A stretch of 64,000 nt of DNA, from positions 24,497,001 to 24,561,000 of the forward strand of contig JAZBQD010000027.1 of NCBI GenBank assembly GCA_036583965.1, written 5' to 3'. This document shows, piece after piece, positions 1 through 64,000 of the stretch. The position numbers and the translations under genes were made by a program. Each line of letters begins with the position of its first letter. Position 1 is the first letter of the stretch. The notes beneath the pieces were generated by a model, which ran no database searches, was not told the DNA's origin, and saw only the letters and a list, made by a program, of their open reading frames with translations. This stretch comes from Prunella strophiata (lineage: Eukaryota > Chordata > Aves > Passeriformes > Prunellidae).

Positions 1-1011
1 TCCCTGCAGAGGTGCTCTGATTTGTATTCATCTGTGTTTCCATTAAAACTTGTGTAATGAGATAATTTGACTTTTTTATACATCATGTCAAGCTCAGAGC
101 TGACATTCAGCTGTCAGTGAAGACAGAGGCACTGGCTGTGACAGCAGCGGATATGGATGAGCAGTATATTTTGCATTAAAATTATTTGTTGGAAGGATTA
201 TCTTTATCAGTTGTCTGGAGATGGGAGGGATTTTCACTGGACAGCACGAGGTGCAGTGTCAGGTACAAGTTTGTGGCTGGGTGTGACTCTGTGACAGAGC
301 CTTTCAGCAATGACAAATGGAGAGGATCTTTAAACCTCACTGCCCCCATGAATTGTCACTCCCCCATGAGTGTTTAATAGCTGCACACTCACAGTGTCTA
401 ATAATACTGTTTGCATTTAAGTTTATGATAATGGGGGGACACACACATTGTATTGGAGGTATTTTTTCACTTCTTCAGTGGCTAAAATTGTTGGCCTTTG
501 GCTCAAAGCTTTGAAACACAAGCCTTGCTGCAGCTGCCAAGAAAAGCACTTTATTTCACATCTTAGAGGTGAAATAATACACAGGTGCCAGCAAAGTAAA
601 TTGCATGGGATTCCCTTGGTCAGTGATGTTTTGTTTTGGGAGTGATGAGTGGTAATGGGATGACTATAAAGACTTGATTGGGCATCTTGGGTGACTGGAG
701 CAGAGTTCTGGCATTTTCAGTGCTCTTCTGTTAGTGAATACAAATACAGGCTACAGGAAAGGCATCAGTCTTTTATGTGAAATAGACATTGAGCTAAGTG
801 AATTTCTTCATCTTTCTTTTAACTTTCCCTTGCTTACAAAAAAAGATGTAATGGGGGGAGGGAAAGGAGCTTTAAAAATGAGACCCCAGTCTGTGACTGC
901 TCAGTTGTGTTTTTCTTAGGAGCATTTTCAGTATTTCAGATCTCCTCTACTGAAGCACCAGCTCTAGGAACATGCATGAAAGAAGCATTGGAGTAAAGGA
1001 ATTCCTTCCAC

Positions 1012-1031
1012 TTTTTTTTTTTTTTTTTTTT
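1012..1031. repeat. poly(T) tract, 20 T
   Basis: An uninterrupted run of about 20 T inside RNF2 intron 1. It is a simple homopolymer and its length is likely to be unreliable in the assembly. Confidence 0.9.
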
Positions 1032-4000
1032 CCCCTAAATACCTTTTACCTGTTTTTGTGTGAATAGGTCAGCAGTTTAATAATGATGCAGGCAGAGAGT
1101 GAAGAGGTTGGTGAAGAGATGCTGTTGAGCCTCAGCTTGCTTCTGCTTGGTTTTCTGTTGATTCAAATAACTGGCTGTCAGAGCTGACCTTAAATTCGTA
1201 ATTTTCAAAGGAATGACAGCATTTGGTATTGTGGAGCTGTTTAGACTTGTTGCAGTGGAGAAATACTTTAGGAATTACCCCTGTCTGCTTTCCCCCCCAC
1301 TTGTGGATCCTGGAGCTCTCTTGCAGACAGCAGGGAGTTAGCAGTAGTGTTCTGCTAACTAATTAAAATCTAATCATTCTTTACTCTTCACCTCTTGGGG
1401 ATAACATTGCACTGTTTTGTGTAAGTATTGGTTTAAACTGTGTTAGGTGTTGCTCCTGTAGTGCTGTTTACAAAATGGACAGTCTTACTTGTGAGGGAGT
1501 CCTTGAAACACAAATTGTTCTTTGCTGTTGCCCGACTGTAGGTGAGAGCTGCCTGCTTGCCAAATTCACTGTTTTGCTTTTATATATTTATTGCAGCTAT
1601 TAAGTCAATCAGACATAAAATTGCTTGAGTCTTTTTGTCTCTCAAGTGTTGTGGGGGAGTTTATTTTCTGTTTGTTAATAACCAAGCTGTCTTTTTGTTC
1701 TCGTCAAGAAAATTCTATCACTGTTGGTTGTGCCTTCACTGCCAAGTGGGAGAGAAATCCTTGTGGCTCTCTAACATAGCTCTTGGAAGGAGCCTGGAAT
1801 CCTGCACATACCTCTGGCAGAACCAGTCACAGCATTTGTGAAGATGCAAAAGATTCTGAATTGTAGTGCATGGATGTTCATAGAAGTTTTGTTAAAATGT
1901 ACAAAAAATTTAAAGGCCACAACAGAGGTACTGAAATGATTAAACTTCACCTTACTGATTGAAGTGCTCAGCTCTTGCTTTTGGCAGCTGTTACTTCAAG
2001 GACACAGCAAGACAGTAGTTAGCCTCAAAAAAATGTGCCAGCAGAGCAGGGCAAGGAAAAATTAAAAGCTAAATCTCATTAAAAATATCCTAAGGCAACA
2101 CATATCATGAGTTGTTTGTACAATTTAGTTGCTGTGACGGATTCAACTTTCTGCAGTTTGAAGCTTTACTTTTGTTTGCTCCCAAAAGTTTTCAGTCCTT
2201 TATCCCTCCTGTTCTGATCTGATACAGCACTGAAATGAATTTTAGAAAGGAACTTTGGCTTTTCTCCTTCCCAGCTGGTTATTAAATCTGAAGTCCAAGG
2301 TTAATTTAAGAGATAAAGAACTTCGTTTTTGAAACTCACCTGGGTAGTCACACACATACTGTACAAGTAGCATTGCTTCATAATATGAGAAACTTGGCAT
2401 AAAATTTAACAAGTGGCAGATAAAATCACAATTCTACTCACTCCCTCAGAGTTCTGCTTAATATTGTTGCTTCACAGGGCTAAATTATAGCTTGGTTATG
2501 GCTGTTTTCCTTTTTCTATGAATTCTTGGCAAACGTCTTTGGCACATTTGAGGTCAAGTGTTTGCCTGATCTATTGACCCATGAAAACAGTGAAAAGTTG
2601 CTGTTCCTGTAACAGTTTTGGGTTTTGTTTCTACTCCTGGCAGAAAGCATTAATGTTGTAACATATTTTAGTACTACTTTGGACGAGGATACAGGTGATG
2701 TGAAAGGCTGAGTTCCAGGATTTGAGCTCTCATGATTAAAATAATTTTACTGCCTGATGCATTAGAACAGAGGGCAGTATTTGCTTTTGTGTGTGCATGT
2801 CTGTCTGTGTTTTACAAAAACCTGAAAAGTTTTCAAATAAATCCTTCAAGATTAAAAAAAGTCTAAGCTTTGTGATTTAGGAATAACCTGGATTTGACAT
2901 GTGATGAGTTTGAGCAGGTGAATTCTGGACTCCTTAGAGGCAACTGATGATATAGATAGTTCTCTGGAAATGTCATGGTATTTTTATGTATTCCAGTTTT
3001 TCTAGCTGAGGAGATGTCTTGGAGAATAGGATACAGAAATACAGAACTGCGAGTGAGGAGCTGACACTGAGGACTGAAGGTTATTGACAGGAATGGAGTG
3101 ATCTGGGAGGTGGTGTGAAAAGGCCAGATGCATACAGAGTTAGAATAAACTGAAATTTGAGCCTCAGATCCTCAGGAGGGATGTACCTGGGCTCAGGGTG
3201 CTTAAATGCTGCTGTACTTTCCTGCTATGAATATACAGAGAAGCACCAACCTAAAATCAACCACATCTTTGTGTCATGTCCAGAAGTACGTGGCTGTTCC
3301 CAACACTCATAAAACAGCCTGGAGTTTGATCAACAGTTTAATTTGGTACTTTATTTTCCCCTGTTGCCCTTGACATCTAACCCAGGAGGATTATCTCCCT
3401 GTGGACACTTCTATCAGCATGGGATTTATGGAGCCCTTCCAGAGGTGGCCAGATGCACAGCAGATGGTTTGTGTGAGGTCACACTCCAGTGTCTCCAGGC
3501 CAGGAGCAGCAGCTTGACAGCCAGATTGGAAATGCTGCCCAGCTCCATGGATTGATCCATCTCAGGGGCCAGGGAATTGTGAGTGGCTGTTAGCTGGAAG
3601 ATTCCATATCTCAAAGGCAAAACACTTTCTTGCAGCCAAGAAGCTGTAAAAGACCACGTGCTTCCAATTATTGCTTTATATCTAGCTCATGGTGGTAGCC
3701 CACAGCACCTCAATTTTAAATGGGTTTTGGTGCCTGTAACAGTTGATCTGATGGATACCAGGTCAGACCTTATCTCTTGGATGTCTGCAAGGCTGGCAAC
3801 TTGAACCTTGCATGTGGAGCTGCCCTACAGAGCCAGTGTGCTTTGATTGCAACTCTGAACATCAGTCCCTGAGGCTGGATTTGGTGTCAGTGTAGATCAG
3901 GTGTGATTGTGTCAAGAGAAGATGACTGTGCATGGCTCATAGAATATTGAATTCAGTTTGCAAATAGCAGTGAAGACCTTCTGGTAAGGGATGTTGTGAT

Positions 4001-4330
4001 GTTGAAGGTGATTTGGGAAGCCAAGACCTGATTGCTGAATGAACTAAACCCAATTCAGTAGGACCTTCCTCTCTTGAGTTTAGCCCCTTCAGAGATCAGG
4101 GTATAGCTAGAGTAAGTGCAGTATAAACTCAGCAAGGGACAGTTTGAGGAGTGGTGACAGTAAGGAGGGATGGGAGGCACAGGTGAGGTGACATCCTTGT
4201 TCAGGATCACTGAGGAGGGATTTCCAGAGCAGGGAACTAAAGGAGCTCCAGGCCAGAACCTGATTTGGCTGTTTCCTGGGGGATTTTTGATCCAGAGAGG
4301 AACATAACTTCAGAACTAATATTAAACATA

Positions 4331-4372
4331 CTAGATTATAATCTAGGACCAGTTGTCCTAGATTACAACTGG
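4331..4372. repeat. Nested palindrome and inverted repeat
   Basis: A perfect 16-bp palindrome, CTAGATTATAATCTAG (4331-4346), is followed at once by an inverted repeat with 8-bp arms, CCAGTTGT (4349-4356) and ACAACTGG (4365-4372), around an 8-bp loop that repeats part of the first palindrome. No function is assigned. Confidence 0.8.
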
Positions 4373-4446
4373 ATGTAAAACTATCTGAACTGCCAGGGAA
4401 GTGCAGGGAAGATTAATTCCTTCAAATAGTGTCTTCCAGGTTGTGT

Positions 4447-4447
<1 letters not shown>

Positions 4448-4478
<31 letters not shown>
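4448..4478. repeat. poly(T) tract, 31 T
   Basis: An uninterrupted run of about 31 T in RNF2 intron 1. No retroposed sequence is recognisable beside it, so it is called only as a simple repeat; true length is uncertain. Confidence 0.9.
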
Positions 4479-4484
<6 letters not shown>

Positions 4485-5956
4485 AACTCTAAGCCAATAA
4501 GTAAAACCAGAAAAAAACCTTAAATTTCGGAATGCTTTAATTGAATAATTTGAAAGGAGTGATTGAATTTAGAACTCTGTGAAAACGTGCAGTTTGTTCC
4601 CAATACTAGTCATAGTGTGAGAGAGAGTAAAACTTAAAGCTCTAAACCTGTTAAACTTTCAAGTTACTGCACTATGAATACCTGTTTTTAAAGGAATTAA
4701 TCCTTGGGAAGAAAAACCCAAAATGGTTGATGGTGCTGTTGAATTTGGCACACTGAATAGAGGTCTAACTGTCTTACTGTTTTAAGTCTAAATATTTACC
4801 TTTTACAGCTTGGAACAGAAATCAGTTATTTCTAAGATTTTAATACTCTCTAAAAATGTGTGTAATCAGACCCTGATGCATTTTTTTCCCTCATAAGTGT
4901 TTTTTCATGAAAGTATCACAGAAAGTGGAATGGGGGTTGTGTGGTTATGGTCACACCTGAGCTGGGTTTGTGGGTTCTCTCTCCAGCTGCTTGGTACCAT
5001 TCCAGCCTTTCTCTGATCTCAGGCTGTGCTGACACAACCACACTGCAGATGCTCTTTAGCCTTTGCCTGGGCTAAAACAGGCCCTGGAAGGCATTTTGGA
5101 ACATAATCCAGGTTGTGAGGGATCCCTGATGGCATCCCCTGCTCCCTGGTTAAAGCAGGACCACCATCAAGGTTAATGCTGGGCTAGAGCTCAGGAAATG
5201 TTACATATTCAGAACTGACACATTTTGCAGCAATAGGACTAAGGAGCTGTTGCTCACTGGTGGATCTGAGGGAGCAGAGAAATGATGGTGCTGAGCTCCT
5301 CCTTTGGCTGCCCACAGGTCTGACTGGTCTGCTCCAAGTGCTATCAGCTGGATTTTATTTTTACTGGACAGTTTCAGGAGTGGGATATCCAAATGCTCAC
5401 CCTACTTCAGTCATGACTATGTTGAGTAAATAGTTAAGTATATTTCAGTGTAAGAGGTTGTGAAGTGGGTGTGGTGTGTGACAAGTGTGGGTATTGGTCT
5501 GCTGAAGTTTTTTGTGCAGGCACATTTGGAAGAAGGACATGCCAGCATAAATTCTGCAGTCAGTGAGCAGGCAGGAGATCCAAGGGCCTTTCAGACAGGG
5601 TGTTCCTTACTGCTGTTTTTTCCTGTATCTGTCTGTTTTCCAGCATTTCATGAACAAGACTTACTTTCTTAAATTTTTAAATCCTAACTGGTTTTCTTCA
5701 AATTGGTTGAGATGTAATAATGTTGGTTTATCAGTCAGCTCTGGCTTTGATAGTGACAGATGTGTGCACCCTGTAATTATGGAGTTGGTGCTTAGGGTTT
5801 TTGCTGTGCCTGAAGACTGAGTCACTCTGAAGGGTTGCAGGGGTCTATATAATATTGATTAAGGTGGTTTTCTTAATGATTGACAAGAATGGCCCTCTGG
5901 CCACAGGATTAATCCAAACAACTACTACTTGTTGATGGCTCTGAGAGAGAGAGGTT

Positions 5957-6203
5957 TGGTCTGCCAGAGGGCAGGGTTAGGTGGGATATTGGGAAAAAAT
6001 TTCTGCCTGTGAGGGTGGGGAGGCCCTGGCAGAGATTACTCAGAGAAGCTGTGGCTGCCCCATCCCCTGGGAATGTCCAAGGCCAGGCTGGACAGGGCCT
6101 GGAGCACCCTGGGCTAGTGGAAGGTGTCCCTGCTCATGGCAGGGGGTTGAAACTGGAGGATCATTAAGATCCCTTCCAATCCAAATTGTTTTGTGGTTCT
6201 ATA
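5957..6203 (+). mobile_element. CR1 LINE 3' fragment
   Basis: Reads in sense orientation through the CR1 3' region: the GGATATTGGGAA block, GAGGGTGGGGAGGCCCTGG, the AGAAGCTGTGGCTGCC block, GGTGTCCCTG and a degenerate terminal TTCTAT. It is 5'-truncated, non-coding and lies in RNF2 intron 1. Confidence 0.85.
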
Positions 6204-7654
6204 AATGTAGTTTCACCCCAGTTAGCCTGTTGTTGTGTGACTGGTTGCTTTCCTCTTATATCCAGAGGGAGCAGACAAGTCATAAAGGTAAAAAGATGAT
6301 AAAAAGTCTAAGGTTGTGGTGTGTTAGAAGTTTTTTCAAGAAAGGCTCATGGGGGTGTCTGACTTCACGTTGTTCCTGGTGCTCACACGTGTGACCTGTG
6401 AAGAAGCAATCTCACCTTTGTTATAAAGTGGAAAAGATGTGAAATGTTGAACAGGTGAAAATTGGGTATTGTTGAGGTGAAATCTGTCTCATACTGTGAG
6501 CTGGGAAAATGAGTGTGAGAAACCTGTAATGTAAGGCTTTTTTGGAAAAACAATGCCAAAAGGAATGCAGAAGAAGAGTGAACTATGCCAGTGATGTTAA
6601 GAATGTGAAATTTCACTGGACTACATTTCCAGACAGAAGAACAAATGTGAGGTTTGACATTTTTTCTCTATCTTCTGTCCCTTTGCCAGAAGTAGTTAAT
6701 AAAAAGTCTATTGTACTGTCGGTCTAGAAACTTTACAGTTCATACTTTTCCCTCTGAACACAGTGTCAAGAACAGGAAGATAATCTTCCTTCAGCCCATG
6801 AAAACTTCCTACTTCTGTAGCTCTAGAAACAATCAGCCAGTGTGACCTGAGCCATGCATGATTTCCTCCTTCAAATCTGGTAGCAGTGGACTGTCCTAAA
6901 AGGAAACTGAGGAATCAGCTAAATGTAGAGGTGTTCCTCACCTCACTTCCCCAAACAAACAGATAATGTCATTCATTGATGCAACATCTGAAGTGATGGC
7001 TTGCTGGTTTTGGTTTTGTGACTGCTGGTTGGTACTTGGTGGCTGTTCCATGGTCAGTGCAATCCTGGGTCAAAATGCCTCCCCTGACTGTGGGATGGAT
7101 GTTTGATCCTGGTGCCAGCTGTGGATGTTGCTGGGTTAGATTTCAGCAGTGTGAGGAAACACAATCCAGTCTGAGAGCCACCAGTGCCAGAGGGAAGAGA
7201 AGCCAGGCCTCGTTCACATGCATTTTTCAGGAGTGATATAGATATGGAAATTGTAGGGGATCAGGGGAAAAGCTGAGCAGGCTTACTTACTGATCATCAA
7301 GAAGAGTAAAAACTCCACGGAGAATAATTTGTTTTTGTTGTTGATCCAGCATGCTTGAATTGACCATGTTTCCTCAGATTTCCCTTGCCAGAGGCAGAGG
7401 AGGTGTTTGGTAGTGACAGGATGGGCTGTGTGGATCTCTGCAGCTTTCTGCTGGCTTTAAGGCCACTGTTTTTCCTCTTAAAATTTGAAAGTACTATCAC
7501 TGCAGCCCTTAGGGTGAGAGTGAAGCACTTGGCATCTCAGATGAGAAGGATTTTGAGTAAAGCTGCTGAGTTACTCATCAAGACAGCTGTACAGAGTCCT
7601 GTGCAGTGTAGCCTCGGGCTTGTAGGCCTGGCTGCAGGATAAATTCCACACTGA

Positions 7655-7828
7655 CTGAGCCTGGAAAAGACCTCTAAGATCATCAAGTCCAAGCTGTGCC
7701 AGATCCCCACCGTGTCACCACCACCAGAGCACTGAGTGCCACGTCCAGGCCTTCCTTGGACACCCCCAGGGATGGGGACTCCAACCCCCCTGGGCAGTGC
7801 CTGACCACCCTTCCCAGGGAGAAATGCT
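7655..7828 (-). mobile_element. CR1 LINE fragment, antisense
   Basis: Antisense CR1 of a different subfamily from the one at 5957. It shows GGAAAAGACCTCTAAGATCA, then GCACTGAGTGCCACGTCCAGG and GGGCAGTGCCTGACCACCC. A very similar fragment lies at 35478. It is 5'-truncated. Confidence 0.75.
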
Positions 7829-8579
7829 GGTGTTCATGTGTGCAATGGATGGGTTTGGTGATGGCCTGGCCCCCAGAGCTGCTGTTCTGTGTCAGCACAT
7901 GGGTTCAGCTGAGGAATTACCTGTACACACAGGGGATACTGCGATGAGCTCTTCACTCACTCAGGTGTGGAGAGCAGGCTCCTGTGTAGGACAGGCTGGA
8001 TCCTCTGGGGCTCTGCTGCCTTGGTCTGTGTGCTCCAGCAGGTTTGGGCAGGGGTTGTGATTAGCAGCTACATGAATTTCTTTCAGCAGCTGAAATGATG
8101 GTGAATTGAATGTGCCAGCTTTAAAAGCACACAGGAGTGGTATCCAGTGCAGACACAGAATGATGTTTGGACTCTGTTAGAACAACATAAAAAAAAATCC
8201 TTATCCTGGAGCACTTAGCTTCCTGTACACCTGGAATTGCCTTAAATATTAGTGGAAATTATAACACAGAGAAACATTCTTTCCTTTCTTAGCTGAGATG
8301 TGTCACTTAATACTCATTAAATTCATACCACTGAATAAGTGAAATAAAACACTGACAGGACAGCCCAGTGCTTCAGTCTGCAGCTGGGGCTCTCATCTCT
8401 GCTGGGCTGGTGAGGTCCTAACTGGCCATGGGATTTCTCTGGTCCCCACAGAGGAACATGTCTCTTGTGACAAGTAAACTGTGGTTTTAGGGCATGATAT
8501 TTACACAGTAAAATTGGAGTTGGAGATGGACTCTGAGAGAATTGGAGTGACAGAAAAAGGGGGAAGGGCTTCAGACTGA

Positions 8580-8825
8580 CAGAGGGTATGTTTGCATTGG
8601 ATATTGGAAGGAATTCTTCCCTGTGAGGGTGGGCAGGCCCTGGCACAGGGTGCCCAGAGAAGCTGTGGCTGCCCCTGGATCCCTGCAAGTGTCCAAGGCC
8701 AGGCTGGATGGGACTTGGAGCAACCTGGGCTAGTGGGAGGTGTCCCTGCCCATGGCAGGGGGTTGGAACTGGATGATCTTAAAGCTCCCTTCAAACCCAA
8801 AGTATTCCAGGATTCTGTGATTCTA
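8580..8825 (+). mobile_element. CR1 LINE 3' fragment
   Basis: Well-preserved sense CR1 tail with the TTGGATATTGGAAGGAATTC block, GAGGGTGGGCAGGCCCTGG, CCATGGCAGGGGGTTGGAAC and the terminal ATTCTGTGATTCTA 8-mer repeat that marks the CR1 3' end. Confidence 0.88.
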
Positions 8826-10004
8826 CTTAATAGATATAATAGTGGATGTGGCTGTTTGATGTGAGGGTTTTTTTCCTTCCTTCCTCAAAAAGAAGGAAAA
8901 TACCAAGTGAGAAAACTCTGATTTCTGTGCCTGGATGAAAGTAGATCTAATACTCTGCACAGCTTATCTTGCTTTTCCCTTCACAATTAATTAAAGCTTA
9001 TATAGTAACCTTGTTCTCCAGGAGAGTTTGGGCCTTTTCATAAAGAACTTAATGAGTTGGAAAATAGATTATAATGTATGTGGTAGATGCCAATAGAAAA
9101 TGCATTTGGCTGCTGAATTGAAGGGTTGGAAACCCAGATTTAAAGCAGGAATAAAAGCACTTCTACTTCTTCCACCTATAAAATGGTCTGCAACTGCAGT
9201 CTTGCCACTTACATAGTTGCAATTATTTTTTTAAACATACCACTCTCTGGGATAAGTTTTTCCTGCTCAAGGCAGGCATTTCTGGAGTCATGGGAAGCAA
9301 TGCATCTCTCCCCCAGTATAAATGTATTTTCTGTTCAGAAACATAATTTTTTTTGTCACTTTGCAGACTTTTTCACATCTGCAGTGACTCTGAGTGGTAA
9401 TTTTGCCTCATCTCATGCAATAATACTAAAATTTTGATGGACCAGCAGTGCAGTTTCTCTGGATTTTTTAAATCATCATTCAAATTATGCAGTGACTGGG
9501 TTTCTCTTGATCTTTCAGTATCCTTCAAACTTCTGATGGGAAAGCCCATGGGATGTGTTTTGAAGAAGGGAAAGCCCTCATGGTGTGCTCCAGTGAGCAC
9601 GTCTGACTGGTGTGCTGTGCCCTGTCTCATTTTGCCTCTTCCCCTCAGTGAAGGAAGCAGACCCTGCTTGACCCATGTGCATGTTTGGAAGTGGATGTTT
9701 GAGGGATATTTTCCACATCAGGTGGCATTTGTGGCCCATGTTCTCTGGCCTTCAGTTCTGTGTCACTTTTGTTTAACAACTGAATTGATTTTTGCCAAGT
9801 GTTCACGGCTGAGCAGCTCCCCCAGTTCTGGAGTGGTGCAAGCAGGGGATTATCCTTGTGTGACACAGCAGAGCCTGGTACGTGGGGGGACGGGTGTTCC
9901 TGGAGCCTCTGCTGGGCTGGACACACGCTGCTGTGCCTTGGGAGGGGACAGGATCCTGAGCCACACTCACCTGAGTGCTCAGCCTGTGTCCCTTCTTCCC
10001 CCAG

Positions 10005-10093
10005 CCATGTCTCAGGCCGTGCAGACCAACGGGACGCAGCCTCTGAGCAAGACCTGGGAGCTCAGTCTGTACGAGCTGCAGAGAACACCCCAG
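10005..10093 (+). CDS. RNF2: RNF2 first coding exon (residues 1-29)
   Basis: The acceptor is a C/T tract ending CCAG at 10004. The ATG at 10007 is the only start consistent with the conserved N terminus [20 protein letters not shown]. The donor GTAACC follows CAG at 10093, phase 0. The two bases before ATG are the end of the 5' UTR. Confidence 0.93.
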
Positions 10094-13000
10094 GTAACCA
10101 CAGAGCTGTGGGACTGCTGGGCTTGGGAGGGACCTCTGCACATCCCCCAGCCCAGCCCCCTGCCCAGGCAGGGCCACCCAGAGCAGGTGACACAGGGACA
10201 CATCCAGGGGGGGCAGGGATGTCTCCACTCCCGGGCAGCTGTTCAGGGCTCTGCACCCTCCAAGGAAAGAATTTCTTCCTCGTGTTGAGGTGGAAGTTGT
10301 TGTCTTTTAGTTTGTGGCCATTGCTCCTCATCCTGGTTCCACTGAACAGAGTCTGGGACCATCCTCTGATACCCCTTGGAGATACTTATAGGATCCCCTC
10401 TCAGTCCTCTCTCCTCCAGACTGACCAGGCCCAAGTCCCACAGTCTCTCCTCATCAGAGAGATGCTCCAGACCCCTCATCAGCTTCATGGCCTCCCCTGG
10501 ACCCTCTCCAGCAGCTCCTTGTGTTCATTGTGTGTTGCAGGGCTGGCAGCACTGGGGTTTTGTGTGCTGGATGTGTTTGTGTGTCGTGTCTCTTTGCTGT
10601 GCTCCCTTGGGTAAAACACGCTGTCTCCATGAGGAAGGGACTCAATCCCAGGAAAGAACCTTTCCCTTCTTTGCTGCCAGGAAGCCATCACAGATGGCCT
10701 GGAGATTGTGGTGTCCCCCCGGAGCCTGCACAGCGAGCTCATGTGTCCCATCTGCCTGGACATGCTCAAGAACACCATGACCACCAAGGAGTGTCTGCAT
10801 CGCTTCTGCGCCGACTGCATCATCACTGCCCTCCGGAGCGGGTACGTGAGCACTGCCAGGGACACTGCCAGGGAACAGGGAGGGGACACTGCCAGGGAAC
10901 AAGCAGGGAACATGGCCAGGGCACAGGGCGGGGGACAGGGCGGGGGACACTGCCAGGGAATCAAGGGGGGCACTGCCAGGGAGGAGTCACTGCCAGGATG
11001 CGGTGGGGACGACACTGCCAAGGCATGTGGAGGGGACACTGCCAGGGCATGGGAATGGGACAGTGCCAAGGCACGGGGAGGGAGCACTGCCAAGGATGGG
11101 ACACTGCTGGGAAGAGGGATGGCACGCTGCCAGAGGACAAGAAGGGGATGCTGCCAGGGGTAGGGATGAACACTGTGGAGGAAAGAAGGCTTGGACAGTC
11201 CATCACACTTCAGGTGGAAGTCCCCTGTGCCCTGGGAGTTTCTGAATGTGTGTGAAAGCACACCTTTCAAATCCTGTTTTTCCATGTTCAGCCATCTCTG
11301 GAAGACAGATCAAATTGCTTCCTCATTAAAAAATAATTTCATAATTCTGTTTCTTGCAAGGAGTTGAAGTCCTTTTTTGTATTCTTTTCTTCCCTTAGAT
11401 CTAGTAATAGTAAACCAAAAATACACTTAACTGACAAAAAATGGGTTTAATTTCCCTTATTCTTCCTTTTCCTAATAACACATTTCAAATTATGTGGCCT
11501 TCAGCCATTTCAGATTATGTGTCCTGTGAGTGTTAGAAATCATGGAATCATAGAATCCCAGAATGGTTTGTCTTGGAAGGAACCTTAAAGCCCATCCAGT
11601 CCTACCCCTGCCATGGGCAGGGACACCTTCCACTAGCCCAGGTTGCTCCAAGCCCCATCCAGCCTGGCCCTGGACACTTGCAGGGACCCAGGGGCAGCCA
11701 CAGCTTCTCTGGACACCCTGTGCCAGGGCCTGCCCACCCTCACAGGGAAGAATTTCCTCCTAAGACTATGCCTCAGTATAATTTTCACTAGACATCCATT
11801 TTTTTCTGGATAAAAATCCATCCAGAAAATGAAGAGAAGAAGGGAACGTGGGACTTTTGACCTCTTCAGTCTCAATAGCTTGCTCAAACATACTTAAAAT
11901 AAAAGAGCAGCAGGGAGAGATACGTTTGGGAACTTTGTTTGAATATCTGCAACTGCCTGATCTGTCAAGAGGCAGAAGCCCCTTTCCAGATTTACTATAA
12001 ATACTGAGTCTTAGCAAGCACCTTGACCACGAGTGGAAGCAGCAGGGCAGAGTTTTGTTACTGCTGGAGAGTTAAGTGTTGTTTGCTTCCTTCTTGCCCG
12101 TGCCCAGGAACAAAGAATGTCCCACGTGTCGCAAAAAGCTCGTTTCCAAAAGATCCCTGCGGCCAGACCCCAATTTCGACGCTCTCATCAGTAAGATTTA
12201 CCCCAGCCGGGATGAGTACGAGGCTCATCAGGAGAGGGTGCTGGCCAGGATCAGCAAGCACAACAACCAGCAAGCCCTGAGTCACAGCATCGAGGAGGGA
12301 TTAAAGATTCAGGCTATGAACAGGTACATAATCGCCTCGTTTGCCTTTAGGCTAAAAATACAATGCCTGTCCTCGTGCCCTGTGGAGCTTGAGAATCTGC
12401 TCCTCTCTGATACCTGCCAAAACAATTTTTAACCTTTGGCAAAAGGATTTTTAACCTTTTGTCTACTATCAGAAATCTCTGTATCACTCCCTGTGATGTC
12501 TGTGGCAGCCTGATAGAAATATCAGTTTAGCTTTACCCAATTATGGCTGTCATGTCTTAGATAAGAAACTATAACACCAAAATGCTACCCTTACATGCCA
12601 ATAAATGCACAGAATACCAGGACTTGGGACTTAATTGTGACTTAATTCACAGGCTGGAATATGTGGTGTTTACACTGTGGTGAAATTCCAGATGTACATT
12701 TAAACCTAAGAGAGCCAGCTGGGAGAGAGGCATGATAAACCCAAACTTTGCATGATAAAGCATGGCGTGATTTAATAATTCTAATCATTATCATCAAATC
12801 TAATCTAATTTCATCCATGCTTGGATGAAAATGATGGTCTGCAATTGCCTGAAAAACAGCTGTGTGAAGTTAAAATAGTCTTAAAAAGGTGTTTGAGGGA
12901 CACTGAAAAAATGAATAGTTCTCTCTATGAGTGTCTTTTCCACAAAATAATTAATATTAGTAATTTTTTTAACTTTAAATCTCTCTGAAATGTTCAGTGC

Positions 13001-15307
13001 TTGCATGTGCACATACCTGACTTGGGGAGGAGGTGTGTTGTGACCTGGCTGGATTCTGGAGGGGTCAGGTGTATCTCTGCCTGTTTGTGGCCAGGTTGCA
13101 GCGGGGCAAGAAGCAGCAGATTGAGAATGGCAGCGGGGCCGAGGACAACGGCGACAGCTCCCACTGCAGCAACGCCTCCACACACAGCAACCAGGAAGCT
13201 GGGCCCAGCAACAAGAGGACCAAAACCTCAGATGACTCTGGGCTGGAGCTGGACACCAACAACACCACTGTGGCCATAGATCCCGTGATGGACGGGGCCA
13301 GTGAGATCGAGCTGGTGTTCAGGCCTCACCCCACCCTCATGGAGAACGATGACAGTGCACAGACAAGGTCAGTGGCCCTTGCCATCTCCAGGTATTCTGC
13401 TGCTGTCTCCTGGTGATTCAGTTTTCCATCACTTCTTGGGGCTTCTGAACATTGATTTACTTCAGTCATACCACATCCTGTTTAACTGTGTCACAGGATG
13501 GTGAAGTGTCAGGGATCCTTAAAGCCCATCCAGTGCCACCCCTGCCATGGGCAGGGACACCTTCCACCAGCCCAGCTTGCTCCAAGCCCCATCCAGCCTG
13601 GCCTTGGGACACTTCCAGAGATCCAGGGGCAGCCACAGATTCTCTGGGCAACCTGTGCCAAGGCCACATGCAAATAAGCACTCTTTCCTTCTTTCTATTC
13701 CAAGTCAGGTAGATGGTACTGCTCAACTATTATAAAAAATACAGTCATAAGCTGTTTTAAGCCTTTGATCACAAATAAAGATATTTTTAAGGTTTTCTAG
13801 CATTGCAGTTCAGTAGTGGGATGATGGTGTTACATCAGCTTCTTTCTACTTGCTCTAAGATTCTTTGGGAATAAACAAACCTTGTATAAGTGTCAGCAGT
13901 TTCCAGAGCAGCTTTGTGTCAGTAGGATTTGCAGGCTGGCAGCTTTTCCTGACTTTTTTTTGTTCATAATCCAGTCCAAGCACAGATTGCAAGTTTTGAC
14001 TCACAGCAGAGAGTAGTTTTATGGTATTTCCTCAGGTCTTTTCTTGGCTTTCTCTGCTGATGAGACATCTCTCTGTGATATGTGTAAGCTTCAGCTGGGA
14101 ACTGTCTCTAAAGGCCTTTTCACAGCTGACCTTTAATATCTGGGGCGTTGCAGATGGCTTTTCCCACAGCTGCTGCTTCAGTCATTACTTGATCATCTGT
14201 GGAAATCCTTGGCTGCTGTCACAGGTACATCAAGACCTCAGGCAATGCCACGGTTCGATCACCTGTCCAAGTACCTGGCAGTGAGACTGGCCTTGGAGGA
14301 GCTGCGCAGCAAAGGGGAGTCCAACCAGATGAACCTGGACACGGCCAGTGAGAAGCAGTACACCATCTACATCGCCACCGCTGCCGGCCAGTTCACCGTA
14401 AGCACTGCCACCAGGGCAGCCACTGCCCTGCATGCACCCCTGCCCAAAACACACCAGCCTGGCCTTGTGGGATTCACCTGCCAGGCTGGGCCAGGCCAGT
14501 CTGGCCAGCTCTGGACCTTAGCCCTGGTCAATCTCACATGAGACAAAAGTAAGGGACAAAAGGCGCTCTTTTCCTCTCGGGAACAAAGTCCTGCTTTATT
14601 TCCTTGGTAGGAGCCACCAGATAATCCACAGGGCTTCCCAGGTGAAAAAGAGAGATGAGCTCATCTGTTCAGGGGGTTTTAAGGTCAGGGGACCACAGCC
14701 AATGGGATACAAGGAGAGGGGTGAACCCAGGATTAACCACTGCCCACCAGGGCCTGGGGCTGGGAAAGGGGAGGAATGGGACACACCATGTGATACAACA
14801 GGATACAGATTACATAACAGTATAAATGACCCAAACACCCAGTGCAAAAGCAATTATCAACTACTTAGTGCAATACATCATGGGGCTCAGGGGAAAATGC
14901 ATGGCTCCAGCTGATTTAGCAGCAGATCATTTGCTTTTTGGCAAAAACTTGGTTGGTAGAAAAGGAGGCATAGAAATTACTTGGGGAAAATGCAGTGATG
15001 GCACCAACCATGACCTAGCTTATGCCATTCTTTTCCAGTTAAAATTGGAGAGGGGAAAAACATTTCCTCCCTTGAGAATCCTTGTGGGTTTTAGCTTGTA
15101 ACTTGTGCCACATTATTGGTGACTCCTTCAACACATTTAAGTAGCCTGTTTTACAGCACGACACCAGATGACCTCATTTGTTCCCATTTTGCTGTTCTCT
15201 TCTAGGTGCTAAATGGATCCTTTTCCCTGGAACTGGTCAGTGAGAAGTACTGGAAAGTGAACAAACCCATGGAACTGTACTATGCCCCCACCAAGGAGCA
15301 CAAATAA
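10007..15307 (+). CDS. RNF2: RING1B Polycomb E3 ubiquitin ligase (six coding exons)
   Basis: RNF2/RING1B is the catalytic E3 of Polycomb repressive complex 1. With a PCGF partner it monoubiquitinates histone H2A at K119 in the nucleus. Coding exons are 10007-10093, 10681-10841, 12108-12323, 13095-13367, 14225-14397 and 15206-15307. All have GT/AG borders; phases agree except inside 14225-14397. The start [11 protein letters not shown] and the end APTKEHK match the vertebrate protein. The RING finger runs from C51 (CPIC) through HRFC to CPTC near residue 90, split over exons 3 and 4. A Ser/Asn/Lys-rich linker with KRTK follows, then the C-terminal RAWUL domain. Discounting one extra base at 14256, the spliced frame is 1011 nt, 336 aa, the usual family length. 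As read, that base shifts the frame after V256 and gives a stop at 14349-14351 (287 aa). I judge this more likely an assembly error or rare variant than a dead gene. The gene is tail-to-tail with TRMT1L. Confidence 0.93.
10258..10518 (-). mobile_element. CR1 LINE fragment, antisense
   Basis: Antisense CR1 lying further into the element than the other copies. It has GAAAGAATTTCTTCCTCGTG, TTTGTGGCCATTGCTCCTCATCCTG, the GATCCCCTCTCAG block and CATCAGCTTCATGGCCTCCC. It sits in RNF2 intron 2 between the two first coding exons. Confidence 0.8.
10681..10841 (+). CDS. RNF2: RNF2 exon: N-terminal half of RING finger (residues 30-83)
   Basis: Begins [20 protein letters not shown] and runs into the RING: C51-P-I-C54, then CLHRFC and CADC. 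The donor GTACGT follows GG (phase 2) and completes a Gly codon with the next exon. A minisatellite starts within about 10 bp of the donor. Confidence 0.95.
10849..11165. repeat. Minisatellite (CACTGCCAGGG-type units) at the RING-exon donor
   Basis: About 315 bp of imperfect tandem units built on GGGACACTGCCAGGGAACA and shorter CACTGCCAGGG or CATGGCCAGGGCA variants, with G runs (GGCGGGGGACAGGGCGGGGG). Unit length varies between about 11 and 30 bp. It begins only a few bases inside RNF2 intron 3. Open frames on both strands through it are low-complexity artefacts. Confidence 0.88.
11540..11765 (-). mobile_element. CR1 LINE 3' fragment, antisense
   Basis: Starts with the inverted CR1 terminal repeat (CATGGAATCATAGAATCCCAG), then GGTTTGTCTTGGAAGGAACC, CCTGCCATGGGCAGGGACACC and the CCACCCTCACAGGGAAGAA block. 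It is in RNF2 intron 3. Confidence 0.9.
12108..12323 (+). CDS. RNF2: RNF2 exon: C-terminal half of RING finger and helix (residues 83-155)
   Basis: Continues [20 protein letters not shown], giving the last zinc-ligand pair CPTC, then [23 protein letters not shown] and [17 protein letters not shown]. The basic KKLVSKR segment belongs to the nucleosome-contact surface known for this family. Acceptor at 12106-12107; donor GTACAT, phase 2. Confidence 0.95.
13095..13367 (+). CDS. RNF2: RNF2 exon: disordered linker (residues 155-246)
   Basis: Encodes [20 protein letters not shown], a Ser/Asn-rich stretch, [15 protein letters not shown] and the conserved [20 protein letters not shown], ending QTR. 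The segment after GLELD (TNNTTVA) is less conserved. Acceptor at 13093-13094; donor GTCAGT, phase 2. Confidence 0.95.
13510..13668 (-). mobile_element. CR1 LINE fragment, antisense
   Basis: Partial antisense CR1 with CTTAAAGCCCATCCAGTGCC, CCTGCCATGGGCAGGGACACC and GGCAGCCACAGATTCTCTGG. It lacks the terminal 8-mer repeats. Confidence 0.82.
14225..14397 (+). CDS. RNF2: RNF2 exon opening the RAWUL domain, with an apparent 1-base insertion
   Basis: After the acceptor (CACAG to 14224) the frame set by the upstream exon reads [10 protein letters not shown]. An extra C at 14256 then intervenes, and the conserved [20 protein letters not shown] reads on in the next frame to GQFT at the donor (GTAAGC). 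The exon is 173 nt, whereas 172 nt would join both neighbours in frame. Read literally, the upstream frame meets TGA at 14349-14351 after 31 altered codons and loses most of the RAWUL domain, which binds CBX and RYBP-type partners. Confidence 0.9.
14538..14819 (-). mobile_element. Solo LTR-like retroviral relic, antisense
   Basis: On the minus strand the segment starts TGTTATGTAATCTGTATCC and ends TTTTGTCTCA, so it has TG...CA ends. In order it carries an inverted CCAAT (plus-strand CCAAT at 14699-14703), a TTAAAA TATA-like box (14677-14682), about 80 bp of possible R region, AATAAA (14595-14600) and a short U5-like end. That is LTR architecture. No coding remnant was recognised next to it and no clear target-site duplication was found, so the exact ends are uncertain. 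Confidence 0.5.
15206..15307 (+). CDS. RNF2: RNF2 terminal coding exon (residues 304-336)
   Basis: Acceptor TTCTCTTCTAG; the exon reads [20 protein letters not shown] and then [13 protein letters not shown], with stop TAA at 15305-15307. It completes the RAWUL domain. Phase 0 entry is correct only if the upstream exon is 172 nt rather than 173 nt. Confidence 0.95.
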
Positions 15308-15880
15308 GTGCTGGCAAACTGGGATGGAACTAACTCTTTTTATAGCTATGACTTCTTTAATATTAAAACAAGGCACCACCAGTATCTTCATGGACAACAC
15401 ACGTGGTGCCTTCAGGCACTCTCACTATACTCAGTAATATGACTAGACAGTATTCTGGGCTGTATTTAATTTAGTCTTTGGGTTGGGTTTTTTGGTTTTT
15501 CCCTAGGAGACTAAATGACCTCCAGTGCATTCCAGTGTTTGAGATGCTTTTTTGTTCCTAATGCATGATATCTGATCCAGTGTTCCAGTTTGGAATGGCT
15601 TCATTTTGTCCAGGTCAATCTGGATTTCTGCTCCATTGGACACAGTTATAGTAGCCTCTGTGAAGTGTGGAGTGTTGGGTGGCCAAGGAAGTCTGTTCAA
15701 TAGTAGCATATGCCAAGGAATGTGTTAAATGTGGGAATTTGGTGACTGTTATCCATCTGAAGAATTGATTGGTAGAGAATGAATTTGGGATAGTCTTGCA
15801 GCTAGAGGTAATCTGATTCCCTAGGAAAGGTTCATTAAGACATTTTCTTGTGAACAAAAGTGAATTTTGCATCTCATGAG

Positions 15881-15969
15881 AGGTATTGCTGCCCATGGCA
15901 GGGGCTTGGACCTGAGATGGTGTTTTAAGGTTCCTTCCAAGTCCAGCCATTCTGGGATTCTGGGATTCC
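15881..15969 (+). mobile_element. CR1 LINE 3' end, short
   Basis: Short sense tail: GCCCATGGCAGGGGCTTGGAC, GGTTCCTTCCAAGTCCAGCC and TTCTGGGATTCTGGGATTCC, a diverged terminal 8-mer repeat. It lies within the inferred RNF2 3' UTR. Confidence 0.78.
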
Positions 15970-17445
15970 AAAGAGAGCTGCAGTGAGAAAACTGACACTT
16001 TAAAACCTTGCTGTTTACTGGGCTTAATTTAATACTTCAGTGCAAAGTGGTTCATCAGATTGGTTTGGGTTTGTTTTTAATGGCTATTTCAGTCAAAAAA
16101 CACTCAAACCCATAACTCTTCCCCATGCAGGACATGCCAGTCTTGATTCCTGCCTGGTCCCTCTTGCAATGTTGCCCTGTCCTCACAGCTGAACTGAAGG
16201 AGATCTGGATGTTTCATAGCCCTGCTCTGTTCCCTAGAGTAGGATCTCTGTTTTGAATGTGCTGTAAAGAACTGTCCAGAAAACTTTTTTGTTAAAGCAA
16301 ATCCCTCAAATTCCAGCACACAGCCATCAAAATGCTTTGCTTTGGGGAATTGTGCCACCCCAGCAGGGACCTTTTCCCAGTGTCAGTGTGAGTAGGGAAG
16401 ACTTCAGTTGTAAGCTACTCCAAGATTTTACTCTTGTTACTTTGCCATAGCTTTAACAAACATGGCTTAGCACTTTGGAAGACAACTTCAGTACTTGATA
16501 CAAGTTTACCATGTAGTGTCTTACATTTAGGCTCAAGTTTCCCAGTGTGGCAGTGGGCTGTGCTGTAAAGCCCAGTAGCTGCTGGTCACTTGCATGTACA
16601 GCCCCTGTACCCTGCTTCTGGACCTTGTTGTGGCTCTGAGGGGGCAGCTTGACCTGTCCCATGTCCTGTCTGAAGGGAAGCTGTCACCACGAGGTTCCCT
16701 TGGCTCTAAGACTTGCTGATGAACCCTCCCCTGTTTGCTCCTGAGGCTCAAAGCAAAAAGAGTTGGTGCTAGGTGGGAAGCACCAGGCTTTACTCCACGT
16801 GGTGTGGTTTACACTCCTCCTGTGTCCTGCCTGGACTCCCACTGGCTTTGGCATGTGATACACAAGTATTCTGCTGCTTGGGGATTCTCCTGGGAAGGAC
16901 TTGCCCTTCCCTGGCTCTGGGCTTTCCTAGCACTTGTAAATAGTGTCCCTTCTGGCTGCTGTTCAGATCAGCTTTATCCCACTGTGGAAACTGCACAGGC
17001 TTCTTTGAGTAACTTAATTATTTCCTCTGACAGGAGAGCCTTGGGCTTTTGTGACATGAAATGGACGAGTTCAGGCCCCAGAGCACAGAGGGGCAGCTGT
17101 TAGGGACCTGGTTTTGCTGACTTTGTGAAGCGTTGCTGTATAGACTGTAGTGCATGTCCACGGAATATAATGGGGGGTGGGGGAGTGGCTGTGCTAAATG
17201 CTTTAAAGTTACTGGGGAAAACTTCTAGATTAGTGCCAGCAGCCCTCCTGAGGGGAGCTGAGGGGAGGGACAGTCCCTTAAGCAAGAGAGGTGTTGTGAA
17301 GCTGAGCAGTCTGTCTAGGAGCTGTCACTTTGTCTCCAGTTCTTTTGAAAAGCGTGAGAGAATGTGAAGCTTTTATTTTCATGTTGTAGTGAATTTCCTG
17401 AATATTTATGTTCTTTAAATATTATATATATAATGTAGTTGTTTG

Positions 17446-17451
17446 ATTAAA
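17446..17451 (+). terminator. RNF2: RNF2 poly(A) signal candidate, proximal (ATTAAA)
   Basis: ATTAAA in an AT-rich context, followed within 25 bp by CACTGTGACTCTTTAGTG. It is the second most common hexamer. Choice between this and the AATAAA at 17637 needs transcript data. Confidence 0.45.
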
Positions 17452-17580
17452 CCATTGATTGCACTGTGACTCTTTAGTGCTATAAACTATTTTATTTTCA
17501 AAATGCCATTATTCTTCCCCCTTTTAAAGCCATGTTCTTTTGTAAGTACATAATGTGTGTTACGTACGGGTAAGCCTAAT

Positions 17581-17613
17581 ATCCAACTAAAGTATCCCCT
17601 ATCCAACTAAAGT
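17581..17613. repeat. 13-bp direct repeat, two copies
   Basis: ATCCAACTAAAGT occurs at 17581-17593 and again at 17601-17613, just before the distal poly(A) signal. It looks like a small local duplication. Confidence 0.85.
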
Positions 17614-17636
17614 CCCACTGAAATGCTCAAATTGAC

Positions 17637-17642
17637 AATAAA
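17637..17642 (+). terminator. RNF2: RNF2 poly(A) signal candidate, distal (AATAAA)
   Basis: Canonical AATAAA in GACAATAAAAGC, about 2.3 kb after the stop codon. It is followed by a moderately T/G-containing stretch (TGTTATCAACAACCTGTTGG). It is the best match to the consensus in this region. Confidence 0.5.
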
Positions 17643-17660
17643 AGCAAAAATGTTATCAAC

Positions 17661-20472
17661 AACCTGTTGGGAATTGCACTGCTGCTTCCTCTTGTGGTTG
17701 GTGAAGGACCCCCTTTGGGCAGTGTTTGTGTTCCTGCTGCCATGTCTGGGGCTGTGCAGGTGCAGCTCAGCTCCTGAGCCTTGAGTGAGAAACAGGGGCA
17801 CACAGAAGGTATCAGCTCTTCCACTGACCTGTCACAAGTGCTGCTGTTCCAACCACATCCTGCAGCCTGAGGAAGGGGATGAAGGATTTTCACAGCACTC
17901 AGGTTAAACCCAGCAATTTTGGATGCATTTAACTATTAGGCAGCTTCAGTCAATAGCAGCAGAGAGCAAATGTAATGAACCCCTTCAGCTGAGGTGCATT
18001 ATTTAGAGAGATCAAATTTTGTTCCTTTCCTTGTTTTCTCTCTCCATTCATCACAACTTTTAACCAGAAGATGCACCTTGAGTTAAGAGGCAATGCTTGA
18101 GTATGGCCAGTGTAGGGGTTCTTGAGATGCACTGAACATGAGCAGTCTCTGACTGAGGAGATCCTGCTGCTCTCTGAGCCACCACTGGTTACCCAAATTG
18201 CCTCTGAACAGCTTAAACTGTCAGAAAGCTTCCTTCAGTCACAGCCAAACAATGAACACCTGTGGGCAGGAGGGTATGTCCCTCAGGTACAGAGCAGCAG
18301 AGGTGACACTGTACTGCCCATACTGGTAACTGGATCATATCCTACAGCATAATTTTTGTATGTCCTCTGGCATTTGTTCTCCAGCCTGCTGTTCAGCTGA
18401 TGGCCTTGCACTGATTTCCCTCAGGCTTCCAGCAGTTGATCAGTTGTGGTTTTCTAGTCAGGATGAGCCACTTGCAGAGACACAAAGATCTGCTGAAGGT
18501 GTGTCATTGGTGCCTGGCACAGCACTGGGTACTGGCTGTTCCAAGTTGTGACAGGGAATGAGCTGAGACCTTGCCACCACCTCCAGCATTATCCTCACCT
18601 ACTTCCCACTCTGTCTCCCACTCCAACAGCCAACCTGGCCATGTGGATCAGTGCAAGGAAAAACAAGATGTCCCAAGCTCCAGACTCAGTCCTACAATAA
18701 TGTTCTGTCAGCTGATTATGGCAGGACTGACCCTACCTGGTCAACAGAAGAGACAACTGCTGAATAGGAAGAGAATTCCCAGAGGCCTGAGTTACAAACA
18801 TCCCTTCAGCTGGTCCCTGACAGATTACAACAGCTTCTGCCTGTCTGGCAGAGGAAAAGAACCCAGACTGTACAGAAAAGTCTGAGTTTCACTTTTTCTG
18901 CCCTTCCAGTCACCTGGGAATAGTTGCCTTGGCTTGGAAAAGGTGTTCAATACCTTTGGCTCCTTAAAAGGAGCTGCAAGAGTAATCAAAAGTATTTCCC
19001 ACAAGGGGCTTCAGCTAAACTTTCTTTTTAACCTAATTTACTGTAATCAGAACAATCCTTTGCCCCAGGTAACTGACTTTAGGACTGCTTTTATCCTACT
19101 AACACTGAAGTGTGTAACCTGCAAGCAAGGTCTGCCAACACTCTATCCACTTTAAAACCCAAAAGTGCCACTAGGGAACATGAAATTCTCTCCTTCCATT
19201 TAGCTTTCCAATGTGCTCCCAGGTGATCTTTGGAAAAGAACTATAAGCACTACATTTTTGAAGGAAACTTTGTTGCTGTATCACTGATTAAAGAACCCTT
19301 CATTGGGTTCTTCCTTTTTGAAATTAGAGAACAACTCTCCACCACAGTAATCTGGAATTGGAAAGAGGAGAAGAGGCAGCAACTTCTAACCTGACAGGAG
19401 CACAGGATGTTTTGCATCATCAGGATGTATTAGTCATGTTACTTCTATTGTAAAGTTTCAGAGATGGGTAAGGATAATAACCCCTCATATTCTGCTCTTA
19501 GATAAACCTAACACTGGGGGCCAGGCTGCACACCAGACTTGTGAGAAACAGCAACCACTGCTGACAACTGTTCAAACAGAATTCACAAGAGATACCAGAA
19601 CTAAGTGTGGGGGAAAGAAAGGACAAAGGCAAGCTTGTTTGGCTGGAATGCTGCCATGTATTTAAGGAAACCAGAACTGCCAACACCTGGCAGCTTTGCT
19701 CGTTCACAGAAGAGATCTTAGCTCACAGTTACTATTGACAACTCCCCACAAACTTCACCTGAACGTCCACTGTGGTCCCTTGTCCCTGTACCTTTCTGCA
19801 GCACACAACCACTGTAAGCTCTGAGCAGACAACTACCTAGAGTAACTACACAATTCACTACGATTCTGTTACAAACTGAAGTTCAGTAGCAGCTGTGTCA
19901 CCGCTCCTTCCTGTTCTCCTGGGATCAGCTCCTGCCTGGAGCAGAACCCTGGAAACAGACCTGAATGCAGAGTTACATGTGCAACCTGGAGCTACAGCTG
20001 CACCCAGGCAGGACTGCCTGGCTTTAACTCAGAGGGCATTTTATCCTGTGCTATTTTCTTACCTTAACATGCCCTCTCTCTGGATCATAGCTGGCTAGGT
20101 TTTAGGAATGATGCATTTTAGGAACAGGCTGTTTCACAATAATGTCATATTCCAAAATGCTGAACACTGTTGGCCCTGTCCCCCCTTCTGGATGCTGTGC
20201 TGGCAGTAAAGCTTGGACAGACTGGGAAGCAGCCTCCATGCCTCAGTGTGAAAAGGAGGTGAGCATAAAAGCAGGTAACTCCACAGCCTTCTCACAGTGC
20301 TGGTTCTGTGACCACAGCCGTGCCGGGATCAGGGCTAAGTTCTGTTACCTAAGTCTAAACTGTCCCTTCGAAGTACAACAGGCAGCTCAACTCCAGCTTG
20401 GGAGGAAAGAGTGGCTTATTGGAACAGGGTGTGCTGAAGTCTGTAACATCCTGATGAACAAACCCATCTGCA
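17661..20472 (-). other. TRMT1L 3' UTR and/or spacer between convergent genes
   Basis: No conserved coding exon is recognisable on either strand. On the minus strand I found no AATAAA or ATTAAA between the TRMT1L stop and 17661; weaker variants exist (AGTAAA near 19040, GATAAA near 20041). The nearest canonical minus-strand AATAAA hexamers lie at 17491-17496 and 17372-17377, inside the RNF2 3' UTR. Confidence 0.5.
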
Positions 20473-20788
20473 TTATTCAGCAGCACAGTGAGTGGGGTAG
20501 GACTCTGTGAACACGGCGGCGGCGACCCCAGATTTATCATCTTCCGCTAACTCGGCCTCCTTCATCTTGATCCCTGCAGCAGCTGGAACCTCTTCTCCCA
20601 CCTGGATCTCTCCAGGGAGATGCACAGGGCCCTCTGCCTGTGCCCCCCCGTAGGTGGGAGTGCTGTACTTCATGAGAACAGTCTTGAACTGTGCCAGGGG
20701 TGCGTTGGTGCGGACTCCCATGGGGTCGAAGTGGGTTCGGCTCACGCGGTATCCGGCCTCTGACAGATAGTTCAGGAACTTATTTAAC
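20473..20788 (-). CDS. TRMT1L: TRMT1L exon 15 (residues 629-733, stop)
   Basis: Begins [20 protein letters not shown], then [20 protein letters not shown] and KYSTPTYGG, the conserved end of the TRM1-type fold. A variable acidic/Ala tail ends at the stop in 20473-20475. Confidence 0.94.
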
Positions 20789-23700
20789 CTGGGAAGAAAG
20801 GCAGCAAAACCAAACCCCTGTAGAACGCACGTGGTGCTGACAGGGCTGACTCAGAACAAGCTGTGTGTCAGTGTCAGGCCAGGCTGGGAGGGGAGCCCAC
20901 ACTTACTTTGGCATGTTCATGCCCTTGATGCTGTGCCGGTGGATGTTGTAGTAGAAGGGCGGGTGCTCGGCGCTGTGCTCCGCCCGCTGCCGCTTCGCTG
21001 TGCCACGCAGCACCTCCTCACTTTTCCTCTTGCCTGCACCACAGCAAGGCACAGAAACCACTCAGGACTCACAGGCACCCCAAAAATGCCAGCAAAGCCT
21101 CAGACAGTGCACACAAAAGCAAAGCCACGCAGCAACTTTGTAGGAATGTGTCCCCTAATGGCAGAGTAATAAAACTATCCTTTGTCTCCTTAAAAAGAAA
21201 AAGCCCAGAAGTTTCTCTCATCACTTAGCAAAGGGGACACCTTACAGGACACAGGGGACATCACCTCAAATTTAAGGACAGCTAATTGGATAGCAGCCAA
21301 GAAGTCCTGCCTGGGCAATTTACTGGAAAAGCAAGTGAACAAAGGAACTAATTCCTTATGTAAGGTGTTTTACTAGGTATAAGGCCTGTTTGCACCTAGC
21401 TCGGTTTTTCTCTTTGTTATTTTGCCTTTTATTAAAACATTTTTTTTTCCAACAGGACTGCAAGAGCCATCCTGCTCATTTATGCCTTCTGCCAGGTAGC
21501 AGGGCTATCCTGGGGTCTATTATAACTTGCCAAGAGCTTAAAAGATCTGGCTTGAGGTAAAAATAATACACAACTTCAGCTGTGTGCCTGCTTTTGTAAG
21601 CTGGTGTTTGCAGATGTGAAATCTGGCCTGAATTTAATCAACAGGCCATTTTCAGTAGTAACAAGTAAATTAAAGTGGCCTTCATAAAGTATTTGGCATT
21701 CTGCTTTTACCAATAAATATGATTCTGGATAAAGATAAAACCAAATCAGTACTGGGTGGGAAAAAATATCAGAGTGCAATGCTGTTAAATATAAAAAAAA
21801 GCTAAACCAAAGTGCTCCACTTACCATGTACTAAGTAGGATTCTGCAGAAGTATTTGGTGTTCTAATATATACTCCACACTCTTCTAGAATACAATTAGA
21901 AGGCAAAATTAATTCTACTGTGAAGTGGCAAAATGCTTTAATTGCACAGAAAGAAATAACTCAATTATTCAATAATGCATTCAACTCTATGCATACACTG
22001 CTGTTAAGTAACTTATCACAGATCAGCATCTCTAAAAACCCCCACAAAGCCAGTCCTCTCTGTGAACAGGCTGCCCCTTTTCTTACCTTGTTTGTTCTCC
22101 TCACCAGGACTGTGGGTAGAAAAATGTTTGAGAGTTGTGCACTCTGCTTCACAAACCAGTGTCTTCAGAAGTGGCTGAGCTTCATCCAAGCCATACTGCA
22201 CAGCCTCCAGGAGCATCCTCCTGAGGAATCCAGTGTTAAAGAGAGCTCCTGACCTACGAAATGCAAGAGAAGTCAACAGTTAAGCCTTCTTAATGGAAGC
22301 TGCTCTAAAATCCTCTTGCCCAAACTGATTAGTAATTATGTTACACTGAATTGATTTTTTGCAATCACAACACTGATCTTGTTTAAAAAAAAAAAAATCA
22401 AGATCTCAAAACCAGTAATTTTATTTCTGCCCTAAGATGTAGAGAAAGTCATTCAACCCCCACAAGAAAGGTGCTGTTGTTTGCCAATCATTTTTAATAC
22501 TGATTTGAAATGGCTTAAAGACATAAAAAGATTTATTCTTGTTTCTACAAATATTAATTAACAAGCAATGTAGTATTTATTACCATCAGCACATGAAATT
22601 ATTTATTTAATAAATTCTCCACAAGTATAGAGTAACAGGAGTTACTTTTGGCAAACAGAGGAACACAGAGGCAGGTTCTCCTGTGCAGGACACATTCCAT
22701 AAGTGCACTGAATGTGAAATTTAAAATGTGTTACTATTTATTAACTGGTTTGAACAAAAGGAAAAACTGAATACTCCACTAAATTCAAATCCACACTCTG
22801 TTTCCTGAGCTCCTCCTGACTGCTGTACCTCCTTTTGTAGTACTAAAATAAAATTGTTATGGTATGAACAGCTGAGCTTCAGAGCTTCTGGGCCCAGAGT
22901 GGCTCTCCAAATGTGTCCTGTGATGTGAACTTACCAGAGAGGACCAAGAAGCACTGCTGTCTTCCCAGGCATGCTGCCATGGCAGTCACAGGGCAGCTGC
23001 TGGTAAGGGTTTTCTGCAGCAGAAAAACAGCATTTAAATTGTTTGGAAATAGCCAGCCATGCCTGTGTTAGTGCACAGACAGAGAGATGCAGTGGGAGCT
23101 CACTTCAGTGAGGTATTTGGAAGGGCAACAGCACAAGTGTGACACTATTTTCACTTCTGCCAAGCAGCTCATGGTGAGATTTAGTGATTGATGACTTAAT
23201 CTGTAATCAGTGTTAAACACTGAAGGAAAAAAAAAAAAGCAACATAACTTCCCAATGTTTCTTTCAAGAAACAAGGGAAATATCTGCCTTCCTATCATTA
23301 CATAAGCAGATGTCCAGGTTAACAGTAAGTGCCAACTAAAAAATCTGAAACACCAGCCAGTTAAATCTGCAAAACACAGTCCAACTACGAGTCTTGTAAG
23401 CCCTGTGCAATTAAGGCATTAAGCAAACAATTCACTTACAAACTAAGATCTCTACCATAACACTGTACTCAGCTACTCATCCCCATACTTAAAACTTTTA
23501 TCTGATTTTTTAACAACTTTTTAATTCCAGGCTCATTGCATGCTTATGCATCTGACTCTTGAGCAGGGCAAAGACACCATGAGTTGACAGCAAGCTATCC
23601 AAGAGTCTCTAACTTGGTTTTAGGGTCTATATTCATTCAAACCAGCATCTCCAGGAGTGCAATTTTTGTCTCCTGTCCTTGCTAACCTGTGTGTGGGGAC

Positions 23701-26700
23701 AGTCCATTAACAACAGCAGGGGAAAGCCAGACTGCTCAGTCCACTGCATTTTAAGGAACTGAAATGCAGCAGGAAAGCAATCTGGCACCAAAAGCTACCC
23801 AGCTGCTGCTGTCTGAATGAACCCAATAGTATCAAAGGCTACCCCTCTATTCTAAGGCTTTTCCTAAAGTGGCAGATCCATGGACATACCAGCCATCCTG
23901 GCAGTTCCAGCAGCTAGAACAGGCTGGGAGGATGTCTTGTGTAGAAACAAATCTCAGAATGGTTTGGGTTGGAAGAGACCTTAAAGCCCATCCAATGCCA
24001 CGCCCTGCCATGGGCAGGGACACCTTCCACTAGCCAAGGCTGCTCCAAGCCCTGTCCAACCTGGCCTTGGACACCTCCAGAGATGGGGCAGCCACAACCT
24101 GAGCAATTTGTGCCACAAATCCAGTCTATTTACAGGAAAATCCATGCAGACAACCAATCCAGCCCATGGCCATGCAGCACAGCACCCTCCCCACCTCACA
24201 CATACCACTTATTGTTACATACAAGGGAACTGTTACTAATGGGTTGCAAATATAAACAAGGCACAGAACAGAGAGACAAACTGCAAAAGAAAAGCCATTT
24301 ACCTTCCAGCATATTGCCCTCCTTCTGGAAAACCCTCTCCTCACACCACTGGCAGTGGATGAGGTATCGGACCTTCTTTGCCGAGTCATCGGCAGGGGTT
24401 GGGCCCCGCAAAACTCTGACCACCACCAGAACAAAGTGCTCCAGAGCTACTGCCAGCAGCACTTCAATGCCTTTGTTACAGCGAGCTGCAGCTCTGGGGG
24501 CAGAAACACACACAGAAACAAATTGTACTGAATTCAGCAGGCAAACACTGCCCCATGGACACCTGAACTTGCTGTACAGTTCTAGAGCTCACCCACTTCC
24601 TAGAGAGGGGTACTGAAGATTTGAGAGATCAGGAGGAAGTGTTCTTTCTGAAGTGCCTCATTTTGTGGCCTTCCTGGCAGGCCAAGCAAATCTAATTTTA
24701 CTTCTTTTTATCACAGCTAGAAATAGTGGTCTGCCACCTTCATCATCACAGGTGCAGGGAGAGGACAACGGAAATCTAAACATGTTCAGCTCAGCATTTG
24801 TGCTCTAGTAATCTCAAAACCTCTGGTAATTTAATTTCCTCCTCATCTTTCCCAAGCAGTTGTACCCTCCTGTAGCCTGTACTTTTTTTCTCCAGTTAGG
24901 TTTTAGGTCCTCATTTCTTTAACAGACTGAGTTTAGTTAGGGTATCTATATGCAAATAACTGATTTCCTAAGTCAGTAATCACATCCATCTTTTTAACCT
25001 CAGGTATGAGGATCTGCAGTGAACATCAGGTTCCACTGAAGTCTAACTGAAAGGCTTACCTAGAAGCCATTCAAGCAGTTTGTTTTGTATTTAGGAAGTC
25101 CTATGGAGCTCTAAAATGGCAAAACTGATAGAGAAATAGAAGAGTTTGCAAGTCTGGGTACTTCCTTTTCACATTATCGTCCCACCCCCCTACCCCATTG
25201 ATGCATTTTCACTAATCACTAATTATTTCTAATAATTACCTAATAATTTTTTACCCTAATTGGGAATGGTTCAGCAGTACCTTGTGACAGCAGCAATTAC
25301 AGCCCTGGCTGCCAGCTCCTTGTAGTACTCTGTCCTGACAATATTGCAGCCATAGTGCCGCAGGGCCACGTGCTGAGCCTTGGCATAGAGGGAGCTGATG
25401 TCTGTGGATGTCAGTGACACAATCCCAAGGTTTCTCACATTTCTAAAGGCAGAGTCCAGGTAATTCACAGAAGTTCCAAAGGGGTCCAAATGGCTGGAAA
25501 GAAAGGATGTACCACTGAGTGTCTATAAATGCTCCAGAGTCTGGCTTTACACTGAGGAAAACACTGTTTTATAACCCTCACCTATGATCACATTTAAAAC
25601 AGAAAGAAGGAACAGGGCTAAAACTTCCAGCAATGCTTAGATCTGAATGTTAGTCATTAATAACACAAAAAAATCCCATCACTTATTTTGATATCTGTAT
25701 GGGTTTGAACGTAAGCATCTATATACCCAAAATCAGCCTGCTTTAATTCAAAGTCAATATGCTGCAAAATAGATAAAAACAAGAGATGCAACAAACAGCA
25801 TTTTAAACTAAAAGTTTTTAAAAAACCCAAAACTGATTTGGTATTTCCCTTCAGCAAACAGACAATGAAGTTCTAAAAAAAACTCAGCCTGGGTTAAAAT
25901 GTTAATGTATATTTGTAACCCATTCTGAATGTCAGAAAGACCAATATTTTTCCAGCACTTTCTAAAACATTTAAGACTAAAGTTCTGTCCTCACACCATT
26001 TCTGGGACAACAAAATTACATTTCAAGTGACTGCTGGTTGATTCTTTTATCATTCCAAATTCTCCAAATAATCATATACTGGGAAGTGGGGTGGGGTGTG
26101 TCATTACCAAACCAGAAAACTGACAGAAACATTCAACACTTACATAAAATCAAATGATCTCAAATGCATGACAACATTGGCATCCATTTTTGTCACCTCA
26201 ATGGTGTCACTGTTTTCTTCTCCATTTCCCACAGTTTCACCATTGTCTTCTTCCCTAATGTTCAGTTTCACCTTCATTTTGTTTAAATGACAATTTTCCT
26301 TAATCATTGTCACAGAATTTTCATTACAATCATTAATTGTAACTTTCACAGAACTTCTGAGGTGCTTTGCCCACTGCAATCCCATGATTCCTGCAGAAAA
26401 ACAATTTTTAAGGACAGTAAGACACTGATTTTAAGAAGACCACTGAATTTAATATTATTTACAGCCATTTCAAAAGCCTTAATATAGCTTTTGACAGCTG
26501 TCTTTTTGTATGGAAGCTCAGAACTCCCTGACTAAGGAGGAAAATTATTGTGTAGCTCACATTACTTTTGAGTATGTGATGTCAGTTATGAATTTCTGCT
26601 GCTTCCTTCTATTGGATATTAACCAAAATATGAAAGAAATAGACTTTACCAGTGGCACCAAAAGCATCCAAACATTCAATGGGTTTGCGCTCCCCAGCAA

Positions 26701-29700
26701 GCACGGCCAGTGCACAGAATATCAACTGCCTGGAAGATAAAAAAGGCCACAGTCTGTAAGCTGAGAGAACATTTTTACTACCTTTTCCTTATTTAATTCC
26801 CTTTAATCTAACAGTGGAATATTTAAGCTAAATTCCACCTTTTACACAGAAGAACTGCAAATCTAAAACCTCAGCTATGCTGAAAAGTTGAATTCTGCAG
26901 CGGAGTATTCTTAAAGTAAGATCTACTAATTACCGGAAAATACTTCATTACTTCAGAAATGACACTATTTCACATATAGTGTTCTTGGGTATAAATATTA
27001 TTTGTCAAGAAGTTTTCTGATGAGAAACTCCTTTCACTTGCCCTCAAAACAGAAGTTTTGCAGGGCTGCTTTTTAAAACACAGATTTTTCACTACAAACT
27101 CCCCCCCTCTGATGCATCCTCCCACTCCCTCCTCTCACCTGTTGAGTTTCATTTTAGGATTAAAATAAGAATCTGTTTTCTGAGGTGTGGAGTGGTTGGG
27201 AAGAACCTGCACATCTGTGGCTGACTCCTTCACCACTTTGTATGATGACTTGGGAGCACGAACTGAAACAAGTAATTGAGGCAGAAGCAAAGAATCAGTA
27301 AGAACTGAAATTAATATTAATACAGTTGGTAAATTACACGGAAAAACTGCTCCCTTAAAGCAAGAATTCTGGGTTATGCTGCAATCCAACCAGCACATGG
27401 ACCAGTTTACAAGGATGAGGGGAGAAGCAGGCAACAATTTATCTTCTGATCTCGAAAGTGGCAAATAAGGATCATGCTCTACCACAATTTTCTTCTCATA
27501 AAACATGAGATTTGTTTCTCACTTGGGCTCTTATATATCCACTCCAGTTTAAGAAAGCCAGCCCCCAAGCCTGAGACTTAGCACATTTGTTTTGCATGTT
27601 TAAACATAATATATTGCTAATTAATTAAAACCCTGTTAACAAAGTCTTGAATGTGTCTCAATGAACTGCAAAAATCCTGGAAAATCCTTGATTTATTTTA
27701 AGTTATTGAACAGCCCCACAAAACGTGCATGAACAGCACAAGCACATGGACAATTCCAGCACCAGAGCTGTGTGTAGACAGCCTGTGGCAAAACAAGCTT
27801 TCAAATCTGACAACTGTAAACACAGGCTGCCATTCCTCTGAGCAATCCATCCACAGTCTAAAATGTACCTGGGAACAAGCAGGAAAAATTTGTACCAACT
27901 GGATACCTTCCAGTGCTCACCCTGCCTCTCTCAGGGCTTTCAAACACACACAGGGTGTATCTGCTCCACCTTCAGGGGCCCCAAGAGCTGCCAAGTGCCT
28001 ACAGATCACAAAACCTCTGGATTTCTCCTCCCCCGTGAGGAAAAACTGCATCATGCATTTTGTTAAAAATGCTAAATGGGCCATTCTTTACTCACAGCTC
28101 TGAAGGGAAGCACACAGAGATCAATGTATTTCACAGCACAAAATCTATAAAGATATGGAATGTGGTACTACTATCACTTTTCAGATGTGCAAACAGATGC
28201 CCAGGCATCAAACTACTGGCATTCCAATTATTTAAAATGTTTTCAACCTAGTTTATACAAGTTTAGAAACCAAAGTCTCATTCTGGACAAAGTCAGGTAG
28301 GATTGCATTTACCAAAGAACTACTGACACCTCTATCCCTGGGTCTGAAAAAACATCACCTTGTTTTGGGAACTCAGGCTGGTTCAGTCTGGATAAAAAGC
28401 TAAGGATTTTTCATTGCACAAAGATTTATTCCAGACTTTTTTTTTTTTTTTCCTGTGGATGCCATGTCCTCACTCTTTTGGAGACACATAAGCTGGTACA
28501 TACACCATTAAGGGTGAGGGGAGTACTAGTTATCTCAGTAAGAACACAGGAACTGGTCAATGTAAGACTAAATCACAACTCTGCTAGACCTCTGATGAAA
28601 CAAAAGTTCTGAAATATTAAGGGCAGATTTTTCATTAGAAAGGCTAACTCTGTTTCTGAATTTTCCTGTGTCTCCCACCCCTTATCTCAGTTACTGCAGG
28701 TGGCATATGACAGAAGAAGACTGGATGTTTGCTGTCAGCCAGAGCTCACCTGTGATAAACCTGGACTCAGTCTCTCCTTTATTCACGTGACGATTAATGT
28801 GACCTATCATGTCAGTTCTTCGTACTATTGTTGCTGAGCAGATGATACAGTGGTAATGAGCTCCCATCTTTGACAGTGTCTGTAAAATAGAGCCTTTTAT
28901 GTAGTTCAGAATACATAAAACATGCTTGAAGTAGAACTGAACACAGGCATGTGAGAAGGCATCTGTTTGTTACCTCTAAAGGACTCAAAATATCTGGAAT
29001 CTACAGCCAGAGCTGATCTAGGCAGCTGCCCCCCACAATGACAGAGGTACAACCACATGCAGCCACCCGAAGGTTCTATCACACATCCTGAACCAACAAG
29101 CTTTTGGCATCACACACAGAGGAGCAAGATGTATTTGGCTGCTAAGCAGATCTCAAAAGTTCCCCTCAGTCACCCAATTCCCCCACTTTGTTCAGTAACA
29201 AGAATTTCTGTGATTCAGCATTTTTACCTGGTCTCCAACAAGGTTGGGTTTTACTGGCCGACAGGATAAGTGACAGATGCACATTCTGTACCCTGGAAAA
29301 CAAATCCCAGAACAGTAAATGAACAGCATGTGTGTGGCCTGCACCACGTGCTCTCACTTCAGATTTCACCAGACAGCAACAAGAGAACATCACCAATTAT
29401 CTGGTACATTCACTGTCTGCACAGGAAAATTTATCAGCTACTTATACATTTTAAACTTTAAAATGCAAAGAATTTAAAGTTTATTAAAATAAGTCTCTGA
29501 GCATCTTACAAAGCTACCCCAAGTTTCCAGTTCAAAAGTACCTTTGAGTCTTTCAAAAAAGTATTACCTGGCTAAAAGACTTGTGTGAAGACTCTATCTA
29601 TAAACATATGTTGCACAGTTAAAGAAAACCTAAATGAGATACCTGATACTCCATCTGGAAAGTTTATAGTTCAACTTTATCTTGCCCATCCTCTAAACAG

Positions 29701-32700
29701 TCACTTTATTTCCCACAAACCCATACACCTGGATTTTTAAGAAACACACACTGCTCACTTTATTTTCCTTCTTAAATTTCTTGCAGGGATTTTAATGCAT
29801 CTCACAAGCAGATCACAGAGTTTATTAAAAAACAATTAAAGCTACTAAGTACTGATAAAGATTTCAAGTGTTTATCAGAACCCATGGAATCTTTATGATC
29901 CACCAAAAATGATCACCCGTGTGTGTCTGATTATTATTAATATATAACTAAAACTTTTATTGAAGTAGTTTTCATTACACACATATTTTAAATTTTATGG
30001 CCATTTTCATGACATGCCATGCAACTATTGGTGTTTTTTTACAGAAAAAATGCACAATTGTAACCATTCTGCCTGGAGAAGAATAGAGTTCTTTCACATT
30101 TACATTTTAAAACCCACCTCATAATTCATTCTGTCAAAATATTGCTCTAATTCAGAGCTGGTAACAAAATACTTAAGTCAAGAGGAATTTTGAAAGATGA
30201 AACACAGAACATACCCACAATTTCTTCTACTATTTACTATTCAAACCCAATTGCCATTACCTTCAAATTCAACAGAAACCTTCCAGTGCAAATTCTGCAA
30301 GTGACGATGGAGTTTGTGGCTATAGCAAGCTTTGAATTTCTCCTCAGGACACAATGGACAAGGCTTCCTTTCATCTAAAATACAATTAAAAACTATGAGA
30401 AACATGAAATGCAGTTACACTTGTGTTAGCTGAGATGCAAGGCTGAAAGTAAAATCAACACAAGTTAGAGATAAAATTCTCAGGGAACATTCTATTTCAT
30501 GCACAAATGTCAAATTTATGGGTTGCCTCTTTCTGCTACATAGAATATAGACCAAAATCACTAGAATTTTAAAAATCATTAACTTCTACAACCTTTGGGT
30601 TTTGGTTTCTAGTATTTTTTACTCCAGCAACATGAGGCTAATGAAACTTCTGAAAAGTACTGAGGAACAACAGAACAACAGAACTTTACAGATGACACGC
30701 AAAGACTTGAAACCAGCAAACCAAAACCCCCAACAAATCTGGAGGTTAGAACAAGATTTTGCTGTTCCAACTCCTGGATCTTTGGGACAGAACAAGCAGC
30801 TGATATCTATTTAAAATGTAAAAAAAGATAATGTACCCTATATAAAAGAATTTTGAAAAATATAAAATAATTCTTGAAAATCCTGCATGTGAGACACAAA
30901 AAGCAAAGGCAAGGCTGTGCAACTTAAGTGTTGAAGCCCTTGAAGCAGTAACCTAAATAAAAACTAACTGAATGTCAAACATCATCTCAGGCAGAATTTA
31001 GCAGAAGAACAAGAGAATAAATTATAAAAACCCCTCATCTTTAAATATCAGAAATATATGTAGTGTGTTAAAGATAAAATCTAAAGGGAAATGTAAATAC
31101 TTGTAACATGAAGATCTGTGTTCGGGGACACTGCTGTGGAAAACTCACCTTCTCTCAGGTCAGCCAGTTTCTCTAGATCAGCAAGGTGTCTCTGAATTGA
31201 AATATGTTTGTCTAAAAAAAACCCAGAAATTTTAGAAGTTAAACATTCTTAGTTTAAAGATTGCTTTTAGTTTACTGCTACTTTTCTATGCAACACATCA
31301 AACCCAGAACTGTTAGAGAATGACTGTAGTAGAGACTGGAATACTTGTTTTTGTCCTTTTACTTCCATGGCAGCACGAAGGACTGCAAAAATTATCCCCA
31401 GAATAGCTGTTTAATAGATCCATATATTTTCATATATTTCTACTTCCTTTTAATACTGACACACAAAATTTCTAAGATAGAAAGACCCTAATTTGAAAAA
31501 AAAACCTGCTGAAAAGATCAAGTCACATTCCCTTTACACCTGGTTTTACTGCTCAGCATTGTTAGTGAATGCAAATCATGCACAAAAGCACTACAAAAAC
31601 ATCATATGAACTCACTGGCAAAACTAAATATCAACTATTAGTGGACCAAATTTAAGAACCAAATTATTCACTGTGGAGCCAGGATACATTAAATTCTACC
31701 ATTTTTTTTCTTAGTAAACAATTTAACTTGTAAATCTACCACCTGATTTTTCAACTTAGCAGTCAGAATTTGGTTGAAATTTGCTTTATTGATTCCAGCA
31801 CACAGAATTTCCCAGTCCACTGTAACACAGATTCTGTAGCAACTTTAAGCTTTACAACGTTTTCACAGAATAAATCTTCAGGTTTTCTTATGCCAGACAA
31901 AGCAACTGATCCACGTGGTCAGGATACAGAGGCGAGTTTTAAAATGAGATTTCACACACTCCCTTTACCTTTCCTCCCTAGTATTCCTACCTTTCCTCCA
32001 GCACATGACACAAATATTAAGAGCTTATTAGCAAACCTCTTGGGTAATGAGATGATACATCCAAAATGTTGCTATCAGATTCCCTTGGGCGTTCTTCCTC
32101 TGCTCCTTTGTTTTCAGCTTCCAATTCTGACTTGGGAATTTTCACATCAATGTTGTTGCTTTTCACTTTTTCAGAGACCACCAAACCATCTTAAAACCGA
32201 ACAAAAACACAGTAAAAGTGTCATTAATGTAACTGAACTATACAAACATGTTCATTTGTTTCCAATAATCTGGTGCTGACTACAGGCATGAAGGAGGAAA
32301 AACATTATGTAGGAGAATAGGAGATGAATTTTCACTCCAATTATCTTTGGAAACCACTGTGGAATAATGTCATCCTGGACAGCTGAAATGACTATTCACA
32401 CATCAGCATCAGATGTTTAAGGTGAACAAAATAACATTTACACGTTGTTTTCTGGCAGGATGTAGTGAAGCAAGGCAAAGCAAGGAGGAGCTCCAAATTC
32501 CCCTGACAATTTACTATCAGCTAAAAAAGTTTGCTAACAGTTTAGTTCACGACTCAAACAGTATGAAAGAAGGGACTCAAGGCAGGAATTTGCTATCAGC
32601 AGAGGCAGTGATGAGGGTAAGTGCTGGTGCCATCAGCATTTGCAAATGAATTACTTCCTGGGGCAGTACAGATGGGCCTGGTGAAGAATTTCAAGCATTT

Positions 32701-34850
32701 AAAGAGGCTGAGAAATGGGGCAATAAGATGATGAGAATAGTCAAACCAGGTAAAATAACTGAAGGAAGAGGTAGAAATCCCCAGAAGGCATAGTCCAATC
32801 CCTCTCCAAGGGATATAAGGAAGCACTAGGAAAGGATGCAGAAAGCCACATAAATCTATAAATATTGTCCTGCTCCCAGCAGGATTCCAGGGGACAGGTG
32901 GGATTAGTGAAGTTTCAACCATGGGTAACAAGAAATAAAGCTCTGGCACCACTTTGCAACTACTGAGAAGCAACAGAGCAGGCCAAGGCTTTTCAGCCTG
33001 GATGGGACAGACAGGAGGTGCAGAGAGAGCACAAAAGGCAACCACGAGCTGTCTGTCCCGACACAGAAACTGGGATGCACCTCATGGAGAAAGTACAGAC
33101 CTACAAACTGGTTTGTGTTGGAAGTTATTTCCAGAGGATGCAGGAATGGATGGCTGTTCTCTGGATGTGCAGGGAGCAACCTGGGCTAGTGGAAGGTGTC
33201 CCTGCCCATGGCAGGGGCTGGAACAGGATGGGCTTTGAAGGTCCCTTCCCACCCAAACCATTCCATGATTCTCTGATTTCGCTGGTCTTCCCTATCCACC
33301 TACTCCTGACCACAACTTAACACAGGCTGGAAGAATCTTACAGATTCTTCAGATTCCCCTGGGCTACTTTTGTTTGTTTTCTTTTAAACATTGCTGTTGG
33401 GTAAAAATATTTGTTATTATGAAAACTGACAGAAAGAGAAAATTAATGGCAGAAATACCTCAAGACAAGAGCTCAAAAACCTGAAAAAACAGAAGCACAA
33501 AGTAAATTATTCTACCTATCTTAAAATCTATCAGGAGGTGCATTGCTATGCAGAGATTGTTGCTGTGCTCCTCACAGACCTGTTTTAAGATGACAACTCA
33601 CCTAAGAAAGATTTGCATGGAGCCTACTGCTCTATTAAAACGTTGCAGGATTCCTGGTGATAGTTTCTACAAGCTTTATTAACATAAAGAAAGAAAACGA
33701 GTAAGTAAAAGCAAGTTTAGCAAGAAACCCCTAACAACTATTGATTAGATGTGGGAAAAGTGGAAACAGTTATAAAAATATCTAGTGGGAGCACAGCAGT
33801 GACAAAAAACAGCAGAATTGGACAGTCTGCATCTTCAGAGCACGTGGAGAGGTTAAAACGGTTGAAAAGGATAATATGCATATATGTAAATAAAGGCTAG
33901 TTAATATGTAAATGTACAAGGAGAGAGGTAAACTTCCACACTGAATGATGAAGGCAGGCTGCTACCGAACAAAGACGTCAGGATTTTTTAAATGCCCACC
34001 AGGAATCACTGATCAGGCACAAACAGAATAATGCTTCTTCAGAGAGCCTAAAGTACACTTACATGAAAAAAAAAGAATTAATTAGAAGAGTCATTTCACT
34101 TGAACCGTAAGTGTGCAGCAGCAAAGGGCTGGCAGCAAGGGTTCTCTTGGGGAGCTGGAAGTCCAGCGAAACCAATTTACAGAATCCCAGAGCGGGTCAG
34201 GTCGGAAGGAGCACGGTGGTCCAACCTCCCTGCTCCGGCAGGCTCGTCCTGCAGCACATGGCGCAAACACGTTTTGGTTTAAAAAACTGCGAGGAAAGAT
34301 AAGCGGCTGAGCCCGCGCGGCCCACGCCGCACCTCGGGCTCCCCACGGGACCTCATGCAATAATAAATGATCCCCAAAGACAAAGTATCCTTAGATTTGG
34401 GGAAGAAAGAAGCGACAGGAGCGCGGGTTCAAGCGTAGCGAGGCCCGGCGGGAACACGTGTGGGAAAACGGGAGACCCGGGAAAGCCTGCGCCTCCCAGG
34501 GCTCCCCAGAGCGGGCGGACGGAGACGGGAAGCGACCCCGGGGTGTAAATTCAAACCCAGGCCAGGATGTAAATTCAAACGCGGCCAGGGTGTAAATTCA
34601 AACCCGGCCGTGGTGTAAATTTCAAACCCGCCCGGGCTCCGCATGGCGCCCGCCCGCCCTCAGCCCCGGCACGGAGGGCCCGGCTCCCCCTCCCAGCCCG
34701 ATCCCGCCCGCTCTCACTGAGCGCCGCCGGCTCGCCGTCGCCTTCATGGTCATGGTCGTGGTTTTCCTCCTCCTGCTGCTGCTCCTGCCGCCGCCTCAGC
34801 GCGGCCTCCGCCGCCTCCAGCGCTGCCTCCGCCGCCTCCAGCGCTGCCAT
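20473..34850 (-). CDS. TRMT1L: TRMT1-like tRNA (guanine) methyltransferase (15 coding exons)
   Basis: A paralogue of the TRM1 N2,N2-dimethylguanosine tRNA methyltransferase; recent work assigns it dimethyl-G formation in tRNA-Tyr. Exons in transcript order: 34850-34718, 32189-32037, 31211-31149, 30374-30261, 29292-29228, 28879-28750, 27262-27139, 26729-26650, 26390-26144, 25493-25281, 24493-24303, 23013-22935, 22253-22087, 21033-20907, 20788-20473. Every junction keeps phase, giving 2202 nt and 733 aa, the family's usual length. Visible domains: a low-complexity Ala/Glu N terminus; two C2H2 zinc fingers, C122/C125 and C187/C190/H203/H207; the SAM-binding motif DAFGATG (282-288); the catalytic-loop motif [10 protein letters not shown] (371-380); CQWCEE and CDCHG cysteine pairs in the TRM1-type C-terminal domain; a basic [16 protein letters not shown] patch, likely a nuclear signal; and [14 protein letters not shown]. 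It is head-to-head with SWT1 and tail-to-tail with RNF2. An in-frame upstream ATG exists, but the chosen start matches the family length and lies in the CpG island. Confidence 0.95.
20907..21033 (-). CDS. TRMT1L: TRMT1L exon 14 with basic nuclear-signal-like patch
   Basis: Reads [20 protein letters not shown], then [19 protein letters not shown]. The two basic clusters (KRK and KRQR) resemble a bipartite nuclear signal. The exon is GC-rich compared with its introns. Donor GTAAGT, phase 2. Confidence 0.93.
22087..22253 (-). CDS. TRMT1L: TRMT1L exon 13, frame decided by the first of two acceptors
   Basis: Using the acceptor TTCGTAG (AG at 22255-22254) the join reads [19 protein letters not shown], matching the family. 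A second AG five bases downstream would shift the frame and meet TAA almost at once. The exon ends in a variable Thr/His/Glu segment, EENKQ. Confidence 0.9.
22935..23013 (-). CDS. TRMT1L: TRMT1L exon 12 (residues 505-531)
   Basis: Encodes [20 protein letters not shown] and VLLGPLW. The CDCHG cysteines pair with CQWCEE of the preceding exon as a probable zinc site known in TRM1 proteins. Confidence 0.93.
23951..24118 (-). mobile_element. CR1 LINE fragment, antisense
   Basis: CR1 whose 3' end faces left: TCAGAATGGTTTGGGTTGG, CCATGGGCAGGGACACCTTC and CCTTGGACACCTCCAGAGAT. It lies in the TRMT1L intron just before exon 11 in genomic order, so it is in the same orientation as the gene. Confidence 0.85.
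24303..24493 (-). CDS. TRMT1L: TRMT1L exon 11 (residues 441-505)
   Basis: Encodes [40 protein letters not shown] and [19 protein letters not shown]. The hydrophobic [10 protein letters not shown] strand and the CQWCEE cysteines are hallmarks of the family. Confidence 0.95.
25281..25493 (-). CDS. TRMT1L: TRMT1L exon 10 with DPFG catalytic motif
   Basis: Encodes [20 protein letters not shown], then [20 protein letters not shown] and [26 protein letters not shown] corresponds to the methyltransferase catalytic-loop motif IV of the TRM1 family. Donor GTACTG, phase 2. Confidence 0.96.
26144..26390 (-). CDS. TRMT1L: TRMT1L exon 9 (residues 288-370)
   Basis: Encodes [20 protein letters not shown], then [19 protein letters not shown], a variable acidic insert rich in Glu/Asn, and [17 protein letters not shown]. 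VTINDxN is the acidic motif expected to contact the SAM ribose; TKMDAN is the next conserved strand. Confidence 0.95.
26650..26729 (-). CDS. TRMT1L: TRMT1L exon 8 with SAM-binding motif
   Basis: Encodes [20 protein letters not shown] followed by DAFGATG, the glycine-containing motif I of the methyltransferase fold (residues 282-288). Donor GTAAAG, phase 1. Confidence 0.95.
27139..27262 (-). CDS. TRMT1L: TRMT1L exon 7 (residues 220-261)
   Basis: Encodes [20 protein letters not shown], then [20 protein letters not shown]. The [13 protein letters not shown] block is conserved in TRMT1L and precedes the methyltransferase core. Confidence 0.94.
28750..28879 (-). CDS. TRMT1L: TRMT1L exon 6, second C2H2 zinc finger
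   Basis: Encodes [20 protein letters not shown], then [21 protein letters not shown]187-x2-C190-x12-H203-x3-H207 is a textbook C2H2 spacing. Donor GTGAGC, phase 1. Confidence 0.94.
29228..29292 (-). CDS. TRMT1L: TRMT1L exon 5 (residues 155-176)
   Basis: Encodes [20 protein letters not shown] and DQ, a linker with a CxCHxxC cysteine cluster between the two zinc fingers. Donor GTAAAA, phase 0. Confidence 0.92.
30261..30374 (-). CDS. TRMT1L: TRMT1L exon 4, first zinc finger
   Basis: Encodes [20 protein letters not shown], then [19 protein letters not shown]122-x2-C125 pairs with His in the HRHLQNLH helix as a C2H2-like finger. Confidence 0.94.
31149..31211 (-). CDS. TRMT1L: TRMT1L exon 3 (residues 96-117)
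   Basis: Encodes [20 protein letters not shown] and EG, a conserved short helix before the first zinc finger. Donor GTGAGT, phase 1. Confidence 0.92.
32037..32189 (-). CDS. TRMT1L: TRMT1L exon 2 (variable N-terminal region)
   Basis: Fits the phase of both neighbours and reads [20 protein letters not shown], then [20 protein letters not shown]. This charged, disordered segment is poorly conserved, so the call rests on an open frame, phase and splice sites (acceptor TTTTAAG, donor GTTTGC). The acceptor is weak in pyrimidines. Confidence 0.75.
33165..33282 (+). mobile_element. CR1 LINE 3' end, short
   Basis: Sense tail with GGGAGCAACCTGGGCTAGTGG, GGTGTCCCTGCCCATGGCAG and a terminal ATTCCATGATTCTCTGATTTC. 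It lies in the first TRMT1L intron. Confidence 0.85.
34180..34282 (-). mobile_element. CR1 LINE fragment, antisense
   Basis: Starts with ACAGAATCCCAGAGCGGGTC, then GTCGGAAGGAGCACGGTGG, TCCAACCTCCCTGCTCCGGC and AGCACATGGCGCA. This matches the CR1 subfamily with GGTCCAACCTCCCTGCTC. It lies in TRMT1L intron 1. Confidence 0.7.
34541..34635. repeat. Four-copy tandem array, unit about 24 bp
   Basis: Four units built on GTGTAAATTCAAACCCGGCC with small changes (CCCAGGCC, GCGGCC, CCCGGCC, TTCAAACCCGCC). It sits in TRMT1L intron 1, about 80 bp from the exon 1 donor and inside the edge of the CpG-rich promoter region. Confidence 0.88.
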
Positions 34851-35330
34851 GTTCCCGGCGCGGAGCCGCCGCGGAGCCGCACGCCGAGCACAGCCCGCTC
34901 CGCCTACACTTCCCAGCCGCGCCCGGGCCGCCCGGCGCGCACCGCGGCGCAGGAGGAGGAGCCGCGCCGGGGCCGCGGCAGCCGCGCCGGGCACGGCCCG
35001 AGCCGCCCGAACGGCCCCGAGAGCCGCCGCGGGGCCCGCCGGGGAGCGGCCGAGCGGGGTGAGGCGGCGCCGCACGGCGTCCTGTGAGGAGGGAGGGAGG
35101 AAGGGAAGGGGAACGGATGGAAGGAAGGGGAGGTGTGTTTGTTGGCAGCGCCCCGGGTGCCTTGCGGGCCCCCGGGCTGTCCCCTCGGAGGGAGCGGGGC
35201 AGGAGCCCCCGTGAGAGACTCCTTCAGAGCCCGGTGCTGCCCGCGCCTCAGGGCGGAGCCGGTGCCGGGCTGCCCTGCTCGGCTCTGGGATGTGGGCATC
35301 GCCTCGCTGGGAGCTCCGGGGGAAGCTTTC
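34640..35330. promoter_or_regulatory. Bidirectional CpG-island promoter of TRMT1L and SWT1
   Basis: About 700 bp of dense CpG in an otherwise AT-rich window, placed between two divergent genes. At 34904-34916, CTACACTTCCCAG resembles the ZNF143/THAP11 motif (ACTACANNTCCCA type) common in divergent housekeeping promoters; it lies about 55 bp upstream of the TRMT1L ATG. The SWT1 non-coding first exon is inferred here, with donor candidates GTGAGG after 35058 or after 35083. No TATA box was seen. Confidence 0.75.
34718..34850 (-). CDS. TRMT1L: TRMT1L exon 1 (residues 1-45)
   Basis: The ATG at 34850-34848 opens [20 protein letters not shown], then Gln/Glu-rich [19 protein letters not shown]. The heptapeptide AALEAAE is tandemly repeated because a 21-bp unit is duplicated at 34804-34847. 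Donor GTGAGA, phase 1. The frame stays open upstream through the CpG island, so the start is chosen by family length. Confidence 0.82.
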
Positions 35331-35477
35331 CACAGCTCCCTGAACTTCCTGGTGGTGTGCGCTGTTCGTGTGGGGGGCTGCCGGGGGATGGCACTGCGAT
35401 TCCTCCATCCTCGGGAAGGGCCGAAGGTGACAGCCACACACTCGGGACTGTCCTTAGACAGTCACAGCTTCAGCTGG

Positions 35478-35640
35478 GTTGGAGAAGCCCTCCAAGCCCA
35501 ACGAGTCCGAGCTGTGCCCGATCTCCACCGTGTCACCAGCCCAGAGCACTGAGTGCCACGTCCAGGCCTTCCTGGGACACCTGCAGGGATGGGGACTCCA
35601 AACCTCCCTGGGCAGCCTCTGCCAGTGTCCGATGCTCTTA
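35478..35640 (-). mobile_element. CR1 LINE fragment, antisense
   Basis: Antisense CR1 of the same subfamily as 7655-7828: GAGCACTGAGTGCCACGTCC, AGGGATGGGGACTCCAAACC and CTCCCTGGGCAGCCTCTGCC. It lies in SWT1 intron 1 at the edge of the CpG island. Confidence 0.75.
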
Positions 35641-35924
35641 AAACTTGGTTACACGACTCAGTGTTGAGGGATGCTATGTTATGTTTGTTTGCTGGTACGA
35701 AATAGGTGTCTCTGGACAGGTGTAATTGCTGTCCTTTCTGCTCTGGCGTTCCCTCAGATGTGAATAATTAATTAACCCTGATGAGATCTGCTGTGGCTCT
35801 GTAATGAGAAAACAAAAGAAGACTATTATAAACTATTTTTCTCTATGCAGTTAAAACTTATTTTTATCTCATCTGGATCTAAAAACTTAAAACAACTAAT
35901 AAAGACAACACTCTTTTTTCGTAG

Positions 35925-35999
35925 GATTTGAAGATGTCTAAAAAGAAGCTGAAGAAACTGTCTGGAAAGGAAGTCTCTTTGGATGGCCAGGATGACAGA
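35925..35999 (+). CDS. SWT1: SWT1 first coding exon (residues 1-22)
   Basis: Nine bases of 5' UTR then ATG at 35934, reading [20 protein letters not shown] and DR. The MSKK start matches the family. Acceptor TTTTTTCGTAG; donor GTAGGG, phase 0. Confidence 0.88.
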
Positions 36000-38900
36000 G
36001 TAGGGGCAGAAATATTATTTCTTCTATATATTAATTCAATCTCCTACATTCAAGAGAACATTAATTGTTTAGCAGCCTTGTGGTAGAAGAATGAATCCAA
36101 TTTAAAGACAGGGTCATAAAGAACAGCAGGAGGGTTGAGTTGGACGGATAAAGTGTTTTTCTTCAGAGGCTGTGAGTAGTATGGGTATCAGAAAATAAGA
36201 CTTTTTCATTTTAGTGTATCTTTCTGTTTGAGGAAAGTTGGGTTTATTACTGATACTGAAACCAGTGCTGTTTTCTGTATCTTGGATCATATATCCTAAT
36301 TTTCTGATTAACCACAAGTTGTACTTCACAGCATTTTGGTGAGTGACTCTCAAATATTTCCTTCTAGCCACTGAGACATAAATTAATGACCAAAATTCTC
36401 AGCACATTCTAGTACATACTTGTGTCTAGTGAGTCAGCTTTCACTGAATCACTTGTAAAATGCAGGTGCTACAGGAGTTGTCACCTTTTGGTCATACTTG
36501 TGTGTAGATTCCTATTGTTTTTATTGTTTGTGTCCACTTCTGACAAATTATTTTCTCTCAGAAGTGCAATACATGGTTGATAAATTAGTAATTTATTAAA
36601 TCCACACTTAAATTTGCTAGATTTTTCTCCTGTTGGATTTTGCAAGGAATATGTTTAAAGTAAGAGAGCTTTTACCTATATTCTCAAAACTTTTTTGCAA
36701 GTGTTAATAAATGAGCATGATTATAAACTGAATTATTCATGTTAGAAGCTTTCTGATCATAGAGAAAATGTTGTTCAAAGTCAAATGTTTGCAACTATTA
36801 TTTCTTCCCCTGAATTTTTTGCTATTATAAAATTTGACTTTTAAAATTCAATTGACTTATCCTAAGGTGCTTTATTGTTTTGGGTTTTTTTACTTCTGTA
36901 ATACAAAGGATAGACACGTGGCTTGAAACCTCATACTGTAGCTTATTGCCATTGCTAATGCCTCACCAGTTTGAAGAATACAGCTTTAACAGCAAAAAGA
37001 TAAGGAAATCTCTAACAGGAGCCAAGTGTGATCCCAGCATGGGTGGGATCTTGGGTGTCTTATAACCCAAACTGATAGTGCTGGGAGGAGAGGAACGGTA
37101 AGAAAAATTGTTTATGATTATTAAATTAAGTCAAAACTTTTGAGAAAAGGAGGAGGTAGATTGAAAAGAAATATTAAAAATGTCATGAAAACTCATGGTT
37201 GTCAGGGAATAGGCCTTGAAAAGAGAAATGAGCAGCTGGAAATGGGTTTGTTATCACCAGAAGTTGTCCCAGCAGCATTGTGAGCTCCACCTACCCCAAG
37301 GAGGCTCCTTCACTGCTTTCCAGCTGCTGGGGGGAGCCTTTGGAATTGTCTGTCATTCTCTTTGTTCTTTGCATTGCTGGTATTGGTCCTGCAGCTCCAG
37401 AACCAGCCACAGGCAGAAGTTCTCAGAACTGCCCTAATTTACCAGAAACCCTCTGGTTTCTGCAAGCCTTTGATTTTTGCAATAAGTGCTCTCTAGTGTG
37501 GAAGTAAACCAGCTAAGGGCTCTCTAGGTAGGAAAAATCACTGCAGCAGTGACCTAATGGCCTCACTGAGTCAGCACACCCCAGTTAGTGAAGGAGTGAA
37601 TTATTTGTGAAAGGATGAACTGTCTGGAGCTTCCTTATCCAAAATAATCCACGTGTTACCATTCTCTGTTGTAACTTCCTACACCCTGCTGTGGTTTTGG
37701 GAAAAATGAGTTGTATAACCCAGAGGTGTATAAAAACTGCATGTGGACACATGGATTTACCTGAGTGCCTGTGAATTGATCATGGTAGGAGTGTTACTGT
37801 CTCAGGTCTGTAGTTGTCACTGCTGTAGTGGACCCTGTTGAATCACTTTGTAAGCATTAAAGTGCTCCATGATTAAATCATGAAGTGCTCCTAAACCCTT
37901 GGCACCCTTATCTTTTCATGCACATCCCTGGCACCCTTTGACCCTAGTGTTTCTCTAAGCAGCCAAACCTCCCAGGTTTGACATTGTCTTATGAAGGTTT
38001 TTTTTTTTTCAACTGCAGTTTCCTCTGTAAGTCCCTAAATATTTTTTTCTTTCAGAACTCTGAAGACACAAGATCTTACAAGCACACTGCAAAAGAAGAA
38101 ACAGAACTGCAGAGGTAAATTCTCAATCTGTCATTAAATAGAACTACTCAAAAATATAACAGTCATAGACCATTTAATACTGAAGACTTTTTCAACCTGT
38201 TCATCAAATAAAATATGGTGTTTTGACCAGTCTTTCTTTGGATATTTTAAAACTAGTGTACAGTAAATATAATTACTGAGTATTTTCTCTGCTCTTATAA
38301 GAAAGTTTCCCAATAATTCTTCACGTAGTTCACGATTTCTGTAACATGTTAATATATTCCTCTCCATTGTTCCTTTTCCAAGTTCCCCAGTCAGTGCAGG
38401 ATAAACAGTTTGAAAGCTCTGTGTGTTTTGGCACTGTGTGACCAAGCTGACCTTTTAGGTAACACACCTCCTTTATCACTGAACTGCTGTTAAAACTTAT
38501 CTGTGTGATAAGGAGCAGCTTAACTGTGTAGGGTGTCTCAAACCAACAGTGAATGCAGAAAAAGCTTTTTCTCCATGTTCTTAAAGCTAAAATGGCTGTA
38601 CAGTGGAGAAAGGTAAACCCAAAAAATGCCGTATCAAACTGTTTTGAAGGACAACTGTTGCTTCAAGTTCATATTTAGGAATATGGCGCTCATAAGTGCT
38701 TAGCTCTGTCTCAGTCAAGTGCAGGTGCCTTTTTTGTTGCTCTTTTCCATTAACTGAGCTGAATTACATTACTTTCTTGATAATGTTTCTGTAGTTCCAA
38801 ACCGGAGAAAGATGGGCATGAGAAGAAGCGACACCGAAGTTCTCGTGCTTTTCACGATGCAGACGGAAGATCCCAGGAAAAATCTCCAAAGAGAAGCAAA

Positions 38901-41900
38901 ACCCCGGATGGTTCTTCAGGTCAAACTGAAAAGAAGAAAATAGTGATCCAGTTTAAAGCCAAAGAAATCAAACATGGCAAAACCACCCGCACTCCTGATG
39001 TGGTGACTGCCAGCAAGGAAAGGAGTCACTTTGATGGGAGAGAAGGAAAAAGGCTCTGGCACAGCTTTGAGCTTCAGAGGGACAAGGCACTGAAGAAAAA
39101 GAGAGAGAAAGCTGAACTCTGTAAACTCAAACTAAAAGCAGAAGAAGCTATGATAGAAAAGTTCAAGTCCTCTGTGTACGAGGTACCACATAAAAAGGCA
39201 GAGGGCTCAAAAAAGCGGAGTGAAGATGTCAGAATTCCCAAAAAGCCACCTGACAGCTCTGCAGGGACTGGGCATGGTGATAGACCTGCCAGGAGGGAGC
39301 CAAGTGCATTATCCAGCTTCTGGGAAGAAGAGGAGGAAGAAGAAGAAGAGGAAGATAAGGACTTTGCTGAGAAAAAGAGGTACACGAGTAAACACAGATC
39401 ATCACACTCCTCATCTGAAACTCCACCACCATGGGACTCTCGGAAGCGCAGAAAACACGGCGCTGGTTCTCCCAAAGCTCCTGAGCACTCAGGAACTAAA
39501 GAAGGAGACTTGGAAGCCACAGCATTGTGTTTTAAGCAGGTAATGACAACCCTGTATTATGTAGAAGTTTCAGGATGGTTTCTTAATGGCAGATTTATAT
39601 GAGCAGACTGTCTTCTTACAGAATCCTGGCGGGTTTCATAGCTAACTAGGTGGATTTTTCTGATCCTAATGTAAACCTTGTTTCCATTGTTCCTCAGCTA
39701 AATGTTAAACAGACCAGAAGAGTAAAGGTCTTGGATGTTGGGACTGTGTCTGCACAGATGCTTCCATGGCTTTGCTTTGCTGCTGGGGGTGTGGAATACT
39801 TCAGTTTAGGTATAAATCAGCTGATATTTTGGTTTTGAGCTGATATGGTTATTTCATTTCTTGAATGAATAAACTGAAGCAATGAAAACTTGCTTCCAGA
39901 CAGAGTTAATGCAGTGATGCCAGGAGAGCTTGGGGTGGATGTGGGACTAAATTGGTATGTGGGCTGCAGAGCTTCCCTTTTATCTGTGACAGGTTTGTTT
40001 CTAAGCTCAGGATTGTGGTGCAGAGCCAAACACAAACTGGATCTGGAGCATGGGGTTTTTTTTGCTGTTGTTCTGGTGAAAATGCCCAGCAACTTTGGAG
40101 ATTCCAGTTTGTGTTATGGTAGTGTGAGCATTTTGTGTGTATGCTAAGAGTTATTACATGCAAAGCTGGGGATTCATTGAGGTTGGAAGGCACCTCTGGA
40201 GACCATCCAGTCCAGCCCCCTTGCTCAGGCAGGGTCAGCCAGAGCTCATTGCCCAGGATAAAGGATAGAGACTCCATAACCTCTCTGGGCAGCCTGGTCA
40301 AGCACCTTCAATGTAAAACAAGGTGTGGGGTTAATGTTCAGATGGAATTTGCTGTGTAATCCACTGTTATTTATTTAAAAGAGAGCCATGCATCTAAGCC
40401 CTATTAAAATGATACTGTAGGTGCTAATAACTGTAGTTTATGTTCCCTGTTCACGTGGGAGTACCCAGTGATCTCTAAAAAGCCCTCTAAGACACTGTGT
40501 TGTTCTTCTGTTCCTGCTTGTTTCTAGGATGTTGAGGACCCCTGCACATCTGACTCCTACCAGGGAGGTGAGGTCAGAAAGCCTGTCCCAAAGGTGAGTG
40601 AGGGTCTTGTTTAACACTGTGGGGCTGTATTCCAAAACTCCTGATGTGGGGATCCCTTTTACCCCAGTATTCCTTGACATTTTGTGATATTGGTAGGGTG
40701 TGTATTTGTGGTGTTTTTAATTCTCCCTACAGAGCTCTGAAGACTTTCCACGCCTTCAAGACAGTCAGAACACAGAAACAGACCAAGAGGTTGGTAATGC
40801 TTTCATTTAACACTCCTGTGTTGTCTTAAAGACCAAGGGCACCAAGGTTGTGTAACTGGACAATTCCATGACCTTTCCTAGTATTTGGCATTGTTGACTG
40901 ATGATCTACACTCAAATGTGGAGCATTTATTTAAAAAACTAAGCAAACTTGCTGAAGTGCTGCTAATCAGGAACTTTCTGAGACAAAGTCTGTCTTTCTG
41001 TTACCATGTGCAGCAAGAGGGCCTTCATAGTTACTCACATGTTCCAGCTATCTCATTTTTCATCCTCTAAATTTTTAGTTGGAAGAAAGACATATTTTTA
41101 AAGAAATGCCTGTTAGGAAACTTGCAGTTTGTAGCAAAAAACATGCAGCAAAGTTTTTGAATACAATGTAGAAAGGTCATGAATCTTTCTAGGACATATT
41201 TTGGATGTCTTAGTGGAGCATATGCAGAAGTTCTGCGTGGATTTACATTTCCTGTACTGACTTAAATTTTTTCAGACAGTCATTTTGAGGCAATTTTAAC
41301 AGCTTTAATGCAAAAATATCTTTTTGGGGAATAATTATGAAGTGATTTCTTCCAGTGGATTACACACATGCTCATTTTCCCACTGTAGATGCAGATAGTT
41401 GAAGACTTGCACGTTGCTCGTGTGGAGAAGAGGATGGCCCTGTCTGTAGTACAGACCTGTGGAGAACTTACAAGCATGGAGATAGATCTTCCAGAACAGG
41501 ATTTAAATACTTCTGCTGGTATGTCATGGCTTGGATCTGCTTTGCTCTCTAGTTGCAACAAGCAATTACAGTTATTGATGGTCTGAGAAGGGAGCACACA
41601 ACTGATTATTTCTGCTGTTTTCTCTTTTTTCTCTTCTTTTCCCCTAGGGGCTTTTAGTTCTGGTCTGAACATCCTAGTGGTGATTGACACAAATATAATG
41701 ATTAGTCACCTTGAGTTTGTGAGATCCCTGAAATCTGAGGATATACCAGGTATGTAAATATGTTTTGATGAGTAAGACATTGTAAGTTAAGATGCTGTAA
41801 GAGCTTCAGGATACCTGAAGGAAACCAAGCCCTGGGCTCCTTAAAAAGGCAGCAGGTTTCATGGAGAAGTAGAAGACACACACTTGAGAGCCTGGTTCTG

Positions 41901-44900
41901 TGAACCCAAACAAGTTGCATGTTAGGGAAACTTCAGCTGTGGAAGCAGAACCTACTGTGCTTACAGCCCATGTACCTGCAGAGAATCATGGCAGATATTC
42001 CCAGGAATATGCTTGAATTTCTTAGCAGTAAATAAGTCTTAGCCTTTCTGAGAGCATAATTTAAGCATTCAACCCCTTACTAGTGATAACTCTCTTTTCT
42101 AGTCTCCTTTTAGCATTTCTTTTTCTAGAAATGTAAAACATTCTAAAAAATATTGAGCAGTCAGTCAGTGTTTTGTTTCTGTCTTGGTAAAGGTGGCAGA
42201 ACTGAGCAATTTTTCAGGAATTCAGAGTGCAGACCCTGGCTTTAATATTTGCCTCTAATATTCTGGGGAGCTGTTGGTTATTTAATGTCTGCAGGATTAG
42301 GATCATGCATGTCAGTTCTTGGTAGGCACATCTGGAATCTGTCAGAATGCCTAGGGTGCTTTGATGCTTTATCTAATGAATACCCTTATTCCAGCCACCT
42401 GGAAAATACCTTTCCTTAGGGCCTGAGTGATTTTCAGGAAGTGTGTCAGACTGTATTTCTTCTCCCACGTTAGGAATGCTGCTGTCTTATGTACACTGAG
42501 ATGCCTTTTTAGAATACTGCAACTCCCAGTGTCTGGTCCTGCACCAGACCCACTGTGTTGAGAAGGCTGCTGATTCCCAACCTATTTATTGTAAAGCAGA
42601 TGGTTATTAATGCATTTTTTCAAAATTCTGTTCTCATAATGTGAATGAGAAAGAAAACAGTTGAAATATTTGTCATGGGGAGACCAACAGAACAGTCGTT
42701 AAACTTCTGATTTACCCCGGTATTTCATATAAAAGCCTTTAAGTTCAGCCCATAGTTACCTACAAATAAAACCTATGGAACTTTCTGTTCCTGGTTTAGG
42801 AGTGCTGGTTGGCAATGAGCACAAGCCCTTGCTGCTTTTTTTGTTGCTTGTTCTGGCACAAGTGGACTGCTTTGGTCACTCAGGTGTGTGCAGCATGGTA
42901 TTGCAGCTGCTGTTTCACCTTGCTGCAACATCTTACAGCAAGTGTGTGCAAGATAATTGGTGCAAATATGTGTTATTAATGTTGCCAAAGTATTCTGCTG
43001 ATTAAAATTGTGTTTCCCTTTTGTTTGCCTGGTACTGTCACTTTTCTATGTAATTGGTGTAGTGCCAGATTGAGGTTAGATTAGAAAGAGGGAAGTTTGC
43101 CTTTTTCAGCTCTTTTTCAAATGCTGAATTCTCTCGAGCAAGGACTATGAAAACTACTGGCAGAAAAGGTGTGAACTTGCACTAGATCTGAAGCTTGAAT
43201 TGAAAGCTTTCTGTAGTAGTTTGTGTCACTCCTGCAAATACCTTTGTTAATTGGTGGTGGTTTTTTTCCTTCCAGGAGTTGATAGACTTGCATTAATAAT
43301 TCCCTGGGTCGTCCTACAAGAGCTGGACAACTTGAAGAAGGGGAAAATGTTGCAGCATGTTCGGGACAAAGCTATCCCTGCAGTGCAGTTCATCTACAAG
43401 TGTCTCAAGAGCCAGGATTCCAGACTGTGGGGGCAATCCATGCAGCTGGCTTCTCAAAAAATGTGTAATACATGTGCAATCCATTTGTGCTGGGTACTTC
43501 ATCCTTGCACTTCACCTAGTGGCAACCTTAGAATTCTGAGATTAATGGAGACTTCTTCACTCTGCTGTTTGCTAATTAACATGAGCTAATTTCTTACAGC
43601 AGCCTTCAGAGTGTATCCAAGGCTGTGGCATGCAAATGTCTCCACTATCTATTGTTTTACCAGTTTCTCACTTTCACCTTACACTTGTGTCCTTGTGTGG
43701 GAAGTGTTAAATGTACAGAGAGCACCATGAGTGCTCTGAGGTGTTTGTGAGGCTGAGCTGTGCCCACATCCCTCAGCTGTGTCTGCCTTGCCTTTGCAGA
43801 TGGGCTGAGTGACGAGAACAACGACGACCGTGTCCTGCAGTGCTGCCTGCAGTACCAGCAGCTCTTCCCACAAGCTCTTGTTGTCCTCTGCACGTGAGTT
43901 CCTAGGCTGCCTTTAGCTCTCCTGCCACACTGCTTTCAAATCAGGGCTTAAAGAAAAAGCACTTTCTGAAGTAAGCTCTTGGAAGGGCAATCACCCTCTT
44001 AAAAGCTGGAGAAGAAGGATAGAATAAACCACTACAATTGGAGATGGAATCACCTTCATGAGCTTGAGGCCTGAAATAGAATTCAGATTACTGTATATTA
44101 GATTTTAAAACTTGTTAAAGCATAGATTTTAGTCTGGTTTCTCATAAAAATATTTCTGAAGTTACAAGTAGGAAAAAATATGTGAATTAAGGATTGAAAT
44201 CCAGTTAGAGACTTTATCCCTGTTCCCAGCCAGGTGAGCAGAAGCAAAGCAGGGGTTAATCTTAGAAAGAGGGAAGCTGGGGATGGATTTGCTGCTGTTC
44301 CTGTTTGTGAGGATAACAGCTGACCTCTGAGTATTGATTGTGAATTTGATACAAGCAGGTGAAGACAGCTTGAAGGACTAGTACTCCTTGGCTCTGCTTG
44401 CTCTGATCTTGGCTAGAACCAGTTCCTGCACTGTTCAATGAGTTGGGTCAAAACTCTGGGCACTATTTGGATTGTTCAAGTTGACACAGGTGGCTGCTGA
44501 AAATGGCATTTAGGTCACAGTATTCATAGGGTAGTGATGGTGATTTTAGGGAACACTGATCAAAAAACAGGAGGTGGCTTCAGAACTGGTTTTCATCCAA
44601 AAATCCCTTTAGCCTCTACCAATAAAAGCAATGGGAATTTTTGAGAAAGTACTGGGACGCAACTTTTTCCTGGATTTTTATAGTTCTGCTGGAGCAGAAC
44701 CTCAGAGTGGCATCTGGGATAAAGACTTGGCCAGCAGAATAGTTAAACAGGGCCTCAACAAAGACAATTAACTGTAGCCCTCAAGTAAGATAGGACTGTC
44801 TTAGAATTATTGCCTGGTTTGCTGACTGAGATCATAGCAACTAAACACCACTGCTGTAATCACTGCTGTAGTAATTATAGCTTATTGTTTTCTTAAACCT

Positions 44901-47900
44901 AGACCCTGAAACACTTCTCAGTATGTTTCTCATTTTTACTTTATTTTCTGGTTTAATTTTTTTGACTGCATCTAATTGCTTGAGAAAGAGAACTTTGTCT
45001 ATATAATGAAGGTTCACAAAATAAGTTTTCCAAATACAGTGTGCTGCTTTTATTCCTTTGTTGACAGCAGTTAATTATGTTCTAGGGATGATAAAAATCT
45101 GTGTAATAAAGCCATTGTGAGTGAGGTCAAGGCATTCTGCAAAGCTGATCTGGTCACTGCTCTGCAGAGTGTGAGTGCAAACAGGCCCCAGCACTCTGAG
45201 GAGCTGCAGCCAAAGCAGGGTGAGTCTGTGGAATATGCTGGTTTGTGAGTTTGTAAAAATCAGTGGGGTAGAGGAACAGCAGTTGCTGCTATACCTTCAG
45301 TTTTCCTATGCTTCAAATCCTTAGGAATGTTTTTTGTTTGGTTTTTTCAAAGGTTTTCTGAAAGTTCCAGATGTTAATGAAACAATCTGTCTCAGAGTTC
45401 TAGGAAATGCAAATATGACTGTATTTTTATTTTATAGAAAAAACCCACTGCATTCATTTCCTGTGTTTAGAGTAATTTAAAAGGTGTCCTGAACTTTTTG
45501 GGACTGAAGGAGGTTTTTTCATTTTTCCAAAGATACAGATACAGCTTACAGAGATGAGAAGTGATCCTCTTGTGCTTGCTGATAGCCCTGCTGGCTGTAT
45601 ATGATCTAAGTTATTTAAGGAAAAATGAAATGTGGAGTAAGATCACTAATGAGCAATACTCTGGGGAAATTAACCTTCTTGGTTAGTAGCTCTTAATTAA
45701 AAATACATACAGTACAAGTGGGTATAACTAGAAATACTTAATTAGGTGAAGCACATCTGCTTTATAAACCAAAGTGTAGTCTGTATTTATGGGGACAAGT
45801 TCTTCATGTGCCATCAACATGAATTAGATATAAACCCAGTTTCAATAAATGCCTTTTGTGTCATTGGTTTGACAGATACAGAATTTGGGAAGACAAGAGG
45901 TGATGCTGGTTTTACTGCACAATTCCCCAATGTGCTTCCAGACCTTGAAAAGAACTTAGGAGAAGCTTTGTCTTATATTTTGGAGACTGAAATGAAACTT
46001 GCATTTGGAAACCTGTGGATGGAGGTGGTTTCTTACATCATCTTGCTTGATATTTTGATTATTGAAAGGTTTGAATGTCCTTGGTATTTTATTGCCATTA
46101 ATACCTGTGCCAAGCCAAACCCAAGTAATCCAGGTCCCTGGTATCATTGACAGGGAACAGCTCAGTGTTCACTTCTAATATTTCATTTTATAGCAAGATT
46201 ATCCTGTTTGACCACTAGTATGCAACATGTGCAGTATTTTAATAGAATTTTAATGACACAGTAACAGGGCTGCTGGTTTCTCAGTGTGAAGTTTCAGAAT
46301 TCTTTTTATTAGTGGCATTAAAATTCTATTTCAGCTTTTCTACTCAAGTAAAACCCTGCACTGTAAACACACCCTGCAAGAAATCATTCCACCATGTTCT
46401 GTATAATGTCAGGGCATTTTTTGCAGGCATTTCTTCCACACCAGAACAGATGTGGATAAAACTGTTCCCAGCTCAATTGATTGCAGTGCAGATACAGAAT
46501 GACAAGGGTACTAATGAGACCTCTAAACACACTTGCAGAAATATGATTTACAGAAGATAAGTACCCATATGCAAGGCACTTTCAAATCATCCATTCTTTA
46601 CTTCAGATTCCATTTCATAGCTGGTGGGGGGTTGTTAAAAATTTCAATTTATTGCAGATAAGCCTCTGTGGCTTTAAAAATCCCCCAAAATCATGGGGTG
46701 ACTGTTGTTTCCCAAGCTGCTCTGCTTAGCTGCTAAGCTTTCAATCACTTCTCTATTCACATAGTTAATTTCTTTTAAACATATCTTCAAACATTGGTTT
46801 CACTTGATAGTAGTAGTAGAATTCTCAATTTTTTTTGCAATACACGTATTTTACTTCATGTGTAAATAGTCACAGTGTTTATTTTTACTTTGTAACAGTA
46901 ACTGGAAAATCAAAGGCATATTTACTGTTGTTCTTTTTGTTCTTGTTACTGTTGGCTTTTGTGCACAAGTAACTCATTAGATCAGTTTTGACATAAATCA
47001 AAAGTATTAAGAGTTTTTGAGGAATGGGGAACCACAAATCATGAGACTGATTGATTGTGCATTGCTTCTGAATGAGCATCACTGTTTAACCCATGGTGCT
47101 GCTGAATCAAATCTTTATTAATAGGTAAACTTGTTTAAATCTGCACATGGTCTTATTTCTGAGGAATCACTGAATTTCTCCTTCAGCAGTCACAAATCAT
47201 CACATTCTTGAAGAACAGAGCAATTGTGGAATGTATAGGAATATGTCTAAATGAAAACCAGCATTTGAATTTATAACATACTCTCTTCCAGATCCTCTAT
47301 CTGAAGCCACCATGGACCTTAGCAAACCTGCTGAAATGTTACAAAAAACACTGGATGGCTGTTTTTGGTTATGTGGTGCCAAGGAGTTTACTTTCAACCA
47401 TTGAATGTCTTTCTAAACTCCTTTATGCAGGTAATAGTCCCTGAGAAAGTTAATTGTAAACTTGTAAAAAGTCTCCGTGGTCTGGTTTGAGTTATGGAAC
47501 TGTGTGTATTAATGGTCACCAAAGTCTGAATTATTTTTAAAAATCCTTTTCCCTCCTTTGCCCCCATGTTATGTGTGACCAAATGATCTGCATCTGCCAA
47601 AAAAATTATGGAGGAGCAAAGGATATTTAATGTGGTATGTGAGGGCAGGGAGGTTTGTTTTAAAAAGTAGCCAACCAAAATAAAACTCCCACAAACCTTC
47701 CATTTGTTTAAAGATGTCTTTGAGCATTTGATTTTGACAGACAGACCTGGTGAACTCCCCCAGAGGGTGCTGGGCACTGCCCAGGCTCCCCAGGGAATGG
47801 GCACAGCCCCAAGGCTGCCAGAGCTCCAGGAGGGTTTGGACAACACTCCCAGGGATGCACAGGGTGGGATTGTTGGGGTGTCTGTGCAGGGCCAGGGGTT

Positions 47901-50900
47901 GGACTGGCTGATCCTGAGGGTCCCTTCCCACTCAGGATATCCTGGGATTTATTTGCTCTGCCTCTTTGGGATATTCTGCTGTTCTGCAGAATTATTTTAG
48001 CTATGACAGTTGATCCTTGTGCAAGATCCCAGGATAAATTTGGAAGCCTTGGTTAAGGAGTGAGCAATCTCATGCATGTTTCTCTGAGATTGTTGTACCT
48101 GATGCTTCTGAACCATTTTCCTAGGCTTTTCAAGTGCTTCTGTTAATCTAGGTATTTGAGTATTAAATTTGCCTGCCAAGACTGTTAAATTCTAACTTCT
48201 TTTTTTTCTCCCTCTTACATTAATGTCTCAACATCAGATAAACCATTTGACTCCTCAACAGTGTGTATCCTACTCCAGGAATCCAAAAAATTGCTCCATG
48301 CTTTCAGCTGCAGGTCAGACTACAACGGTGTCCTGCCCCAGGCTTATGCTGAAGTGGCAAAACTGTGTGAGAGCCTCGGGGGGGTAAGGGCAGTTTTGGT
48401 GTTTGTCCACCTCACCCCATCCTCAAGTTGTTCCATGCTCCAAACCTGGCTTAGATTTTTAATTATTCCCATCATTTCCACTGATTACTCCAGGAAATGT
48501 TGCTGGGGTGTTTTCAAAATGAAGAGACCCTGACTTTAACTTTTATTTTCATGCAGTGAATATCTGCTGATACATTTTTCCCTAATATAAATGTGTTTTA
48601 CTATTGGAAGGGTGACTAAAAACCATTATTTTGTCTTAGTTTTCTATTGCATTTGTTATCTGATGGGCCTTAGAGGTTAAACTTGCTGTTTCTGACATGG
48701 GTCCCATACTGCTGCTCTTAAGTGTGTTATTTCAGCTTTCATTGTCTTCGTAGCTGAAGAAGGGACTCCCTTGTATCATGTGGTTTGTGGTGGTCACTGG
48801 GGGTTGTCCTGACCCCTTTTGTGTTCTCAGAAGTTGGTCTTCACTCCCAGCTCAGCTCTTGAGTTGCTGTGGAGGAAATTCCAACTATCTTGGTTTATGG
48901 TTACTGTCAGTTCTGTATGTAATGGCATAGAAACTGGAGTCATGAGCGTGGATGAAATATTTGGATTTATGGGAAAGAAGATAGGTCAGAACAGCTGTAA
49001 AGAGTTCTTGGTGTCTTTGGAAAAGGAGGAAGGGAAAGAAAGGCCAGGAGTTACCTGTGCTGGGACCTCTCTGCAGTGCAGTCAGCCCTGAACCTGATGT
49101 TCTGCTGTCACAAGAATCAGGTTCTGTCTGAAAACTTGTCAGGAAGGAAATTCCGCCCTGTCAGGGTGGGGAGGCCCTGGCACAGGGTGCCCAGAGAAGC
49201 TGTGGCTGCCCCTGGATCCCTGGAAGAGTCCAAGGCCAGGTGGGACAGGGCTTGGAGCACCCTGGGACAGTGGAAGGTGTCCCTGCCTGTGCCAGGGGTG
49301 GCACTGGATGGGCTTTAAGGTCCCTTCCAGCCCAAACTATCAAGAGAGACTTTGAATGCAGAGACTGTAACCAAGGTGACTCGAAGAGTTCAGCCTTGAT
49401 TTCTTGAGCATTGCTTTAAAAAATCTGTAGAAGTGTGTAGATTCTGGTTTTCTGAAGTTAGGAACCAAATACATTGATTATCTGTTTGCTGAACTGTTTT
49501 ATAAGGTGAGGGCAGACAGTGAGCAGGATTTATCAGAAGACATCATGGTTCTTTCAGAAAATGCTGCGTGTGAAAAAATGGAAGCCACGATGCCCAATCT
49601 GCAAAACACTGAGGAAAAAGAGCTACAGCCCAGCTTTCATGTGGCTCAGGAAAACAGGCACCAGGAAATCTGGTCAGTCCTGGAAGGTGTTTGGAGCACC
49701 ATGAACTTGTTCAGGTACAGCTTGCTAAAGGGGCTCAGAACTAACACATTACCTTAGATAACTTTCAAACAAGCACACTTTAGAAACTGTGCTTTTTTTA
49801 CCCATATTTAATCTAAATTGACCCAAAAATAAATCACACAACCTGTCACACAAAAGTTGGGAGCATGCATATTGTTATGTCAGAGCTTCTTTTATTAACT
49901 GCTTTTCTGTCTCTTCTTTATTTCTTTTGAATTTCAGTATTGAGCTGTTCCAGAAGCTGGACCCCAGTGCAGTGGCCATGGCTGCCAAGGCCTCGTTTGA
50001 AGAGGCTTTTTTGGGCCTGCAGAAGCTGTTGGCAGCAGTGAAGGACATCCGTGAGGGCATTGGCAGGTGAGCACTGAGCTGGGCACAGAATGTGTGACAG
50101 CCACCTGAGGTCACAAAAGTCTGAAATATTTCAGCACCAAACCACTCTTCATTCTAGTGTGCTTGGTAATATGATTTGCAGTAAAAATCCTGCTGTCAAG
50201 GCTGCCTTGAACCATTGGTAGCAAAAGATCATGGAAGTGTTTCAGTCATGGAGATCTCTTGCAGGGAATTGCCTTCTGTGTCTGGGATTTGTTTTCCAAT
50301 CTTTGACCAGCAAGTTGCCTCTGTTCAGGTGTAACTGGAGCTATTAATAATTAATTATTATGATTAATATATCAGTTTGCATGGCAGGAACTTTGAATAA
50401 TTCAGGGCATTTGTGTTTCAAATGTGAGGCCCACTCACATGGGGGCAAAGCTCCAGTAGAGTGAAGGATGTAAAGTTTTGGGGCTTTGCTGTTCCCAGTT
50501 CTTCATTGCAGCCATAACAACAACAGTCAGCTGCATTCTCTCTTTAGGCAGGATAGTATTCCCTCTATCTTCATAGAATCACAGAATCCCAGAGTGGTTT
50601 GAGTTGGGAGGGACCTTAAAGTCTATCCAGTGCCACCCCTGCCATGGGCAGGGACACCTCCCACTAGCCCAGATTTGCTCCAAGCCCTGTCCAGCCTGAC
50701 CTTGGACACTTCCAGGGATCCAGGGGCAGCCAGAGCTTCTCTGGGCACCCTGTGCCAGGGCCTGCCCACCCCCACAGGGAGCAATTGCTTCCCAATATCT
50801 CATCTCACCCTGCCCTCTGGCAGTGGGAGTCCCATCCCTCCACTGTTTTTTTTACAGCACAAAAAATTGGAAGTTTCAGGAAGAATAAGGAATCTCCTGT

Positions 50901-53900
50901 GTTGTCTTGACTTAGTTCTTTTTTCATGGCAGTGAAATGTAGATCCATTCAAAGAATTACAGTCTCTCTTTCAAATATAATTGATCAAAATATTATAAAA
51001 TTAGAAGCAGAAAAATATGGGTAGAAATGAGAGCTTGAGCAGGTGAGTGCTGATGGATGCAATTTATTGCTGGTGGGGTTTTTCCCTCTAAGGAAATTGT
51101 TCCAATAAAGTAGGTTACTGCTAAACTTTGCTCTCTTCATTCTGATGCTAAAATTTTTGCAACAGATCCTGTGGTATCAGTTTATAGATGTGGTGGATGA
51201 GGTTAAATGGGAGTATGGAATATTCAGAATTGGTATTTTTGTGTTGCAGAGGTGTTTCATTGAAAACTGTTGGTTTTCTTTGTGGCAGAGCTCTGTAAAA
51301 ATTGAAACTCGTGAAATACACAGGCTGGTTGTTGGAATGGAGTAGTTTTCCTGGACACTTTGGAAATGCCTGCTCTGATGTGCAGGTTTGCAGTAGGTGG
51401 CATTGTGGAGCAAGAAATGGGGAGACTTTGCACCAAGCATTTGCTGCATTTGCCTTGAGTGGAGGGATCTAAGGGAGTTTGAGAGTTCTGAAGAGCTTTT
51501 CCAAAGAGCCAGGAGCCAGGTTATTGTCTCATTGCAGTTTTATGAATATTACAAAGTATTAAAGCAAAAATTCAGAAGTTTTCATAGAATTAGAATAGTT
51601 GGGGTTGGAAGGGACCTTAAAGCTCATCTTGTTCTACCCCCTGCCATGGGTAGACACCTCACTTTGATTTTGCTCTAAAACTGACCTTGCAGAGTATTTA
51701 TTTTTCTTGATTTTTGAAAAAATGCCTCTCAGTGACTTATTCTAATGGCATGATTGCAGAAAAGGAGGCACTGGAGAAACAATAGTGAGAAAGTTCTGTC
51801 TTGAATATTTGGAGGTAACACAGCTTTTAGTGGTAAAATACAACTGATTCTGTGGTAGCTTCTGATCCCTGCTGTCCAGAACAGAGGAGAGAAAATATCT
51901 TGTGAAAGTTTGGGAGCTTTACCAGTAAATTATGTTGAAAGTTCAACTGCATTAAAAGTTTAGATTTTTAGATTATTAGAAACAACTAGAAAAGATGCTT
52001 TTACCCTTAATCATAAAAAAAAATACTACAGCAGTGGCAGTACCCCAGCTATTCAGGCTTGATGGCCAGAACATGTTAATGACAAATACAGATGCAGAAA
52101 AGGAAAAAAAAAAAATGCTGTTTCATTGAAGATGTGTCAGTAACAGCTTTTGGCACATTACCCTGTTTTAGTAATTTCTGTAACACCATGCAGGGTTTTT
52201 TATTTTGTCTTGATTTCTTCCTCTAACAGCACTGGTAGCAGAATGGTGTTTGTATTGCACAATTCTGCATGCCAGCAATGACAGCCTTCAGCTCTGAATT
52301 TAAGAATAATCAGTACAGTTAGCATGTTCTAACTATATACCTTTACTGTTGGTAACGAGCAAAGGGTATGAAACCTCTGAAATTTAAGCATCCAGTAAAA
52401 TTGTGAAACCATTACATGATTTTAAATAATTTTGGATGGAGGATTTGTGAGTGTTCTCACTGGTGGTTTATAATTGTATTTGGGTTGGGTATTATTTTGA
52501 AATAATTAATTGGGGTACCTTATTTAAGGTCTCTTAAATTAACTCTTTAAAATAAAATAGGGGTTTAGATTAGCTGATGTTTGCCCTCAGCTGAATAGAA
52601 CTTGTGATTCCAAGCTTCTATATGCAGCCCTAGGGGATTGGACATTGTCTTCATGTTTCCTGCCAGGTTTCTTTTAGATAAGAAATCCTTGTTCATAGGA
52701 AAGAAAGAAAATTCAGTCTTGGGTGAATTGATGGAATTATTTCAAGTTGGATTTTTTCTTTTCATCTCTTGGCTAAAAAAGAATGTTTTTGTTCATGTGC
52801 CAAATTGAAAATCACTCACAACTTACAGCATATACACTTAGATACAGGCCTCCTAAATATTTATGCTAATATGCTGTCACCTGTAAAATATTTGTTTGTT
52901 ACTGACTGCATAAGGAGCCTGAGTTCTGCTTTTCTAATATTTTATCTAAATTGAATTTCTCTTGCACTTCCAATGGTTTGGAAAATGTGGTTTAGTCAAG
53001 GGCTTCATAAACATTTGCAAATTAAAAGTGTCATTTCTTAAGATTTCAGTAGTGCAGGAGAGTGTTACTATATCAGAACTGATCACTGCATTGAAATAAT
53101 TTTGAAACAATGCTGCAGTGTTAGTAGTTTTAGTGCAGAATTCCTCAGATGCAGAGAAGCTGTGTCCTCTTTATTTTTTCAGCTGGTCAGTGGAGGAATT
53201 CAGGTCTCTTCTCCTTGGTGTCTCAATAGAGAATTGTCTTCATTCCCTTAGGCTCTTGTGTCAGTTAATAATTTCTGCCATAAAGTCCCAATAAAGTCTC
53301 TAGATGAAGAGCTCTGCCTTTAATCTTCTCTGCACACAGTCTCTTTTTGGAAGTAAAATGGAGATTAGCTCCCTGTTCAAAAAGTACCAGACATTCCAAT
53401 CAGTACTTGTTTGATCTTTATGGCTTTATGCATTTAGGTGAAACCTGAAACTGAACTTACCTGCAGCCTTCTCTGCTGCCAGGTCCCAGATTGAAATGTT
53501 CTCTTGTGCCAGTTTTAATGACAGCTGTAAGAAATAAAGCTCAAGTAGAGCTGGAAGTGGGCAGTGCTGCCCAAGGGGCAGGGCAGGGGTGGTGCTGGGC
53601 AGCTGCTCACACCATGGTGCCTTTGGAGCAGTCTGAAAAGCAGAAAGGTTTCAGACATGGAGTTGTAAAAGCCATGGTGCTTTGAGCCTGGGGTGCCTGC
53701 AGGGGCTGACAGCTGAGACATTTTGATCTATTTCTTATCCATTTCTGTTTATTATTGTATCTTACACCTTGTGTTTGGCATCAGATGAGTGACAGGACAG
53801 GAATTAAAGAAACATTGAGAGTGATTTGGGAAGGACTTGAGATAAAATCATCAAGTCTGACTGTATCCTCCTGCCCCCAAGACAGCATTTAAGCTCCAAC

Positions 53901-56900
53901 TGGTGGCAGGTATCCATAGTCATTTCTTGGGTCTTTCTGTGACATTCCTTCTTTACCTTAAATGCTCAATATTTCCAGAAAACTGTGTGGAACCACACTG
54001 GAGTTCTTAGGTTGAAGCTGAAGTACAGAATGGGGGGGGTTGTGGTGTGGTTCTGCAGGGCTGTGCTGATGGAAAGGCCAAGTGACTCCATGGATTTCCA
54101 CCCTCTGCTTTTAAACCAGTGTGGAGAGGGGAGCAGCAGCAGTGGTTAGTGTTGTAGTGCTGAGGTTCACATGGCTGTTTAGAGCAGTTTGATGTAAAAG
54201 CCCTTTGCTTTATGGATTACTGATCTAGAGACAATTCTCTAGACATAGTTCTGTAGTTGAGGCAGATTTTTTTTCTCAGTTTTATCACTGAGAAACTTCC
54301 ATGGAAACGAGGGCAACTTGATTTAATGAAGTAATGGAGGCAGAGTCAATGCTAATACAGACAGGTCCAGATTTCCCAGTGTGTGCCTTCCCTAAAATGT
54401 CCATTTTCCATAGCACAGGGTGGTGGCTACAGGCAATGAAAGGAACATGAAGAGATTGAAAGCAGCAGGGAGCAGTGGTGCTGAGAAATCATTGCTCTGC
54501 AGACAGGCATGTGTCAGTTTTGTGTAGAAGAATATATTCCCAGACTGGAACTGGTATTGCAGCCCCTGTTCAGCTGCAGACAGCACCAGGCTGTTTCAGG
54601 AGTGCTGGCCTGTTGGGAATCTGTGGGGGGAGTTAAGGTGCAGGCTCTTCCCTCAGCAGCTTCCCAGGGCTCTGTGTGGAATGAGGGCTCTCCCATCAAA
54701 ACAACAAATCTCTTACATTTGGGACTGCTGTAAAACTTGGAGCCAAATGTCAGACTTCTCATTCCACAGTACAAACCCAGAAACCATTGGCAGCATCCAA
54801 GCCAAGGCCATAAAATGAGGTACAGGATTTAACATTAGGTTACTTGGATGATTAATTACACAATTTGGTTTTTTTCCCCAAAGAGCTGGAGGCACAGTGG
54901 GTTTGTTCATACACCTGAGGTCTTGCAGGGGTACACTTGATTGTGTTCCCTCCATCCTTCCTCTGGAGAGCTCCCATGGCCAGGTTTTCCACTGGCACCT
55001 CTGTCACTTACCCATGTGTGTCCTTGGCACAGCAGGAAGAACAGGGGTGGGCAGATTTTGCCCCAGCACTTTGTGATGGCCTTGGGGTGAGATTATTCAT
55101 CACACCTTAGCTTTTATGTTGTGTCCACTTGTGCACCCAGGCTGATGGCAGCAGTCAGGCAGGTTCTGCCTGGACTGGAGGGAATGATTCCATGAGGAAT
55201 CAGCCTCTCCCAGGCTCAGGATGCTCTGCTGCTGCTGCTGCAGGTGCTGGGTGTGATAGGGAGGGCTGGATAGCCTGGAGCTGCTGGGGGGGAGTGGGAG
55301 CTGCTGGGGGGCAGTGGGAGCTGCTGGGTGGGGAGTGGGAGCTGCTGGATGGGGAAGTGGGAGCTGCTGGGTGGGGAGTGGGAGCTGCTGGGTGGGGAGT
55401 GGGAGCTGCTGGGGGGGAATGGGAGCTGCTGGATGGGGAGTGGGAGCTGCTGGGGGGCAGTGGGAGCTGCTGGGTGGGGAGTGGGAGCTGCTGGGTGGGG
55501 AGTGGGAGCTGCTGGGGTGGGAGTGGGGAGCTGCTGGATGGGGAGTGGGAGCTGCTGGGGGGGGAGTGGGAGCTGCTGGGTGGGGAGTGGGAGCTGCTGG
55601 GGGGGAGTGGGAGCTGCTGGGTGGGAATGGGAGCTGCTGGGGGGGGAGTGGGAGCTGCTGGGGGGGAATGGGAGCTGCTGGGGGGGGAGTGGGAGCTGCT
55701 GGGTGGGGAGTGGGAACTGCTGGGGGGGGCGTGGAGCTGCTGGGTGGGGAATGGGAGCTGCTGGATGGGGAGTGGGAGTTGCTGGGGGAGGAGTGGGAGC
55801 TGCTGGGGCGGGGGGAGTGGGAGCTGGTGGGGGAAGTGGGATCGCTGGGGGGACGGAAGTGGGAGTGCTGGGTTGGGAGTGGGAGGCTGTTTGGGGGTGG
55901 GAGTGGAGATTCTGCGGGGGGGATTGGGAGCTGCGGGGTGGAGTGGAAACGGCTGGGGGGAAAAGGGAGCTGTTTGAGGCGGGGAATGGGAGCTGCTGTG
56001 CAGTTCCAGCTGCCAGGATCCCCACTGTTCCCATAGAGGGTTGCTGGCAGCTTCTCCCTGCCGGGGTTTTCCGCTGTCAAAGCCGATTGTCGCTGAGGTT
56101 CCCCGGGGAAGGTTCTGATGTGTGTTTTTAGCAGAGCAGGCCAAGTTGGTGCCCTCCTGGTACTGGTTAGTTCGGCAGGTTTAAGGCAAACATTTTGGGT
56201 ACTGCTTCTTAGGAAGCGGGGGGAAGAATGCATGACTAATTTTTGGTGATAATTCCTATGAAAAATGATGAGAAAAAGCAGTGGACACTGTGCTTTTAGA
56301 ATTGACTGTACAATAAGTCCTGTGCTGTGTCATGGCCTTCCAGCCTGCTTCAAACACAGGGCCCTTTAACTGGTATTTTTAAACTTACTCTGTTACTTTC
56401 CTGGTTTTTTCAATTCCTAATTAATTCATTTATAAACGAAGCTTACAGCTTGCAAGAGGAGGGAGAGAATTTGGGCACTTTCCCATGGGAAAGTAAATAG
56501 AGCTTTCCCCAAAAGATTTTATTTTTCCAAGTCCAGTCATTATCTTAATCATGATTTAACTGTGTAAGACTTAAAAATCAGAATTTTCTCAGTATTTCTT
56601 AATACATGTAAGGTGTTGTGTTTTAATTTTGTGTTGGTTTTGAGGTACATTTTGCAGCATTTAGGAGGGTTCTGCTTTTCCTGGTGAATGCAAATGAAGC
56701 TACACTGAGGTGGAACTGAATTGTGTCTGCCTGAATAGATGAGGCTAATTAATTTTGTAAAAAACAACTTCTTTATTGGCTTGGGTTCAGAGCCTTGTGG
56801 AAAAGGGTGTCCATCAAGGTGCTTCATTAAAGGCACCTTTCTTCAGCTGCTACATCCCATTGGCCCTTGGCTGTATTGGGTGGGAATTAGAAGTAGCAAA

Positions 56901-59465
56901 AATGGGAATTGAGTTGCAGCATTTGGGCTGCACATGGGAATCTGGAGGGAATGAGTTAAAGCTGGGCTGGGAATGTTGTGTATGAGCCTGGGGGCCTCAC
57001 TGGTGGGCACCAAAGGGCTTTCAGTTAGTGCTGGGTTTCCTCCCTCCCTCCTCCCTTATACAGAAATGGCTCACAAAAACATGGAGGGAATTTTTAATTA
57101 GAAAAGGCCTCCAGAAAAGTCCTCACAGAAATAATAAGCTCTTTAATTCTGTTGGAGTAGTGGAAGGGAGAATGCTTCAAAGTTCATAATTTCCTTTTTG
57201 TTCAAGTAATTTTTTTCCCCTTGAATATTTCTGACTTATTTTTTTAACTCTTACATAGACTCCTTTTCTACATGCTTTAAATCATCCCCAAACTTTTCTT
57301 TTTCAGAATTTTGACCCCAACGAGCAGTTTCCAAGATATTTGGACCCTCTATAACTTCCTCAGAAGACATGAGGTATGACATTTTTTTGGTGTTTGATCA
57401 CTTCACTTACAGCTTTTATTTCAAGTAACTCTGAGGTCATGTCTCATCACTTCCATTATTTCCATTAAGAATTTTGATTCTTTGCTCTTATTTATTAGTT
57501 GTTGAACATGCAGATAGATTTTGGTTGAATTTGAACAGGTATTTGAGTTGTTTGTGTGATTTGCTGAGTGCTCACTTGGTGTGACTGACTTGCTGTTGAG
57601 AATAAAAAGCCTTGAAATGAATGTTTTTTAGTAGAATATTTCTGTTTAATATGTTACATATTTCAGGCTTGCAGTGCTCTGCTGTGCAGAGAAATATATT
57701 TGGGGTTTGGGCCTTCACATACATTTTTGGAATTGATGCAAGTCAGAGCTTATTTCATTTGAGATACACACACATATATATGTATACACGTATATATGTA
57801 TATGTAAATAAAACTATAGGGCAAGCTTAAGAGGGGAGGAAGACTTATTGAAGGTCTTGTAGATTTGTGCAGAAGTGGTTAGAAAATGGAGCTGGAATTT
57901 GTAATACTAGATTTTATTACAAGATACAGGATGATTTTTTTAATGTACTGTCTCCACTTGAGAGCCTGTTAGGGAATACATGAGCTGTATCTGCTATTCC
58001 TACTGTATAATTGTAGAAGACATGTAATACTTAATGAATGACTACATTAATTCTCTCTTCTTTGTTTTAGATCAATAACAGTCTGAAATTCACAGCTGAG
58101 GAGCTGTATGAGTGTGTTTCACAGGAGCTGTACAGGTGAGCCCATTGTGGGGGTTGAGGCAGCATTTTCACCTGTATTAACCAAGGTACCATGACAGGAA
58201 TCATCTGGGTCAGTGAAAATCCCCCTTTGTAGGAATAGTGTAGGGAAAATAAATGGGGGGTTTTAAAAATTCCCTTTTTAATTTTAATGCCTGATTAACA
58301 CAGAGCAGGATAGGACAGAAGTTAAACTGGACTTGAGCCATCAGTGCCTTACATGGTGATTTTCAGCTGTTGGAGATGAGGTGTTGAGCTCTCCCTCCTC
58401 TGCCAGTGGTTTCTGACTCATTTCTTTATGAATTTGTGTCACTGAAGGTTTGTGAATCCAGGCTCTGGGAGGTTTCTAAAATGTCATCATGGATTTTTAA
58501 TAATTCTGAGCTGGCTAATAAAGGACAGGTAACTGGATTTTGGTGTTGTGTGGATATGAATGAGCTGTCACTGGCCAGGATCAGCTGAGTGAAAGGCTGG
58601 AGGGTGCATTACTCTAAAAAGCTTCCCTTTGCCTGGATTCATTCTGGCTCCCTGAATCTTTCAATATCAGGAGACAAAGTTATTCAGGGAGGGAGACATT
58701 CAATATTTGTATCAGTAATAAAAAACAGTTTAAAAGCTTCACTCCCACGAGTTTATGGCTCTTGACCTGTATTGATATAGGCATAAAGAAAACAGTGTGT
58801 GGAAATTTGTGCTCAGCAGAGTTAGAGACTTCCCTGGCAGCCCTCAGGCTGTGCTTGTGGAACTCAATGATTGGGGTTTTCTTCCTTATTTGAGGAGCAG
58901 CTTTTACATGGTCTTTTGAGAAGGAATCTTTTGGAAACCTAAGTTAGGGCATGTTTATATGTGATCAGGTTCAGATTACTCTTTTGAAAGGGTCTGAATT
59001 GTAAGGGGTGTATCCAGATCCTTAATTTTGAGTGTGAGTACAGGCTGTGTAAGTGTGTGAGGGATGGTTGAACTGCACCTTCCAGAATCCCAGATCTCTG
59101 CAGAAAGTTGATGTCAGTGACCTCTCCTGACAATTGTTCCCCTTTACCTGCCCTAGAAGGGAACAGAAGCTCTGCCTGTGGCAGCTGAGGGTTGGCTGTT
59201 GTAAGGAGCTCATGTGAAATCCTCAGATTTAGCAGCTGTAGTGCCAAACTCACTGCTGCTGCTTGAGTTTGATGGAAGCGTCCTTGTAAATTTAAGGAGT
59301 ATTCGTAAAGATTCCTGTTCTGCTGTGTCCTGCTAACCTTTCTCTCTCCTGTCTCCCAGGGAGAGGCTGGAAGTGGGCTGCTGCCAGCTGGCACAGCTGG
59401 AGCAGACGCTGGAGCAGTGCCAGGCGTCCGTGCACAGGGAGGCCGAGAGCCGGGGCTGGCTCTGA
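35934..59465 (+). CDS. SWT1: SWT1 PIN-domain RNA endoribonuclease homologue (18 coding exons)
   Basis: Swt1 in yeast is a PIN-type RNA endonuclease in nuclear mRNP quality control at the pore; the vertebrate protein is its homologue. Exons: 35934-35999, 38056-38114, 38795-39539, 40528-40593, 40733-40789, 41389-41518, 41648-41749, 43276-43464, 43800-43893, 45086-45219, 45876-46024, 47292-47430, 48238-48383, 49506-49714, 49938-50066, 57307-57373, 58071-58135, 59360-59465. All junctions keep phase: 2652 nt, 883 aa, against about 900 in the human protein. The N-terminal half is Lys/Glu-rich and diverged. The PIN domain spans about residues 382-510: VVIDTN with D388, [11 protein letters not shown] with E424, [11 protein letters not shown] with D480/D481 and CTDDKNL with D504/D505, so the acidic active-site set is present. 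The C-terminal half is the helical Swt1 region ([33 protein letters not shown]). It shares a promoter with TRMT1L and converges on IVNS1ABP. Confidence 0.95.
38056..38114 (+). CDS. SWT1: SWT1 exon (residues 23-42)
   Basis: Short charged exon reading [19 protein letters not shown]. Acceptor TTTCTTTCAG, donor GTAAAT, phase 2. The sequence is not conserved enough to recognise alone; phase and splice sites support it. Confidence 0.78.
38795..39539 (+). CDS. SWT1: SWT1 large N-terminal exon, basic and acidic (residues 42-290)
   Basis: A 745-nt exon, Lys/Arg/Glu-rich, with [31 protein letters not shown], a Glu tract of nine residues before DKDF, and [10 protein letters not shown]. The KKxR/RKRRK clusters suggest nuclear localisation. 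Donor GTAATG, phase 0. It is strongly diverged from mammals, as is typical of this half. Confidence 0.9.
40168..40312 (-). mobile_element. CR1 LINE fragment, antisense
   Basis: Antisense CR1: TTGAGGTTGGAAGGCACCTC, CCATCCAGTCCAGCCCCCTT, GCTCAGGCAGGGTCAGCC and CTCTGGGCAGCCTGGTCAAG. It lies in a SWT1 intron. Confidence 0.8.
40528..40593 (+). CDS. SWT1: SWT1 exon (residues 291-312)
   Basis: Reads [20 protein letters not shown] and PK, phase 0 at both ends, with acceptor TTTCTAG and donor GTGAGT. Being symmetric, it could be skipped without changing the frame. Confidence 0.82.
40733..40789 (+). CDS. SWT1: SWT1 exon with a weak donor (residues 313-331)
   Basis: Reads [19 protein letters not shown]. 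The donor GTTGGT is poor, but it is the one that joins DQE to MQIVED, the conserved family sequence. A better-looking GTAATG four bases later would break the frame. Confidence 0.85.
41389..41518 (+). CDS. SWT1: SWT1 exon before the PIN domain (residues 332-375)
   Basis: Reads [20 protein letters not shown], then [20 protein letters not shown]. The [12 protein letters not shown] and GELxSMEIDL blocks are conserved. Donor GTATGT, phase 1. Confidence 0.93.
41648..41749 (+). CDS. SWT1: SWT1 PIN domain, first acidic residue (375-409)
   Basis: Reads [20 protein letters not shown], then [20 protein letters not shown] is the PIN beta-1 motif with catalytic D388. Donor GTATGT, phase 1. Confidence 0.95.
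43276..43464 (+). CDS. SWT1: SWT1 PIN domain, second acidic residue (409-472)
   Basis: Reads [20 protein letters not shown], then [20 protein letters not shown] and [11 protein letters not shown]. The donor must be GTAATA after ATGT (43464): it makes Y of YGLSDEN, as in the family. The GTGTAA two bases upstream would shift the frame. Confidence 0.93.
43800..43893 (+). CDS. SWT1: SWT1 PIN domain, third acidic site (472-503)
   Basis: Reads [20 protein letters not shown], then [17 protein letters not shown] carries D480/D481 and ends in the beta-strand before the next acidic site. Donor GTGAGT, phase 2. Confidence 0.96.
45086..45219 (+). CDS. SWT1: SWT1 PIN domain end (503-548)
   Basis: Opens [20 protein letters not shown] with D504/D505, the fourth acidic site, then enters a variable linker ([15 protein letters not shown]). 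Donor GTGAGT, phase 1. Confidence 0.93.
45876..46024 (+). CDS. SWT1: SWT1 helical C-terminal region, part 1 (548-597)
   Basis: Ends in the highly conserved [20 protein letters not shown] and [10 protein letters not shown]. Donor GTGGTT is weak but gives phase 0 into ILYLKPPW. Confidence 0.93.
47292..47430 (+). CDS. SWT1: SWT1 helical C-terminal region, part 2 (598-644)
   Basis: Reads [20 protein letters not shown], then [20 protein letters not shown]. Acceptor TTCCAG, donor GTAATA, phase 1. Confidence 0.95.
47745..47955 (+). mobile_element. CR1-type LINE fragment
   Basis: Sense fragment of another CR1 subfamily: GTGCTGGGCACTGCCCAGGC, AGGGTTTGGACAACACTCCC and GGTTGGACTGGCTGATCCTG, with GGGTCCCTTCCCACTCAGGA. 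It lies in a SWT1 intron. Confidence 0.72.
48238..48383 (+). CDS. SWT1: SWT1 helical C-terminal region, part 3 (644-692)
   Basis: Reads [20 protein letters not shown], then [20 protein letters not shown] and AKLCESLGG. Donor GTAAGG, phase 0. Confidence 0.93.
49140..49342 (+). mobile_element. CR1 LINE 3' fragment
   Basis: Sense CR1: AGGAAGGAAATTCCGCCCTG, CAGGGTGGGGAGGCCCTGG and AGAAGCTGTGGCTGCCCCTG, ending TTCCAGCCCAAACTATCAA. It lies in the SWT1 intron just before the next exon. Confidence 0.88.
49506..49714 (+). CDS. SWT1: SWT1 exon with variable linker and RHQEIW motif (693-762)
   Basis: Begins [20 protein letters not shown], a variable linker, and ends [20 protein letters not shown], conserved in SWT1. 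Acceptor TTTTATAAG, donor GTACAG, phase 2. Confidence 0.92.
49938..50066 (+). CDS. SWT1: SWT1 exon (762-805)
   Basis: Reads [20 protein letters not shown], then [20 protein letters not shown] and GIG; the FEEAFxxLQKLxAAV block is conserved. Donor GTGAGC, phase 2. Confidence 0.94.
50571..50828 (-). mobile_element. CR1 LINE 3' fragment, antisense
   Basis: Well-preserved antisense copy starting TCATAGAATCACAGAATCCC (the terminal 8-mer repeats), then GAGTTGGGAGGGACCTTAAA, CCATGGGCAGGGACACCTCC and CTTCCCAATATCTCATCTCA. Confidence 0.9.
51582..51680 (-). mobile_element. CR1 LINE 3' end, short, antisense
   Basis: CATAGAATTAGAATAGTTGG, GGTTGGAAGGGACCTTAAAG and CCTGCCATGGGTAGACACC; diverged and truncated after about 100 bp. 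Confidence 0.82.
55272..55975. repeat. G-rich minisatellite of about 700 bp, unit about 21 bp
   Basis: More than 25 tandem copies of a unit close to GTGGGAGCTGCTGGGTGGGGA, with variants GGGGGG, GATGGGG and GGGGCAG. Copies degrade toward the right end (after 55800). The plus strand is extremely G-rich with frequent G3-G7 runs. Long open frames on both strands here (Gly/Trp/Cys-rich plus, Pro/Ser-rich minus) are by-products of the repeat. Confidence 0.95.
56477..56494. repeat. Perfect 18-bp palindrome
   Basis: ACTTTCCCATGGGAAAGT is its own reverse complement. It lies in a SWT1 intron without an obvious partner feature. Confidence 0.85.
57307..57373 (+). CDS. SWT1: SWT1 exon (805-827)
   Basis: Reads [20 protein letters not shown] and RHE, after the 7.2-kb intron. 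Acceptor TTTTTCAG, donor GTATGA, phase 0. Confidence 0.93.
57763..57805. repeat. Alternating purine-pyrimidine simple repeat
   Basis: ACACACACATATATATGTATACACGTATATATGTATATG: imperfect CA/TA/TG dinucleotides with several self-complementary blocks. It lies in a SWT1 intron. Confidence 0.85.
58071..58135 (+). CDS. SWT1: SWT1 exon (828-849)
   Basis: Reads [20 protein letters not shown] and Y, matching the KFTAQEIYDCVSQ-type block of the family. Acceptor TTTGTTTTAG, donor GTGAGC, phase 2. Confidence 0.94.
59360..59465 (+). CDS. SWT1: SWT1 terminal coding exon (849-883)
   Basis: Reads [20 protein letters not shown], then [14 protein letters not shown] and TGA at 59463-59465. The CxQLxxLExTxxQCxASVxxEAxxRGW pattern fits the family, but the protein stops right after RGWL, shorter than the human tail by about ten residues. 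Confidence 0.94.
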
Positions 59466-59771
59466 CCGGGCTCAGCCGCTGAGCTCCGCCTCCTCAAGGG
59501 GAGGAGAGAGAAGTGCTGGAGGAGCCAAAACCCTGCCGGCTTTTCTTCTCGAAAAGAAGCTGCTGCTTTGGGTTGGAGTTGAAGGGAATACACAGTTTCA
59601 CGTGGACATTAAAGGTTGGGATTTCTGCTGAGAATTCTGTTCACTACTAGAATGTTAATCTGAGTGAGGGTGCCGCTGGATAGCCATGGATGGCCAGGAG
59701 AAGCAGGGCTGGGATTTAGCAGCTGTGCTGTGCTGCTCTGAGCATCCAGCGCTCCTGTGAGGAGCTGAGCT

Positions 59772-59795
59772 GTTAATGGTTGTATAACCATTAAC
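59772..59795 (+). other. SWT1: Perfect 10-bp stem hairpin in SWT1 3' UTR
   Basis: GTTAATGGTT, loop GTAT, AACCATTAAC. In RNA it would form a 10-bp stem with a four-base loop. It lies between the proximal and distal poly(A) signals. Confidence 0.8.
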
Positions 59796-60402
59796 TCTGT
59801 TTGTTTTGCTGGTACTTTACAAGTGACAAGTGAGAGAAAGGAGTCTGTTGTGTCACCAGAGGGTGGGAAGTAGCTGAGTGCAAGGCCGGGAATGAAGGAC
59901 TGACCCGCAGACACAACGTGTGTGTCCTGTGCAGTGAAGGCTTCAGAGAGGATGTAGAATGGGCAAAGGAGCAGGGTGATGCTTGTTTTTCCTTAAAGAC
60001 AAAACAGACCCTCCATCCTCCTGCAGGTGTTTGTCCCAGATCCCTTTTCAGATGAAAAGGGTGTTTCTCCTTTGTTTAAGCAGGCATTTTATATTCACAC
60101 AGTGGAAACCTACTAGCAGTGCTCTTGAGGAAACTCCTTATCCTGCTCTTCTGGGAGGTGGGTCTGGGTCTCTGCTCTCCAGGTGACATCCCTCTGTGGC
60201 TGCACTGTTGGTTGCTTTGTAGAACTGCTTTAAGTCCATGAAACTTTCCAAAAGCCATTTTCTAAGGCCTTTAATGCTACCTCTTCTTGTATGTATTTGT
60301 ACAGAGATGAGCTGACTGGCAAAGTTCTGAAGTGTCTATTTTGATATTAACTTTTGGACGTATTTGTAAATTCTTGATTGTAAAAATGTAATTTATTGTT
60401 AC

Positions 60403-60408
60403 ATTAAA
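60403..60408 (+). terminator. SWT1: SWT1 poly(A) signal, distal (ATTAAA)
   Basis: ATTAAA in an AT-rich run (TTATTGTTACATTAAACAG), followed by GTGGTTAATTCTGAGTGGGT, a G/T-rich downstream element. Confidence 0.6.
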
Positions 60409-60430
60409 CAGTGGTTAATTCTGAGTGGGT

Positions 60431-61150
60431 CTCAGGTCCCCATGCCAGGGAGTGGGGTGGAATTCCTGTTGGGACACAGTGACTGTGCAGGGCTGTTCCC
60501 ATGGGGGTTCTCCAGCCCTGGGAGCAGGGTGGGGACATTGGATCAAAGATGCTGATGGGGGCAGCTGCAGCACATGCTGGCCATGCTCTGTGGGCAGCTG
60601 CCTGGGAAGGGCTGGTGTGGAGGATGAGTCTTCTGTTCCCCACTCTTTCTGGCTCTCCCTGCTCAGCTGGACCAGCTTCACCAGCCTGCTGGGGCCAGTG
60701 AATTTCCTGGGCCTGGTGTGTTTTCCCATTCCCATGGTAAGCTGGAGCAGCTAGCTCCTGCCCAGGAGTGCCTAGTACCCTGAAGCTGTGAGGTGAAGGA
60801 GCAGCTCCAGGTGCAGCTTTGCACCCCTGTTGTGCATTTGCAAGTTCATGTGGCCCCTGTCCCCCTGGCCCTGTGGGGCACCACCCAAGCTGCAGAGAGG
60901 TTTCTGTACACAGCCCCTTAGCAGGGAAAGCCCTGGCCCAGACACTCCCCAGGGGGGGTGGTGCTCTGAGCCCCCAGTCCCTTGAGCAGTGAGCCTGACT
61001 CTCCACTGCAGGCATGAGGGACATGGGACACTCCAGCCCCTGTCCTGTGCCTACACCCATCTGAAATACCACTTTTAGTATCTCCTCTTTGGACACCACC
61101 TCCTTGAAGAAAAGGACACACAGCCAGGTCAGGGCACGCCTGTGGTGCAA
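60431..61150. other. Spacer between convergent SWT1 and IVNS1ABP
   Basis: A GC-richer spacer of about 720 bp between the two inferred transcript ends. Open frames on both strands (for example 60404-61150 minus) have no recognisable protein. I see no RNA gene or repeat. Confidence 0.65.
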
Positions 61151-62318
61151 GGGTTTCCCAAAAGGTACCTTTAATGTGTTTGCAGCAGCAGCAAGCAGTC
61201 AGTGCTAGTTTTGGCACCCAGAGTTAGATGTGCAGCACTACACATTAGACACCAAGTCATCCCACCCCCATGTTTGATCCATAGGAACAGAGAAAGTGAA
61301 CTAAAACAGGACTATGAGCACATACAAAATCAAGTTATTCGTGTTCTATCACACTTCCAGCTGGTAATATTAGAAAAATAAACTTAAGACAGGTACTACA
61401 ACACATTTTCTTTGCCAGCTGGCAAGAGTTTAAAACCCATGAGAAACCCCCCCTCCCCAAACCTGTTGTTGTACAAAGATCAGCTCACCCAGAGTAACAA
61501 AACTGCTGTACAGAAAGCACGCTCTGCATTCTCCTCAAAACACTTGGAGCCAGAATCCTTTTCCCCACCCTAGAAAGTCTGGGTGTGTGATGTCCAGAAA
61601 CCCTGTGCAGCTCTAAGGAAGGTGGTGCAGACTAACTCACACTATTGCAGCAGAGGCAGCAGCTCACCTGTGGGGGCAATCCACTGTCCCACTCGGGCTC
61701 TAGAAACTCCAAGGCTGTCTCTTTGTTTCAATAACCACCTTATCTGCCATTTGCATTTCAACAGACAAAATACTCTGCTGAGTATATAAAAACTGTTATA
61801 AAAAGGCAATTGTAAAAGATAAGGTATTAGCAGAGGCATGTCAGCTTTTTTTAATAAAAAAAATAGCCATTATATCTATTTAAATAAGGCTTCTTGTTAC
61901 AGATTGTTCCAGTTACTGAAGGAAACCAAGGCCTGATGAAAGAAAAAAACATTATCCCCCACAAATTTTACCCTTCCTGCCCCAAGAACACACCTCCAAG
62001 AAGTCATCCAATGTGCAAAGTGACAAATACTGGGGGAAGCTCCTGAAATGATATGCCCAGTCTAGTTTCTCTTGCGTTATCATCAAAATCTTAAAACAAA
62101 ACCAAAACCTTTAAAGTTCTAAAATACACAAAAAAACCCTTCATCTCAATATTTTTTCCAAAACAAATATATACAGCACGTTAATATGCAATATGCAAAA
62201 GCTCTGTGTTGCTGTTGGCAACATCTATGCCCTCCCCACCCCTATTCACAGGTGTACCTCTAACTGAAACACAATTACATCACTAAGCCTGTTAGTTTGA
62301 AAAGGGAATTTAATTCAC
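61151..62318 (-). other. IVNS1ABP: IVNS1ABP 3' UTR
   Basis: Lies between the IVNS1ABP stop and the minus-strand ATTAAA at 61175-61170. It is A/T-rich with no exon. The extent is inferred from the signal. Confidence 0.6.
61170..61175 (-). terminator. IVNS1ABP: IVNS1ABP poly(A) signal candidate (ATTAAA)
   Basis: Minus-strand ATTAAA (plus TTTAAT) about 1.14 kb after the stop codon, faced by the SWT1 signal about 760 bp away. Confidence 0.5.
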
Positions 62319-62572
62319 TTAAAACTTGTAAATTTTGGTGTAGGGGCTCCACTCGTTTGACTCTGGATTGTAGACCTCAAGTGTGTTCAAGAACTCATTG
62401 CCATCGAAGCCCCCCACGGCATAAATGGTGTTGGCCACGGTGGTGATGCCGGCGTTGCTCCTGGGCGTGGTCATGCCGCCCATCATCTTCCACTCGTTCC
62501 TGGCAGGGTCGTACATCTCCACGCAGTTCACCGCGTGCGTGCCGTCAAACCCTCCGGCCACAAAGAGCTTGC
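62319..62572 (-). CDS. IVNS1ABP: IVNS1ABP terminal exon, last two kelch blades
   Basis: Reads [20 protein letters not shown], then [20 protein letters not shown] and [20 protein letters not shown], ending [10 protein letters not shown] and the stop at 62319-62321. Acceptor CTCTCGCAG, phase 1 entry. Confidence 0.96.
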
Positions 62573-63948
62573 CTGCGAGAGGAAAGGGAGCCACGCTCAC
62601 TGCTCAGCACCAGCTGTGCTCCCACCAGGAGGCTGCACAAAGCCCCAAGGGACACAGGTGGTGTTGCAGATCTTGGCCTGGGCAAGGCCTGCACTTACAG
62701 GAGTGATCTGCTTTGGGTCTCCCGCCCATGACAGCTAATGGGAATTTGATTTAGACTAAGAACAAAGTCCAAATTCAAACAGGCGCAGCTCCAGAAGCTG
62801 CAGAGTGACACTTCCAGAACAAAGAGTTAGGGTGAATGCCCCACAACCAAGAGGTTTTTGCTTTTTAATTAAAACTGGGCATTTAACCAGGCTCCTACTC
62901 TATTGTTTCCTGCCCAAAAAGGAGCACAGCTTTGTATTCTACTTGCATCAGAACAAACACGAAAGGCCCCGAGGCAGCAGCCCCAGCCCTACCATCACGG
63001 ACAGCCGCGCCGGCGCCGCGCCGTGCCACGTTCATGGGTGCCATCAGGGTCCAGGTGTTGTTCTCGGGGTTGTAGCGCTCCACGCTGTTGAGGCAGTTCC
63101 ACGACTCGGCCCCGCCGATGATGTACAGGTACCCTCCCAGCTCACACACAGCCGACTGGTGCCTCCCTGCAACCAAAGCTGGCACAGTCAGCCACCACCA
63201 ACAGCCCACAGCACAAGCAACTCCAAGGGGCTTTGCATGGGTGTAGTTTTTTGGTTTGGTGCAGTTCTGCAGTTGCCCTTTTCTCCCCATCCCTGCTCAG
63301 CTTCCCAGCAAACTTACGGATGTTAAGGGGAGCGCAGCTCGTCCAAGCCTTTGTTACAGGATCAAACACATCACAGTTCTTCAGTCCTTTCTGGCCATAG
63401 GGATCAGAACCACCCACAATGTACAGCTTTCCGTTCAGGGCACACACTCCTGTTGATACAGGTAAGAATGGCAAGTGAGTAGAGCTGGCTGAGTCTGTAC
63501 CCCCCAGTCCAGGCGCTGCAGAGGCCTCACCTGCGTTGCAGCGGTTGGTGCGCAGCTCAGGAACAGGGGTCCAGTCATCAATCTCGGGCTCGTACATCTC
63601 TCCACAGCTCAAGTCATCCGAGTGGCCGTTTGACCCACCCACGACGTACAGCTGCCCCTGGAGGAACAAACCAACACCCGTCATCTCTCAGCATACCAGT
63701 CAGCTTGTGAGCGCTTGAGTAACAATGGAACTAGAGAGAAACAACTTCTAGAGCCATCCAGTTCAGTGTGCCCTGTTCAGCTCAGCCCAGGTGGGATCCC
63801 ACAGGCTTACTCCCCACCCTACACACCATCAGCACTGCCATCTGGAACCGGGCCCTCGGCGTCCTCATGGGTGCGATGAACGTCCAGGTGTCCTTCTCAG
63901 GGTCGTAGCACTCCACGGTGCGCAGACACTCCTCCCTGTTGTAGCCCC
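62319..63948 (-). CDS. IVNS1ABP: Influenza NS1-binding protein homologue, kelch part (last five coding exons)
   Basis: IVNS1ABP (NS1BP, KLHL39) is a BTB-BACK-kelch protein known for roles in actin stability and nuclear mRNA processing, and as a host partner of influenza NS1. The window holds only its C-terminal kelch propeller. Exons in transcript order: 63948-63827, 63657-63531, 63449-63318, 63166-62993, 62572-62319. Phases agree, giving about 269 residues of the usual 640 or so. Kelch blades are marked by GG doublets and Y/W pairs: [97 protein letters not shown] and [20 protein letters not shown]. The stop follows SPYTKIYKF. The BTB and BACK exons lie beyond the window. Exons are GC-rich relative to introns. 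Confidence 0.96.
62993..63166 (-). CDS. IVNS1ABP: IVNS1ABP kelch exon
   Basis: Reads [20 protein letters not shown], then [20 protein letters not shown] and [17 protein letters not shown]. Donor GTAGGG, phase 1. Confidence 0.96.
63318..63449 (-). CDS. IVNS1ABP: IVNS1ABP kelch exon
   Basis: Reads [20 protein letters not shown], then [20 protein letters not shown] and PLNI. Donor GTAAGT, phase 1. Confidence 0.96.
63531..63657 (-). CDS. IVNS1ABP: IVNS1ABP kelch exon
   Basis: Reads [20 protein letters not shown], then [20 protein letters not shown] and NA. Acceptor TTCCTCCAG, donor GTGAGG, phase 1. Confidence 0.96.
63827..63948 (-). CDS. IVNS1ABP: IVNS1ABP kelch exon (first in window)
   Basis: Reads [20 protein letters not shown], then [20 protein letters not shown] and M. 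Acceptor CTCGCTCGCAG; donor GTGTGT, phase 0. The rest of the window (63949-64000) is intron. Confidence 0.95.
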
Positions 63949-64000
63949 CTGCGAGCGAGAGGTTACTGGCCCCACATCCAGAGGCTCCAGCCCAGCCCCG

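Follow-up and report, generated by a model that had tools for sequence, protein, structure and literature searches.

RNF2 (RING1B) is the E3 subunit of Polycomb repressive complex 1. According to the part of PMC4579347 available to us, RING1B is essential for gastrulation in the mouse, and a fixed loss of RNF2 is therefore unlikely. A surplus base in a bird coding sequence is described for the mitochondrial gene ND3, in many birds and with no passerine among them in the available text of PMC7814300. Indels of technical origin have been described as well: early FALCON, when merging haplotypes, put indels where the haplotypes differed and was tested on a hummingbird (PMC5632298, in extract), and short indels in CLR consensus sequence, leading to frameshifts, are given as the commonest errors before polishing in the accessible portion of PMC8081667. 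In the present study we analysed a window of 64,000 nucleotides from the Prunella strophiata assembly and found a +1 break in RNF2, and other genes of this genome proved to be broken in a similar way. The surplus base is, in our judgement, not a real biological feature and has an ordinary cause. The features of the window to which the text refers are as follows.

10007..10093, + strand: RNF2 coding exon 1 (MSQAVQ...TPQ); tblastn 100%, human RNF2 residues 1-29; donor present
10681..10841, + strand: RNF2 coding exon 2, first RING part; tblastn 100%, residues 29-83; splice sites
12108..12323, + strand: RNF2 coding exon 3, second RING part; tblastn 98.6%, residues 84-155; splice sites
13095..13367, + strand: RNF2 coding exon 4, covering the linker and the beginning of the C-terminal domain; tblastn 92.6%, residues 155-248; splice sites
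14225..14397, + strand: RNF2 coding exon 5, 173 nt, one surplus base; tblastn, splice sites
14233..14234, + strand: AG, possible frame-restoring acceptor, weak context
14254..14256, + strand: TTC, site of the surplus base, T or C indistinguishable; bases tied in the frameshift scan, human peptide as reference
14349..14351, + strand: TGA in the shifted frame, 46 nt upstream of the end of exon 5
15206..15307, + strand: RNF2 final coding exon (VLNGSF...EHK, TAA), in frame; tblastn residues 303-336
35934..59462, + strand: SWT1, aligned part, in frame; tblastn with passerine SWT1
62319..63687, - strand: Kelch-repeat exons belonging to the neighbouring gene; both ORF pieces tested contain Pfam Kelch_1

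The inner borders of the six RNF2 exons are all GT/AG, exon 5 lying between ...ctgtcacag and gtaagc, and outside exon 5 the tblastn blocks of human RNF2 are 92.6-100% identical, that of exon 4 extending slightly into the intron, which leaves no question of chance matches. The six coding exons sum to 1012 nt, against 1011 for 337 codons (336 aa and the stop). Within exon 5 the frame slips by +1 between V256 (GTT) and D257 (GAT), the human protein being followed in one frame up to 14255 and in the next frame (DHLSKY...) from 14257. The identity of this second block is 72% because it continues into the intron; in its exon part a single residue differs from human (S to A, IATAAGQFT). Read as printed, RNF2 is a protein of 287 aa, with 256 normal and 31 altered residues, in which Pfam finds the C3HC4 RING (zf-C3HC4_2, 60 bits) and does not find RAWUL, whereas the RNF2 of Lagopus has that domain at 78 bits. 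Since the coding sequence of RAWUL is present in two frames, the printed gene is broken, rather than a different gene. The first-pass annotation, made from the letters of the sequence, is thus upheld by tblastn and by the exon sum in placing a frame break in the 173-nt exon, and equally in its account of 31 altered codons before the TGA at 14349-14351, of the loss of most of RAWUL from the protein as read, and of an RNF2 gene otherwise intact in its five other exons.

In six birds that we read (Lagopus, Anas, Aix, Willisornis, Corythaeola and Athene), RNF2 is unbroken at this site as annotated, these being annotated proteins rather than DNA, so that annotation could hide a shift. The proteins of Aix galericulata (P0009) and Willisornis vidua (P0013) carry an additional peptide at the exon 5 border, probably through gene-model errors. 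Tandem repeats rich in GC, with lengths of 12, 24 and 48 bases, occupy positions 10851-11101, about ten bases past the donor of RNF2 exon 2.

RNF2 is thus a spliced gene of six exons with SWT1 downstream, a gene order that we take to be conserved in birds. Protein and DNA searches of the genome (1.053 Gb, 838 contigs), with limited candidate lists, found no further match to exon 5. Being spliced, syntenic and represented by the one match found, the gene is not a retrocopy; a decayed duplicate was rejected as well, as far as the searches reach, on the single match by protein and by DNA. For SWT1, 17 tblastn blocks cover 881 of the 884 residues of P0122, two of them containing a stop, which by our reading is read-through of intron sequence. 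The best identities were with Passer domesticus (92.5%) and Motacilla alba (92.4%), among 30 proteins compared of 120 listed in a database clustered at 90%; they place the bird among the oscine passerines and, by our reading, probably outside these two genera. The Kelch gene beyond it is, from synteny, presumably IVNS1ABP. Two repeats were also seen: a minisatellite at 55277-55998, within an SWT1 intron, whose GC-rich unit of 21 bases occurs about 34 times, and one stretch recurring in the translated ORFs at about 8.3-8.9, 23.9, 47.5, 49.1 and 50.6 kb of the window, which in our view looks like the 3' ends of CR1 retroposons.

The identity of the surplus base was approached with a frameshift scan, in which each base is scored by how well the remainder matches the human peptide. 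T14254, T14255 and C14256 tied in the scan, so that the base may be T or C and is not certainly C14256; of the earlier claim of a single surplus C at 14256, the one surplus base stands and its position does not. Both GTT-GAT and GTC-GAT encode Val-Asp, and the printed GT[T][C]GAT can be read as the first followed by the second, which makes T/C at V256 a synonymous transition pair. The surplus base also adjoins a GATC, and a polishing error at a Hi-C ligation junction was considered; this idea was dropped because the window shows no excess of CGATC: a C precedes 3 of the 160 GATC sites, where the CpG rate predicts 5.4.

Turning to the genome as a whole, a Pfam 7tm_1 search gave 683 initial candidates and at least 153 matches, with 147 candidates scored. 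Among the 30 loci numbered L003-L032, 26 qualified as full-length when tested and the other four proved to be the same places as L033-L036; 38 loci with partial matches (L033-L070) were fetched, and their six-frame ORFs were searched with a profile made from those 26 full-length domains. Three genes with both halves listed at one open-frame length, one half carrying a TGA, were left out of this census. In 16 of the 38 partial-match loci the GPCR domain passes from one frame into another, with 17 breaks (two in L067). The gaps between frames are mostly 0-40 nt, and at the maximum of 100 nt (L043) translation continues directly, so introns are not the explanation; gaps of about 1 kb in L039, L050, L063 and L068 are read as introns. 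The remaining 18 of the 38 showed no such passage into a different frame. As to direction, 16 of the 17 breaks are +1 modulo 3 and L038 is -1 (two-sided sign test, 2.7e-4). CHRM3 (L037), which has 4 nt where its PDB orthologue has two codons between cysteines, is more readily taken as a two-base loss, and when it is moved to the losses, +1 holds in 15 of 17 (P about 0.002).

By best PDB match, the broken loci include AGTR1 (L036), CHRM3 (L037), CHRM5 (L040), AGTR2 (L044), HTR1F (L052), CX3CR1 (L060), DRD1 (L061) and CCR8 (L067). Some of the GPCR breaks could be true pseudogenes; a healthy bird lacking AGTR1, AGTR2, CHRM5, HTR1F, DRD1 and CHRM3 all together is not expected. The affected share, 16 of the 147 scored candidates (11%, roughly one in nine), can be set against the frame-shift errors in less than 3% of genes that the consulted section of PMC8081667 gives for assemblies meeting target metrics, including an average base quality of Q40, a rough comparison in that weaker candidates were unscored and breaks were sought inside one domain only. 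Three further GPCR loci (L034, L058 and L064) stay in one frame but are interrupted by a stop, for L058 as judged from the ORF borders, and these may be genuine pseudogenes, products of substitution errors or the borders of genes.

The T/C pair at V256 prompted the idea that other breaks might hold such a pair, and RNF2 (TTC) was accordingly excluded from the pair count. PDB orthologues, taken to be human, anchor nine breaks. The scan covered eight +1 breaks in seven genes, CHRM3 being left out since a loss of two bases is the better reading there. At six of the eight, the tie set holds an adjacent C/T or A/G pair in which the surplus base may be the one or the other: AGTR1 (CT), AGTR2 (GAA), CHRM5 (AG), HTR1F (AAGG), DRD1 (TC) and CX3CR1 (CT). 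The first break of CCR8 gave a broad, uninformative tie and the second a single best base with no transition pair. Random insertion into intact coding sequences of 26 GPCRs, with 4000 trials for each mode, served as the null, its reference being each gene's own protein and hence more lenient than a human orthologue; it yields a transition pair at a rate of 0.24 (0.239), and a pair without an equal-base run at 0.094 when the inserted base is random and 0.000 when it copies a neighbour. Against it, six of seven without the first CCR8 break corresponds to a P of about 0.001, and seven of eight with that break to 2.8e-4. Localisation by paralogues misplaced the AGTR1 break relative to orthologues, so pair counts use orthologue peptides only, and L043, L046, L055, L059, L062, L065 and L070, placed by eye or by paralogues, were excluded. 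By eye, L043 and L070 fit a C run equally well, and the other five are readable as synonymous pairs, some in several ways. The tie sets of RNF2, AGTR2 and HTR1F also contain an equal-base run, so that a plain run-length error fits there too.

With the same kind of break present in other important genes of this genome, an assembly error is most likely, and we hold it very probable that the RNF2 break is an assembly artefact of some sort. Assembly error or a rare allele had been put forward as the likeliest explanations at the outset; this view is supported, and the genome-wide control strongly favours the former over the latter. Judged from sequence, the probable form of the error is a merging of haplotypes in which both alleles of one V256 site were written side by side. 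The bird would be heterozygous at the third position of V256, with synonymous GTC-GAT and GTT-GAT differing by a CpG transition, and a consensus step merging the two haplotypes would have printed both alleles consecutively, giving GTTCGAT. The five other RNF2 exons and SWT1, all in frame and conserved, and the transition pairs at six of the eight scanned breaks speak for this account, while the second CCR8 break without a transition pair, the loss of two in CHRM3, the -1 of L038 and the C runs of L043 and L070 speak against it. A different insertion during assembly or polishing, e.g., a surplus T at 14254-14255 that owes nothing to a polymorphism, is a possible but clearly less likely cause: it would suit the T run in the RNF2 tie set, the surplus C within a run at L043 and L070 and the many +1 breaks of this genome, but the tie sets of AGTR1, CHRM5, DRD1 and CX3CR1 have no equal-base run, which argues against run-length error as the common cause. 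Under either form of error, the RNF2 gene itself is most likely intact in the bird and the assembly is off by one base.

It may also be asked whether the base is real. The RNF2 sequence as printed does read as truncated, and a heterozygous or rare insertion in the sequenced bird would give a 287-aa RNF2 with RING and without RAWUL. Nonsense-mediated decay is often escaped when a stop lies within roughly 50 nt of the exon end; the TGA is 46 nt from that end, so that decay of the message is not certain and the product could be made. This account is nonetheless improbable, as other important genes in the assembly carry the same type of defect and the six bird proteins are continuous at the site. 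When annotated proteins were searched for the altered tail, there was no match at E<=10 (2 candidates), a weak result because the database is clustered at 90%. Were splicing to compensate through an acceptor at 14235, PQAMPRF would replace ten residues. The proposal that the AG at 14233-14234 keeps the frame proved correct, with 333 aa in which Pfam still detects a shortened RAWUL, and so did the remark on its poor context: pyrimidines make up 50% of positions -20 to -5, whereas the acceptor at 14225 reaches 69% and those of the other four RNF2 exons 69-88%. The domain also loses its start (profile positions 12-65 of 65, 54 bits against 78 for Lagopus RNF2), the stretch removed is identical in the six bird proteins, and the normal AG stands ten bases upstream, all of which make this outcome highly implausible.

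Scarcely more credible is a real base skipped by ribosomes, with +1 frameshifting at GUU_C before the rare codon CGA. Influenza PA-X shifts by +1 at UUU_CGU, putative sites of this class prefer CGN and CGA is rare in chicken, according to the sections of PMC3498833 that we drew on, and a surplus base is carried by ND3 in many birds, though in no passerine. However, the same source leads one to expect low efficiency at such sites, by our reasoning the tRNA that decodes GUU would be mismatched with the first base of UUC, and no relative is known to share the surplus base, the comparison among birds being at the protein level only; a scan of viral_contigs yielded no relative. A shift at GUU_CGA has a distant parallel in PA-X, and the facts of RNF2 do not call for it. 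That the surplus base is real and RNF2 is expressed either through +1 skipping at GUU_CGA or as a RING1B without RAWUL appears to us very improbable; a true truncation of RNF2 would be remarkable, and the evidence is against it.

For the present, claims of gene loss or frameshift drawn from this assembly, e.g., for AGTR1 or CHRM3, need read support. If the doubled transition holds up as a sign, errors from merged haplotypes might be recognised in coding sequence without reads.

Among the systems described, the locus is closest to RNF2/RING1B itself, from which the printed gene departs by losing RAWUL after V256; it shares with it the RING, the conserved sequence, the six spliced exons, the SWT1 neighbour and, once the surplus base is discounted, a length of 336 aa. 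With ND3 of birds and turtles it has in common one surplus base in a conserved bird coding sequence, but ND3, as the excerpt of PMC7814300 has it, is mitochondrial and carries the base in almost all bird orders and not in passerines, while RNF2 is nuclear and affected in one genome. The putative likeness to early FALCON, as described in PMC5632298 and judged here from the assembled sequence, lies in a surplus base where two alleles apparently stand, a bias towards insertions and broken coding frames in a bird.
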